Shown: in pieces, positions 1-64,000 of the stretch
Layout of the letters: every line of letters starts with the position of its first letter
Position numbering within the stretch: the first letter of the stretch is position 1
From: Lunularia cruciata
Lineage: Eukaryota; Streptophyta; Marchantiopsida; Lunulariales; Lunulariaceae
Assembly (NCBI GenBank): GCA_948567375.1
Contig: OX419757.1
Location: 26,654,732-26,718,731, forward strand
Direction: 5' to 3'
DNA: 64,000 bases
Made by a program: the position numbers and the translations under genes
Notes under the pieces: generated by a model
Databases searched by the model: none
What the model was told of the DNA's origin: nothing
The model's input: the letters and a program-made list of their open reading frames with translations, nothing else

Positions 1-1060
1 TCCGTAGCCAACTTGATTGGACGTTTTGGGTCATACCACTTCAAGATTGGTGCATGTAGCAAGGCGGCCTTCAATTCTTGAAAGGCCAACTCTTGTGCAG
101 TTCCCCATGTCCACTTCTTCTCCTTGCCAAGTAGTGTCGTTAAAGGCTGTGCAACCTTGGAGAAGTCCTTGACAAATTTACGATAGAATCCCGTCAACCC
201 CAAGAAGCTCTTAAGTTGAGTCTGATCTTCTAGTGCACTACATTTTTGAATGACCTCTATTTTATCTGTCAATACTTGAACGCCCTCTGCACTTACTCTT
301 TGCCCTAAGTAGTCTACTTTAGACTTGCCAAACTCACACTTTGAGATTTTGGCGTACAACTGATTCTATCTTAGAATCTGGAGGACCTCTTGTAGATGTT
401 GTTTGTGTTCTGTCATCGTGCTACTATATACTAAGATATCATCCAAGAAGACGATAACAGACTTCTCCAAGTATGGACAAAATATGTCATTCATTAGGCT
501 CATGAAAGTGGCAGGCGCATTGGTGAGGCCAAAAGGCATCACAAGATACTCAAAGTGGCCATACCTGGTTCGAAAGGCAGTTTTGTACACATCCTCCTCC
601 GCAATTCGGATTTGATTGTAACCGCTCCGCAAGTCCAGTTTGGTGAAGTATCTCGCTCCATGGAGTTGATCAAACAGGTCATCCATGCGAGGTAAGGGGT
701 ATTTGTTCTTCACTATTTGCTGATTGAGACCCCGATAGTCAATGCACATGCGCATTGTACCATCCTTCTTCTTCACAAACAAGACAGGAGCTCCATATGG
801 TGATACGCTAGGTTGGATGAACCCTTTCTATAGCATCTCCTCAATTTGAGTCTTACACTCCTCCAACTCATGAGGTGATAGGCAATATGGGGCCTTACAA
901 GGAGGTGTCGTCCCCGGGAGTGTCTCTATTTTGTGATCTACTCGCCTTTTAGGTGGTAATCCTGAGCATAGATCATCGGGAAAGACATCTTGAAACTCAT
1001 TCACCACATCTTTCAATTTCTCAGGAATTTGTCCAGCGATTTGTGCACTCTGGACTTCTC
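1..1060 (-). pseudogene. Reverse transcriptase region of element A pol
   Basis: The order of conserved blocks is clear on the minus strand: [56 protein letters not shown], the catalytic FLDDILVYS and, further on, the connection segment before RNase H (QELAFQELKAALLHAPIL). These are the diagnostic blocks of a Ty3/gypsy reverse transcriptase of the chromovirus type. RNase H and integrase are beyond the left edge. Confidence 0.92.
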
Positions 1061-1149
1061 TTATTAGACCCATAAAACATCTATCGGTCTTACAGATAGT
1101 TGTCGTCCCTATGACATATAGAGGCAGTTTCTGCGTGTGTGATTTTTCT

Positions 1150-1502
1150 TTAACCCCAATGATTGACCATTGGTGGGTTCTCACTACTTTCTTCCTCCAA
1201 TCCACCATTGGGTTGTACTTCTCCATCCATGGTATGCCTAAAATTGCATCATAACGGGCTAACTGTATCACTCGCCACTCAATTGCTTCCTGATATTCTC
1301 CTACAGAGAGGGTTACCCGTCTAGGTAATGATTCAATCCTCTCTGTTTGCCCATTTGGTAACTCTACTTCTTCACTTCCATCTCTCTCTAGATCCATTCC
1401 CAAGCTTATTGCAACAGAGCGAGACAAGAAATTCTCTGTTGCTCCCGGATCTATTAATACTCTCACTTGATTACCTTCTAGGATTCCATTCACAACAATC
1501 AA
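1150..1502 (-). pseudogene. Aspartic protease region of element A pol
   Basis: A retropepsin-like fold is visible: a VRVLIDPGAT-ENFLS active-site loop, then YDAILGIPWMEKYNP, which matches the second conserved block (ILGxxWL) of Ty3/gypsy proteases. In a living element this enzyme would cut the Gag-Pol polyprotein. It is followed by the linker (VVNEFQDVFPDDL) that leads into reverse transcriptase. Confidence 0.85.
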
Positions 1503-1849
1503 TTGTGAAGTTGCCTTTCGGGACCTTTGTGCATTATTCTTCTTCCTTCCCTCGCTTCTCTACTTCCTTATTGAGCCAGTAAGGCCGTGAGGTACATTTA
1601 CTGGTGATCTTTGTTTTCCAAAGTGGTTTCCACCTCCTCGTCTTCAATGTGCCTCTCCATGTTGTTCAAAGATTGCCTGTACGAAGGCCAAGGGCCTCTA
1701 GGAAAACGAGTGCGACAATTGGTAGATATGTGTCCAATACGGCCTCAATTGTAACAACGGTGTTGTTCTCCTCGAGTCCCTTCTCCTCGTGGGACTCCAT
1801 CTCTTTGTTCTTCTACCGTCCCCGCTCTCCTTGAAGCGACCGTGCTCCT

Positions 1850-2615
1850 CGATCCTCAAAGGTTACCCAATTCCATTGGTACTGGTCCACCTATGTGTGG
1901 CATTTCTGCCCAATAATGTTGAGGTGGAACTACTCTTTCACCTCCACCTAATGCTCCGGCTATTCTCTGCGTACAAGCAATAGCTTCAAATACCGTGCGA
2001 GGGTTTTGCACCATGACTTCTTGGCAAATCCGCTCTTTCAACCCTCGTTTGAAATTGTCGAGAGCCTCTACTGGACTCATGTCGGTAATTGCGACTTGTA
2101 GATCTAGAAATGCCTCCACATACTCTTGTATGCTATTCTTCTGTCTCAATCCCCATAGTCGGGTTCAAGCCATCTGCACAGAATCCACCAATTGGAAATT
2201 CTTGAGCAATCCTTCTTGCATTGCTGTCCATGTGACCTCCCTTCTCTCTGCCAGCATGGATCGTTCCCAAGCATCATACCATGTGAGGGCTTTATCGGTC
2301 AAGTACCCACATGCAAACACGCCTGTAGCCTGCTCTGTGATCTCTGTTGAGAATAATAAAAAATATCGATTCATTCTTGAGATCCAATTCTCCACTACTC
2401 CCATCGTACGCTGCCCCTTGTAAGGCTCGATGTTGCAGGTCTTCTTCATCCGGAGTAGCAATGTGGCTTCATCGTTGATAGGGTTCGTAGGCACGGGTGC
2501 CTCTCCAAGTACTTTAGTCACAAGTACTGGGTTTTGAGACGGCTCTTCTTCTTGCATGGCTTGATCGTTCCTGAGGATCTGCACTTGACTTTGCAATGTC
2601 TCCATGGTCATCTTA
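1850..2615 (-). pseudogene. gag: gag region of element A
   Basis: Begins with a short coiled-coil stretch (METLQSQVQILRNDQ), followed by a retrotransposon gag core with the typical pattern of a small-fold segment (VVENWISRMNRYF), a LTDKALTWYDAWE block and a KNFQLVD segment. This is the usual Ty3/gypsy capsid layout that packages the element RNA in cytoplasmic particles. Closely related to the gag regions of B and E. Part of a broken fossil. Confidence 0.88.
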
Positions 2616-2713
2616 ATCTCTCAAAATTCATTCAACATCCCTTGCATTCCTTGCACCAGCTCTTGCAACTGCAGATCCATGGTTCCTGCAACACCCGATT
2701 GCTAACGTCTACT

Positions 2714-3143
2714 TCAATACAGAGTCAATATAATCACTCTGGAAGGCGCACGAACTATCGGAACTACCATTGGGACCTCAGAAGCTATCACTCGTTGATA
2801 ATACTCCTCACCAAAATTCCTAACCACAAAATCTCTAAACATCAATTTTGGCCTCACTACATAACGGATTTCTACTTGAGTGTTGAAAGGGAGAGGATTT
2901 GGGACATTCATATCCATATTATCATAATAGAATGTAGATTGTCAAATCCCACTCTCTGTCATATATCACCACAGGTAGAATCACCGGGTTTGGTGAGTTC
3001 ATCACTCTATCCATGAATTCCGCACCAAAGTGATAAACTAGCGATACTCTCATCTGCTCACGCTGGATGTACATAACCTTGATGTGGAATGGGTTTGAGA
3101 ATGGGAAGCTAGGTGCGGGAAATTGTCCCCCGGGCGCATCCAT
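2714..3143 (-). CDS. Two small leader reading frames of element A, upstream of gag
   Basis: Two short frames lie between the primer site and gag. The first (2922-3143, 73 codons) starts MDAPGGQFPAPSFPFSNPFH and the second (2714-2917, 67 codons) starts MDMNVPNPLPFNTQVEIRYV. Both have close counterparts at the same place in B (11074-11503), and the first also has one in E (54665-54865), so they are a property of the family and not chance frames. I recognise no domain. They could encode small accessory proteins, act as upstream frames controlling gag translation, or together be the relic of one longer N-terminal gag segment. Confidence 0.6.
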
Positions 3144-3270
3144 CCCATTCGCTCTCTAAAGTCCTTCCTAAGTCTAGCGATTACTCTATGTTCTCCACCT
3201 CAAATTACTCAGTTTCAGTAGTTCGTGCTATTCCAAGAGGGGTAATCCACTCTCTTGGACTAGAACACTC

Positions 3271-3282
3271 GCTCTGATACCA
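3271..3282 (-). other. Primer binding site, initiator tRNA-Met type
   Basis: The minus strand reads TGGTATCAGAGC one base inside the LTR, the standard plant tRNA-iMet primer site used by many copia and chromovirus elements. Confidence 0.92.
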
Positions 3283-3283
3283 T

Positions 3284-4048
3284 TGTAATACTCTGAGGAC
3301 AAGAGAAGAGAGAAAACACAGATTGCACACTCAAACCTTCGATGCCCCAAGGGAGCACCTTCTCTTTATTATATAGACAAAAAGGATCTCCTCCAAAGAA
3401 GCTCCACCATAGGATTAGGGACACAGATAGGTGACATGTCAGCAAGCTCCACCCTTGGATTACTTACTTGGATGGGTGACCTGTATGGTCTAGGTCCTAT
3501 CTGGTTGGTCAAACGAGCTTTGACCGGAGGGAATCTTTTAGGGAATCTTCCTGTAGGAATCTCAGAATCACATGAGTAAGGTACCATTGGAAAGCTCTTG
3601 ATGAGACAAACCAGGGGGGAGGGAAGACCAGGGATTTAGGGTTTAAGAACCAGCCTTTCCTCCGTTTGGGGGGGGGGGGATCTGCACATTTTCGAGGCTT
3701 AATTCATCCGTTTAGGCCTCCGAAATTGCCTTCAAAGATTTCAGGCATATTTTGGTTCCTACTCTATTAGTAGAAGTCCCCTTTTGGTGATACCTCTTTC
3801 TGATCTGTTTAGTCCATCATGTGTAACATCCTTCCAGATGTTACCAAACCAATTCTCACCTTTAAATCATATGTCTAGCTATTGGTTCTAAGGTTCTCAA
3901 GTCTATTTTGGTTTCTGCCCTATTTGTAGAAGTACTCTTTTGGTGATACTTCTATCTGATCTATTTTTACCATCATGTATAACATCATTCTAGATGTTAC
4001 CAAACCGAATTTCACATCTAGATCATATGGCTAACCCTTGGTATTACA
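3284..4048 (-). repeat. 5' LTR of element A (765 bp)
   Basis: The minus-strand LTR starts TGTAATACC at 4048 and ends TATTACA-type (complement of TGTAATACT) at 3284, next to the primer site. It aligns along its length with the LTRs of B and C. It contains a TATA-like TCTATATAATA near 3366-3377, a long G run (C run on the coding strand) near 3667-3680, and the family's duplicated U3 block. Confidence 0.93.
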
Positions 4049-4905
4049 GCGAGTCTCTCTACATCATGTGGCACACTTGGCCTATCGGTATCCGGAGTTA
4101 TTACCAATATCAGCAGTAAGAGGTTACCAGAAGGCCCTACCAAGAGACATTTCCTTACTAGGGGCGCATGACCCAGAGAGACATGGGCCTATTCACTTGG
4201 TGATTTTTGGATGGCCATGTCAGGGACATACACGTACGGGCCACGGTTTGGGTCTTCAGGATCCTCATTCTGGTGTGTTTTGGGAGATGTTACGGATATT
4301 ACGATATCTCCAGGTTCATCAGTCTGTTTCTCCAACTTACTTTTTGGAGAACGTTCCTTTGATGGGTGATTCTTGCATTAGAGTGGTGGCGAGTACACAT
4401 CAGCTCCATACTTGGATGGGACCTGTTGTATTGTTAGATGCAGCCAGAGTGGGATCACGGGCTCATCGTCTTTGTCTTTGGTGGATGAACCTTTTACCCA
4501 GAGAGGTTCTACAGCGTGCTTATGATAGGATTTGGTGACTAGACCACATCCTTGTTGATGATATCTTGGATGTTGGGCGTCAGTCTCAGACAGTGGTAGT
4601 GGCTGATAGGTCACGTATGGCAGTGGTGAACCTAGTTGGACAGTCTAGAGCTGCATTTCCCACACTCATGAGTTTCCCAGGCTCTCATGCTTTTCAAGAG
4701 GGAGGACCTAGACTTGTTTGGGACTCACAGTTAGAGCAATTGGTGGAACCCAATGCTGATGAGAGAGAGCGGGCGATGGGTTTTTGCACCGGTATTACCG
4801 CTGTTCCAACAGTGTTAGAGGCATCCAGACGTCAGGTGTTAGGTCAGGCTATGGACCTGAACTGTTTGACCTGGATTGTGAGCCTTGGCTTGGTAGAGCA
4901 GCATA
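4049..4905 (+). pseudogene. Cytosine-5 DNA methyltransferase domain carried by element D
   Basis: The visible part holds C5-methyltransferase motifs in canonical order. Motif IV is GWPCQGHTRTG with the catalytic cysteine in PCQ (around 4213-4245). Motif VI is LENVPLMG (around 4345). Motif VIII is RVGSRAHRLCLWWMN (around 4450-4495). A NADERERAMGF segment and motif X, RRQVLGQAMDLN, follow (around 4750-4870). The order IV-VI-VIII-X argues against the rearranged DRM class, no chromodomain of the CMT class is seen, and the AHR of motif VIII resembles DNMT3. Motif I, which binds S-adenosylmethionine, should be on the other side of element A, left of the window. It sits immediately upstream of reverse transcriptase on the same strand, so it is part of the element and not a host gene. 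Whole-family function would be to methylate DNA cytosines; the target is unknown. Confidence 0.87.
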
Positions 4906-5235
4906 GGATGGGCTTGATAGGCATCACCACTCGAACACTTGTGAGCCTTGTGCCTATCGAGACGATTCAAGCACATGCCGAGAGCGATGGACCGAGTGGA
5001 CATGGTATTCTTGGGACACATCCAGTAGCTACTAGGGAGAGTGGTCTACTTGGAGTCCATCCAGGTGAGCGTGGGCTACTTGGATTACACCCTTGGTCCA
5101 CATGGGATGCATCCAGAGGACGTGTGGAGCTTGCAGCCAGAGCGGAGGGAGTTTTTCACACAGAGGTTGGGACCTCTAGTGGTCAGGAGCATGATACTAT
5201 TGCTCCCAAGGGCCCAGTGTAGCAGCCAATCAGTA
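4906..5235 (+). other. Linker of element D with GxLGxHP repeats
   Basis: After motif X the coding sequence passes through a linker with three copies of a short motif: GILGTHP, GLLGVHP and GLLGLHP (about 5000-5095). Such repeats are absent from ordinary gypsy pol. I know no domain for them; they may be a flexible spacer or short interaction motif between methyltransferase and reverse transcriptase, or carry the polyprotein cleavage zone. Confidence 0.6.
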
Positions 5236-6090
5236 CGTCTTCCACTCCTACTACAGTTACAAAGGATACTTGGGAGCCAGATCTTGGACCCAAGCTGACT
5301 AGAGAGGAAAGACTGAGGGTTTGGAGGTTCTTGAGGAGTCACACGAGTTGTTTTGCCTTCAGTATGAAGGATTTGGGTGCTCTGAAGGGACCTGGTATAC
5401 GGATTGAGCTGACTAGCGACACACCAGTTTTCCGACGTCCTTATTGATATAGTGTTATAGAGAGGACATTGATTTAGAGCCGGAGTAGTGACCTTTTTGA
5501 GGCTGGTTTGGTGGAGATTTCACATGGAGAGTATGCATCAGGGACAGTGATGCCAGCCAAGAAAGATATGCATGGCAACTATACAAATAGGCGGATGTGT
5601 GGAGATTACTGTCCTATCAACCGACAGACCAAGGCTGATCGGTATGCCATGGCTACACCGGAGGAGATTTTTGATGTGATTGGGCATGCAAAGGTCTTTA
5701 GTACTTTGGATCTTCGAGCGGGATATCATCAGTTGCCGATCAAGGAGGAGGATAACTCCAAGATAGCATTCTGGGCTATTGACCCTCACGGCAAGGATAT
5801 GTTATATCAGTGGAGGTTCTTACCATTTGGGTTGAAGAACGCTCCTGCTGAGTTCCCGAGGGTCATGGATAGGATCCTAGTTGGATTGGATTTTGCTTGG
5901 TGCTATATTGATGACATTTTGGTTTATAACACTACTGTGGAGGAGCATGAGAGACAGTTGTTGGAGGTGTTTGAGAGGTTGAGATCTCATGGACTCAAAC
6001 TACATCCTGGGAAGTGTAGGTTCTTCCACGAGCAGGTTGAGTATTTGGGTCACACTATCTACCCCAAGGACTTGGTGTTCAGCAGACCAA
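5236..6090 (+). pseudogene. Reverse transcriptase region of element D
   Basis: Recognisable blocks in order are GNYTNRRMCGDYCPIN, a YAMATPEEIFDVI segment, FSTLDLRAGYHQLPI, WRFLPFGLKNAPAEF, the catalytic YIDDILVYN and LHPGKCRFFHEQVEYLGHTI. This is a Ty3/gypsy reverse transcriptase, but its sequence (for example the MLYQWRFLPFG block) differs clearly from the chromovirus copies A, B and C, and from the Tat/Athila-like element G. It would copy the element RNA into DNA inside the virus-like particle. Confidence 0.93.
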
Positions 6091-6760
6091 GGTGGAGGCT
6101 ATTGCACGTATTCCTTGGCCTATGGATGTGAGCAGAGTTCGAGCATTCCTTGGGTGGGCAAACTTCTATCACCGCTATGTTAGAGGATTTAGTGCCATTG
6201 CCAAGGCCTTGACAAAGCTGACCAAGCTTACACAAGAGTGGTGTTGGGGAGATGAGCAGGAGAGAGCTTTTGTAGAGCTCAAGGAGAGGTTGACATCTGC
6301 TCCTATTTTGAGGAGACCAATCAGGGGACGACCATTTCAGGTTCACATTGATTGGAGTATGTTGGAGCTTGGAGCGGTGCTCACCCAACATGATGATGAG
6401 GAGAAGGAGTTTGTGGTGGCCTATGCTAGTCGCTCCAACAATTCAGCGGAGGCAAAGTATAGTTCATATGAGGGAGAGTGCTTGGCAGCAGTTTGGGCAG
6501 TAGCACATTTCCGATGTTACCTATTTGGTAACCCCTTCACTCTCATCATTGATCATCAGCCGCTGAAGTGGTTGATGGAGTCCGACAAGCTTTTAGGGAA
6601 GCTTGCACGATGGGCTCTGATTTTACAGGAGTATGATTTCACGATTGTTCACAGACCTGGAGTGGTGAACCGTGATGCAGATGGGTTGAGTATAAACCCA
6701 TGTCCCAACCAGCAGGATCAGACCGGAGCACGTTGGCATGGTGAGATAGATGAGGAGATG
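6090..6760 (+). pseudogene. RNase H and connection region of element D
   Basis: Starts with the connection segment (RAFLGWANFYHRYVRGFS), then the RNase H core: FQVHIDWSMLELGAVLTQ, AYASRSNNSAEAKYSSYEGE, CLAAVWAVAHFRCYL, FTLIIDHQPLKWL, and ends with VHRPGVVNRDADGLS. This is the standard gypsy RNase H arrangement, which removes RNA from RNA-DNA hybrids during reverse transcription. The next 300 bases form the spacer to integrase. Confidence 0.92.
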
Positions 6761-7074
6761 GTGTCTGGTTGGCATGCATCGGCCGTTCTGTGTATATTTG
6801 CAGAGGCATTGGTGGTATCTCTCTCAATGCATACAAGAGGAGTTATTGAGGTCACAGATCTAGAGAGTGAAGATATCGGTACAGTTCAACGAGACATTCA
6901 TGATGATGTCTTAGTGATGGACTATCTTCGCATTGGTGTTGTGGGTGGCATAGTTGGGGCCAAGGAGAGAGACCGTGTTCTTCAGCAAGCCAGACGGTTC
7001 AGATTGGAGGGTAGACACCTTTTGCGTGTATGGGAGGATGGTAGTGTGCGAGTAGTACCACTTCCAGCATAGAG

Positions 7075-8194
7075 ACCACAGTTGGTCCGTCATGCTCATG
7101 AGGAGCTAGGACATTTTGGAGTAAAGCGTACATATAGCTTACTCCAGAGTCATTATTGGTGGTGCGGTATGCAGACCGAGGTATAGCAATTTGTTGCCAG
7201 ATGTGTGGTTTGTGACCGAGTTAGAGCATCATTCAATGCTCCTACGCCACAATTACACCCATTACCTATCATGGGATTGGGTTACCGTTGGAGTTTGGAC
7301 TTTGCCGGACCTTTACCGCTGACTGTGAGACATCATCGGTATGTTTTGGTGATGGTGGAGCACTTCTCCAAGTGGATTGAGTTGGTGGCACTTCTTGACA
7401 AGTCTAGTGAAGGGACAGCTTACTCGTTCTTGGATCGAGTTCTTAGTCATTTTGGTGCACCAATTGAGGTTTTGACTGATCAAGGTACAGAGTTCTTGGG
7501 GGATTTTCAGGTCTTGTGTGACAAGGCTTTGATTGATCATCGTATTACATCCCGAGATCACCCTGAGGCAGATGGCTTAGCAGAGAGAGTGGTTCAGACG
7601 GTGAAGAGAGGATTGCAAAAGTATGGTTTGCAGAGAGGCCACTTGGGAGATTGGGATCTCCAATTACCTTGGTTGGCCATGGGCTATTGGTTCAGCCGGC
7701 AAGCCTCCTTAGCATCCTTCTCTCCATACTTTCGACTCTATAGACGAGATCCAAATTTACCTGGATCCATTTGTCGAGATGCTACTATAGTTTTGGACTT
7801 GGATAATCCCAATGTATGGATGAGCGCATGTTCTCAGCGGGCAGAGATCTTTCGGAGAGTGATGCCAATGGCCTTTGAGAACTTGGCGATTGCTCAGCAT
7901 AGAGATACTTTACGCTATGCTACCATTCAAGGAGGAGGTTATAGATCCTTGATCCATCGATTTCATCCAGGCGACTATGTATATCTACAGCAGATAGCAC
8001 CGACGACACTTGATGTTTCTACAGGCCGCACTATCTTGAGAGTGCGTGAGGTTTTGCCATCTGGAGTCCTTGTGTTAGAAGGACGTGATGGTGTTGTTTG
8101 GAAGGATCATGTGTGCAATTGTGCGCCATGCCACCTCCCAAACATTGATGGTACTATGGACCCAAGCTTGGCACTTGTACGTGCAGGCTTGAGG
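7075..8194 (+). CDS. Integrase region of element D
   Basis: The N-terminal zinc-binding region is visible around 7085-7215 (HEELGHFGVKRT, then a CVVC pair). The catalytic core follows with GYRWSLDFAGPLPL (first Asp), VLTDQGTEFLGDF (second Asp) and PEADGLAERVVQTVKRGLQ (Glu). Downstream are a GPY-like segment (HPGDYVYLQQIAP, about 7966) and a variable tail that continues without interruption into the PHD finger; the open stretch runs from 7205 to 8335. The enzyme would insert the cDNA into host chromatin. No chromodomain is present, unlike B and C; the PHD finger takes its place. Confidence 0.93.
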
Positions 8195-8335
8195 TGTATG
8201 TTATGTGGCTCTTCTGGTGGAGCTGCTACTATGTTAGTGTGTGATAGCTGTTTGAGAGGATGGCATATGGCATGTATGACTCCTTCCCTCACGGTGGTTC
8301 CTCAGGGACAGTGGTTATGTCCTAGATGTACTTGA
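8195..8335 (+). CDS. C-terminal PHD finger of element D integrase
   Basis: The last 46 codons of the integrase frame form a C4HC3 zinc finger: Cys-x2-Cys, eleven residues, Cys-x2-Cys, four residues, His-x2-Cys, fourteen residues, Cys-x2-Cys. The flanking residues are typical of PHD fingers: LVCDSCLRGWHMAC, then VPQGQWLCPRC just before the stop. PHD fingers read the methylation state of histone H3 tails. At the end of an integrase this most simply suggests chromatin-guided target choice, parallel to the chromodomain of chromoviruses. All eight zinc ligands are present. Confidence 0.92.
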   Translation, partial: CMLCGSSGGAATMLVCDSCLRGWHMACMTPSLTVVPQGQWLCPRCT

Positions 8336-8504
8336 CCTATAGCTAGTTCATTCTTTATATGGTATAGATTGCAGACAGGCAACTAACGATGGGGCTCCAT
8401 AGTACCCGGCCTCCTGATCTTTGCCCATTAGAGGGTATACCATATACTCAGAGTAGATGGCTATCTGGAGTTAGAGGGACCTAACCGCCAGCTAGGGGGG
8501 CGAT
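8336..8504 (+). other. 3' untranslated region and polypurine tract of element D
   Basis: Short non-coding stretch after the PHD finger. It ends in AGGGGGGCGAT (about 8494-8504) directly before the LTR, which fits a polypurine tract priming plus-strand DNA synthesis. Confidence 0.7.
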
Positions 8505-9171
8505 TGTGGCACTTTAGAGTCTATGTATGACTTATGTGTGAGTTGTGCTTCTATAGTGTATGATGTTGACAGCGATGTATGTTGTGTAGCAATGTATATT
8601 CCCACGACAACTGTCATGCCATTTGTAGTTCCGCATCTAGTTGCTCAGACACTGGAGTTCCAGTGATAGTAGTTAGAGTTATTCTAGCAGTTTCTCAGGG
8701 ACTACTTTTTGACAGTCTGATTTGGTGTTCGGGGTACTGACTTCACAGTGGGGCCCACTATCACTTTGCACCGTTTGCACTATCGAGTGTGCCGTCAGCG
8801 GGAGCGTTAGGGTTTCAGTGCTAGCTCGAGTCCATGGAGTATAGTTTTGAAGTGAGCTCTAGAGAGCTCACTTCTGTGATGTTGAGCCTTCGAGTTCCTG
8901 GCTATGGTGGACAGAGGCCGGTGAGCGTCACTTGGATTCTCTATGCTTGAGTGGGTGTGGCTTGACTATAATCAGTGCCCAGTTGTTGGCAGTTTATAGA
9001 GTGACAGATCAAAAATTGATCTGAGTTGAGTTGAGTTGAGTTGAGAGTGGTAAGCAATCTGATTATTGTGGCACTTTAGAGTCTATGTATGACTTATGTG
9101 TGAGTTGTGCTTCTATAGTGTATGATGTTGACAATGATGTATGTTGTGTAGCAATGTATATACGCATGACA
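8505..9171 (+). repeat. 3' LTR of element D (667 bp) with internal end-repeat
   Basis: Runs from TGTGGCACTTTAG after the polypurine tract to CATGACA at 9171. The first roughly 100 bases (8505-8605) recur almost unchanged at its end (9067-9171), so the LTR has the form a-b-a. A GAGTT microsatellite lies at about 9024-9047. A reverse-oriented relative at 19965-20540 shows the same join between the b part and the second a part. Confidence 0.82.
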
Positions 9172-10207
9172 AGAGTGATGACAACACTTCAACATGACAA
9201 TCACCTACGTTGAAGGTAAGAAGCAACTTGCAGATGCATTCACTCGCATGCCAATGGCAAACAACTTGGTGGTAGAGGTTCAGATTAACCCTAAATTCTG
9301 GCTAGAGATTTTGGCGGCTAGAAAATCTGATCCACAGATTGTAGAAGAGCAATCATCCAAAGGCATCACCAGCACCCAAGGACTCACCTTTCGTGATGGC
9401 AGATTATGGATTCCAAATGTCCTAGAATTGTGCACCACCATTCTAGCGGAATGTCATGATTTTGCCATTACAAGTCATGTTGGAGTGGACAAGACCTTGG
9501 ATACAATCCAGCACCATTACTATTGGCCCAAGATGAGCAACGATGTGATGGACTATGTGCGTAGTTGCTTACTTTGTCAACAAAACAAAGCTTCTAATCA
9601 AGCTCTTGCAGAGCTCTTGCAACCTCTCCCCACTCCTACACAAGTTAGGAATAGGTGTGTATGGATCTCGTCTGTGAATTACCCAAGACCACATCAGGAT
9701 TTGACTCCATTGTGGTCTTTGTGGACCGGCTCAGCAAAATGATTCATGAATGCCCTACCACCAAGGAGGTGACCGCTCCACAACTTGCTCAATTATACTT
9801 AGATGCAGTCTTCTCTCACCATGGCTTGTCTCGAGTACTCATCACTGATAGGGGGTACTCAATTCACCAGTTTGTTTTGGAGCACCCTCTTTGGTTTCTT
9901 CAAAACCAAATTGGTCATGTTCATAGCTTACCACCCACAAACAGATGGACAAACAGAGTGGGCTAATTGCACTATTGAAGATATGTTACTCGGCTTCACC
10001 TTAGAAGAGCAAGAGAGGTGGGACACCCTACTCCCATTGGTGGAATTTGCTTACAATAATTCAGTGAATGCATCCACCCATGTCACTTTGTTCTTCCTCA
10101 TGTATGGTGAGCATCCCTTCACACCTTCCAGCTTGATGAAGATCCATCCGGTGGCTACCAAGGTCGATGCAGCCAACACATTTGTTTCTAGAATCCAACA
10201 AGGGGTG
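9172..10207 (+). mobile_element. Element C, left visible segment (RNase H end and integrase)
   Basis: Chromovirus of the A/B family on the plus strand. It begins inside RNase H at the point where D was inserted and continues through ITYVEGKKQLADAFTRMP and the integrase: a zinc-binding part with CLLCQQNKAS, core segments ELPKTTSGFDSIVVFVDRLS and YHPQTDGQTE. At 10207 it is cut by the insertion of B and resumes at 16758. Broken, with several breaks. Confidence 0.9.
10203..10207 (+). repeat. Target site duplication of element B, left copy (GGGTG)
   Basis: GGGTG directly before the LTR start TGTAATACC at 10208 matches GGGTG directly after the 3' LTR at 16758-16762. Both belong to the integrase region of C. 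Confidence 0.93.
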
Positions 10208-10933
10208 TGTAATACCCAGAGCTAGCCATATGATCTAGATGTGAAATTTGGTTTGGTAACATCTAGAATGATGTTATACATGATGGTCAAAATAGATCAG
10301 ATAGAAGTATCACCAAAAGAGTACTTCTACAAATAGGGCAGAAACCAAAATAGACTTGAGAACCTTAGAACCAATAGCTAGACATATAATTTAAAGGTGA
10401 AAATTGGTTTGGTAACATCTGGAAGGATGTTACACATGATGGACTAAACAGATCAGAAAGAGGTATCACCAAAAGGGGACCTCTACTAATAGAGTAGGAA
10501 CCAAAATATGCTTGAAATCTTTGAAGGCAATTTTGGAGGCCTAAACGGATGAATTAGGCCTCAAAAATGTGCAAATTCCACCCTCCTAATGGAGAAAGGG
10601 GTGGCTTTCCCTCGCCCTGCTTTGTCTTGTTGAGAGCTTTCCAATAGTACCTTACTCACGTGATTTTGAGATTCCTACAGGAAGATTCCCTAAAAGATTC
10701 CCTCTAGTCAAAGCTTGTTTGACCAACCAGATAGGACCTAGACCAGACATGTCACCCATCCAAGTAAGTAATCCAAGGGTGGAGCTTGCTGACATGTCAC
10801 CTATCCGTGTCCCTAATCCTATGGTGGAGATCCTCTTTGTCTATATAATAAAGAGAAGGTGCTCCCTTGGGGCATCGAATGTTTGAGTATGCAATCTGTG
10901 TTTTCTCTCTTCTCTTGTCCTTGGAGTATTACA
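10208..10933 (+). repeat. 5' LTR of element B (726 bp)
   Basis: TGTAATACC to TATTACA. The U3 contains two tandem blocks of about 156 bp (10221-10376 and 10377-10530), each with an AACATC...GATGTT palindrome and a GTATCACCAAAAG segment. The TATA-like CTATATAATA at 10841-10850 is followed by the putative transcription start and R/U5. Confidence 0.95.
10841..10850 (+). promoter_or_regulatory. TATA box in element B 5' LTR
   Basis: CTATATAATA lies 84 bases before the LTR end and is conserved in the LTRs of A, B (3'), C and E, as expected for the pol II promoter that makes the genomic RNA. Confidence 0.7.
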
Positions 10934-10934
10934 A

Positions 10935-10946
10935 TGGTATCAGAGC
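10935..10946 (+). other. Primer binding site of element B, tRNA-Met type
   Basis: TGGTATCAGAGC, one base after the LTR, complementary to the 3' end of plant initiator tRNA-Met. Confidence 0.94.
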
Positions 10947-11073
10947 GAGTGTTTTAGTCCAAGAGAGTGGATTACCCCTCTTGGAATAGCACGAACTACT
11001 GAAACTGAGTAATTTGAGGTGGAGAACATAGAGTAATCGCTAGACTTAGGAAGGAATTTAGAGAGCGGATGGG

Positions 11074-11503
11074 ATGGATGCGCCGGGAGGCCAATTTCCC
11101 GCACCTAGCTTTCCATTCTCAAACCCATTCCACATCAAGGTTATGTACATCCAGTGTGAGCAGATGAGGGTATCGCTAGTTTATCACTTTGGTGCAAAAT
11201 TCATGGACAGAGTGATGAACTCACCAAACCCGGTGATTCTACCTGTGGTGATATATGACAGAGAGTAGGATTTGACAATCTACATTGTGTTATGATAATA
11301 TGGATATGAATGTCCCAAATCCTCTTTCTTTCAACACTCAAGTAGAAATCCGTTATGTAGTGAGGCCGAAAGTGATGTTTAGAGATTTTGTGGTTAGGAA
11401 TTTTGGTGAGGAGTATTATCAACGAGTGATAGCTTCTGAGGTCCCAATGGTAGTTCCGATAGTTCATGCGCCTTCCAAAGTGATTATATTGACTCTGTAT
11501 TGA
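11074..11503 (+). CDS. Two small leader reading frames of element B
   Basis: The first (11074-11268) starts MDAPGGQFPAPSFPFSNPFH and the second (about 11285-11503) holds MDMNVPNPLSFNTQVEIRYV. They are near copies of the two frames in A, and lie between primer site and gag. No known domain is seen. Their conservation in three copies that inserted separately suggests they were translated or otherwise under constraint in the living family. Confidence 0.6.
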
Positions 11504-11536
11504 AGTAGACATTAGCAATCGAGTGTTGCAGGAACC

Positions 11537-12630
11537 ATGGATCCGCAATTGCAAGAGCTAGTGCAAGGAATGCAAGGGATGTTGAACAAATTTCGAGAGA
11601 TTAAGATGACCATGGAGACATTACAAAGTCAAGTGGAGATCCTCAGGAACGATCAAGCCATGCAAGAAGAAGAGCCGTCTCAAAACCCAATAGCTACGAT
11701 TGAAGTACTTGGAGAGGCACCAGTGCCTACAAACCCTATCAATGATGAAGCCACATTGCTACTCCGGATGAAGAAGACCTGCAACATCGAGCCTTACAAG
11801 GGGCAGCATTCGATGGGAGTAGTGGAAAATTGGATCTCAAGAATGAATCAATATTTCCGATTGTTCTCAACAGATATCACAGAGCATGTTGCAGGCGTGT
11901 TTGCATGTGGGTACTTGACCGATAAAGCACTCACATGGTATGATGCTTGGGAATGATCCATGTTGGCACAGAGAAGGGAGGTCACATGGATAGCAATGCA
12001 AGAAGGACTGCTGAAGAATTTCCAATTGGTGGATTCTGTGCAGATGGCTTGAACTCAACTATGGGGCTTGAGACAGAAGAATAACGTTCAAGAGTATGTG
12101 GAGGCTTTTTTGGATCTACAAGTTGCAATTACCGACATGAGTCCAACAGAGGCTCTTGACAATTTCAAATGAGGGTTGAAAGAGTGGATTCGCCAAGAAG
12201 TCATGGCGCAAAATCCTTGCATAGTATTTGAAGCCATTGCTTGTGCGCAGAGAATAGCAAGAGCATTAGGTGGAGGTGAAGGAGTAGCTCCACCTCAACA
12301 TTATTGGGCAGAAATGCCACACATGGGTGGACCAGTACCGATGGAATAGGGCAACCTTCGATTCCGGGATCGAGGAGCACAACTGCTTCAATGGGAGCGG
12401 GGACGGGTAGAAGAACAAAGAGATGGAGTCCCACAAGGAGAAGGGACTCAAGGAGAACAATGTTGTTGTTACAATTGTGACCGTATTGGGCACATATCTA
12501 CAAATTGTCCCACTCGTTTCCCTAGAAGCCCTCGGCCTTTGTTCAAGCAATCTTTGAACAACATGGAAAGACACATTGATGAGGAGGAGGTGGACATCAC
12601 TTCGGAAAACAAAGGTTGCCAGTAAATGTA
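11537..12630 (+). pseudogene. gag: gag region of element B
   Basis: Begins MDPQLQELVQGMQGML with a coiled-coil N-terminus, then the capsid core (VVENWISRMNQYF, LTDKALTWYDAWE). Near the end is one zinc knuckle of the CCHC type, CYNCDRIGHISTNC, at 12466-12507, which would bind the element RNA. It is the nucleocapsid and capsid precursor of the virus-like particle. Part of a broken fossil. Confidence 0.9.
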
Positions 12631-12714
12631 CCTTGCGGCCTTATTGGCTCAATAAGAAAGCAGAGAAGCGAGGGAAGGAAGAAGAATAATGCGCAATGAT
12701 CCCGAAAGGCAACC

Positions 12715-13080
12715 TCACAATTGATTGTCGTGAATGGAATCCTAGAAGGTAATCAAGTGAGAGTATTAATAGATCTGGGAGCAACAGAGAATTTCTTGTC
12801 TCGCTCTGTTGCAATAAGATTGGGAATGGATCTAAAGACAAATGGAAGTGAAGAAGTAGAGTTACCAAATGGGCAAACAAAGAGGATTGAATCATTACCT
12901 AGACGGGTAACCCTCTCTATAGGAGAATATTAGGAAGCAATTGAGTGGCGAGTGATACCGTAAGCTCGTTATGATGCAATTTTAGGCAGGCCATGGATGG
13001 AGTAGTATAACCTTATGGTAGATTGGAGGAGGAAAGTAGTGAGAACCCACCAATGGTCAATCATTGGGGTTAAAGAAAAA
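12715..13080 (+). pseudogene. Aspartic protease region of element B
   Basis: Shows the retropepsin active-site loop (VRVLIDLGAT-ENFLS) and the PNGQTKRIESLPRRVTLS strand region typical of Ty3/gypsy proteases. The later part continues to VDWRRKVVRTHQWSIIGVKE. It would process the Gag-Pol polyprotein. Confidence 0.85.
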
Positions 13081-14630
13081 TCACACAGGCAGAAACTGCC
13101 TCTATATGTTGTAGGGACGACAACTGTCTGTAAGATCAATAGATGTTTTATGGGTCTAATAAGAGAAGTCCAGAGTGCACCACTCGATGGACAAATTCCA
13201 AATAAATTGAAGGATGTGGTGGATGAGTTTCAAGATATCTTTCCTGATGATCTACCCTCAGGATTACCACCAAAAAGGCGAGTAGATCACAAAATTGAGA
13301 CACTTCCGGGGAAGACACCTCCTTGTAAGGCCCCATATCGCCTATCACCTCATGAGTTGGAGGAGTGTAAGACTCAAATTGAGGAGATGTTGCAGCAAGG
13401 GTTCATCCAACCTAGCATATCACCATATGGGCCCATGTCTTGTTTGTGAAGAAGAAGGATGGTACAATGCGCATGTGCATTGACTATCGGGTCTCAATCA
13501 GCAAACAGTGAAGAACAAATACCCCTTACCTCGCATGGATGACCTGTTTGATCAACTCCATGGAGCAAGATACTTCACCAAAGTGGACTTGCAAAGCGGT
13601 TACAATCAAATCCAAATTGCAGAGGAGGATGTGCACAAAACTGCCTTTTGAACCAGGTATGGCCACTTTGAGTATCTTGTGATGCCTTTTGGCCTCACCA
13701 ATGCACCTGCCACTTTCATGAGTCTAATGAATGACATATTTCATCCATACTTGGATAAGTCTGTTATCATCTTCTTGGATGATATCTTAGTATATAGTAG
13801 CACGATGATAGAACACAAACAACATCTACGAGAGGTCCTCCAGATTCTAAGACAGAATCAGTTGTACGCCAAAATCTCAAAGTGTGAGTTTGGCAAGTCT
13901 GAAGTAGACTACTTGGGGCATAGAGTAAGTGCAGAGGGCATTCAAGTATTGACAGATAAAATAGAGGTGCTCCAGAAGATCAGACTCAACTTAAGAGCTT
14001 CTTGGGGTTGACGGGATTCTATTGTAGATTTGTCAAGGACTTCTCCAAGGTTGCACAGCCTTTAACGGCACTACTCGGCAAGGAGAAGAAGTGGACATGG
14101 GGAACTGCACAAGAGTTGGCCTTTCAAGAATTGAAGGCCGCCTTGCTACATGCACCAATCTTGAAGTGGTATGACCCAAAACGTCCAATCAAGTTGGCTA
14201 CAGATGCATCAGGCATAGCAATAGGAGCAGTCCTACAACAAGAGTGGCATGACGGATGACATCCAATTGCATATTTATCTCAAAAGTTGTTACCAACAGA
14301 GCACAACTACCACACCATAGAACAAGAAGAGCTAGCCATTGTTCTAGCAACCAAGCATTGGAAGCACTACTTGGGCAAGAAGGGATTTGTGGTAGAGATA
14401 GACCACAAACCTCTAGTCTACCTCAAGACGCAGAAGGATCTATCTTGTCGCCAAATTTGGTGGGCAGAGTGGCGACAACGCTTCAACATGACAATCACCT
14501 ATGTGGAAGGTAAGAAGCAACTTGTAGATGCATTCACCCGCATGCCAATGGCCAAAAACTTGGTGGCAGAGGTTAAGATTAACCCTGAATTTTGGCAAGA
14601 GATTCTGGTGGCTACAAAAACTGACCCATA
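13081..14630 (+). pseudogene. Reverse transcriptase and RNase H region of element B
   Basis: Visible blocks are FQDIFPDDLPSGLPPKR, the palm segment with [12 protein letters not shown] and FLDDILVYS (about 13680-13800), [16 protein letters not shown], and the connection [17 protein letters not shown]. RNase H follows with IKLATDASGIAIGAVLQQ, YHTIEQEELAIVLATKHWKH and VEIDHKPLVYLKTQ. It ends in ITYVEGKKQLVDAFTRMP. The order and sequence are standard for plant chromoviruses. Confidence 0.94.
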
Positions 14631-14631
14631 G

Positions 14632-15560
14632 ATGGTAGAAGCACAATCATCCAAAGGTGTCACCAGTACCCAAGGACTCACCTTTCAGGATGGCAGATTA
14701 TGGATCCCAAATGTCCCAAAATTACGCACCACCATTCTAGCGAAATGTCATGATTTGGCTATTGCAGCTCATGTCGGAGTGGACAAGACCTTGGATGTAG
14801 TCAAGCGCCATTACTATTGGCCCAAGATGAGCAACGATGTGATGGACTATGTGCGTAGCTACCTACTTTGCCAACAGAACAAAGCTTCTAATCAAGCTCC
14901 TGCAGGGCTCCTTCAACCTCTCCCCACTCCTACCCAACGTTGGGAACAAGTGAGTATGGATCTCATCTGTGAATTACCCAAGACCACCTCAAGGTTTGAC
15001 TCCATTGTGGTCTTTGTGGACCGGCTCAGCAAAATGATTCATGTATGCCCTACCACTAAGGAGGTGACTGCTCCACAACTAGCTCAATTATACTTAGATG
15101 CAGTCTTTGCTCACCATGGTTTGTCTAGAGTACTCATCACTGATAGAGGCACCCAATTCACCAGCTTGTTTTGGCAAACACTCTTTGGTTTCTTCAAAAC
15201 CAAGTTGGCCATATCCATAGCTTACCACCCCCAAACAGATGGCCAAACAAAGCGAGCTAATCGCATGATTGAAGACATGTTACGCGGCTTTACCTTAGAA
15301 GAGCAAGAGAGGTGGGACACCCTATTCCCGTTGGTGGAATTTTCTTACAACAATTCAGTGAATGCATCCACGTAGGTCACTCCATTCTTCCTCATGTATG
15401 GTGAGCATCCCTTCACACCTTCTAGCTTGATGAAGATCCGTCTAGTAGCTACCAAGGTTGATGCAGTCAACACATTTGTTTCTAGAATCCAACAAGGTGT
15501 GGAGAGCGCCAAGCACATATTACAGATTGCACAAAATTGACAAAAGCATATGCTGATGCA
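14632..15560 (+). pseudogene. Integrase region of element B
   Basis: The zinc-binding N-terminus shows HDLAIAAHVGVDKTLD and CLLCQQNKAS. The catalytic core shows VSMDLICELPKTTSRFDSI (first Asp), VLITDRGTQFTSLFW (second Asp) and YHPQTDGQTKRANRMIED. It is followed by a long HPFTPSSL-type tail. The zinc and core parts lie in a 247-codon open stretch (14632-15375). Confidence 0.93.
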
Positions 15561-15565
15561 CACCG

Positions 15566-16000
15566 TTGGCACATGGAGTTCAATGTTGGGGATCAAGTGT
15601 GGCTATTGACAACCGACCTCGTTTTATTGGGCCTTTCTCGATTCTTCATCGCATTGGCGCTATGGCCTATCACCTTGAGCTACCACCACACATGAAGATC
15701 CATCCAGTGTTCCATGTCTCCTTACTACACAGGTATGCTCCCCAATCAGGCCAAGGTCATTCCACACCAGACATTCGACCTTGTCCGACACTCATTGATG
15801 GCATAGAGGAATATGAAGTGGAGCAGATTCTCCAAAAATGTATGCGTGGTACTCGCCACCCGCGGGTGGACTATCTAGTACAATGGAAAGGTTACCCCTT
15901 TTATGAAGCCACTTGGGAGCCCACTGCCAATTTGGCACATACACTTGTGTTGGTGCAAGCATTTGAGCAACAATTGCACAACGAGGACGTTGTGTCTTAA
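15566..16000 (+). CDS. Integrase C-terminus with chromodomain, element B
   Basis: The first part has the GPY-like segment RPRFIGPFSILHRIGAMAY and LPPHMKIHPVFHVSLLHRY. From about 15806 to 15970 comes a chromodomain: EVEQILQKC, DYLVQWKGYPFYEATWEP and ANL, with the aromatic and Trp-Lys-Gly-Tyr core of the family. Chromodomains of chromoviruses bind methylated H3K9 and steer insertion into heterochromatin. This defines the A/B/C/E family as chromoviruses. The frame ends at 16000, two bases before the polypurine tract proper. Confidence 0.93.
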   Translation: MAHGVQCWGSSVAIDNRPRFIGPFSILHRIGAMAYHLELPPHMKIHPVFHVSLLHRYAPQSGQGHSTPDIRPCPTLIDGIEEYEVEQILQKCMRGTRHPRVDYLVQWKGYPFYEATWEPTANLAHTLVLVQAFEQQLHNEDVVS

Positions 16001-16013
16001 AAGGAGGGAGGTC
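15999..16013 (+). other. Polypurine tract of element B
   Basis: AAAAGGAGGGAGG overlaps the stop of the chromodomain frame and lies two bases before the 3' LTR. The same tract precedes the LTR of C at 17291-17303. Confidence 0.9.
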
Positions 16014-16757
16014 TGTAATACCAAGAGCTAGCCATATGATCTAGATGTGAAATTCGGTTTGGTAACATCTAGAATGATGTTATACATGATGGTTGAAATA
16101 GATCAGATAAAAGTATCACCAAAAGAGTACTTCTACAAATAAGGCAGAAATCGAAATAGACTTGAGAACCTTAGAACCAATAGCTAGACATATGATTTAA
16201 AGGTGAGAATTGGTTTGGTAACATCTGGAAGGATATTACACATGATGGACTAAACAGATCAGAAAGAGGTATCACCAAAAGGGGACTTCTACTAATAGAG
16301 TAGGAACCAAAATATGCCTGAAATCTTTGAAGGTAATTTTGGAGGCCTAAACGGATGAATTAGGCCTTGAAAATGTGCATAGCCCCCTCCCCCCCCCCCC
16401 CGATGGAGGAGAGGTTGGCCTTCCTCCCCACTGCTTTGTCTCATCGAGAGCTTTCCAACGGTACCTTATGTGATTTTGAGATTCCTATAAGAAGATTCCC
16501 TAAAAGATTCCCTCTGGTCAAAGCTTGTTTGACCAACCAGATAGGACCTAGACTAGACATGTCACCCATCCAAGTAAGTAATCCAAGGGTGGAGCTTTTT
16601 GACATGTCACCTATTTGTGTCCCTAATTGTATGGTGGAGCTTCCTTGGAGGAGATCCTCTTTGTCTATATAATAAAGAGAAGGTGCTCCCTTGGGGCATC
16701 GAATGTTTGAGTATGCAATCTGTGTTTTCTCTCTTCTCTTGTCCTCAGAGTATTACA
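16014..16757 (+). repeat. 3' LTR of element B (744 bp)
   Basis: TGTAATACC to TATTACA; aligns with the 5' LTR throughout. It has a run of 13 or more C at about 16388-16401 where the 5' LTR has a mixed C-rich stretch. TATA-like TCTATATAATA is near 16663. Confidence 0.95.
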
Positions 16758-16762
16758 GGGTG
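16758..16762 (+). repeat. Target site duplication of element B, right copy (GGGTG)
   Basis: Matches GGGTG at 10203-10207 on the other side of B. Confidence 0.93.
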
Positions 16763-17305
16763 GAGAGCACTAAGCACAAATTACAAAATGCACAAAATTG
16801 CTTGAAGTAGTATGTTGATGCACACCATAGGCACATGGAGATCAATGTTGGGGATCAAGTGTGGCTATCGACAACCAACCTCACATTAGTGGGACCTCGT
16901 AAGCTCAGACCTCATTTTATTAGGCCTTTCTCCGTTCTCCATCGAGTTGGCGTTGTGGCCTATCACCTTGAGCTACCACCACACATGAAGATCCATGCAG
17001 TGTTCCATGTTTCCCTACTACGCAGATATGCTCCCCAATCAAGCTTGGGCAATTCCACACAAGACATTCGACCTTGTCCGACACTCGTTGATGGCAATGA
17101 GGAATAGAAGTGGAGCGTATTCTCCAAAAACACATGCATGGTACTCGTCATCTATGGGTGGATTATCTTGCCCAATGGAAAGGTTACCCCCTCTTTGAAG
17201 CAACCGGGGAACCCGCTGCCAATTTGACACATGCACCGGTGTTGGTGCAAGCATTTGAGCAACAATTGCACAATGAGGATGTTGTGTCTTAAAAGGAGGG
17301 AGGTT
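16758..17305 (+). pseudogene. Element C, right segment: integrase tail and chromodomain
   Basis: Continues C after the B insertion. Visible are QVWLSTTNLTLVGPRKLRPH, LPPHMKIHAVFHVSLLRRY and a chromodomain (WVDYLAQWKGYPLFEATGEP) at about 17105-17270, followed by the polypurine tract AAAAGGAGGGAGG. Same family as B, with more differences, as expected for the older host copy. Confidence 0.9.
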
Positions 17306-18069
17306 TGTAATACCAAGAGCTAGCCATATGATCTAGATGTGAAATTTGGTTTGGTAACATCTGGCATGATGTTATACATGATGGTCAAAATAGATCAAAT
17401 AGAAGTATCACCAAAAGGGTACTTCTACCAATAGTGCAGAAAACCAAAATAGATTTGAAAACCTTAGAACCAATAGCTAGACATATGATTTGAAGGTGAG
17501 AATTGGGTTGGTAACATCTGGAAGAATGTTACACAAGATGGATCTAATAGATAAGAAAGAGGTATCACCAAAAGGGGACTTCTACTAATAGAGTTGGAAC
17601 CAAAATATGCCTGAAATCTTTTGAAGGCAATTTTGGAGGCCTAAACGGATGAATTAGGCCTTGAAAATGTGCAAACTCCCCCCCCCCCCCCCCAATAGTT
17701 GAAAGGCTGGCCTTCCCTCCCCCTTGCTTTGTCTTGTCGAGAGCTTTCCAACGGTACTTCACCCACGTGATTATGAGATTCCTATAGGAAGATTCCCTAA
17801 AAGATTCCCTCCAGTCAAAGCTTGTTTGACCAACCAGATAGGACCAAGACCAACATGTCACCCATCCAAGTAAGTAATCCAAGGGTAGAGCTTGTTGACA
17901 TGTCACCTATCTATGTACCTAATCCTATGGTGGAGCTTCATTAGAGGAGATCCGCTTTGCCTATATAATAAAGAGAAGGTGCTCCTTTGGGGCATCGGAG
18001 TTTGAGTGTGAAAGTGTGTGTTTCTCATGGTGTGTTTCTCTTCAGGTCTCCTATCCTTGGAGTATTACA
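17306..18069 (+). repeat. 3' LTR of element C (764 bp)
   Basis: TGTAATACC to TATTACA, with the duplicated U3 block, a run of about 17 C at 17677-17693, and a TATA-like CTATATAATA near 17961. The first five bases after it, CACAT, should be C's target duplication. Confidence 0.94.
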
Positions 18070-19260
18070 CACATCCAATATGGCTAGGGTCCTTTCCTTC
18101 CCAAAAAGGCACACTTTTACTTCTTGCAATAAAACTTCCATTGACGTAGTCGTCTTAGGACTTGTCGCACATGATTTACATGTCTTTCATTTCTTTTGCA
18201 GTAGATTAAAATATCATCCAAGAACACCACCACATATTGATCTAATAGCCCATCCAACACCCAATGCATTTGATCTATGAAGACTACTAGGGCATTAGTG
18301 AGCCCAAAAGATAGAACTTCTATTTCAAAATGCTCATACCTTGTGCAAAAAGCAATCTTTTTCACATCCTCTCTATCAATAAGAATCTGCCAATAGTTGT
18401 AGAGATTAGAGATCCAACTTGGAGAAATATTGTGCTCCACTCAATTTATCAAGCAAGTCATCAATTCTAGGCCAAAGATATGCATTCTTCACTATTTGTT
18501 TATTGAGGCTATGATAATCAATATAGAAGTGAAGTCCTCCATCCTTCTTTGGAGCAAATAGTACCGGTGCTCCCCAAGAAGATATACTATGTTGTATGAA
18601 ATCCTTCTTCAATAACTCTACCAATGTTCTTTAAAATTCATCCAACTCCTTTGGTGAGAGCCTATAGGTTGGTCAACTCACTAGAGTACTTCCTAGCAAT
18701 AAATCAATCTTGAAGGGTATACCACAACCGGAGGTTAATCCCTTTGGTAGATCATCCAAAAACACATCAACAAACTCCTAAACTATTTGATCAACCATTG
18801 CTTGATGAGGCTTTTTCCTCCCCTCAAATTCTCCATGTGCAATAGGATTGATCAACACCAGAAAAATAGGCTTCTCTTCCTCCAAAGCTTGCTTTATGGT
18901 TGCTTTACTAATAAACTTCTCATCTTGAGATTGACTTTTCTTATGTGTCTTACTCAAAGGTGCCACACAACCTAATTGGTAATACTTACCTTGATGTTGT
19001 ACTTGAATTTGTCATCGGGTCCAATCAAATTGAACCTTGTGACTTTCAAGCCAAAACCTAGAATGAAATCATAATGTAGGGGTGCTATTACAAACCTCAT
19101 ACACTCCAAATACTTCTTCCCACTCTTGAATGCAACAAGATGTGAGGTATCAAATGCATAACCATTTTGACCAACTGCAATTATCAATCTATTTCCAATT
19201 ATTGGCTTGATAAGAATACCTAATTCTTTTGATACTTGCATGGACATTGGGACTCTTGAA
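18070..19260 (-). mobile_element. Element F: fragment of another Ty3/gypsy element
   Basis: Minus-strand pol fragment. From right to left it shows a protease-like part (18972-19247, with FGLKVTRFNLIGPDDK) and reverse transcriptase blocks: [48 protein letters not shown] and the catalytic FLDDILIYC at about 18210. It ends at the LTR of C, just after the catalytic block, so C was most likely inserted into F's reverse transcriptase and the remainder lies left of the window. Old and broken, with several breaks. Its sequence is distinct from A-E and G. Confidence 0.82.
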
Positions 19261-19359
19261 TGAAGGAAACTCTAAATGCCTAGCATAAGCTTAAGCTTTG
19301 GTATTTATAAGGAAGTATACAAAGCTTTTGAGAAGTTTCTCAAGAAGCTTTCTAAAGTT

Positions 19360-19551
19360 GCCTTCTTAGAGTGCAAGCCAAGCTAACTAGGAAGCTTCTA
19401 AAGAAGCTTTTTTCTAGAATTTGCCTACTTGGCATGCAAGCTAAGCTAGTTGGAAAGTTCTCCAAGAAGCTTCCTTCTAAAAGCCACCTACTTGGCGTGC
19501 AAGCTAAGCTAGCTAGGAAACTTCCTAAGAAGCTTTCTCCAAAAAATCACC
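19360..19551. repeat. Minisatellite, three units of 63-65 bp
   Basis: Units begin at 19360, 19423 and 19487 with GCCTWCTTGG-like heads, and each carries GTGCAAGC-AAGCTA and an AAGAAGCTTTC-like tail. A partial unit seems to precede them at about 19320. The units differ from each other by roughly a fifth of positions. Confidence 0.75.
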
Positions 19552-19964
19552 GCTCTGTATGCATATTACCCAATACTTGGAAAGTACCAAGTAGCTTCTT
19601 AGATACTTCTAGAATATTCTTATAATTCTTGGCTAAATTTGGTCTATTTACTACTTTGTTAGTCTCAACTAACTCATCGGGAAATGCCATATTTGTACAA
19701 ATTACACCATAGTTGATGGTAGAAAACAACACTCTTTCTAGTGCAGACTTGTTGAACAATAAATAATCATCTTAATTATATCCAAAGTATGACATTGTAG
19801 GAATTACAACATTTACTCCATTATATTTCATGACAACCTATGACAATATTGTATTACATATTGGTTTGTGCATATAAGTTAACATTTTAGAACCATATAT
19901 AATATTTGTGAGAAGGTAAGAAGCACATGATATCACTTGCTTACTCATTGCATATTGAAACACT
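19552..19964. other. No feature recognised
   Basis: AT-rich sequence between the minisatellite and an LTR remnant. A 70-codon minus-strand frame (19547-19759) resembles nothing I know. Confidence 0.4.
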
Positions 19965-20540
19965 TGTTGTGTGTATATACATCACTACACAACATAGATC
20001 ATTGTCAACATCACACACTACAGAAGCACAACTCACACATAAGTCATACATGGACTCTAAAGTGCCATAGTAATCAATTTTTTCATACAACTCAAATCAC
20101 ACTCAATCAGATCAGTACTGATCTGGGACTCAATAATCTGCCAACAATTGGGTACTAAAAACAGTCAAGCCACACCCACTCTAGCTAAGAGAATTCAAGT
20201 GATGTTCATCAGCCTTTGACCACCATAGCTAGGAACTCAAAGGCTCAACATTAGAGAAGTGAGCTCTCTAGAGCTACATTTTAAAAGTGTATCCCCTAGT
20301 CTCCAACCGTAATAGTCCCACTGATGGCACACCCAATGGTGCAAACGGTGCAAGAGATAATGGGCCCCTCTATGTAGTCAATACCCCAAACACAAAATCT
20401 GACCATCAACAAGTAGTCTATGAGTAACTACCAAAATACTCCCGACTACCAACACTACCACTCCAAAGTCTAGGCAATCTAGGTGCGATACTACAAATGG
20501 TGTGACATACTATTCTTGATATACATTTTATTTGTGTAGT
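19965..20540 (-). repeat. D-family LTR remnant, reverse orientation
   Basis: The complement matches the D LTR: GGCACTTTAGAGTC, the block TGTGTGAGTTGTGCTTCT, AAGTGAGCTCTAGAGAGCTCACTTC-like sequence, and GTGGGTGTGGCTTGACT. It also shows the same join of the LTR body to a second copy of the LTR head near 20068. The far edge is indistinct. No primer site or D internal sequence follows, so it looks like a solo or partial LTR. Confidence 0.78.
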
Positions 20541-21867
20541 AAATGGAGAGCATACCAAAGTTCATAGTGAAGTTTTCAATATAGTGGTTCACATCCTATG
20601 AGCTATATGGTCCCATGTTCAAATTGAGTGATAGTTGGATCTACTAAGATCATTTCCCCATCATATGAGAATTGATATTATTACTTTCATTGAGAACCAT
20701 TGTATCTTGCATGATGTGATGGTTGCAAACTCCTATGAGCTATGAGTGGAGTCATTGGCATAGGCAGATATACAAGCAAGAGCAAAAGCCATCATTGCCA
20801 CTTAGTGAAAGGAGGAACACTATGCATGATTATCTCCTAATATATTTGTCCTTTTGGCTTTTAAGATTTCTATGTACCTTCACCACCACTTTGATAGTCT
20901 CCTTTAAGGAGCAATACAAAGGTTCTTGCAGAGGTGAGAATCACATACTATCTTTGCAACCATGCGCACATCCTACTATAGATAGAGAATCTCAATTGCT
21001 TTAAAGTGCTCTTAGGCTTAGGTTTTCATAAATGAACATCAAAAATAAGGATATCCAATACAACTAGGATCCTCCTCCTATGCTTACCAAATATACCATT
21101 GGAGTACCTTTACCACATAGTTCAGTAACATAATTGTCCCTCTAATACTTGATATTTGATAATATGATATTCTCTAATATTCCATAAATTTCTTGAGAAC
21201 CAAATCTATTTAATGGTTAATATATGATAACCACTAATATCTGCTCTACAATAAGGAAATACACAAAAATTGGTTATTAGAGACAAAGGATTTCTTCCAA
21301 TAAATGCTATTTGATGAGTAAATTTGCAAATACATTACTTGTGACAATGCAGCATATCTTTGTTGCAAACATCACACAATATTCAAGTCAAGGAAATTGA
21401 AGACATGTGAGTTGACAAGGGGTAAGGTGGCATTTTTTTCGGCAAGTTACTTGTTTGGTGACTACAATATGTTCATGGAAAAATAGTTTTTTTGTATTTA
21501 TAGCTTTGATGTGGCATGCCTATCTAGGTGGATATAATTTAAGCCTATATTAATTTGTTTTTTCTCTCTCTATATATAATATATACATATATATATATAT
21601 GCTCTAATACTAGATAGATTTTTCATGCATCAATTGTGTCTGATATTAAGTTATTAGAGGAATTAATGTAGTTTACTCTTTTTTTCATAATCTCATTGTT
21701 GTAGCTTGTTGTGTGACAATGTTTAGTTTTCTATTTTATGCACAGGCCGTTATTTCTTGTCTGCTTTTTAACCTCTTCTTTTTTTTGGGTCTTGGGTTTG
21801 TGTTTTCCTTTGTGCATCAAGAGCATTCTCTTCAAGAAGGCAACATTGTAGCTATTATCATTTCTTG
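20541..21867. other. Non-coding, AT-rich; TA microsatellite
   Basis: No protein family is recognised. A TA-rich microsatellite lies at about 21571-21602. The last part may belong to the mariner-like element that follows, but I could not find its terminal inverted repeats. Confidence 0.4.
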
Positions 21868-22950
21868 CAAGGTTGGGCATGTCGGATGGAAAAAGATTAA
21901 ACTTGATATTGACAAGATGAAAAATATCCTATTCAATTGGTGATCTTTGCTTCATTCCTTGGTGCATGCTTTGGGCATGACATACAATGTCATGCAAGCC
22001 CATCTTAAGGAAGATAAGACCCAAGCTCATTCATAAGCTGTCAAATTATTATTGACCAAGGAAAATAAGAAAGCTCACATTCGGTAATGTTTGACTTATT
22101 TGCAACCATCAACAATGATCTAAGACAACTCCTTTGGATTGTTAAACAACATGTTTGATCATGTTCATGTCAACAAGAAGTGGTTCTACATCAAAAAACT
22201 CAACCACCAATGTTATCTCACAAATGATGAGCCGTCTCCAAAGCAATGCTTCAAAAGCAAAAGATTCATTACCAAGGTAATGATTCTCATAGTAGTTGCT
22301 TGCCCTTGTCATGATCATAAAAAACCAACTATTTGATGGTAAAATTTACCTCTTTTCATTTGTCTACTAAGAGCTTGCCAAGCGCATGAGCAAAAATTCC
22401 CTCATGGTAGTTTGGTAACTAAGGTAATTACATCTATTGATCACAAGTACATGATTGACAAATGCCTATTGTCATCACAACAAGTTGCTTATAACAGGTG
22501 GCAGAACTCAGGTATTATGCAGAAGGTGTTCATTTAGGCAAACAATGTAGGACCTCATTTCAAACCAAATTATATGAGTTTCCATGAAGTTGCCGCCAAA
22601 TTAAAAGAATGCAATCTTGATGTTCAGATGACAAAACAACCACCAAATAGCCCCTACACCAATGTGTTGGATTTGGGCTATGTCAATGCTTATAGTCTTT
22701 ACAACATGAAGTGATTGCAATGATGATTAATGAGCTCATCGACTCGGTGACAATATCCTTTATGGCATTGGACCATGATACTTTGAATAAGATCTTCCTC
22801 ACCCACCAATAGTACATGATCGAAACTTTGAAAGTTGGTAGCAACAATTGTTGTACAATCCCTCATATAAGCAAAGAGAGATTGATTCATCAAGGATGTC
22901 TTCATGTTTAACGTGAATGCCCAAGTGAAATAATTGAGCAAGCATTAACT
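21868..22950 (+). pseudogene. Mariner-like (plant MLE) transposase pseudogene
   Basis: The plant mariner transposase layout is clear on the plus strand although the frame shifts. The N-terminal region is CKVGHVGWKKIKLDIDKMK and LVHALGMTYNVMQAHLKED. The first catalytic block is FDHVHVNKKWFYIKK (about 22155-22200), followed by KSKRFITKVMILIVVACP. The second block is NNVGPH (about 22540). The third is QPPNSPYTNVLDLGYVNA (about 22630-22690). The C-terminal ELIDSVTISF and FLTHQ follow near 22730-22810. In living relatives these blocks read HIDEKW, QDNA-PH and SPDLNVLDLGF, so all three catalytic aspartates have been replaced (Asn, Asn, Tyr) and several stops and shifts are present. It is a dead cut-and-paste transposase. 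Confidence 0.85.
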
Positions 22951-23951
22951 GCAATATCAAATGACCAATAGAAGAAACAAAAATTAGGACACCTATATTC
23001 AATCTATGTAGCAAACAAGACCCCTATATTCAATCAGAAAAATGAGCCAAAATTGGATAGCTAAAAACATTTGGAGGAAGTACTTAAATACACCCACATT
23101 GGTGAAGGATGTTGGACAATATTTTGAGCTGACTTGCATGTAATTGCTTCATTTGGGCACTTTCTCTCTATATCCATTCTTCAATTCTCCTTATATGCAA
23201 AAGGAATCAATACTTTGGTGGATAATGCTTGAGATATTTTACTTTGGTAGATAATGCTATCTTCTCACTTACATAGTTATATCTTTCTAGATACAAGTTT
23301 TAAAATTACTTCTTGGTTCAAGGGATATTATAGACAAGGAGGCAACTACGGGTTTCTTTTCTTTGTATCTCCTTTGATCTTAGGATCCTAAGTACCTTCT
23401 AATTGTTTCACTATATATCTCCCTTTAGTATTTTCTTGATTGGCTACTCACTTAAAGCTTATGGAATCCTTATTATCCACCTATCTATGTGACAATATAT
23501 TTTCTACAAATCTGATAATTACTTATCTTTAAAAGGCAAGTATCTATACCAATAGATGGAATTCTACATTGACAATGTTGTGGAGTTTAGTTTCCAACTA
23601 CCAAAATTATCCTTGCTAAATAGACCCGGATCAGTTTGGATATAACCACTAGCTTGATCCAATTATTTATTAAACTGATTTTTTCCCAAACACAATTGGT
23701 GAATATATTGGAATATTCAAAGTACATGCAATTTTCTTAGATGCAAATATGTATTCAGATTTTTACAAAATACATTTATCTTTGTAACTTTATGAAGAAA
23801 AAGGTCCTTGATCTCACTTCTTAATGGTCCTAAACTCTTACCAAAAATATAATCCTCCAAATCTCAATTTTTGAAGAGTGGTTTCCATCAAAGCACACTC
23901 TCTCTGAATATCTCATTTGATAACCTTCTTGTTTCCAAAATAACAAATCCT
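22951..23951. other. No feature recognised
   Basis: AT-rich sequence without recognisable coding blocks. It is the left flank of the G insertion and would have been continuous with 37901 onward before G arrived. Confidence 0.4.
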
Positions 23952-23956
23952 TCTTT
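23952..23956. repeat. Target site duplication of element G, left copy (TCTTT)
   Basis: TCTTT directly before the LTR edge at 23957 equals TCTTT at 37896-37900 directly after the other LTR edge. This fixes both ends of G. Confidence 0.88.
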
Positions 23957-24619
23957 TATGACAACCCGGCATATATCACTTTTGCAGTAATTGGATAAGT
24001 AAAGTTTGTTCCCGTAGAGATATTAGTCAGAAATTTTCAAATACAAAGCAAAGTAACAATTCCAGTTCTTCTTGGTTGCATCTTTAATCTCTCATGTAGA
24101 AACCACACCCAGAAGAGAGTAACAAGCACTGATTTTCAGTCTTGTCACAAATTAATATTCCTTAAGCACAACTCCATCAAATCTTTCCAAACAATCTTGA
24201 TTGTGATGATTCAGGCTCTCCCAAAAATGGCACTTCATTGCAAAACAACTTGCCTTAGAATTGTGTTCTACCTCTCCATTGAATGCACAACTTCCTCTAT
24301 CAAAATTGCTTCACATCAACATTGCATTGCACTAACAAATGTGAAATACTACCAACACTACAATTCCTCTCAGATTTGTCAAGGCATTGCTCCGATTGCA
24401 CTTCACTCAGGATCAAACACATAGAATGAAGATCAAGGCTACAGAATCCAACATCCAACAAACACATTGACTTGCACTTTGAATTTCTCCACACTCACAA
24501 AAACAGCTACAAAATTGATACTTGGGATCAAGCTCAAACAACAAGCACTACTTTACAACACTTTGCTTTATCTATTCTCAAAATAATGAGCAATGAACAA
24601 CATTTCATACAAATGCCTC

Positions 24620-24630
24620 CTTTAAATAGT
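24620..24630 (-). promoter_or_regulatory. TATA-like box in element G LTR
   Basis: Minus strand CTATTTAAAGG. The same sequence is at about 34085-34095 in the 5' LTR, some 120 bases after the end of the U3 coding region, so the coding region lies upstream of the genomic RNA start. Confidence 0.55.
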
Positions 24631-24848
24631 GAACCAAACAACAATTCTAACAACTATACCATTTCCTAACAACTCTTTAAACCTATAGATCCAAAATGAC
24701 AAACCAACTCTTCATATTTGCCTCTTCAAATCTCAAATTTGTTACTACTCCAATTTGATGTCTACTTCTTCCTTTGCGTACAATCCCAAAGTAACTTCAC
24801 TTACTACTCTGTCCTCAAGTTTCACAACTCCTAATTCCTCTACCAATT

Positions 24849-27100
24849 CTAACACTCTTTGTTCTGATCTACAATTCCTCTAGTGGGTAATCCATCTAAC
24901 TCCTTATCTTCCGACCCACTCTTCTCTAATATCTCCAACAATAATTCCAAAGATATCTGCACTGCTATATCATCTACTTCAGGTTTTGCTTTTACATCCT
25001 TCCAAAGTTTATCTATCTCTAATTTCACTAAGTCTAATCTAATTGTGATATTATCTTCCACTTCCAATATCTTCCTATCTACACGAGTTTAGAGACTGAT
25101 AAGTAAAGCATTCAAATCTTTATCCTCTGAATTTCTCCTCCTTGTCTCATGCACCAACAAATTCAACTTGTGTAGCCTCATCTCTTCAATTTGCACGTTG
25201 GCCTTTGTACTCAGCATCGCGTTCATCTTTGTTACTATCTCCTTCAATGGCTTCTATCTTATTCTTCTCTCCCGTTCTCTATCTGCAAGCCAATCCTCTT
25301 TATACATTGCCAATTCTGCTTTGAACTCGGCTTTCACAGCCTCCTTCTCCTTCTCCTTCTCCTTCTCCTTTTGCACAATCTTCTCCTCCAAGTTGCAAAG
25401 TAACTCTCTGAATCTCTCTTCCTCTCTATATCTCATTGTCAACTCTCTTTGCCAGAGCTGCTTCTTCTCTTCTACACTCTCCATCACTCTATCAAGCTCT
25501 CACTCCTTCTTTGCTACAGCATTGATAACCTCTAATCTCAAATCAGCAAACTACTATTTCAAGATTTCATACTCAGCTACCTGTCTTTCCCTGGCTATGA
25601 CATTTTGCTCTATTATTCTCTCTCTACTCCCCACTTCTCTCTTCAAGTTCTCAATTACTTGATTCTGTACTATGGCATCTACCCGTAGCACTTCCCTTTC
25701 CTACTCACCTTGGATTACACTCTTCTTCAATTCTGATTTCTCTTCTTCCAGTCAAGCTAACACCTGCAATACAATCTTCACCTCTAGACACTTCAACTGT
25801 ATCTCCTCCTTCTTGTGTTCTAACTTTACTAACAAGGGGCACACAATCTCCCTCAGATATTCTACTCCTTCACTCATAATTACTTTGGCTTGCGGACTTA
25901 TCTCCTTCTTCTTCTCTTCCTTGTCCAACTCTTGCCTTCTTAGCCGCAATCGCCTTATAGGAATGGATTTGTTGCCCCCCAAACTTCCACTCTCCACTTC
26001 TCCTACCTTACTCGGCCTTGCTTCATACTTTGCTCTATGTCTGGAGCGGACTCCCCTCTGAATTGTAATTCTTTTTTCCTCCCACTCTGGAACTTTGTCT
26101 TCTTGTTTTGAGTTATCTTTCTCCTCCGTCTTCATCTTGGCTTCCTCCTCTTTGGGTACCGACTGCATCTCTACTCTGTCATCATTGGCACTACTTGTGT
26201 CCCCACTCTGAAGTGTGAACTCGGGTTCTTCCTCCTTCTCTGAGTCTTTGGACTTGCACCCAGCATCCTCTTCTGACTCTTTGTTTGACGACTTGATTAC
26301 CACCAGTTCTCTCCTCAGGTTCACCTTTCTAGCTTTTCGAGGTTGCGCCTTCTCTACTTCTTCTTCTCCTTGTCGATTCTTCTTCTTTGACTTTGGAGTA
26401 CTTCTTTGTGTGCTTTGAAGAGAAAGCATCTCTCACTTCTTGGGTTTCTTTGGCTACTTCTCCCTTCTCCAAGAACATGGCATCCTGCTCTACGTCTACT
26501 TCTTCCTTGAGTACTAATTTCCAATCCGACTCTGTCCATCAAGCCGGATTTCCTCTCTTCCCTTCTTCTTTAGGGCCATCAAGACACTTACTTTTGATGA
26601 TCTCAATCATGAAACCTAGAAAACTAACATTCCAGTTCCATGCCAAGAATGTGATCCAAAGCCTGCTCAGGACCTCAATTCTTGCGACCACATCTAACCT
26701 CCAAATTGCATGATTTCTCACTATGTATTTGGAATTCTTCTTCCCACTTCCCATCTTTCTCTCTTCCACTTTGGGTTGGGAACTATTCTTCCTATTGATT
26801 CCCGGATTAACTCTCTCAACTTCCTCTTGACACACCAGCGTGTCTTTGACTACACTTCCCTTCCCATGATCTCTTACAGGACGACTTCTTAACAGCAATG
26901 GAAAATTTCTTGTCATTGCTTTGTCTCTAGCCCAAATTTTAAAGTGGCGCGTCTCCACCATCTTTCTTCACTTTGAGTTTCTACCAAGAAATCACACCTC
27001 TTGCATGCTCTTGTCACTATCAATTGTCCCTCTGCATATGACCACTGATTTTGTGAACGGTTCCTTCTTGAATGTCTTGCCCCAAAGTAAAGTTGTTACA
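24849..27100 (-). pseudogene. U3-embedded coiled-coil gene of element G, 3' LTR copy
   Basis: A sense-strand coding region fills most of the U3. From its start it has a basic N-terminal part (RNHAIWRLDVVARIEVLSRL, then FMIEIIKSKCLDGPKEEGKR), a highly charged middle (RKARKVNLRRELVVI, EKRITIQRGVRSRHRAKYE), then a long coiled coil (MESVEEKKQLWQREL, YREEERFRELL, EKIVQKEKEKEKEK) and a final acidic part (LDLVKLEIDKLWKDVKAK). No known domain is recognised. It is not gag, pol or an obvious envelope: I see no signal peptide or membrane span. A C-T-rich microsatellite at about 25340-25375 encodes the EK run. The copy is broken by several changes. Confidence 0.72.
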
Positions 27101-27330
27101 CTGTCCTTGCCTTGGGTTGAGCGCCCCCGAGATGAAGTCTCCTTCCTTCAGGTTATATGCTGATAGGGCAATTCTGAGTTCCTTGCCTTCAGACACAAAG
27201 TCACTTTACCTCAGGTTACACCCCAAGGACACCTTTCTTCACCTTCTTCTGCCATACAAGCACAATTCAACTTTTTCTGTACACTTCTTCTTTGTAAATA
27301 CAAAAAAAAAACAAAAATGTAGGTACCACA

Positions 27331-27348
27331 TACTCCCTCCCTCAAATG
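27331..27348 (-). other. Polypurine tract of element G
   Basis: Minus strand CATTTGAGGGAGGGAGTA lies directly before the LTR start TGTGGTACC and after the integrase end. This is what identifies the coiled-coil region as part of the LTR. Confidence 0.82.
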
Positions 27349-27434
27349 TGAGCATCCCTGCAAACATAGACCTCGGGTGTCTTAGAGACTTCCGAGTCTA
27401 TGGTCCAATATCTCCGAACTCTCCACCCGTTCAC

Positions 27435-28285
27435 TCAAGTGGCAAATGGTTTCCCTTCTAAGTCTACAAGTTGAATGGACCCATTTTCATAAAGATTAAT
27501 AACTTGATAAGGTCCCATCCATCTCAAATGCAATTTGCTTGGAAAAAATATTTGGCAATTGTTGTATAATAAAACCAAATCTCCTTTGTGAATAGTCACA
27601 GGCTTGATGTTCTTCTTCCGACAATCGTTCTTTGCAAAGAATCTGATATGTTGGGACTCCAAATTCAATTGGTAGTATGTGGTGCAAGCCGTATGTCAAG
27701 AAGTATGGATTTTTCTTGGTTGTGATCTTTTCTGTCTTTAGATATGCCCACAACGTGGCTGGTAATTTTGTATCCCAGTCATAGGCATAATTGACAGTCA
27801 TCTTATTCAGAATGTTTCAAAGTAACCCATTTGCCTTTTCCGTTAAGCCATTTGCTTTTGGATTATAAGGAGTCATCTTTTGATGTTTAATCTGAAAGTA
27901 TTTTGTTAACGCCTCCATCACAAAGTTCAATAAATATGTCCCTCTGTCACTGACCAATTCCAAAGGACATCCATATCGGGAGATGATGTTTTGAAAGAAA
28001 ATTCCACCACTATTTCTGCATCATCTCTGCAAGTTGCTTCAGCTTTGACCATCTTGGTAGCATAGTCAATGCAAACCAAAATGTAGTGTTTTCTCATGAC
28101 TCAAGTTATTGGTTGTATTGGTCCCACAAAATCAATTCCCCATTTCTCAAATGAGGCCAAGAGTAAAAATGGTCTCAAAGGCCATTGGGAAGTAGCCGTC
28201 GGCTTTCTTGTTCTTTGATAGGTGTCACAACTTTGAATATGAGCATGCATGTCATTGTACATTGTAGGCCACCAGTACCTCAAAG
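27435..28285 (-). pseudogene. Integrase region of element G
   Basis: Minus strand: an HHCC-type end with CDTYQRTRKPT and MRYWWPTMYNDMHAHI, then FEKWGIDFVGPIQP containing the first catalytic Asp. A middle segment shows DWDTKLPATLWAYLKTEKI, and the C-terminus has IHKGDLVLLYNNCQIFFPSKL and WMGPYQVINLYENGSIQLVDLEG. The last part is typical of integrases of the Athila/Tat branch. Broken. Confidence 0.88.
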
Positions 28286-28344
28286 AAAGAATCTTCTTTA
28301 TAGTATTCTTTAGAGCATAGTGTCCTCCCCCCCGAGTGTAAAGA

Positions 28345-28965
28345 CTAGATTATGCCTCCAACCTTGTATGACTCCAAGCATCGCCAAAGTACTTTGTCTT
28401 TGCCCATCTTGAATAACATGTTGTGTTTTAGCTGATATGGCCCCATTTTCTTGAGAAAGACTGCCCTTTGCTCCAGGTCCAGCCCTTTAGAACAATGGAG
28501 AGTATGCAAATAGTGATATTTGGCTGCATACCTTGTACTTTGCATTGCTATTAATTGATATAACTCTTCATGAGAGAACCTATCATCGATTTCCCATTCC
28601 TGGTTTTGAGTTTCTAACCTGAACAAGAAGTCCGCATTTGAATGCAAAGCTCCCTTCCTTACTTGTATAGTATATGTGAATTCTTGTAACAACAAGATCC
28701 ATCTTGCAATTTGCCCAAACAAATCTGCCATCTTGACCAAATGTTGCAATGTGTAATGGTCAACATAGAAGACAAACTCGTATCCCAATAGGTAGTGGCC
28801 AAATTTCTTGCAGGCATACATCATTCCGAGTGCTTCTCTTTCAATTGTTGAATAGTTCTTTTCTGAAACTGGCCAAATTTCTTGCAAGCATTCACCATTC
28901 CGAGTGCTTCTCTTTCAATTGTTGAATAGTTCTTTTCTGAAACTGAAAGTTGTCGGCTGGCATAA
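28345..28965 (-). pseudogene. RNase H region of element G
   Basis: Minus strand blocks YSTIEREALGMMYACKKFGH, YVDHYTLQHLV, RWILLLQEFTYTIQ and RKGALHSNADFLFRL are those of gypsy RNase H and its end. A 75-bp stretch at 28797-28871 is repeated directly at 28872-28946. Confidence 0.87.
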
Positions 28966-29149
28966 TAAATGGTAGTCTTTCTTCTTGTCGTCCTTCTAAC
29001 TCAAGACTACTCCAATTGCCATGGACAAAGTATTCACATATATATGAAAAGGGACGTCCCAATTTGGGGCCTTCATGAGTGGTGCTTCAACCAATTTCTT
29101 CTTCAATACCTGGAAAGCTTCTTATTGATTTGCTTCATATAGATAGTCT

Positions 29150-29830
29150 TCGGATTTCTTCAAAAGCTTTGTAAGGGGTGCAGCAAGCACCACATAGTAT
29201 GAAACAAAGCGTCTGTAGTATCCGACATGTCCCTAGAAGGCTCTCAGCTCCCGGATGTTCTTCAGGGATTCCAAAGCTGAGATTACTTTGACCTTCTTGA
29301 CATCAACTTCAATACCTTGGCTTCACACCCGATGCCCCAAAAGAATTCCCTCCTTCATTGCAAAGAAGCATTTTTCTGGGTGTAATGACAAACTGGCAAA
29401 ATGACACCTTTCAAAAGGTAATCCAAATGTACATTTCTTTGCCCAAACACACAGAAATCATCAATGAAGACTTCTACAAATTTGCACAAGAAATCCTTGA
29501 AGATCAAATTCATTATCCGTTGGAAAGTAGCAGGAGCATTACACAACCCAAAGGGCATTTGATTGTAAGCAAAAGTGCCCCAATCGGTTGTGAATGTGGT
29601 CTTATCCTTGTCCTCTTCTTGAATGGATACTTGATTGTATTCTAAAAATCCATTGAGAAAACCATAACAAGGATGACAAGCTACTTGGTCCAAAATTGTA
29701 TCGATAATAGGCAAGGGATGATGATCCTTCCTTGTGACTGCATTTAAATTGTGGAAATCTTGGCACACTTGGATCTTCCTTGTTTTCTTCTTTGGGACAA
29801 TGACAATGGGGGAGACTCACTCACTCACTA
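29150..29830 (-). pseudogene. Reverse transcriptase region of element G
   Basis: Minus strand blocks are CQDFHNLNAVTRKDHHPLP, DTILDQVACHPCYGFLNGF, FTTDWGTFAYNQMPFGLCNA, PATFQRIMNLIF and the catalytic VFIDDFCVFG. The combination of KDHHPLP, MPFGLCNAPATFQR and the FxDDF form of the catalytic block is typical of Athila/Tat elements and differs from the chromovirus form FLDDILVYS. Confidence 0.9.
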
Positions 29831-30021
29831 CTTAAGACAAGAAAAATTGTTCCGGCCCCTAAGTACTTGTTGATTTTGTCTTTCACCAAGAGCGAGTACT
29901 TTGGGTTTAGGCAGTATTGTCTTTGCCAAACCGGAACTACGCCTTCAACGAGATCAATCCAATGCTCTCCAAATTCTTGTGGAATACCCGGCATTTGATT
30001 GATAGACCAGGCAAATACATC

Positions 30022-30918
30022 CTAGAATTCTATAAATAGGATAGTGTATCCTGCCAACTCCTCCAAAGTGACTGTCTTTGAGATTTTCAAAACATTTCCT
30101 TCAGTCAAGACAACATCTTGACACTTGTCGGGTTTGATGACTCCTTCAACATGGCTTACTCGGCTTAATCCGAGTTGAGCTGCCATCAAACCCCCTTCCT
30201 CCAAGTCAGGTTCACCTGAGGTGAGGTCATATGGATCTTCGTCTTCTACATCCACCTTGTAGCATTCCAAGTAATTGACTTGGACTTTGTCATTGAAGTC
30301 TTTTGAGGACAAAGACGACGAGTCTTTCAATTTGTCCTCATCTTCTAACGAACTTGTTTCCTCAAGATGGGGAACCTTTGTCCAACTCATAGTCACCAGC
30401 TTCTGGTCTTTGGATGAAATGTCCTTGAACCACAGCTTTTGCTGGTGCAAATCTACCACAACTTGAGCATTGTATAACCAAGGTCTTCGGATCAACAGTG
30501 GGTAACCAGTTTTGGTCACTCGTCTCAACAGAATGAAGTTCAACTTGAAGGGCACTCCTCCAATGATTGTAGTAATGTTTGACAGCATGCCCAAAGGCCG
30601 TCTCTTGGTTTGGTTTGCAAATTTCAAAACTCGGGGTGTTGGCTCAAACATGTGATACCCGAGTCGATTTGTAGTATCCTTGGTCATGACATTCACACCG
30701 GAACTCAAATCAATGGGTATCGATGTGATCATGCACCTTGCAATCTCCACATCAACCTTGGGAGATCCTAGATATTCTTGTTCAATACAATATATGCCGG
30801 GCAAGTCTTTTTTAGACATCATCCTTACTTTCTTGAGGGCTAAGTTCAGTTGCCTTTTGTACAACTTATTGTCTTCCCACACTTGCTTAAATGTGATGTT
30901 TGCATTTATGGCTGCCAA
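30022..30918 (-). pseudogene. Protease region of element G
   Basis: A 298-codon open stretch on the minus strand. The middle holds a retropepsin-like block, IPIDLSSGVNVMTKDTTNRL, and a second block, LLIRRPWLYNAQVVVD, comparable to the ILG-RPWL motif of Athila/Tat proteases. The rest is an acidic linker (SSLEDEDKLKDSSSLSSKDF) to the reverse transcriptase. Confidence 0.8.
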
Positions 30919-31490
30919 GTCCGCTACAATATCGTATTGGTGTAACCTCCCCTCCTCCCCCTCCCAATTTCACCGTCTTTGCTTTCGGTGTCGGGTTCAA
31001 AGTCTTTCCATGTTCAAATTTGACTCTGGGATGCTTCATGATGGTGATGGGGGTACCAGTGGTCTTGACCCAAGGTTCCTCAGGTTGGCCCACCTTGGCT
31101 TGGATCAGATCCTTTACTTCAGATTGGATGTCCGCCGGAAAAACTGGAGGCTTTGTCTTTGTCTCCTCCTCCAAACTTAGTTCCCGGGTCCTGAGTATTG
31201 CTTCCTTGAGTTCTTTCTGCAAGGCTTTAGCTTTGGCTTTTGCAAGGATCTTTTCCTCCTTGGCAAAAAGGATTGCCTTTGGGCGCAGCCTCTTTGCCTT
31301 TCTTGAAGACAACAAGGTCGTACTCAATTCTTCAAGATCACGCTTCTTCTTCCTTGTGCGTGTCTCAACCTTAAAAATTTCAAGGTCCGGCCATTCTCCT
31401 TCCAAGGCTAGGCTTCCTTCCTGAGGTCTCTCCTCCTCAAGTGTTATACAATTTATAGTTGTATCACCCTTTGCCTGAAGCGTTGCATGC

Positions 31491-32610
31491 TCAGCCGGGG
31501 TCTGTACCATCTTTACAGGCGGCTTCGGGTTCCGGTGGATGAGGGCATTGGTTGCTCGTATGACCTGATCCTTTGCAATTTCCACACAAGAGAACGTACC
31601 CAATTTGCCTTCTTGGCTCCGGACAGTTTGGAGACCAATGTCCCATTGAGCCACAATTATAACATGCCCTGGGTGCCACATTCTGAGGTTGATTTTGGTT
31701 GGTCATTGGTGGTCTTCATGGAGGAGCATTGGGGTTATACTCCCTTGGTCTGTACCTCAGACCTTGATACAATGTGCTAGCCTGAGGCTGAACCTCTTGA
31801 GTTTGGTACACAGCCTCCTCTTCCTCTCCCTGGTTCCATTTCGGAACCCAATCAATCTATTGCACCAAGAGTGTGTTACGAGTATTGCATTCCGTATTTG
31901 CATGGCCTGACTTGCCACATGCGGTGCACCATACATTAGATCTGCCAAATGATGGGGGCTTCCTTTAATCCTTTGCCAAAAACTCTTTTTTAAGAGCATC
32001 CAGCTTGGTATCCACCTTATTCACTCTTTGCTCGGGGTGTCAATGGTTTCTTACCCCACGTCTTTGCACTCGTCTTGGCTTTGATTCTTCTTCGGATTCC
32101 AAAGAAGAGCTTGAAGACATGGAGGATTCTCTGAAGAAGGGGATGTACTGCGAGAAGCTTTCCTTCTAGGCTTCTTGCCTTTCTTCTCCCGATTTCTTTG
32201 ATTGCCAACAGAGTGATAGTGAGTTGCCTCATAGCGGGTGACATGTTTGAGTACCTTGTCTAGGGAAGTACATTCCTCTCCCTGGCAAAGATCCAAATCT
32301 CTGGTGAGAGTCCTCCTAGGAACCAGGTGATGGCTTGGGCACTGGAGTAACCCACCACATCCGATTGCTTCGGGACTCGGTTCAAGAGCACCATGAACCG
32401 CTCAGTGTAGTCTCTCAACTTCTCGTTCTTGCCTCTGTCCAAATCGTTGAGTGCCGCGAAGACACTCATGTTGTAATCAACTTCTTGGAAACATTCCAAG
32501 AAATTTTTTCTCAATGCCCGGTCCGCCATTATGAACCCCTTTTGGGTTACATGGGTGTACCAACTCCAAGCTTTCTTTTGGAGCAGACTTGGGAAAATCC
32601 GCAATCAATC
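31491..32610 (-). pseudogene. gag: gag region of element G with two zinc knuckles
   Basis: The capsid core is at about 32260-32604 (AWSWYTHVTQKG, FLECFQEVDYNMSVFAALND, NEKLRDYTERFMVLLNRVP, ITWFLGGLSPEI). Two CCHC knuckles follow at 31545-31664: CYNCGSMGHWSPNC and CGNCKGSGHTSNQC. A charged segment rich in Lys and Glu (30887-31490) bridges to the protease. It would package the genomic RNA. Confidence 0.87.
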
Positions 32611-33392
32611 CGTCAAGTCATGTTCCTTGTTGGCAAAGGAGATGACTTTGAATTCTTCAATGGTTCATCAAGGTCTTAGTCTTGTTCTATCCTTTTGTAC
32701 TTTTGATAAGCATGTTGGGTGACAAATAATGAAGTCATTGTTTGACTTGATGGGATAGGCTGGAGTAAGTTTGAACTTAATGGAGCCAAAGGGTTGACTG
32801 GTATCAATGTCGTGTTGTCGGCTCAAGGGTTCCACGCAATAGAGTCTTCCTCAACAATTTCTTCTTTGAGTGTGTTGACTTCAACCCAAATGGGAGAATC
32901 AAGCTCAACACCTTTGGAATGTTCTTCAAAATTCCTTTGTGACAATTGAGGATTTGTACATAGGAGGTGTTGACACTCTTCTTTTGTTAATGTCTGTGTT
33001 ATCTTTTTTCAAGCAAAGTTCTTCAAAAACACAACTTCTTTTATAGCTTTAAGGGAAGTTGGTGTATTGGGTCATAGAGAATATGTCTGCCCGCTCGAGT
33101 CATTCTTCTTCTTGGAAGATGGGGATGCAAAGTAGCCTTGCCAACCACCTTCATGTTTCTTTTAGTCACTTTTTTGCAAGGCTTCTTGCACTTTGTGAAG
33201 AAGTTGAAAGTCCAAGGCCTCATGCTTGGTTTTGTCAAGAGTAGATTGGATCTTCAGACGTTCTTCTTCTTCATGCTGCAACGTTCATCTTTGAACTCTC
33301 TCTTCCCGTTGTTCTCTCAATGCAGATATTCATATTGGTTTAACACCCCAATTTGAAATTGGCTTTGTATTCTTCCACTTTTGAGATTCGTA
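32611..33392 (-). other. Leader of element G between primer site and gag core
   Basis: About 780 bases between the primer site and the recognisable capsid core. It probably includes the N-terminal part of gag; no other domain is visible. Confidence 0.5.
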
Positions 33393-33410
33393 TCCCCGAT
33401 AGTGGTACCA
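33393..33410 (-). other. Primer binding site of element G, tRNA-Asp-like
   Basis: Minus strand TGGTACCACTATCGGGGA, seven bases inside the 5' LTR. It is close to TGGCGCCGTTGCCGGGGA, the tRNA-Asp complement used by Athila/Tat elements, with five differences. Confidence 0.72.
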
Positions 33411-34209
33411 AAAATCATGTGACACCCCGGAAAATATCACTTTTGCGGTAATCATGTAAGTAAAGTTTGTTCTTGTAGAGATACTAGTCAAAAATTTCCA
33501 AATACAAAGTAAAGTAACAATTCCAATTCTTCTTGGTTGTGTCTTTAATCTCTCAGGTAGAAACCACACCCAGAAGAGAGTAACAAGCACTAATTTGCTA
33601 TCTTGTCACGAATTAACATTCCTTAATCACAACTCCATCAAATCTTTCCAAACAATCTTGATTGTGATGATTCTGGCTCTCCCAAAAATGGCACTTCACT
33701 ACAAAACAACTTGCCTTAGAATTGTGTTCTACCCCTCCACTGAAGGCACAACTTCCTTGATCAAAATTGCTTCACATCAACACTATATTGCACTCACAAA
33801 TGCAAAATACTACCAACACTACAATTCCTCTCAGATCTATCAAGGCATTGCTCCAATTGCACTTCACTCAAGATCAAACACACAGAATGAAGATCAAGGC
33901 TACAAAATCCAACATCCAACAAACACATTGACTTGCACTTCAAATTTCTCCACACACTCACAAACATAGGCACAAAATTGATACTCGGGATCAAGCTCAA
34001 ACAACAAGCACTGCTTTACAACACTTTGCTTTATCTATTCTCAAAAATAATGAGCACTGAACAACATTTTTCTGCGAATGCTTCCTTTAAATAGTGAACC
34101 AAACAACAATTCTAACAATTATACCATTTCCTAACAACTCTTTTAACCTGTAGATCCAAAATGTCAAACCACCTCTTCATATCTGCCTCTTCAAATCTCA
34201 AATCTGTTA

Positions 34210-37200
34210 CTACTCTAATCCAATGTCTACTTCTTCCTTGGTTTCCAATCCCAAAGTAACTTCACTTACTACTCTGTCCTTGGGTTTCACAACTCCCAAT
34301 TCCTCTACCAATTCTAACACTTCTTTGTTCTGATCTACAATTCCTCTAATGGGTAATCCATCTAACTCCTTATCTTCCGACCCACTCTTCTCTAATATCT
34401 CCAATGGTAATTCCAAAGATATATGCACTCCTATGTCATCTACTTTGGGTTTTGCTTTTACATCCTTCCAAATTTTATCTATCTCTAATTTCACTAAGTC
34501 TAATCTAATTGTGATATTATCTTCCACTTCCAATATTTTCCTATCTACACAAGTTCTAAGACTGATAAGTAAAGCATTCAAATCTTTATCATTTGCATTT
34601 CTCCTCCTTATCTCTTGCACCAACAACTTTAACTCGTGTAGCCTCATCTCTTCAATTTGCACGCTGGTCTCTGTACTCAACATCACATTCATCTTTGTTA
34701 CTATCTCTTTCAATGGCTCCAATCACATTCTTCTCTCCTGTTCTCGATCTGCAAGCCAATCCTCTCTATACATTGCCAATTTTGTTTCGAACTCGGTTTT
34801 CACTGTCTCTTTCTCCTTCTCCTTCTGCACAATCTTCTCCTCTAGATTGCAAAGTAACTCTCTTAATCTCTCTTCCTCTCTATATCTCATTGTCAACTCT
34901 CTTTGCCAGAGCTGCTTCTTCTCTTCTACACTCTCCATCACTCTATCAAGCTCTTGCTCCTTCTTTGCTACTCTTGTCATAGCATGGATAATCTCTAATC
35001 TCGAATCAGGAAACTGTTGTTTCAAGATTTCATACTCAACTACATGTCTTTCCCTGGCTATGACATTTTGCTCTATTATTCTCTCTCTACTCCCCACTTC
35101 TCTCTTCAAGTTCTCAATTACTTGATTCTCTACTACGGCATCTACCCATAGTACTTCCCTTTCCTCCTCACCTTGGAATACATTCTTCTTCAATTCCAAG
35201 TTCTCTTCTTCCAATCGAGCTAACACTTGCAATATAGTCTTCACCTCCGAACACTTTGACTGCATCTCCTTCTTCTTGTATTCTACTTTACTAACAACGG
35301 GCACACAATCTCCCTCAGATATTTTACTCCTTCACTCAGAATTACTTTGGCTTGCGGACTTATCTCCTTCTTCTTCTCTTCCTTGCCCGACTCTTGCCTT
35401 CTTAGCCACAATTGCCTTATAGGAATGGATTCGTTGCTCGCCAAACTTCCACTCTCCACTTTTCTTACCTTACTCGGCCCCGCTTCATACTTCACTCTAT
35501 GCCTAGAGCGGACTCCCCTCTGAATTGTAACTCTCTTTTCCTCCTGCTCTGGAACTTCATCTTCCAGTTTTGAGTTACCTTTCTCCTCCGTCTTCATCTT
35601 AGCTTCCTCCTCTTTGGGTACTACATCTCTACTTTGTCATCGCTGGCACTACTCGTGTCCCCACTCTGAAGCGTGAACTTAGGTTCTTCCTCCTTCTCCA
35701 AGTCTTTGGACTTGCACTCAGCCTCCCCTTCCAACTCTTTGTGCAACAACTCAATAACTACTAGTTCTCTCCTTGGGTTCACCTTTCTAGCTTCCAAGGT
35801 TGCACCTTCTCTACTTCCTCTTCTTCTCCTTGTGGAATGTAACACCCATATGTGCATGTGTGTGGTATTGTGATATTTAACTTGGTATTACAAGTACTTA
35901 AGAGATATTATTTATATAGAGATAAAGGATGGTTCTATATTAGTCATGGTTAGCTAAAGTTAGTCATAGCTAGGATAGAGGGGACCTTACTTTAGAGGAA
36001 GTAGAAAAGATGAGCACCACTATTTTGGATTTTAGTGTGTTGACTGGGTATTATTCCTAGGTGTTTGGCTTTGAGGAAAGAGTTGAGAACTCTTGGGCCC
36101 GCAAGCCTTTTGTTTTGGATTCTTCTTTAGTCCAAGGATAGCCCATGTGAAGGAATCCTTGACTTAGTGGTTGGGTCAAGATAGGACCACATGCTTAGGG
36201 GAATATGCCCATGTGAATGGATATTCGTTTCTACTTTTTGACTTTACTTGACTTTTAGTTTAGTAACTTGAGTTACTACGGTAATTAGTAACTTTGGTAC
36301 GTAACTATTTCACAAGTATATAAACAAGGGGTGAGGAGGTACTCATCATCCTTTCATTTGCAACTATCTCTCTCTCATTGAGTTCTCTAGTGAGCAATGT
36401 CTTGAGTCTTGGAGTGTTAGCCTTGGAGGAGTATGATGGAGTTGGGATTCCTTGCCTTCTTAGTCCATGGTGCGCTACCATAATAGCCATCAGAGGTTCA
36501 TCCTGAGTGAGAGACAGGCCGGCTCACAGGACTCCTCTTCTTTGACTTTGGAGTACTCACCTTCACTTGCACACTCTGCCCCGTCTACTTGTAGTACTCA
36601 TCGCTACTCTTGATTTGCAAGATGGACTGCTGCTCCTTTGCATCAACATCTCTTCTCAAGTCGGGGTGGAAATGAGACACCATCTTGTGTCTCTCCGCCG
36701 CATTGAGCAAGTTCAGCCCTAGATAGAAGTGGGCTGCAAATGGCACAATGTAATGTGATAGCAACTTGTCTTGCAAATTCCACATCATCTGTTGACTCCT
36801 CTAATGAAAACACTTTGCTCAATTAATTGGCTCTCCTACAAACATCATATAGAAGAACACTGCTTGGTGCTTCATCACATAAGTCAGTCTCTCCAGCTTC
36901 AAGATTGCCATTAGAGCACTCACAATCCTCCTATTGACAGGATCCTTATAGCTCTTTACATTGTAGCCATTCTTCATGTGCTTCGAAGAGAAGGCATCTC
37001 TCACTTCTTGGGTTTCTTTGGCTACTTCTCCCTTCTCCAAGAACATGGCACCCTGCTCTACTCCTACTTCTCTCCCAAGTACTAATCTCCAATCCAACTC
37101 TGTCCATCAAGCCGGATTTCCTCTCTTCCCTTCTTCTTTAGGACCATCAAGACACTTACTCTTGATGATCTCAATCATGAAACTTGGAAAACTAACATTC

Positions 37201-37700
37201 CAGTTCCATGCCAAGAATGTGATCTGAAGCTTGCTCAAGACCTCGATTCTCATGATCACATCTAACCTCCGAATTGCATGATTTCTCACTGCAAATTCAA
37301 AGTTCTTCTTCCTACCTCCCATCTTTCTCTTCCACTTTGGGTTGGGGACTATTCTTCCTACTGATTCCCAAATTAACTCTCTCAACTTCCTCTTGACACA
37401 CCATCGCATCTTTGACTACACTTCCCTTCCCACGATCTCTTGCATGACGACTTCTTAACGGTGAGGGAAAATTGCTTATCATTGCTTTGTCTCTAGCCCA
37501 AATTTTAAAGTGGCACGTCTCCTCTGTCTTTCTTCACTTTGAGTTTCTACTGAGAAATCACACCTCTTGCATGCTCCTGTCACTATCAATTGTCCCTCAC
37601 ACCTATGACCACCATTTTTGTGAACGGTTCCTTCTTGAATGTCTTGCCCCAAACTAAAGTTGTTAAATTGTCCTTGCCTCGGGTTGAGCACTTCCAAGAT
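34210..37700 (-). pseudogene. U3-embedded coiled-coil gene of element G, 5' LTR copy
   Basis: Counterpart of the 3' LTR copy. From its start: a small basic part (37479-37697), a segment with LDVIMRIEVLSKLQITFLAW and FMIEIIKSKCLDGPKEEGKR, then NRRIVSALMAILKLERLTYV and an AHFYLGLNLLNAAERHKMVS segment. After the nested insertion come the charged middle and a 193-codon open coiled coil (34723-35304; VLARLEEENLELKKN, EVGSRERIIEQN). A 170-codon open end follows (34210-34722; LRTCVDRKILEVEDNITIRL). Together the region could have encoded a protein on the order of a thousand residues. Function unknown; the copy is broken. Confidence 0.75.
35838..36528. repeat. LTR-like insertion (about 690 bp) inside the 5' LTR of G
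   Basis: Comparison of the two G LTRs shows foreign sequence between CTCCTTGTGG and CTCCTCTTCTTTGAC. It begins TGTAACACCC, ends GGCTCACA, and has a TATATAAAC box near 36317, all typical of a plant LTR reading on the plus strand. No internal region follows, so it is probably a solo LTR of an otherwise unseen family. I could not find a clean target duplication. Confidence 0.65.
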
Positions 37701-37895
37701 AAAGTCTCCTTACTTTGGGTTATATGCTGATAGGGCAATTTTGAGTTCCTTGCCTTCTGACACGTTGTCACTTTACCTTGGGTTACACCCCGAGGACATC
37801 TTTCTTTGCCTTCTTCTGCCATACAAGCACAATTTGACTTCTTTTGTACACTTCTTATTTGGAAATAAAAATAAAACAAAAATGTGGGTACCACA

Positions 37896-37900
37896 TCTTT
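37896..37900. repeat. Target site duplication of element G, right copy (TCTTT)
   Basis: Matches TCTTT at 23952-23956. Confidence 0.88.
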
Positions 37901-38379
37901 CTATCAACCCCTTTCAATCAACTCAAAACAATCTTTCATATCCATGCTCCTCAATCTCCATCCATAATTGGAGAAGCTTGATAACCATAATCAAGACTCC
38001 CTAATGTCCTTGATCTCAAAAGGTTTGATCATCATAACCAGATCCTCCTTGATTGGAAAATCCAAAAAAACTTAATACCCTAATGACTATTGTGAAGAAT
38101 TCTTCATCAATAGTTAATTGCTTGAAACACCTCTATGGCTTGAGTCACACTCCTAGAAACAAATCCAGAACCACCAACAACCTTTCATACCATTCCTAAG
38201 AGAAAATATGCCATATAATGCCTTTAAATACCAAAAACCAACACAAGTGGACAAGTAGAAGCTAAGTGACAAGCTACAAGAAAACCAAGTACGGGAAACC
38301 AACACAACAAGAATTTGGTGAAAACTTAAGTACAAGAAACTCATAATCTGGGAAACAATCACATTCAAATAGCTATAAA
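37901..38379. other. No feature recognised
   Basis: Right flank of the G insertion; AT-rich, without coding blocks. Confidence 0.4.
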
Positions 38380-39860
38380 TTCTTCTCTAGACCTTTGATT
38401 GCCATGATTTTGGTGTCAAAGGTAAGCCCTTGATAATACAATTCAAACAAGATGAAGCATGCTCTATTTGAATTAATAATCACAAAGAAATTAACCCTAA
38501 AATACATTGCTAGACATGATTCTAAGAATGAAGTTGTAAGATGCTCATTGTGGGATATCCTATGGGATCCAATTGCAAGATTCTTCCTATAGGAATCAAG
38601 TCCAAGGATTCTCCTTGTGTGAATCAAGTTCAAGAAGATAGAGAACTTCAATTTACAATAACTTCTTCTCTAGACCTCTGTTTGCAATGATTTTGGTGTG
38701 TACAAAAAGTTCGTGAGAAGATACTTCAACAAGATAAAGAATGCTTTGTTTGGACTAGTAAGCTCAAAGAAAATAGCCCCAACTTGATTTGCAAGATTCA
38801 TTGCCACATGCCTTATGGGATTCTACTATAGGATGCCATGTGGTATTTGATTGCACAACTCTCACAATATGGATGCCTTATGGTATTTAGCATATATAAA
38901 TCAGTCCAAGAATAGAATACAAGAATTTTCAACTAGTCATAACTTTTCTTTAGATATCCGTTTGCCATGATTTTGGTGTTCACCAAAAACTCTTAAGAAG
39001 ACATGTCCAATGACATAAAGCACTTTGTATATGGACAAGTTTCCATGGGATTCCTTACCAAATGCCTTGCGGGATTCAACTATGGGATACCTTGTGGGAT
39101 CCAATTGTAGGATTGTCACAATCAAAACACCTTAAAGTTTTTGTCGTATTGAAATCAATTGCAAAACTATCATAATGGAGACACCCTATGGAATTTGGAC
39201 TACAAGAGTCAACTACATGATGCCTTGTGGGATCCTACTATGGGACTCCTTCTATGGGAATTAACTCCAAGAAGACAAGAATGTTCAATTGGTCATAACT
39301 TCTTCTTTACACCTCTGTTTACAATGATTTTGGTGACTACAAGAAGCTCTCAACAAGATGTTTCCATTGAAATGAAATATATACTGTTTAGACCAATATT
39401 CATGGAGAAATAAGGCCTGATATGAATTTTAGGATGCATTTCCTTAGCCTTGCAATAATTAATTGCATGACTTTTTTTATGGGAATTAACTCCAAGAAGA
39501 TAAGAACATTCAATTGGTCATAACTTCTCTCTTACACTTCTATTTGCCATGATTTTGGGGACTACAAAAAGCCCTTGAGAAGATGCTTCCAATGAGATGA
39601 AGCATACCTCCTATTTAGACTCATATTCATAGAGAAACAAGCTTAAACATGAATTGTGGGATGTCTTGCCTTAGCCTTGTAGGATTCTATTGTGTGACTC
39701 CTTCTATGGGAGTTAACTTCAAGAAGACAAGAACATTCAATTGGTCATAACTTCTACTTTACACCTTCATTTGCCATGATTTTGATGACTATGGAGATCC
39801 CTTGACAAGACACTTCCAATGAAATGAAGCACATGTTGTTTAGATTAGTATTTAGAGAGA
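38380..39860. repeat. Degenerate tandem array, six units of about 225-355 bp
   Basis: A head motif, CATAACTTCTTCTYTAGACC followed by CTGTTTGCCATGATTTTGGTG, starts near 38381, 38664, 38944, 39301, 39526 and 39751. Between heads the units share AAGATG-TTCCAATGAGATGAAGCA-like and GGGAATTAACTCCAAGAAGA-like segments. Spacing is 283, 280, 357, 225 and 225. The right-hand units are the most regular. Confidence 0.75.
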
Positions 39861-40389
39861 AATAAGCCTTGGCATGAACTACTCCTACCTTAACCAATAG
39901 ATCAGCCCGTAGTAGAGCAGCACTTAGTAGCTCATATTAGCCAATAGGTCAGCCTATAGTAAGCCCTTAATTCAACACATAGTTCAACTTTCACAAAACA
40001 TGGATTTTAAAACTTGAGAGAATTTATATTAAAATGTATTTGAAGTAGTTTTTAATGAGTAGGCAATCCATTTCACAACAATAGATGCAATTGAACATAT
40101 GAACAAGTACAAAAAAAATGGATTGAATTTCCCATGAGAATAAGGAAAATAGATAGGAATGAGAATGATAGACTAAATTGGAATCATAGGTGAGGAGAAG
40201 GACTATGTATATTTTTTGCTCTAACTATGGGTGGAGATGGGAACTTTATGTCTTTGCATGTATTTTTTGTCCAAACATCATGCAAGGGTTTACAAATGAA
40301 TGTCATCATGACATCATGATTTTTTTCATGGTTTCATCATTGTTGCACTTATGTTGTTTGGTTCACAAAGATAATGCAATTGTGTGTGA
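39861..40389. other. No gene recognised
   Basis: Contains a short repeated phrase (AATAGATCAGCCCGTAGTA and AATAGGTCAGCCTATAGTA at about 39896 and 39941), otherwise unremarkable AT-rich DNA. Confidence 0.4.
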
Positions 40390-40620
40390 AATCAAGAAGG
40401 ATGGGAAGACCTCATCAAGCCATACACGGAAGAGACTAGGAGGTAAAACAGTGCTAAGCCTCAACAGTATTGATAAGAAGAATCTGTCCTACAACACATA
40501 AGATATTTGAGCTATGCAAGTCGTATGGTCTACAAACGATTAGAGCATCCAAAAAAGCATCAACTAGTGTGATTTTTCTCCTATGGATTGCACTAGCCAA
40601 TGCTTTCTATAGTGCAATGG
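40390..40620 (+). repeat. Left arm of an inverted repeat of about 230 bp
   Basis: Its complement matches 43705-43930 at roughly 75-80 percent by eye. Shared landmarks include GAAGGATGGGAAGAC, GAGCTATGCAAGTCGTA and TGGTCTACA, in the same order from the outside inward. Confidence 0.78.
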
Positions 40621-40699
40621 ACACATGTTGACTAGAGTATGCCGTGAAAGATAAGAGTAAGAGTGATACCCCCTAACATCTAGAATGATATGCACTTGC

Positions 40700-43500
40700 A
40701 TACTCCTTCACAAATGTACCAAAATCCACATCTGTTGCCCCATATAACCTCCAAGGATAGAGGAAACAAAGAAGTGACCTTGTTGCATATCTCTATACTT
40801 AGAGATCTTGCCTACAACCGCTCTACTTGCCACCCATCCAAGAGGATAATTGATCACTCCTTTTAATACCACATCACATGTAGTGTCTATAACCACAATA
40901 TTTGTTATTGCTACTTGATCATCTCGGACCAAGTATAAGTTTGCCTTGACTTTTGTTGTCTGCAAAGCATGCCAATGCTCCTTCCAAGCAATGTATATAC
41001 TTTCTCATGCCATGAAAGATAATAGATCCTTGATATTACCATTGGGTAGCTATCCTTTGTCCTTCAAAATGACACCATGTCATGTGGATTGCATCTAGTG
41101 TAGAATCATACTCACAAGTGACTAATGAAGATGCAGATGGGTGAACCAAACTTAGGCAAAACCTTGTTGCTACAAAGAAAGTAATTGGTGCAAGTTGAAA
41201 TGCCCTAGTGCACAATTGAGCTAAGATCCAAAAGCTTGCATCTTTGCAAGAGCAAGAGCAAAAATGTGCTCTAGTAGTACAAGGAATGGATGAGTCAACT
41301 ATAAGAGAATGTAATATATGTTTAAACTATTGCCCCATCAAGGAAAGATTGCAAATCTTTGGTCCAATTTGATGGTAGGAAAGTAAAGGATGAAAGGTAC
41401 TCTTGTGCTTATGGCAATAAATTGTCTCTCATCTACCATAATAACACCTAGAGAGAAAAAGCTCCCTCTTCCATCTTTGTCACATATGACTCCGAGATTG
41501 GCCTATCAACAACTACAAAAAGAGAAGAAAGTAGAGGTATTGAGAGAGCTCAACTAGCCCAAAATGCTCTAGGTGCCATCTTCTCCATAGATAGTAGGCC
41601 TACCCCTCTACAAAAGATTGGTAGAAATTTCTATCTATGTGCCAAATTCCTTATCACACATTCAAATGTCCCTAGTCCAATGATATCACTAAAGACACCC
41701 ATAATCCTCCTAACAAACATACTCAAATGTGATAAGAAGGTCATAAAATGAGCAACCGTGCAAAGAAGGTAGGTCAGTCTATAGGCAATACTAGAATAAA
41801 TTATACCAAATGCCCCCTACAAATCTCTTAGTAAGGGGAGGTTATGCAAGTGAACAATATCCTCTACAAGGGCTACGTTTAGGAATTATGTGACAGAATC
41901 CTTGGATATTATAGGCACTCCAAGAATACATAGGCCATTTGAAGATGTGATACATCCCTCTAGAAAATGGAGGTAAGGAGAAATACCTAAAGGGAACCAT
42001 GCTCTACACTTTGATACCTTGACTCTCATGCTTATAAGATGAAGCTTGATAGTCAAGTGCTACCTACCTAATCTGATCTACAAGGTCCAAAACATGTGTA
42101 TCATCTACCAAGGAGGGAAAGACACAACCTAGCATGGCCAAAGTAGTATATAAGAGTGCTCTAAAGTGAGCCATGGCAAATAAAAATCCCCCTTAAGGAT
42201 CTCCTTATCATGTACCTATGATCAGCTTTAGGACAATGACTCCTTCCTATGAGAAATCGTGTTGTTAATAAAGAGAAGGAAGGCCATAGAAAGACCACAC
42301 AAAAAGGAATAAGACTTGCCAAGGATCCATTGGCCTCCCTAAGTTCTCTAATGGATGCATGTGAGATACTATTAAAAGCATTATCAACATCACCTTTAGA
42401 ACAACCCACTTGTAGTGTATATCTAGGAGTGCTCTAAGCCTAAAGATATAACCTCACAACCTATGGGTGTAGCAACTCCGTATTGATGTGGATTGAGGTG
42501 TTGTCAAAAGTGAGAACAACATTGAGGAACAATGGTACAACTAGCAAGATGCAAAATGACCTCCTTAATAATAGTTGATTTAATGCCTCATGTTCCCTTA
42601 TCCATTGAGAAAATCTAACTAGCTCCTAACACCCTCACTAATTGATGTAAGAATCTCTTCCCACACTACTATTGTAGCCACTTGAAATAGCTCGATAAAA
42701 CCACTAGAGGGATCATTTGGCTAGAAGAAATCTCTAAGAGCTATTGATTGGCATGAGTGATAAGGAAAAGATATAGTTCTTCCTTCAGCACCATTCATCA
42801 AACTCAGAATACCATCCCTAATATACCTCTTGAGGAGAGGCATGAGGCTGTGCACAATGTTTGTGCAGGTCTATCAAGACATAAAAACTTCTCATGTTGA
42901 TAGTCCAAGATCTCTAGTGATACTCCTCTCCTATAAAAAGATGTAATAAGCATAAGAAAGAGATAGTATCATTAATGGGACTAGCCATAGACAAAGGGTA
43001 TAGGGCTCACATTTCTCTACTATACTCTTGCACTTGACACAATATCCTACAATGTCATAATCAAATGGAATTTGTAGTATCCCATGATTGAACCTGTCTC
43101 CTGAGATGTGCAGCCCGTACGGACTCCTCCTATAAGGTAGACCAATCCTCCACTCAGAATCTATGAAATCTAGCAGTTCCGGTGGAACTACATTATGAAA
43201 ACCAATAGAATAAAATTGAAAATTCTTGACCTATCACTCTCATCATTAATGAATCACTCCAGACTCTAAAAAACCTAAATATCTTCATATGTTTCTATTA
43301 GACTCTCCATATCCTTCAATGTAGGTACCAATGGAACCAAAGAGAATTAACTATTCACTAATGTGCTACAAGCTAACATGCCCTCAGAAATTCCAGAATT
43401 TCTCCTCACTCTGCCTTCTCTCCTCACTTTGTCTTCTCTCCTCGCTCTCTCAAATGTCTCCCAATCCTCCATTTCAAGAACAATCCAGTTTGGTCCAAAT
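40700..43500 (-). pseudogene. LINE-like reverse transcriptase remnant
   Basis: Minus-strand remnant of a non-LTR reverse transcriptase of the kind with QYGVATPIGCEVIS (about 42440-42480), followed by VDNAFNSISHASIRELREAN (about 42330-42395) and GSLASLIPF. A catalytic FPSLVDDTHVLDL block lies near 42080-42120. In related plant proteins these read QFGV-P-GAE, DF-NAFN-VSR and SLADDTH. A downstream segment (40708-40965, LYLVRDDQVAITNIVVIDTT) corresponds to the C-terminal part of that family. The frame is interrupted by many stops and shifts, so the copy is dead and old. No poly(A) tail or target duplication is visible. Confidence 0.72.
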
Positions 43501-43589
43501 AAGAGGAATGCTCAAGATCTAGGAGGAAGAATTTAACTCTATATTTGTATTCTACGAGAAAGTATTTTAGTGATTAGAACGGAAGAGAA

Positions 43590-43671
43590 AGATAAGGCGT
43601 TGAAAGGAAAAGCAAACAGCTGCCGGAGAAAGATAAGGTGTTGAAAGGAAAAGCAAACAGCTGCCGGAGAA
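43590..43671. repeat. Direct duplication, 41 bp twice
   Basis: The unit starting AGATAAGGYGTTGAAAGG and ending CAGCTGCCGGAGAA occurs at 43590-43630 and 43631-43671 with a single difference. Confidence 0.93.
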
Positions 43672-43704
43672 AACTTCCAACGTGATTTTTCAAACGTACA
43701 CAAT

Positions 43705-43930
43705 GCCAAACATTACTATCCTATAGTGGCTGGTGCAATTCATAGGAGAGCAATCACATTAGGTGATGTTTCTTCGGATGCTCCAGTTGTGTGTAGACCG
43801 TACGACTTGCATAGCTCGGATATCTTAGGTGCGGTAGGGCAGATTTCTCATATAGACTCTATTGGGGCTTAGCTCCATGTTACCCTTTTTGTCTCTCCCT
43901 ACGTCTTGATGGTGTCTTCCCATCCTTCGT
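43705..43930 (-). repeat. Right arm of the inverted repeat
   Basis: Complement of the left arm at 40390-40620. Together they enclose the LINE-like remnant in a unit of about 3.5 kb. Confidence 0.78.
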
Positions 43931-44950
43931 TTTTCCTACGCGGTCGCCTTTTCACTATCCTATAGTTGTTGAATCCATAGACTTTTCTATCTCAAAAGCT
44001 CCTATAGAACTTAAAGCGTGTATAAAAGGAGAATACGAGGCAGACGTGAGCTGCGCACATATGTGTAAATACAAAGAGGTTGATGCATTGCGTGCTAAGT
44101 AGTGACGATGCAGCCTATTATTCGGATCCCTTACCTAATAAGAGATGTAGACGACGAGAATCATGGATATATCATTACACTAGAGCACGTATATAAGTCT
44201 CGTGTCCAATAATGTCCATTCTTTCTTGCGTCTCTCCGCGATTCTCTTACTTCCTTTTGCAATACCTACAAATACAAGAGTGAACACGAAAGTATCATCC
44301 ACTTTTCTCCATCTTTAGTATCAACAAATGATGATTGTTGTGACAGATTTCTTAATCTTCCAATAAATCTCCTCAATTGAATTATATAGAGCATCCATAC
44401 AAGTTTACCATATATCTATCTAAGGTTTTGAACAACAAGCTACTTTAGGTTCTGTCAAGTGTTGGATAGTTGTTTAATGGTCAAATAATATTTTGACAAG
44501 AAAACCAATCACAACCAAACGGATTAGCCAATGGTACGTGTTTGGATATATCTAGATTCTAAATATGTTTAGAGAATGTCTATAGTATGACAAGTAATTA
44601 TATCGATGAAATATTTTCCATCTCAAGTAAATCTTTATAGTCATCCAAATTACAGTAATCATTCCTAAATAAGGAAGTAAACTTGTATAAGCATCCAATT
44701 TACAATAGCCATTCCTCAAATAAGGAGCTAATCTCTTATTTGTCTTTTTTTTATATCAACTATCAACAAAGCATAGCAACTGCCTTAGTATTCGCAGTGT
44801 CATGATAAGAAAAGGGAAATGACAAGATTACAACAGCTGCAATCCTAACCTGGATGCCGTATAGCAGGCTACTCGGGTGCTGTCTGACAAAGGACTCACA
44901 GGAGACGTGCCACTGAGATCTGGTTTACAAGTAAATGGATCCCAACCAAG

Positions 44951-44972
44951 TATATATATATATATATATATA
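44951..44972. repeat. TA dinucleotide microsatellite
   Basis: Eleven TA units in a row. Confidence 0.95.
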
Positions 44973-46148
44973 GAGGGTACTTATTATAAAGTATCATAAT
45001 TTACTAATATCTATAGAAAAACATAAATATTTTTCTATATTTTTCTTAGAAAAATCTTTCAACCCTTATCAATATATACTGTTTGTTAAGTTAAATATGT
45101 GGAATAGATTCATTCTCCTTGTTGCCTTTATTTTTAATTGAGAGAAGTAACTATCTAATAATCCAAAAAATTTCGATATAATATATGCTTTAGCAATTTG
45201 ATAATTTAGTTATCAAATCTTTCACCTTTTGTCAGAATATCTGTTTCCGTTTGCTTTGTTGAGGGATCCGTCCAAAATGGCTAGTCGAATATAGATATCC
45301 TAGTGTACAATCAAAATTACAAAATCTAATACACAACTTTTATTCAAAGATATCCTCAAACTTTAGTTCTCAATTTCTCCTCCTTATAAGGTTTTTTTCT
45401 TAGAATAGGTCAAATTGTACTAGAACCAGATCTAAAATATCTAAACGATCTAAACCCAAAGAAAGACTGGCCGTGGTTGTGATCTGACCAAGTGCACAAT
45501 TTGGAACACCATTTTCCTTGGATATACTCATTAATTCAAGTTATTATATAGAGTTAAGAGGGGGCTTGCGATCTATTTGCATACAAGCTTAAAGTGGATG
45601 AGCGAGCAGTAAAATAGTCCTTTCGCTATCGGTGTTTGAGCCTAGAATTTTCTCCCTTCCTATCTATTCATTTCTATGAGGGTGCGTAACGAAAAAAGAT
45701 AAGCAACAAAGGTTTCGTATAGTCTGTCAGTATCTTACATCAATAAAACTCGTTTTCTCCAACTGAATTGTATAATTGACACAATGAAATCCTCTATTCA
45801 TATCATTTCTATAGCATGAATTTAATTTTATCCAAAAGCTCTTGCATTTTGCATTAGTTTTTGGACGAACTGCAACAACGAGTGCTATCTTTTGTAGATG
45901 CATTTTGAGATGGACATATTTCACAAGAAGAAAAGGGATTCGAAATTCGAGATATATCGAAAGCGTCATGATCTATTCAGATCATCTTCTACCTTGGGAC
46001 ATAAAGTGAACGGTGGTTTAACAACCGGTTCTTTGAAATGGGTTTCCAATTAATTCGAATAATAATAGATCAATCATATTATATTTTGAACATATCCTTA
46101 ACTGTAAACTAGATGTTGGATAAACTACTCTCTAACATGAGTACGGTT

Positions 46149-46403
46149 TTATAATGTACAAACATTTTCACGCAACAATGAAAGATATTCGCTGAATGAA
46201 ATGTTCTGCAAGAACATAGTCTGACCTTGGCCGGGATCCTTCACGAGGAGTCTCACGTTGGATCTGCGACCCGGCACCGGTCTTGCGCCTTCAATCTTGG
46301 TAAACACCGTATCTACTCTTTTGCGTTGAAACATCTCAACCTTCACCCTCCCGTCCCGTGATGTGGCCTGATTTCGCCTCAAGGATCCCGCGACATCGCC
46401 CAT
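46149..46403 (-). CDS. Unrecognised small reading frame (84 codons)
   Basis: Starts MGDVAGSLRRNQATSRDGRV and contains VEMFQRKRVDTVFTKIEGA and RRSNVRLLVKDPGQGQ. It stands out from its surroundings by CG-rich, gene-like codon use and a balanced, basic composition. An 84-residue soluble protein is predicted, with no signal peptide or membrane span. I know no family for it. It could be a small host gene, one exon of a larger gene, a retrocopy fragment, or chance. Confidence 0.3.
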   Translation of the reverse strand: MGDVAGSLRRNQATSRDGRVKVEMFQRKRVDTVFTKIEGARPVPGRRSNVRLLVKDPGQGQTMFLQNISFSEYLSLLRENVCTL

Positions 46404-49400
46404 TGCTCCATGAGTTTGAGGAGCAATTGAACTACGTGATGCTTGGAATAGGGAGTTGATTACTATCTTGTTTTAGCATGTTTCAGGTGTTTATTGGCGT
46501 TCCCTGTTCTTTTTTTTTTGTTTATGGGTTCGGAAATGGTCGGGGCCTAGGAGTTGAATACAGTATGTTGACCCTTGGATCACTAGGTTACGAGGGCTAG
46601 ATGGATTGCCAGTTCTGTTCGATTTGCCATTGTCCATTTCTTCTCTCTCTATTTCAGCGAAAATTCACACAAGGACTGCGTGCTTAGATTGCCTCTTCTG
46701 TTCTTCATGAGCTTCAAGGTACTCGAGGCTTGTTGGATCACGCCTTGGTCATTTTAAGACCTAAATGCAAAGAGCGAATACTCACCATCAAGAAGAATGT
46801 GCACAACAGTTTCGTCAAATAAAAAGGACTTCCTTAAAAGTAGGAATCTGTTATTGCGGAAATCTCATCCAGAATGTCAGCTGCAACTGCAAGCTGCCGG
46901 GAGATGGGAATTTCCTTGCTTTCTTCGCTCTCTGCTAGTATCTCGCCAACCAAGGAGTTTTGTTCAGGCTTCAAAGTCGAGCTAAGACAGATAACGTGTT
47001 GTCAGCGTGACCAAAAGCATTGATTGAACCTGTGGGGCTGCGTTACAGGAAAAGAAAATCCATCTAAAGCCTCAAGGAAAATATTTATCCCAGCTTCCCA
47101 CTAGCTGGACTTCAATTGCCCCAGCCCTCCGTGGACTTTCGATGCAAAACCATTATTATTGCATTGCATTGTCATACTGCATTGCTTGGCTGATGTAGAA
47201 ATAATTCTCAAAGCCATGTGGGATCCATTCCTAAGCAGAGCCTGCTCCAGAACCTACACCAAAGCCGTTGCGGAAAACTGTCCGAAGACCATATAAACCA
47301 CAAGAAACCCTTGATGCCGCACTTATAAAATATTCATCGCCACGAAATGACTATCTGGTTGGATGGGAACTATCGATACACTCCCCTGTAGGAGCCATTT
47401 CCTGACAAGGCCTCCGCCATGATGTAAAATCTACCTTTGTGCTGCATTGAAGTGTTGCTGCGATTGATTGATAGTGGGCATCATGCAGACCAGTGTTTGA
47501 AGCCCGCTTCACACCAGATTTTACCGATTTCTATTTAACTCAGACAACTACTCGCTCATTGGAGCTAAATATTGAACAAACGTATATCGTTTCAAGTTAA
47601 TGTCACTCGAGTAATTCGTATGGTCTTCAAGAGCAAAAATGGACTGCTAATAGCTCGGAAGTAGATGTGTCAGGTATGCCAGTCTGCGAAGCGTTAGCCC
47701 ATGTGGACCAGCATTCATCCATATTTGACGTCGTGCATATAAAGTACAACAAAGGGGATCGTATAGTTTACTTTAATTCGGCCTCAGACGGTTCAGACTT
47801 GAGAAGTAGAGTTCCCTATCTTCATTGAAAATATTAGGGTAATCAAACTGCTTAATAGAAGGTCCTCGTCCAAGCGTAACAGTTATGGATCCAGGATGAT
47901 TTGGACTTCAGCCTCCTTCCACTGGGTTCATCATATGCGTTTGCAAGTAGGACGATGTGCAACGTCTAGGTAATCTTAATTCGTGTAAATATGATAAACA
48001 GCGGTGAGTTTCTCGGGACACAAATAAGCTCCCAAATGTTGTGATCAACCGATTATCATGAGCCGCTCAGCCTGGACTTGGTTCTCAGCTTTCCTGAGTA
48101 TGGATTTCATCTTCGGTTTGATCCTTGCTCTCAGGTACCTAATAAACGAAGCATCAACAGTTCCAGCATTTGAAAGTTAAATTGCTAAACGAAGCCGTTC
48201 GTTCGTAATTTTCTTCATATAGATCTCTGTTTGTTCCCTTTCAGGTTTCTCCATATGTATTTCTGTAAGAAGAAACATGAGCAGGATGCAGTAAAACCTT
48301 ACGCATTGGCTTCTTCATTTTCACAGCGACTACGACTCATAGAAGTGCATGATATGAAACTTCTCCAGATGCGTTATGCTGCCTCAACAATTGGGTAGAT
48401 CACTCTACTGCTCTATACAATGCACTGTACTCAACTGGACTGCTTTGCTGCTGGGATCCTTTGAGATAGTTAGTATGCCCATGTTTTAAAAGTCGAGGTT
48501 GACTTCCTGGCCCTTTCCTGCAATATACCGCTTTATGAGACATTGCATCCTCTGTACGTCGTTCCACTTGAGCATGTTGCAGGGGTCCGCATCATGCTGC
48601 CACTTTTGTGGCAGTCTACGCTCTTTTGACCAACATTTGCTGGCAGTCTCAACATAAGTCGGTGCTTATATCATTTGAAATATCCTGTGGGTCTAACTCT
48701 GACTTGGTGATTCTAGCACAAGGTATGCACTTTTGGGAGAGAATTTCAGTCGATATTGTAGTACTAGGTCCGGAATCTGATTGACACACTAATATGAGTC
48801 TTTGAATACATGAAGCTTGTAAGTTCAAGTTAAGTTATAGATCGACAAATCTCTTTACAATGAATGGTGGCCTAGAAGGTGTCAACTGGATCTCTACCCC
48901 ACTAATGTTCGCAAACAGTCAGAATTCTGAAAGCCTCACGTCATTCTGCAGGGACTTTGTGAAGCCTCTTTTGTGTTTCCCATACCGTCCGAGTACATTG
49001 GTTACTGGCAACATCGCAACGGTAATAAGACGCATTATAAGCACAAAGACGGGCAGAAGGACCGTTAGCTTCTTATCATACTACTGCTGCATCTGTATGT
49101 TTTTCAGGTTTTAACACATTTTCATTGCCATAAGCAGCTGAGTTGCCTTTGGAGTTCCCAGATGGAACGACGCCAGTCATGTCTAGAGTCTGCATATATG
49201 ATAGCACGGGTGACGGATGTGGGAAATTCAAGCTGGTTTTAGCCCCACAGCTATCTGGTTGAGGTCTGTTCATGGAGGAGGTTTATCAGTTTATAAGGTT
49301 CCACCTCTATTATATCTGCGAGTTATTTCCTGCAATAATTTCCTTACGATGATCATGCACTTGGATCTCCTGCAATTGTGAATTTCTATAAACAATACTT

Positions 49401-52368
49401 CCGATAGAGTAAAGAGAAGTTCCTGTATACAAACCTCCAGGTTACGACTAAATACAATTGAGTAAAATGTACGAGATGGTGAGTTACATCAGCGTGGAAA
49501 TTGTCTGCTCTCTTTTCTCTGCAAATATACAAAATTATCATCCTATTTTAGTGAGGAGATCAAACCTGGAAGGCTCTCTTTGAAACTGGGAGATGGTTGC
49601 TACAGTTTGGTCCCTGTGTATTGCAATTATCATATCGTGTCTGTTTGTGAAAATCCCCGTTCACGAGAAGCACACCTTTTTCTGTAACTACATCCTCAAG
49701 TGCCCGTTACGTTCTGGATGTACATCCCTGACAGCCTCCATTTACTTCAGGAGATGATTATAGACCTTTTCATCCTTCATTTTGCTCTATGAGTTGGCAC
49801 TTTTGGTGCAATTTGTTGCAGTTAGCCGAGGATATTCATTTTATAGGAAGTGGGCACCGACTGGCATTTGGAGCATCTCCACAGGTTGGATTCTTGACTC
49901 TGAGAAACTCACAAGGGATGCTTTGTGTCTTTGTCATACTCGCATATCGCCCTTACAGTCCGCGAGCTGCTCTACAACATGATCGCTGCAGATCGGCTTT
50001 CCTCCTGGAACTCTTGCCCTTCTAAGCTAGTTGCAAACAAGCGCAGTTATGATAACTACGGCTTGGTGAATTTTCTCATAGATATGTTGCCTGAGTACAT
50101 TCTCCGTTTTGCAGGATGTCTGGGCTCAACTTGGCGGACCGTGCTGCTTCCAACAGAAACAGACGCGTCTCTGTCTTGCGATTTTCCAAATGGTACGGTT
50201 AGCCCATGTCAAAGTGCTCTCCAATTCAGTTTTTGTCCATCCAACTTTATATTCAAGTGAGAAGATGATTCAACGAAACACCCAAGTTTAAGGGATTTCT
50301 TCAGAATTCCGTCCTTTTTGCAAGGGGATTTATAGGACTGGAACCTCTGCATCTAAGATTGAAGCAGATATGAGTCAGACCTTGTCTGCCAACTGGCACA
50401 GTAGGCACCAAGTTTTGCTCCACTGTTAGTAATAGTTTGGTGACTTGTACAGATTGATCCTATGGTCATCCATTCTGCCTCAGATCCTCGTCCTCAGACA
50501 GCGTTGGTGGCGACTACTTTTACAACTACTTTTCACGAGACCTTGTAATTTTGTCTGATGGACAGGTGTTCACATAAGACAATTTTTGGCATGTCCATAT
50601 TACCAAAAGTTTCTCGATCTCTTGGAGATAACTTGTCATATTCATTGGCTTCTTCGATTCTGTTTTATTATAGAAAAGTGTCTAGCATAACGGGGATCTT
50701 CGGGCAGTCTTCAAATGCTTTTTGCGAATCTGGGAAATAGAGCTGCCCTAGTGGTCGTTCCTTCGCACAAGAATTTGACAGCGAGCTGGATTTACTCTGA
50801 GTGCTTACTGCAAATCTTGCCGTCACATCGAATCAAGAAATTTATCTTGCATACAAACTTTCCAGGTCATACAGACTTCAATTCTTACATGAAGTGCAAC
50901 TTCTTCATTCACTGCCCCCCAGGTATAGATTGTCCAGACTCCGCAACATTTACAATGATCCCGAAAACTCGTGTCGTTTATGTTCCCTAGGAGAGTGTAG
51001 AGCTGGTATGATATTCCTCTAGGAGACTGGATTTCGGCCGAGTGATCCTTATAGGAAGAACTTTGTAAATCTGTCAATTCCTCTTAATGAGGCAGATTTT
51101 GATTCAGGATTTCTAGGGTGGTAATAGCTGTCGAGAAGGGAGGGGATGAAGAATCGCAAGACAAGGATATTAAGCGGTGCATCGATTCTGACTCTAGATG
51201 GCCTGACGTACAGATCTGAGCCTATCATACATACTTTCAAGCCCAGACATCCGTGCATATATAATAGGGAAATCATGTGATCTTCGGATTCGATTATCAC
51301 ACGTGTAATTGATGTCTTCTCTTGTTCGCACAGCGAGTTTCCACCCACATTTCTTCAGTTAATTGATTCCTTCATAATCGAGTCCTTTCGTCGGCAATAC
51401 TAGGAGATGTTGGGCGAGCAACTATTCAAGCGCAAGGTCCTGTTAACAATCCATTTGGACCAACGTTTGTATACGGCTACAGAGATATTGCATTGGAGAA
51501 CACTTCAAAAGCTTTTACGCTTATGATCATCTCAGCATCCTTTTCTAGTAAGTAACAACTTCAAGTCAGACGTGGGGTGGTATTCATGAGATGTTCCCTA
51601 CGGATTCAGTGCCGGGCAATTTGTATTGCTGAAATGCTCGCTCATCATTCATGTTCCTTCCTGTGTTCAAAGGTTATGAAAAATGGCCACATTGCACTGC
51701 AACGTTGTTCCAGACAGGGAAACCGCACTGCCATCCTCGATTGGTCAATCCAGTTTGACGGACGCTGAATAGGCTGGCAGTTTAAGCCTCGGGCTATTTA
51801 AAAGACTGATTCAGCCCTATTCTCAGACAATCAATCTGGGCTTATCGCCATTATAGATGGTTCTACATGTCGAAATCTATGCACGTATACACGTCTCTGG
51901 TGCAAATATCCAATTTGCATGTACTCATATGACGGTGAGCTCTGAAGACTTCACTCGCAGGTGCAGTAGGGTAAAGTTGGAGGTGTTGCACTGGTTCAAA
52001 GTACAGTGAACTCCCTAATCGTTAACACACGAGAGGATCTTCGTGAGAGAACCAAGCAGAACTGAGGAAAGGAAAATTCTCTCAAGTCATTTAAGTCTAC
52101 ATCTCGTCGTGGACACTAGTACTCATGATTCTCTCAGTTTCTGTCCATCCAACATCACCGCAAATCAATCATCCCAAAACACCCGATCATGTATTGCTAT
52201 ATTGCAGTATAACTATCGACGTAGGCATTTCAATCTTTAGATTCAGGGAGTGATATGATCTTTCTTCGCAGGTTCCATGGGGGTCAACTTTGAAGCATTG
52301 AGTTCCTCGCAACTGACCTTCGCATGACCTTTGATTTTGTTTTATTGTTCGCCTTCAATAGATACAGA

Positions 52369-52421
52369 CTCTCATATCAATTCTCTACGTTGATATGAGA
52401 GAGGCTCTCACATCAACGTAG
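52369..52421. repeat. Alternative hairpins
   Basis: CTCTCATATCAA (52369-52380), TTGATATGAGAG (about 52390-52401) and CTCTCACATCAACGTAG (about 52405-52421) are consecutive. The middle segment can pair perfectly with the first, or over 17 positions with one mismatch with the third (CTACGTTGATATGAGAG). Confidence 0.85.
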
Positions 52422-53300
52422 GCATCAAATCCTCATACTCATCTACTCTAGTGTAGTCTACAGTAGTTGAACTGAGAGCGGATATGAATTATAAAGTTTG
52501 CCGGCCAGTGTCCGTAGAATGCAATTAGTGTGCTGTCAGCCTTGAGAGACTTGGTCGATGGAAAAGCCCTTGCCTATGGCGGATGCACCACGATCGAATT
52601 AGGAATTTGAACTGAATTACCCACCTCGTCTCTAGTTTGCGACATGCGAATTTCAAGACAGGAACTCTAATCCATGTCGCGCACAATAATGTTTAGGGTA
52701 CGAACCATTGGATGAGGCAACAAGGAATCGATGCAAAAAGTCATCTCCTACTTTGTGGAAGCACTGACCTCCTAAGTAAGAGCAGGAGTACAATGGGGAT
52801 TTCGAATTTAGAGAATAAGGAATCTGTATGAAAGTGACCCACTTTTGTAAAGACATTTTTGAGATCCCATAAAGATCCCGTTGAGAAAGAGACATTAAAA
52901 TTGAACCCCGGCCATAAAGATCCTGTAACGAGATATTGTAATGAGATATTCCGGGAGGATAAAGGTCTGTTCAAATCTAATGTCCATGTGATTAGCTGTG
53001 AGTTACATAAAAAGAAATAATAGTGAAGACCATGTAGATAGTGCAACATGGCAGTTGTGTTTTGCATATTATAACAAGTGGTACAAGGCATTTGAATCTG
53101 CACCTTCCAAAATGAAGAAGATTTTGTGGAAACTAATTCTCTCCCTTCGGTATGAAGGACCTGTCTCTACCGCTATCAAGAGATTGAGAGTTTAGCATAT
53201 GAATGGTCCGCGATCCAATCAAGACTGTTTTTAAGTTCACATTCTTGGTGGGAAATTGGTTTCCTTTGGTAGAGTTTCAAGCTTCCCCGCATAGATAAGG

Positions 53301-54274
53301 AGGTGTGTTGTCACCCAAATCACCAAGTATTACTTTTATTTTCTCTCTCCAATAGAAATTTTGTCAACTCGTGTGTCTCCCAATATCATTTTTCTACTCC
53401 TCTTAGTTGTCTTAATTTAGCTCCAAGTAGTGGATTCCGAGAGCTCTTGAGCATGGTATCCTCAATCCTTTTGTCAATGACTTCATTGCCTTCTTTGTCT
53501 CTTTCACAGCCTTTGTCAATGGCTTTGGGTTCCTCAATGCCTTGGGGGAGTAGAGGTAAATCTAAATCTGATGATATCAAAGATAGATTTAGGATGGTGG
53601 ATCATCATTATGCACAAATTTTAGATTATCCTGATTACCCCAAATACTTTAATCAAATGTATGGAGGCCCTTGCAAGCAGCCGTACAAAAGAGCACTACT
53701 TTTAGCATGATGGTCATATTTTTTGTGAATTTTGGGAGTAGATTTCTATGTACTATGATTGGAGACCAATTGAGCAAGATATTGGCCAGATATATGAAGT
53801 CTTACAAATTGGCTAGAGATTAGAAGGATAAAATGCTCCAGAGAATATCTAGAGATACTTGAAATATGGATTGAAAACTATGGACTAGAAATTGTAAGAC
53901 ATATGTCCTTATTTCATAGGATGGATGTTATATTTGAATGCAAACCTAATATATCTACCCTTTCTCTTGTAAGTTTGGGATTAGGAAATGAAGCAGTTTT
54001 GAGTGTATCAATGGGGCAAAATGATGATATTGGAATAAGATCTCATCTACAAGCCCGAGAAGAAGAGAATAAAGTTTGTAAATGACATCCTTGTGTCTAG
54101 TATTAGTGAAACATTTCCTAGTGCCTTTGAGTATGGAGAAGATAATGAACAAGTATTAGAATAAGAGAGTATATTTCTTGATGATTCTCAACTTGGTGTG
54201 AAAGATGCTACTATGGATGAGTTTATTCAAAGCTAGAAAAGGAAAAGTACAAGAGGAGAAGAAGTGAAACATGT
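53301..54274. other. Unassigned sequence left of element E
   Basis: A plus-strand frame at 53303-53710 ends in a segment with gene-like composition (HHYAQILDYPDYPKYFNQMY). I cannot place it in a family. The remainder has no recognisable feature. It may be a remnant of another mobile element into which E was inserted. Confidence 0.35.
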
Positions 54275-54524
54275 TGTAATACCATTAGCTAGACATATTA
54301 TCTAGAGGTGGAAATTTGCTTGGTAATATGTGGAAAGATGTTATATATGATGGTGTAAGTAGATTAGATAGAGGTGTCACTAAAAGAGTACTTCCACTAA
54401 TAGGGTAAAGGCCAAAAACATCATGAAAAATTTGCTATATAATAAAGACAAGGTGCTCTTTTGGGGCATCGGAGTATTGAGAGCTGAAGCATTGTGTTTC
54501 TTCTCTTGTAAGGTTCTCCTATCA
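54275..54524 (+). repeat. 5' LTR of element E, shortened
   Basis: Begins TGTAATACCATTAGCTAGAC and ends before TGATATCATAGC, a decayed form of the tRNA-Met primer site. TATA-like GCTATATAATAAAG is near 54433. Much shorter than the 726-765 bp of its relatives. Confidence 0.8.
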
Positions 54525-54659
54525 TTGATATCATAGCAGGTGTTTTAATCCAAGAGAGTAGACAACCCCTCTTGGAGGAACACTTGCTACTAAGACTGAG
54601 TAATTTTGAGGGGAGAAAACATAGTGCAATCAATAGATTGGCAGTGTTTTAGAGAGAAG

Positions 54660-55075
54660 ATGAGATGGAGGCTCTTGGAGGATACTTTCTTGCAATCCAC
54701 TTTTTGGTTTTGAACCCATTCTACATCAAGATTATGTACATCCAACATGAGCAAGTGAGATTATATCTAGTTTACCATTTTGGAGTAGAGTTCATGAACA
54801 TAGTGATGAATTCACCAAACCCAATGATTCTACCCGTGGTGATATACATAGAGAGTGAGATTTGACAATCTATATTCTATTATGATGCAATGGATCTGAC
54901 TATTCCAAATCCTTTCCCTGTCAACACTCAAGTAGAAATCCGTTATGTGATTAGACCTAAAGTGATGTTTAGGGATTTTGTAGTATGCAATTTTTGTGAG
55001 GAATATTTTCAATGAATGATAGCCTCTAAGGTCCCAATGGTAGTCCTAATAGTCAGTATTCTCTCTTGAGTAATC
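54660..55075 (+). pseudogene. Leader frames of element E
   Basis: The first frame (54665-54865) is MEALGGYFLAIHF..., with NPFYIKIMYIQHEQVRL and NSPNPMILPVVIY, clearly the same as the first leader frame of A and B. Traces of the second (NTQVEIRYVIRPKVMFRDF) follow. Decayed. Confidence 0.7.
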
Positions 55076-55129
55076 ATATTAACCCTCTATTGAATTTGAA
55101 AGTAGCAATTGAGCTTTTGTCATATGAAT

Positions 55130-58100
55130 GATTCATGGAGCCTTAGTTGGAAGATCTAATGCAAGGAATGCAGCGGATGTTGAATGAGTTTTGGGAGATC
55201 AAGATGACAATGGAGACATTGTAGAGTCAAGTAAGTGCCTTCAATAATGATTAGGTAATGCAAGAAGAGGAACCATCCCAAAACCCAATACCAATGGCTA
55301 AAGCACATGGACAGTCATTCATCCCAATGACACCAACCCCCATGAAGTCACATTATTAACAATGAACAATAAAGTCCCATTATTACTACAGATGAAGAAG
55401 ACATGTAATATTGAGCCTTACAAGGAAAATCAATTCCATGGGAGTAGTAGAAACTAGATTTCAAGAATGAATTGATTCTTTTGATTATTCAAAACTAAGA
55501 TCATTGGTCATTCCATAAGCATTTTTGCATGTAGGTACTTGACCGATAAAGCCCTCACATGGTACAATGCTTGGGAATGATCAATGTTTGCAAAATGAAG
55601 AGAGATCACTTGGATAGCAATGCAAGAAGTTCCATTGAGAATTTCTAATGTGTGGATTCAGTGTAGATGGCACAAACTTGACTATGGAGGTTGAAGTAGA
55701 AGAATAGCATACAAGAGCACATAGAGGCATTTCTTGATTTGTAGGTTGTAATAACCAATATGAGTCCAGCAAAGCTTTTAAAAATTTCAAATATGGGGTT
55801 AAAAGAGCAAATTCACCAAGAGGTAATTGTAAAAAATCCTTGTGTTGTTTTTGAAGCCATTGCATGTGCTCAAAGAATAGCAAGGGCGCTTGGAGTATGT
55901 GAAAGAGCAATCTTGACTCAACTATATTGGGCTAAAACACCACACTTTGGTGGACTAGTTGCTATGGAATTGGGCAACATTAGGTTTTAAGAACAAGGAG
56001 TAAGATTGCTCTAAGTTGAACGGGAATGGGTCAAAGAAATGAGAGATGGAGTCCCACAAGAGGAAAGGGCTCAAGCAAAACAAAAAATATTGTTACAATT
56101 GTTGTTGAGTTGGGCATATAGCTATCAATTTTCATGCTTGTTTTCCTATAGGCCCTTGGTCCTTGGTCATACATGCAACCTTTGAAAAACATGGAAAGAA
56201 AAATTGAAGAGGAGGATGCTAAGATCACATTGAAAAATGACAATTGCCAATAAATGTACCTTGCAATCTTACTGGCTCAATGGAGAAGAATAAAAGTGGA
56301 GGAAGGAAAAAGACAAGTGTGCAAAGGTTGAGGAAGACACACACACAATTGATAGTCATAAAAAGAGTCATAAAAGGAGAATATTGATAGATCTTGGAGC
56401 AATAGAAAATTTCTTGTCTTGCTTTGTTGCAATAAGATTGGGGTTGGAACTAGAGAAGGATGAGAATTAAAAAGTAGAGTTATCTAATGGTCAGACATAG
56501 AGGATTGAGTCATTACCTAGAAAGGTAACACTCTTTATAAGAGAGTATCATGAAGAAATTGAGTGGTGAATGATATGGTTAGCTCATTATGATGTGATCT
56601 TAGGCATGCCATGGATGGAGCACTACAATCTCAAGGTCAATTAAGAACTAGCTAATGGAAGATCATTAGGGATAAAGAAAGACCTCAAATGGAAGAATTA
56701 CCTCTTTGTATCATAGGAACAATAGCTATCAATAAGATAGATAGATGTTTCATTAGTCTAATAAGAGAAGTCTAGAGTGCACAACTTGATGAACAAATTC
56801 CTAAGAAGTTGAAAGTTGTGGTCAATGAATTTCAAGATGTCTTTCTTAATGATTTACCCTTAGGATTACCACCAAAAAGGAGAGTAGATCATAAAAAAGA
56901 GATATTTCCTAGGAAGACACCTCCTTATAAGGCACTATATTTACTATCACTTCATGAGTTGGAGAAGCGTAAGGCTCAAATCAAAGATATGCTACATAAA
57001 GGATTTATCCAACCTAACATGTCACCGTATAAGACTCTTGTCTTGTTTGTGAAGAAGGAAGGTACAATGTACATATGCATTGACTATTGAGGACTAAATC
57101 AACAAATGGTGAAGGACAAATACTTATAATCTTGCATGGATGACCTGTTCAATCAACTTAATAGAGCAAAACACTTCACCAAACTTGATCTACAAAGCGG
57201 TTACAAATAAATCAAGATTGTGGAGGAAGATGTATACAAAACTACCTTTCAAACAAGATATGGTCACTTTGAATACTTGGTGATGCCGTTTGGCCTCACC
57301 AACACACCGACCACTTTCATGAGTTTGATGAATGACATATTTTAACTATATTTGGATAAATCTATTATCATTTTCCTTGATGACATCTTAGTCCACAATA
57401 AGATGATGATGGAGTACAAGCAACATCTACGAGAAGTTTCTAGATTCTATGAAAAAATCAATTCTATACCAAAATCTCAAAATGTGAGTTTTGCAAATCT
57501 AAAGTAGACTAATTGGATATAGAGTAAGTGCAAAAGGTATCCGAGTATTAATAGATAAAATAGAGGTCATTTAGAAATAGGATGCTCCAAAAGATCAAAT
57601 CCAACTCAAGAGCTTTATGGGATTGAGAGGGTTCTATCATCAATTTGTAAAGGACTTTTCCAAGGTTCCACAACCTCTAGTCACATTATTTGGCAAGAGG
57701 AAGAAGTAGATGTGTGGAACCACACAAGAATTAGCCTTTCATGAATTGAAAGATGCATTACTACATGTACCAATCTTGAAATGGTCTAACCCAAAATGTC
57801 TAATCAAGTTGGCTACAAATGCATCATGCATTATGAAAAGGGCAATCCTACAATAGGAATAGAATGATGGATGGCACCAAATTGCATATTTCTCTTGAAA
57901 GTTATTATTGGTGGAATGCAACTATCACACCACTAAACAAGAAGAGTTGGCCATTGTCCTTGCAATGAAGAATTGCAAGCACTATCTTGGCAAAAAGTCA
58001 TTTATAGTGGAGATAGGCCACAAACCTCTATTCTAAATTGAGACACAAAAATATCTATCTCATCAACAAATTTGGTAGGCAAAGTGGAGACAATGGTTCA

Positions 58101-58372
58101 ACATGATGATCACCTATATAGAAGCCAAGAAGCAACTTGCAGATACATTCACCCAAATGCCTATGGCAAACTTGGCAAGAAATATCTATGGTGAACTTGG
58201 CAATAAATATATTATTCACCCAAATGCCTATGGCAAGAAGAAACTTTTAGATGCATTCACCCAAATGTCTATGCATATGCCTAGAGGTCAAGATAAACCT
58301 AGACTTCTTACCAAGGATTCTTACTACTACAAAGATTGACCATAGATTATAGGAGCTCAATCATCCAAAGGC
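55130..58372 (+). pseudogene. gag, protease, reverse transcriptase and RNase H remnants of element E
   Basis: In order: gag traces (LTDKALTWYNAWE near 55540), protease (ILIDLGAIENFLS near 56385), the linker VVNEFQDVFLNDLPLGLPPK (56809), reverse transcriptase with [12 protein letters not shown] and FLDDILVHN near 57285-57400, and RNase H traces (QLADTFTQMPM near 58130). Heavily broken. Confidence 0.85.
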
Positions 58373-58379
58373 ATAACCC

Positions 58380-60600
58380 TTTATCGTGTAGCGTGTCATA
58401 ATGTTGTGTATTAACCCTTTGTACAGCCCATGAAAAATTAAACTGGTGTGGTTTCATCTCCGTAAAGATGGAGTGGGTTGCATGATGGATCCTATGATTG
58501 AGCTATTGCCATGTGAACAATCTATGTAGATGTATACAATTGGTCACATGGATTGTGGTCTTGTCTTCTTTGAAGGCTCTTCTGTATATAAGTGGTAGAG
58601 AGTTGCAAGAAAAGTGTGTTTGAGTTGGAGGAATCTCAAGTAGGAGGAGGATGTTGAGAGTGAAAGTTGTAGCAAAGTGTGGATGTCATGCATTAGAGAG
58701 AGAAATTGAGTAGGAGATGTTCCATGCTCCCAATCTGCCACTCCTAAATCCTTTTCTCATCAAGCTTCAAATTCTACACCGCAATGGCTAATGAGACTGG
58801 ATGGTGGCATATTTTGGGGCGGTCTTCATAGAGTCTATGATGGAAAACCTAGATCATATTGTCCTTCCGGTGCTTACTTGTGAGCAAGTCTAGGACTTGA
58901 TAATCTATGTGCTCTTGCACATGGAGAATGGCTCAATTTTGCTCATGAGCTTCAAGGTGGAGTTGTGGGGTACACTTGTCAAAAAGTGAAGATGCTAAAT
59001 GATAAAATTGCAAGAGATTGGGTCCCAAGGGGAGAAGTCAAGGAGCTTTGGGACTATCAAAGGAGTTTGGAGAGGGAATTAGAGGAGAAGAGACTACAAA
59101 TGGAGAGACAAGTTGATAGGCTATAATTTGGAGACTAGAATAGAGTGATTTGAGCTAATTCTTTGGGAGATATGATCAATTGAATCAAGTGGGGTAGAAT
59201 TCATACCCAAGAGCTCGAAATAGATGGTTTAGAAAGCTTCATGAGACATCAATTAGGTTGGATAGTTGAAAAAGTGCTTGTACTACTGAGTTCAAAGAAA
59301 TTTTAGGGTTTAATCAATCTCAATTCAGATATGGCCAATTGAAGTTGGAGCTGTGGAAAGTGAGGAGTTGGATGAGATGCTGATCAGGTTTCAAGATTTG
59401 ATTGCTTCTAAAGTTGTTGTTCAAATCACCTTGTGAAAATATCCAATATTATTGGTGGCTAGGTTTCTCAATTTTTTGAAAAGGTTTCATGTGAATTCCT
59501 CAAATAAACAATTCAAGCTCTTGGATCAAGCATACCTTAGATTGTAGAGCTCACAAGTTAGTCAAGCTTAGGAATTGATATACATCTAGGGTTTGTGGTT
59601 GGATTACGGTACTAAACCTTACAAAGGTTTAGACAAAGGCACAAAAAGATACTTTGAAAGTTTTGGTTGACTTTGGGTTCATGGAGAGTGAGATCTTATG
59701 TAACAAACTCTAACAAACATAAAAAATATTGTCATAAGCTTGATAGAGCATTTCTATCTTTTATCAAGATTGAGTGTCATATATCTGTGTCTATGATTGA
59801 GGATTTTAGGTTTCTGGAAATTCTTGTGAGGATTAATTGCACCTCGGATCCAAATTTGGGAAAAGATACACAGAACCAGGAGCAAACCCTAAAGTACGGA
59901 TTTCAAAATTAGGGTGAAAACTATAAAAAAATTGGCCAAGTTTGAGAGCTTGTCAAATGAGCTATAGCAATCAAATTGTGAGTTATTTTATATCATTGGA
60001 AAGCTTATCTTATAGGCTTTCCATTGAATTCTATAAAACTAAAATAAAAATAATATAGAGAAATTTGTGCACATTTGAGTTACAAATAATTTTCCTCCTC
60101 AAAAAGACAAGATTACCACACTTGGAGTACAAATTGGTTGAAGGCTGAAGTACATATTGGAGGAAGCTTGGAGTAAAAGTTGAAATTAGCTTGATGACAG
60201 AGCAAGAGGGCTTTGAAGCTCAATTCCAACAAAAAGTTGTTGAATTCTTGTGATTGGATCTTCTTTGTGTTTGCATGCCTATTTGTACGCCCAGTTGGTT
60301 TGGATTGGTGTGAAAACATTGCACATAGGTTATTTCCTTCTAGGAGTGCTGCCTTTTTCTCCTTGGTAATGCTAGAAATGATGACCAACAGACCAAGAGT
60401 GGGTGTTATGATGACAAGTTAGGTTGCCCATTACTACTCTACCCGATAGGAAGAATACCAAAACCTAGAGTGAAGGGTTCTATTGTTGGGTTTTATGCTT
60501 GCTCAAACTAATAGAGACTGGTTTTTATACAACCTTTGATCTATAGGCTCCATAGCTAGGCACTCTATGTGTTCTTAGAGAGAGAAATCAAAGTATGACA
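58380..60600. mobile_element. Unidentified insertion of about 2.2 kb in element E
   Basis: E is homologous to B up to about 58378 and again from about 60600, so 2.2 kb of foreign DNA separates them. Near its left side is an LTR-like or promoter-like part with TGTATATAAGTGG (about 58572), then a start MANETGWWHILG (58783). The rest includes a leucine- and charge-rich region around 59000-59130. No reverse transcriptase, transposase or target duplication is visible. It could be a non-autonomous LTR element or a composite. Confidence 0.55.
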
Positions 60601-60606
60601 CTATAC

Positions 60607-61700
60607 TCAAAAACTCACCTTTGTGATAGTAAGTTATGGATCCTAAATGTCCCGAATCTAAGAACCACCATCTTAGTAGAATGTAATAATTCTACCATTG
60701 CATGTCACATTGGAGTGGATAAGACATTAGATGCAATCAAATCCCATTACTATTAGCCCAAGATGAGCAACAAGGTGATGGAGTAAATTCAAAGCTACCT
60801 ACTTTTTCAACAAAATAAAGCCTTTAATTAGGCTCCCACAAGACTCCTTTAACCCCTCCCTATGCCTACACAAAGTTGGGAATAGGTAAGCATGAATTTG
60901 GTTTGTGAATTGCCCAAGACCACCTCACGGTTTGACTCTATTGTAGTCTTTGTAGACCAACTCAGCAAAATGATTCATGTGTATCCTGCAACCAAGGATG
61001 TGATTGCTCCACAATTAACTCAATTGTACTTAGTTGTAGTCTTTTCTCACCATGGCCTGTCTCAATTGCTCATCATTGATCAAGGCACTCAATTCACTAG
61101 TTTATTTTGGAAAACACTCTTTTGCATCTTCAAAACCAAACTGGCCATGTCCATGGCATAACATCTACAAACCAATGGAAAACTAAAGTGTTTTAATTGC
61201 ACTATTGAGGACATGCTCTAGGAATTCACTTAGAGGAGCAAGAAAGGTAGGACATCTTACTTCCACAAGTGAAATTTTCCCACAAAAACTTAGTGAATGC
61301 ATCTACAAAAGTCATATCATTCTTCCTCATGTATGAAGAGCATCCTTTCACGCCTCCAAACTTGACCCGCTTATTGGCTACCCATTAGGTTGATGATGTC
61401 AACACTTTTTTTTTTAGAATCCAACAAATAACACCTTGTTGGATAAGATGTATATGCCATATCCATGTGCCTATGATGTGCATATACATATTACAACAAA
61501 CCCATGCTTGTTGTATTCTCTACACCTTGTTTGATTCTAGAAACAAAAGTGTTGACATCATCAACCTATGTGCATATTATCTTTGGACAATGCTTAACTC
61601 CATGTGCCTTTGATATGCATATAGATACTATGTTTCTATAATACAACAAGCGTAGGTTGTAGATCACCCAAAATCAATAGAAATAATATGTATATGCACA
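60607..61700 (+). pseudogene. Integrase remnant of element E
   Basis: Plus strand blocks include MNLVCELPKTTSRFDSIVVF, VDQLSKMIHVYPATKDV and LLIIDQGTQFTSLFW, matching the integrase core of B. A palindromic duplication lies at 61385-61571. Decayed. Confidence 0.86.
61385..61571. repeat. Inverted duplication inside element E
   Basis: GTTGATGATGTCAACAC...TTTAGAATCCAACAA at about 61390-61428 recurs as its complement at about 61530-61571. Around it, CCATGTGCC-TGATRTGCATATA phrases are also repeated (61460, 61592) and inverted (61690). This looks like a fold-back rearrangement. Confidence 0.75.
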
Positions 61701-62037
61701 TCATTGGTACATGGAGTTCAGTATCAGAGATCAAGTCTGGCTGTCCATAACCAACTTCACATTAGTTTGTCCTTGTAAGCTCAAACCTTGTTTTATTGGG
61801 CCTTTTCCCATCCTCCATCAAATAGGCACAATAGCCTATCACCTCAAGCTACCACTACACATGAAGATCCATCTTTTGTTCCATGTTTTCTAACTATGTA
61901 GATATGTAACTCAACCCTACTCAACCCTCAACTCTACTTTCCTTCCATACAAGAAATTAGACTTTGTCCAACACTCATTGATAGCATGGAGGAATATGAA
62001 GTTGAATGCATTCTCTAGATATGCATCCATGGTACCT
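61700..62037 (+). pseudogene. Integrase C-terminus and chromodomain zone of element E
   Basis: Shows MEFSIRDQVWLSITNFTLVC, KLKPCFIGPFPILHQIGTIA and LPLHMKIHLLFHVF, then the first part of the chromodomain zone up to the G3 junction at 62037. Confidence 0.82.
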
Positions 62038-64000
62038 TGTGACAACCCAGCAAATATCACTTTTGCGGTAATTGGGTAAGTAAATTTTGTTCCCGCAGAG
62101 ATACGAGTCAAAAATGTCCAAATATGAAGCAAAGTAACAATTTCAATTCTTCTTGGTTGCGTCTTTAATCTCTCAGGTAGAAACCACACCTAGAAGAGAG
62201 TAACAAGCATTGATTCGCAGTCTTGTCACAAATTAACACTCCTTAATCACAACTCCATCAAATCTTTCCAAACAATCTTGATTGTGATGATTCAAGCTCT
62301 CCCAAAAACGGCACTTCGCTGCAAAATGACTTCGCCTCAAAATTGTGTTCTACCCCTCCACTGAAGCCATAACTTCCTCAATTGAAATTTCTTCACATCA
62401 ACCTTGCACTACACTCACAAATGCAGAATACTACCAACACTACAATTCCTCTCAGATCTATCAAGGCATTGCTTTGATTGCACTTCACTCAAGATCAAAC
62501 ACACAGAATGAAGATCAGGGCTGTGGAATCCAACATCCAACACGCACACTGACTTGCACTTTGAAATTCTCCAAACACTCACAAACACAATTGCAAAGCT
62601 GATACTTGGAATCAAGCTCAAGCAACAAGCACTACTTCACAACACTTTGCTTTATCTATTCTTAGAAATTATGAGCACTGAACAACATGATATTGCGAAT
62701 GTCACTCTTAAGTAGTGAACAAATTGATAGTTCTAACAACTATACCGTTCTACAACAACTTTTCTAACTTGCAGATCCGAAATGACAATGCACCTCTTTA
62801 TATCTGTCTCTTCATATCTCAAAACTGTTACTAATCTGATCCGATGTCTACTTTGTCATCGGCTTTCAAACCCAAACCCGAAGTAAATTTACTTCGGGTA
62901 CCCTTCCTACTACTTTTTCCTCGGGTTTCATATCTTCTACTTCTTCTACCAAATCCAGCAATTCTCTTTCCTGATCTGAAATTGCACTAGTGGGTAATCT
63001 ATCTAACTCTTCATCTCTCAACCCACTCTTCTCTAATGTCTCCACCGGTAGCTCCAAAGACATTTGCACTCCTCTGTCATTTACTTCGGGTTTTGCTCTA
63101 ACATCTTTGCAAAGCTTTTCTATTTCTATTTTCACTAAGTGTAATCTAATCAAAATGTTGTCTTCTACCTCTAAGATCTTCCTATCTACACGGGTTCTAA
63201 GACTAATTAACAAGGCATTCAAATCCGTGTCCTTCGCTTGTCTTTGCCTCGTCTCTTGCACCAACAACTTCGACTCGTGCAGCCTCGTCTCTTCAATCTG
63301 AATGCTGGCCTCTGTACTTAACATTGCATTCATCCGGAGGACTATCTCCTTCAAAGGCTCCAATCTCATCTTTTGCTCTCATTCTCAATCCGCAAGCCAG
63401 TCCTCCTTGTACATCACCAATTCTGCTTCGACCTCGGCTTTCACCGTCTCCTTCTCCTTCTGTACAACTCTCTACTCCTGATTACGAAGTAACTCTTGTA
63501 ATCTTTCTTCTTCTCTATATCGTGCTGCCAACTCTTGTTGCAAGAGTTGCTTCTTCTCCTCGACACTCTCCATCACCCTATCGAGCTCCTGATCCTTTGC
63601 AACTACTCTCACCATAGCATGGATAACCTCTACTCTTGAATCAGCAAACTGCTGCTTCAAGATCTCATACTCAGCTACTTGTCTCTCCCTTGCTATGTCA
63701 CTCTTCTTCACAAGATCCTCTCAATAATGCACTTCTTTCTTTAGGTCTTCAATTACCTGACTTCTCACTACTGCCTCCGTTCGCAGTACTTCTCTTTCCT
63801 CCTCACCTCGGGTTATACTCTTCTCCAACTCCGAGTTTTCTTCTTCCAGTCTTGCTAATACATGCAACACAGTCTTCACCTTTGGACAAGTTGACTGCAT
63901 CTCCTTCTTCCTGTACTCTAGCTTTACTAACAACGGGCACACAACTTCTCGCAGGTACTCCACTCCATCACTGGCAACTACTTCAACCTGTGGAGTGATC
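62038..64000 (-). repeat. G3: second G-family LTR, runs off right edge
   Basis: Begins TGTGACAACCCAGC at 62038, matching the 33418 edge of G, and aligns with the G LTRs through R/U5 and into the U3 coding region to the end of the window. It is inserted in element E on the minus strand. Whether it is the 3' LTR of a full element or a solo LTR cannot be told; the five bases before it, CCTTG (62033-62037), should be its target duplication. Confidence 0.88.
62866..63963 (-). pseudogene. U3-embedded coiled-coil gene, G3 copy
   Basis: Counterpart of the G U3 gene. Visible are VEYLREVVCPLLVKLEYRKKE-like and VLARLEEENSELEKSI segments (63721-63963), a coiled coil with VAEYEILKQQFADSRVEVIH and MESVEEKKQLLQQELAARYR (63472-63711), and a 167-codon open end (62866-63369; LRTRVDRKILEVEDN). 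It is more different from both G copies than they are from each other. Broken by a few changes. Confidence 0.75.

Follow-up and report, generated by a model that had tools for sequence, protein, structure and literature searches.

A fragment of a cytosine DNA methyltransferase lying directly upstream of a gypsy-type reverse transcriptase raises the question of whether the enzyme is a regular part of a plant retroelement or a piece of a host gene that came to rest beside one. The fragment occupies positions 4049 to 4905 of the window, by which is meant the whole 64,000-nucleotide stretch of Lunularia cruciata DNA that was analyzed. The first-pass annotation had described methyltransferase motifs IV, VI, VIII and X in canonical order, on the same strand as the reverse transcriptase and inside one LTR-bounded element.

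The motifs and their placement were both borne out. In the frame at 4035-4535, the fragment matches the Pfam C-5 cytosine methylase family (PF00145) with an E value of 1.2e-5, above the curated cut-off, and the motifs GWPCQGH (IV), LENV (VI), AHRLC (VIII) and LGQAMDLN (X) follow one another in canonical order. A search of 5.8 billion proteins yielded 16 relatives of this fragment with 52-67% identity, the best at E 7.2e-59, and these include a Sphagnum troendelagicum protein (65%). A chance motif match is ruled out by the Pfam score together with these database relatives. The C-terminal part of the domain is carried by a continuing frame (4539-5219), which has no Pfam match alone. Farther 3' on the same strand are the Pfam domains of a gypsy-type pol region, including a PHD finger that forms the C-terminal end of the integrase and was absent from the first-pass annotation. 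The features of the element are as follows.

4050..4535, + strand: methyltransferase with motifs IV, VI and VIII, the 5' part and motif I missing in this copy (PF00145, E 1.2e-5; relatives to E 7.2e-59)
4536..4538, + strand: in-frame TAG interrupting this copy's methyltransferase (reading frames)
4539..4905, + strand: C-terminal part of the methyltransferase with motif X (alignment to relatives; no Pfam match by itself)
5220..5228, + strand: end of frame 1, UAG CAG CCA, a type I readthrough context (sequence)
5478..6131, + strand: reverse transcriptase (PF00078, E 3e-28)
6041..7072, + strand: RNase H and linker, in another frame (PF17917, E 2.5e-34)
7187..8194, + strand: DDE integrase and its C-terminal region (PF00665, E 1.4e-11)
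8195..8332, + strand: PHD finger, C-terminus (PF00628, E 5.8e-10; PDB relatives)
8491..8503, + strand: polypurine-like tract preceding repeat A (seen in 19 of 20 copies, not in L038)
8503..8609, + strand: terminal repeat A (sequence repeats)
8612..9064, + strand: terminal repeat B, which complete copies also have at the 5' end (sequence repeats)
9065..9171, + strand: terminal repeat A', the 3' end of the element (sequence repeats)
19960..20507, - strand: lone B-A' piece, the counterpart of a solo LTR (blastn)

The copy in the window is a decayed, dead fragment, truncated on its 5' side before motif I. A chromovirus of opposite orientation severs the element at 4048/4049, and the methyltransferase frame begins at 4049 because this chromovirus ends at 4048. 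The missing 5' half was not found within 4 kb to the left of the window, and the motif I region, lost from this copy, is present in 6 of the 12 relatives inspected (P0001, P0003, P0004, P0006, P0009 and P0010). Another stop lies at 5475-5477, and the reverse transcriptase and RNase H are in different reading frames. With the 5' side cut away and family ends that prove to be split direct repeats, the placement inside one LTR-bounded element is not supported.

The surroundings hold other repeated DNA. One chromovirus family (chromodomain PF00385) is represented by several copies, nested in one another, at 1-4048 (- strand), 9172-10207 (+ strand) and 10204-18026 (+ strand), and the 3' end of the methyltransferase element at 9171 abuts a piece of another chromovirus copy. 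Remnants of another gypsy-type element, with RNase H and reverse transcriptase, are present at 28345-31702 (- strand). Three related stretches (23956-26373, 33418-35836 and 62037-63972) are 79-90% alike and have long open frames; no protein family was identified for them in the one frame tested (34723-35328).

The genome that was searched comprises 565.8 Mb in 74 contigs, eight of which, at 60-85 Mb each, make up about 558 of the 566 Mb. It contains at least 150 copies of the methyltransferase; all 150 scored matches have E values of 8.5e-93 or better and are 83-100% identical, and the count is a lower bound because the first pass had 9,956 candidates. An open frame of at least 1,400 amino acids is listed for six of the 150 matches, two of which count a TAG inside it. 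Every seventh match from rank 2 to rank 135 was taken as a sample of 20 copies. All 20 have the methyltransferase followed by reverse transcriptase, RNase H, integrase and PHD finger in the same order and with similar spacing, although every one was found through its methyltransferase, and copies lacking the domain could therefore be missed. Motif I (DLFGG) is present in all 20, and the CCHC knuckle, the protease motif and GWPCQGH in 19 each, L038 being the copy without these three; L027 has a deletion at the border between methyltransferase and reverse transcriptase. The methyltransferase part is free of stops in nine copies. With CCHC and protease motifs in 19 of 20 copies and reverse transcriptase, RNase H and integrase in all 20, the genes stand in Ty3/gypsy order, and complete copies have the layout B - gag (CCHC) - protease - methyltransferase - UAG - reverse transcriptase - RNase H - integrase - PHD - A - B - A'.

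The same arrangement recurs in L002 (CADCWO010000201.1), in which gag, protease and a methyltransferase about 51% identical to that of the Lunularia family share one open frame, with reverse transcriptase, RNase H, integrase and PHD finger in the next, after a UAG. The database assigns this contig, a distant relative, to a cyanobacterial MAG from desert crust, and its two ends overlap by 127 bases, as in a circular assembly. Judged by its content it is a eukaryotic retroelement, the source of which would be an alga or plant. A host methyltransferase fragment placed by chance beside one retroelement copy might account for the window copy alone, truncated and interrupted by stops as it is, and this explanation retains practically no probability, having been refuted by the arrangement that all 20 sampled copies and L002 share. 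The first-pass annotation had envisaged that other copies might lack the domain, or that motif I might be missing from every copy; the domain, motif I and the position upstream of reverse transcriptase were instead found in 20 of 20 copies, as far as copies found through the methyltransferase can tell. On balance, we favor a high-copy gypsy-type family that regularly includes a DNMT3-class methyltransferase, with the window holding one decayed copy.

The class of the enzyme was assessed with a ten-row profile of the methyltransferase domain, which was searched against PDB sequences. Among the best 60 of 80 matches, DNMT3A (E 1.6e-22) and DNMT3B (1.6e-21) are the highest. DRM enzymes appear at 1.5e-12 (4onj, which we take to be tobacco DRM) and 4.6e-10 (chains named DRM2), aligned over the N-terminal half only, and other classes reach 2e-9 (HaeIII), 7e-8 (DNMT2), 1.5e-7 (HhaI) and 0.13 (DNMT1). 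The Cys of motif IV, the Glu-Asn of motif VI and the AHRxR of motif VIII are invariant across ten diverse relatives, in agreement with the earlier reading of AHR as a pointer to DNMT3-like enzymes. Motifs I, IV, VI, VIII and X are in linear order, of which the window shows IV to X and the 20 other copies and L002 supply motif I. This order and the half-length matches rule out the DRM class, as had been argued from the motifs of the window, and the E value of DNMT1 set against that of DNMT3A rules out the DNMT1 class. Thus, by sequence, the methyltransferase is nearest to DNMT3 among the C5 enzymes of known structure and belongs to the DNMT3 class, without permutation. The DNMT3 of plants (Yaari et al. 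2019, PMC6453930) is of the same class and has the same linear motif order, but is described there as a host gene, whereas the enzyme here is part of a retroelement.

The idea of a vascular-plant family, or of a gymnosperm one in particular, was not supported by the relatives, and a genome of 566 Mb is much smaller than those of gymnosperms. Among the matches listed, the nearest that carry an organism name are bryophytes, liverworts first, together with Sphagnum, and no vascular plant is named among the matches listed in three protein searches, in a database where about three-quarters of the proteins lack an organism name. A search with the L002 open frame (8000 best candidates scored) returned at least 39 proteins, with Marchantia polymorpha, Calypogeia fissa and, weakly, Closterium as named sources, and an integrase-PHD search returned 420, with Calypogeia, Marchantia, Riccia, Sphagnum fallax and Klebsormidium nitens named among the 120 listed. 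In a maximum-likelihood tree of 49 methyltransferase domains and human DNMT3A, from which 8 of 57 rows of fewer than 150 residues each were omitted, the window copy falls in a 20-row clade (100/100) with liverwort and Sphagnum sequences, and L002 lies outside this clade. A quick integrase tree again groups the window copy with liverworts and Sphagnum and places K. nitens sequences in two other clades. Another branch of relatives (P0047, P0048, P0051 and P0053) is built differently: the methyltransferase follows RNase H and precedes integrase, and a PHD finger comes at the end. The linkage of methyltransferase to Gag is therefore not universal. In P0047 the PHD finger is itself followed by a Tudor domain of the PTM/DIR17 type, and P0052 and P0054 have the methyltransferase before integrase and PHD finger in pieces with no detected reverse transcriptase. 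Viral contigs scanned with single proteins gave no relative. Two weak matches were set aside, namely L001 (40% over 54 residues) and L003 (37% over 68 residues, on a Streptomyces contig).

How the methyltransferase is produced depends on a stop codon. Frame 1 (gag-protease-methyltransferase) is closed by a UAG, beyond which the reverse transcriptase follows without a change of frame. The UAG is kept in all 19 copies that have the site, which is deleted in L027; the six bases after it fit CARYYA in 18 of these (L037 is the exception), and the frame is open over the 85 codons from UAG to reverse transcriptase in 17. CARYYA is the type I readthrough signal described for tobamoviruses (PMC5382211). 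In L002 the stop reads UAG CAATCA, and there is no Met in the first 116 codons beyond it. Because stop, context and open frame are kept across the copies and in L002, readthrough is likely: ribosomes would mostly stop at the UAG, yielding Gag, protease and methyltransferase in bulk, and reverse transcriptase, integrase and PHD finger would be made by readthrough. Relatives P0038 and P0046, which have methyltransferase and reverse transcriptase in one frame without a stop, lend some color to the view that the UAG is no readthrough signal and that the enzyme comes only from an in-frame Gag-Pol product or from re-initiation. This view is quite improbable given the retention of the UAG and its context in nearly every copy, the matching context in L002 and the long stretch there that offers no Met.

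The ends of the element present another type of puzzle. At the 3' end, A-B-A' (A about 107 bp, B about 455 bp) is found in all 20 copies, with B shortened in L038, and at the 5' end B is found in 17, the exceptions being L030, L035 and L038. The family ends are thus split direct repeats, as in DIRS-type elements, and complete copies are not LTR elements. Split direct repeats are a feature of the DIRS, PAT and Ngaro families. These families use a tyrosine recombinase and leave no target duplication, whereas a DDE integrase and 4-bp target duplications are found here; Ty3/gypsy elements (Metaviridae) share the gene order and the short target duplication, but have long terminal repeats at both ends instead of B at the 5' end and A-B-A' at the 3' end. 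The duplication outside TGTC...GACA is exact in 14 of 17 copies, has one mismatch in two and two mismatches in one, while 272 mismatched flank pairings used as a control gave none identical and 19 with one mismatch. L030 lies between direct repeats of 748 bases, which contain B-A' and adjoining chromovirus sequence and are perhaps the product of unequal exchange.

Among the copies matching the search pattern, the A/B junction reads GACA-2 nt-TGTC in 16 of 17 and GATA-2 nt-TGTC in one, and 15 of 18 copies agree in the length of the B/A' junction, L026, L032 and L034 being the exceptions. This is the pattern that a circle with two repeats, opened at A/B, would be expected to leave, and we tentatively propose a cDNA circle with two A-B repeats that is opened by integrase at this junction. 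It is also quite possible, if short of an even chance, that reverse transcription reproduces the split repeats directly and that linear cDNA, with no circle, is the integrase substrate. Templated synthesis would likewise give the prevailing single length at B/A', and the target duplications are ordinary, yet the polypurine-like tract precedes A and not B, the A/B junction resembles two joined element ends and the B/A' length varies in three copies. The combination of split direct repeats, DDE integrase and 4-bp target duplications bears on the question of circular versus linear integration of retroelements.

In 17 copies the median divergence between the 5' and 3' B repeats is 2.3% (range 0.6-8.3%), and the insertions are therefore fairly recent. 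The comparison of dN/dS between copies, which the first-pass annotation had proposed, places the methyltransferase (0.383 in 15 copies, 0.350 in 11) close to the reverse transcriptase (0.355, 12 copies); the pairwise values are 0.375 for RNase H (6), 0.517 for integrase (6) and 0.542 for the C-terminus with the PHD finger (15). Copies of the 20 with stops, gaps or frame shifts in a domain were left out of its estimate, an omission that lowers the ratios, and decay after insertion raises them. Median protein identity to L002 is 24% for gag (18 of 20 copies matched) and 43% for protease (19 of 20), and, in all 20 copies, 51% for the methyltransferase, 64% for reverse transcriptase, 74% for RNase H, 74% for integrase and 64% for the PHD finger. 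The methyltransferase is thus better conserved in this comparison than protease or gag.

Any action of the enzyme on its own element might be sought in mutations. Between the paired B repeats of 17 copies, 198 of 226 changes are transitions, at rates per site of 0.110 in CG, 0.100 in CHG and 0.021 in CHH. Four repeat pairs in the window with no detected methyltransferase rank the contexts in the same way (CG 0.50-0.66, CHG 0.30-0.41, CHH 0.09-0.14), and therefore no mutation trace of self-methylation specific to the methyltransferase family was found in this comparison. The rate of CHG relative to CG is 0.91 in the family and 0.55-0.72 in the pairs lacking the enzyme, numbers too small to build on. 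Decay in the repeats of this genome follows the pattern expected of methylation at CG and CHG, probably the work of host enzymes, and the self-methylation role put forward in the first-pass annotation keeps the standing of a proposal.

Self-methylation is the tentative first choice because the methyltransferase would travel with Gag and because the SymbioDIRS enzymes were reported to methylate CG de novo in yeast (de Mendoza et al. 2018, PMC5890265). The enzyme may methylate the cDNA or fresh insertion of its own element, so that copies would arrive silenced and cost the host little. An action mainly in trans on the host genome, by which host silencing would be diluted or redirected or insertion regions marked with the help of the PHD finger, would be in keeping with the predicted presence of the enzyme in the bulk Gag product, the many copies and a chromatin-reading domain, as judged by sequence, on the integrase. 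It is nevertheless unlikely, as the K. nitens methylome is reported to resemble that of land plants despite the DNMT elements of this alga (PMC5890265). A non-catalytic task such as nucleic-acid binding in the particle, with methylation secondary or lost, is doubtful to a similar degree. Motif VIII reads AHRLR in nine of the 20 copies, AHRLC in eight and AHH in three, so that its second Arg, or the His-Arg before it, is altered in 11, and Cys is frequent in stop-free copies too. The yeast test of KnitGypsy-Dnmt3 likewise showed no activity, a result that its authors call inconclusive (PMC5890265). Against such a task stand the catalytic residues of motifs IV, VI and VIII, invariant in the ten diverse relatives.

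The PHD finger offers a further clue. The integrase frame of the window element has no Chromo match and carries the PHD finger in its place, the nearest solved relatives of which include CHD4, KMT2C/D, DPF2/3, ATXR5, KDM5B and PHF21A (best 60 of 106). Many of these bind H3 unmethylated at K4. By analogy with what has been proposed for chromodomains, it has a nearly even chance of aiding the choice of insertion sites by reading histone H3 tails. In plant chromoviruses, too, the integrase of a gypsy-type pol ends in a histone-reading domain, a function that in the element here is predicted from sequence, but theirs is a chromodomain and not a PHD finger. Host DNMT3 couples an ADD reader to its catalytic domain, for which the PHD finger and the Gag-linked methyltransferase of the element are a proposed analog. 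It would be a long shot that all of these parts form a read-and-write chromatin kit, in which the PHD finger would read H3 tails and the Gag-linked DNMT3 would methylate incoming DNA, combined with a circle of two repeats that integrase would open at an internal palindrome, a DIRS-like route joined to DDE integration.

The element is a land-plant branch of a known kind, the gypsy elements with DNMT3. KnitGypsy-Dnmt3 of Klebsormidium nitens is described as a gypsy-type element whose DNMT3-related domain keeps its motifs in unrearranged order and whose repeats, according to a figure legend, follow the DIRS arrangement (PMC5890265). It belongs to an alga and has fewer copies than the elements of Symbiodinium, whereas at least 150 copies occur in the land plant here; its authors place the DNMT in the Pol frame, whereas the enzyme here is in the gag-protease frame before the UAG; and the term PHD does not appear in the main text of that report, whereas a PHD finger ends the integrase here (PMC5890265). 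Two K. nitens proteins with integrase and PHD finger, P0064 and P0098, are among the 120 of 420 listed and may or may not belong to KnitGypsy-Dnmt3; no K. nitens methyltransferase sequence was found, and the comparison with this alga was made through the integrase-PHD proteins. SymbioDIRS-Dnmt3 and SymbioLINE-Dnmt of dinoflagellates are likewise retroelements with a cytosine methyltransferase, but are reported as unrelated captures by the DIRS and LINE classes (PMC5890265), whereas the element here is of the gypsy type.

In the literature examined, no description was found of the PHD finger, the readthrough layout, target duplications with split repeats or high copy number in a land plant, and the open PMC literature yielded no report of an element of this kind from any land plant, liverworts and mosses included. 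One mosquito paper in which the terms PHD finger, Ty3 and integrase meet deals with a host gene located close to an insertion. The occurrence in land plants contradicts one published statement. It extends retroelements that encode a cytosine methyltransferase, so far described from algae and dinoflagellates, to land plants, with high copy number, recent insertions and proteins in Marchantia, Calypogeia and Sphagnum. Because methylomes can be measured and genes removed in these three genera, a benefit of self-methylation to the element can be put to the test. One count, by comparison with Arabidopsis, gives Marchantia five methyltransferases in three classes and makes no mention of DNMT3 (PMC5784723). 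Lastly, the chromodomain of the neighboring chromovirus appears to keep the three aromatic residues of group I, and group I chromodomains have been reported in land plants from mosses and lycophytes (PMC3350952).
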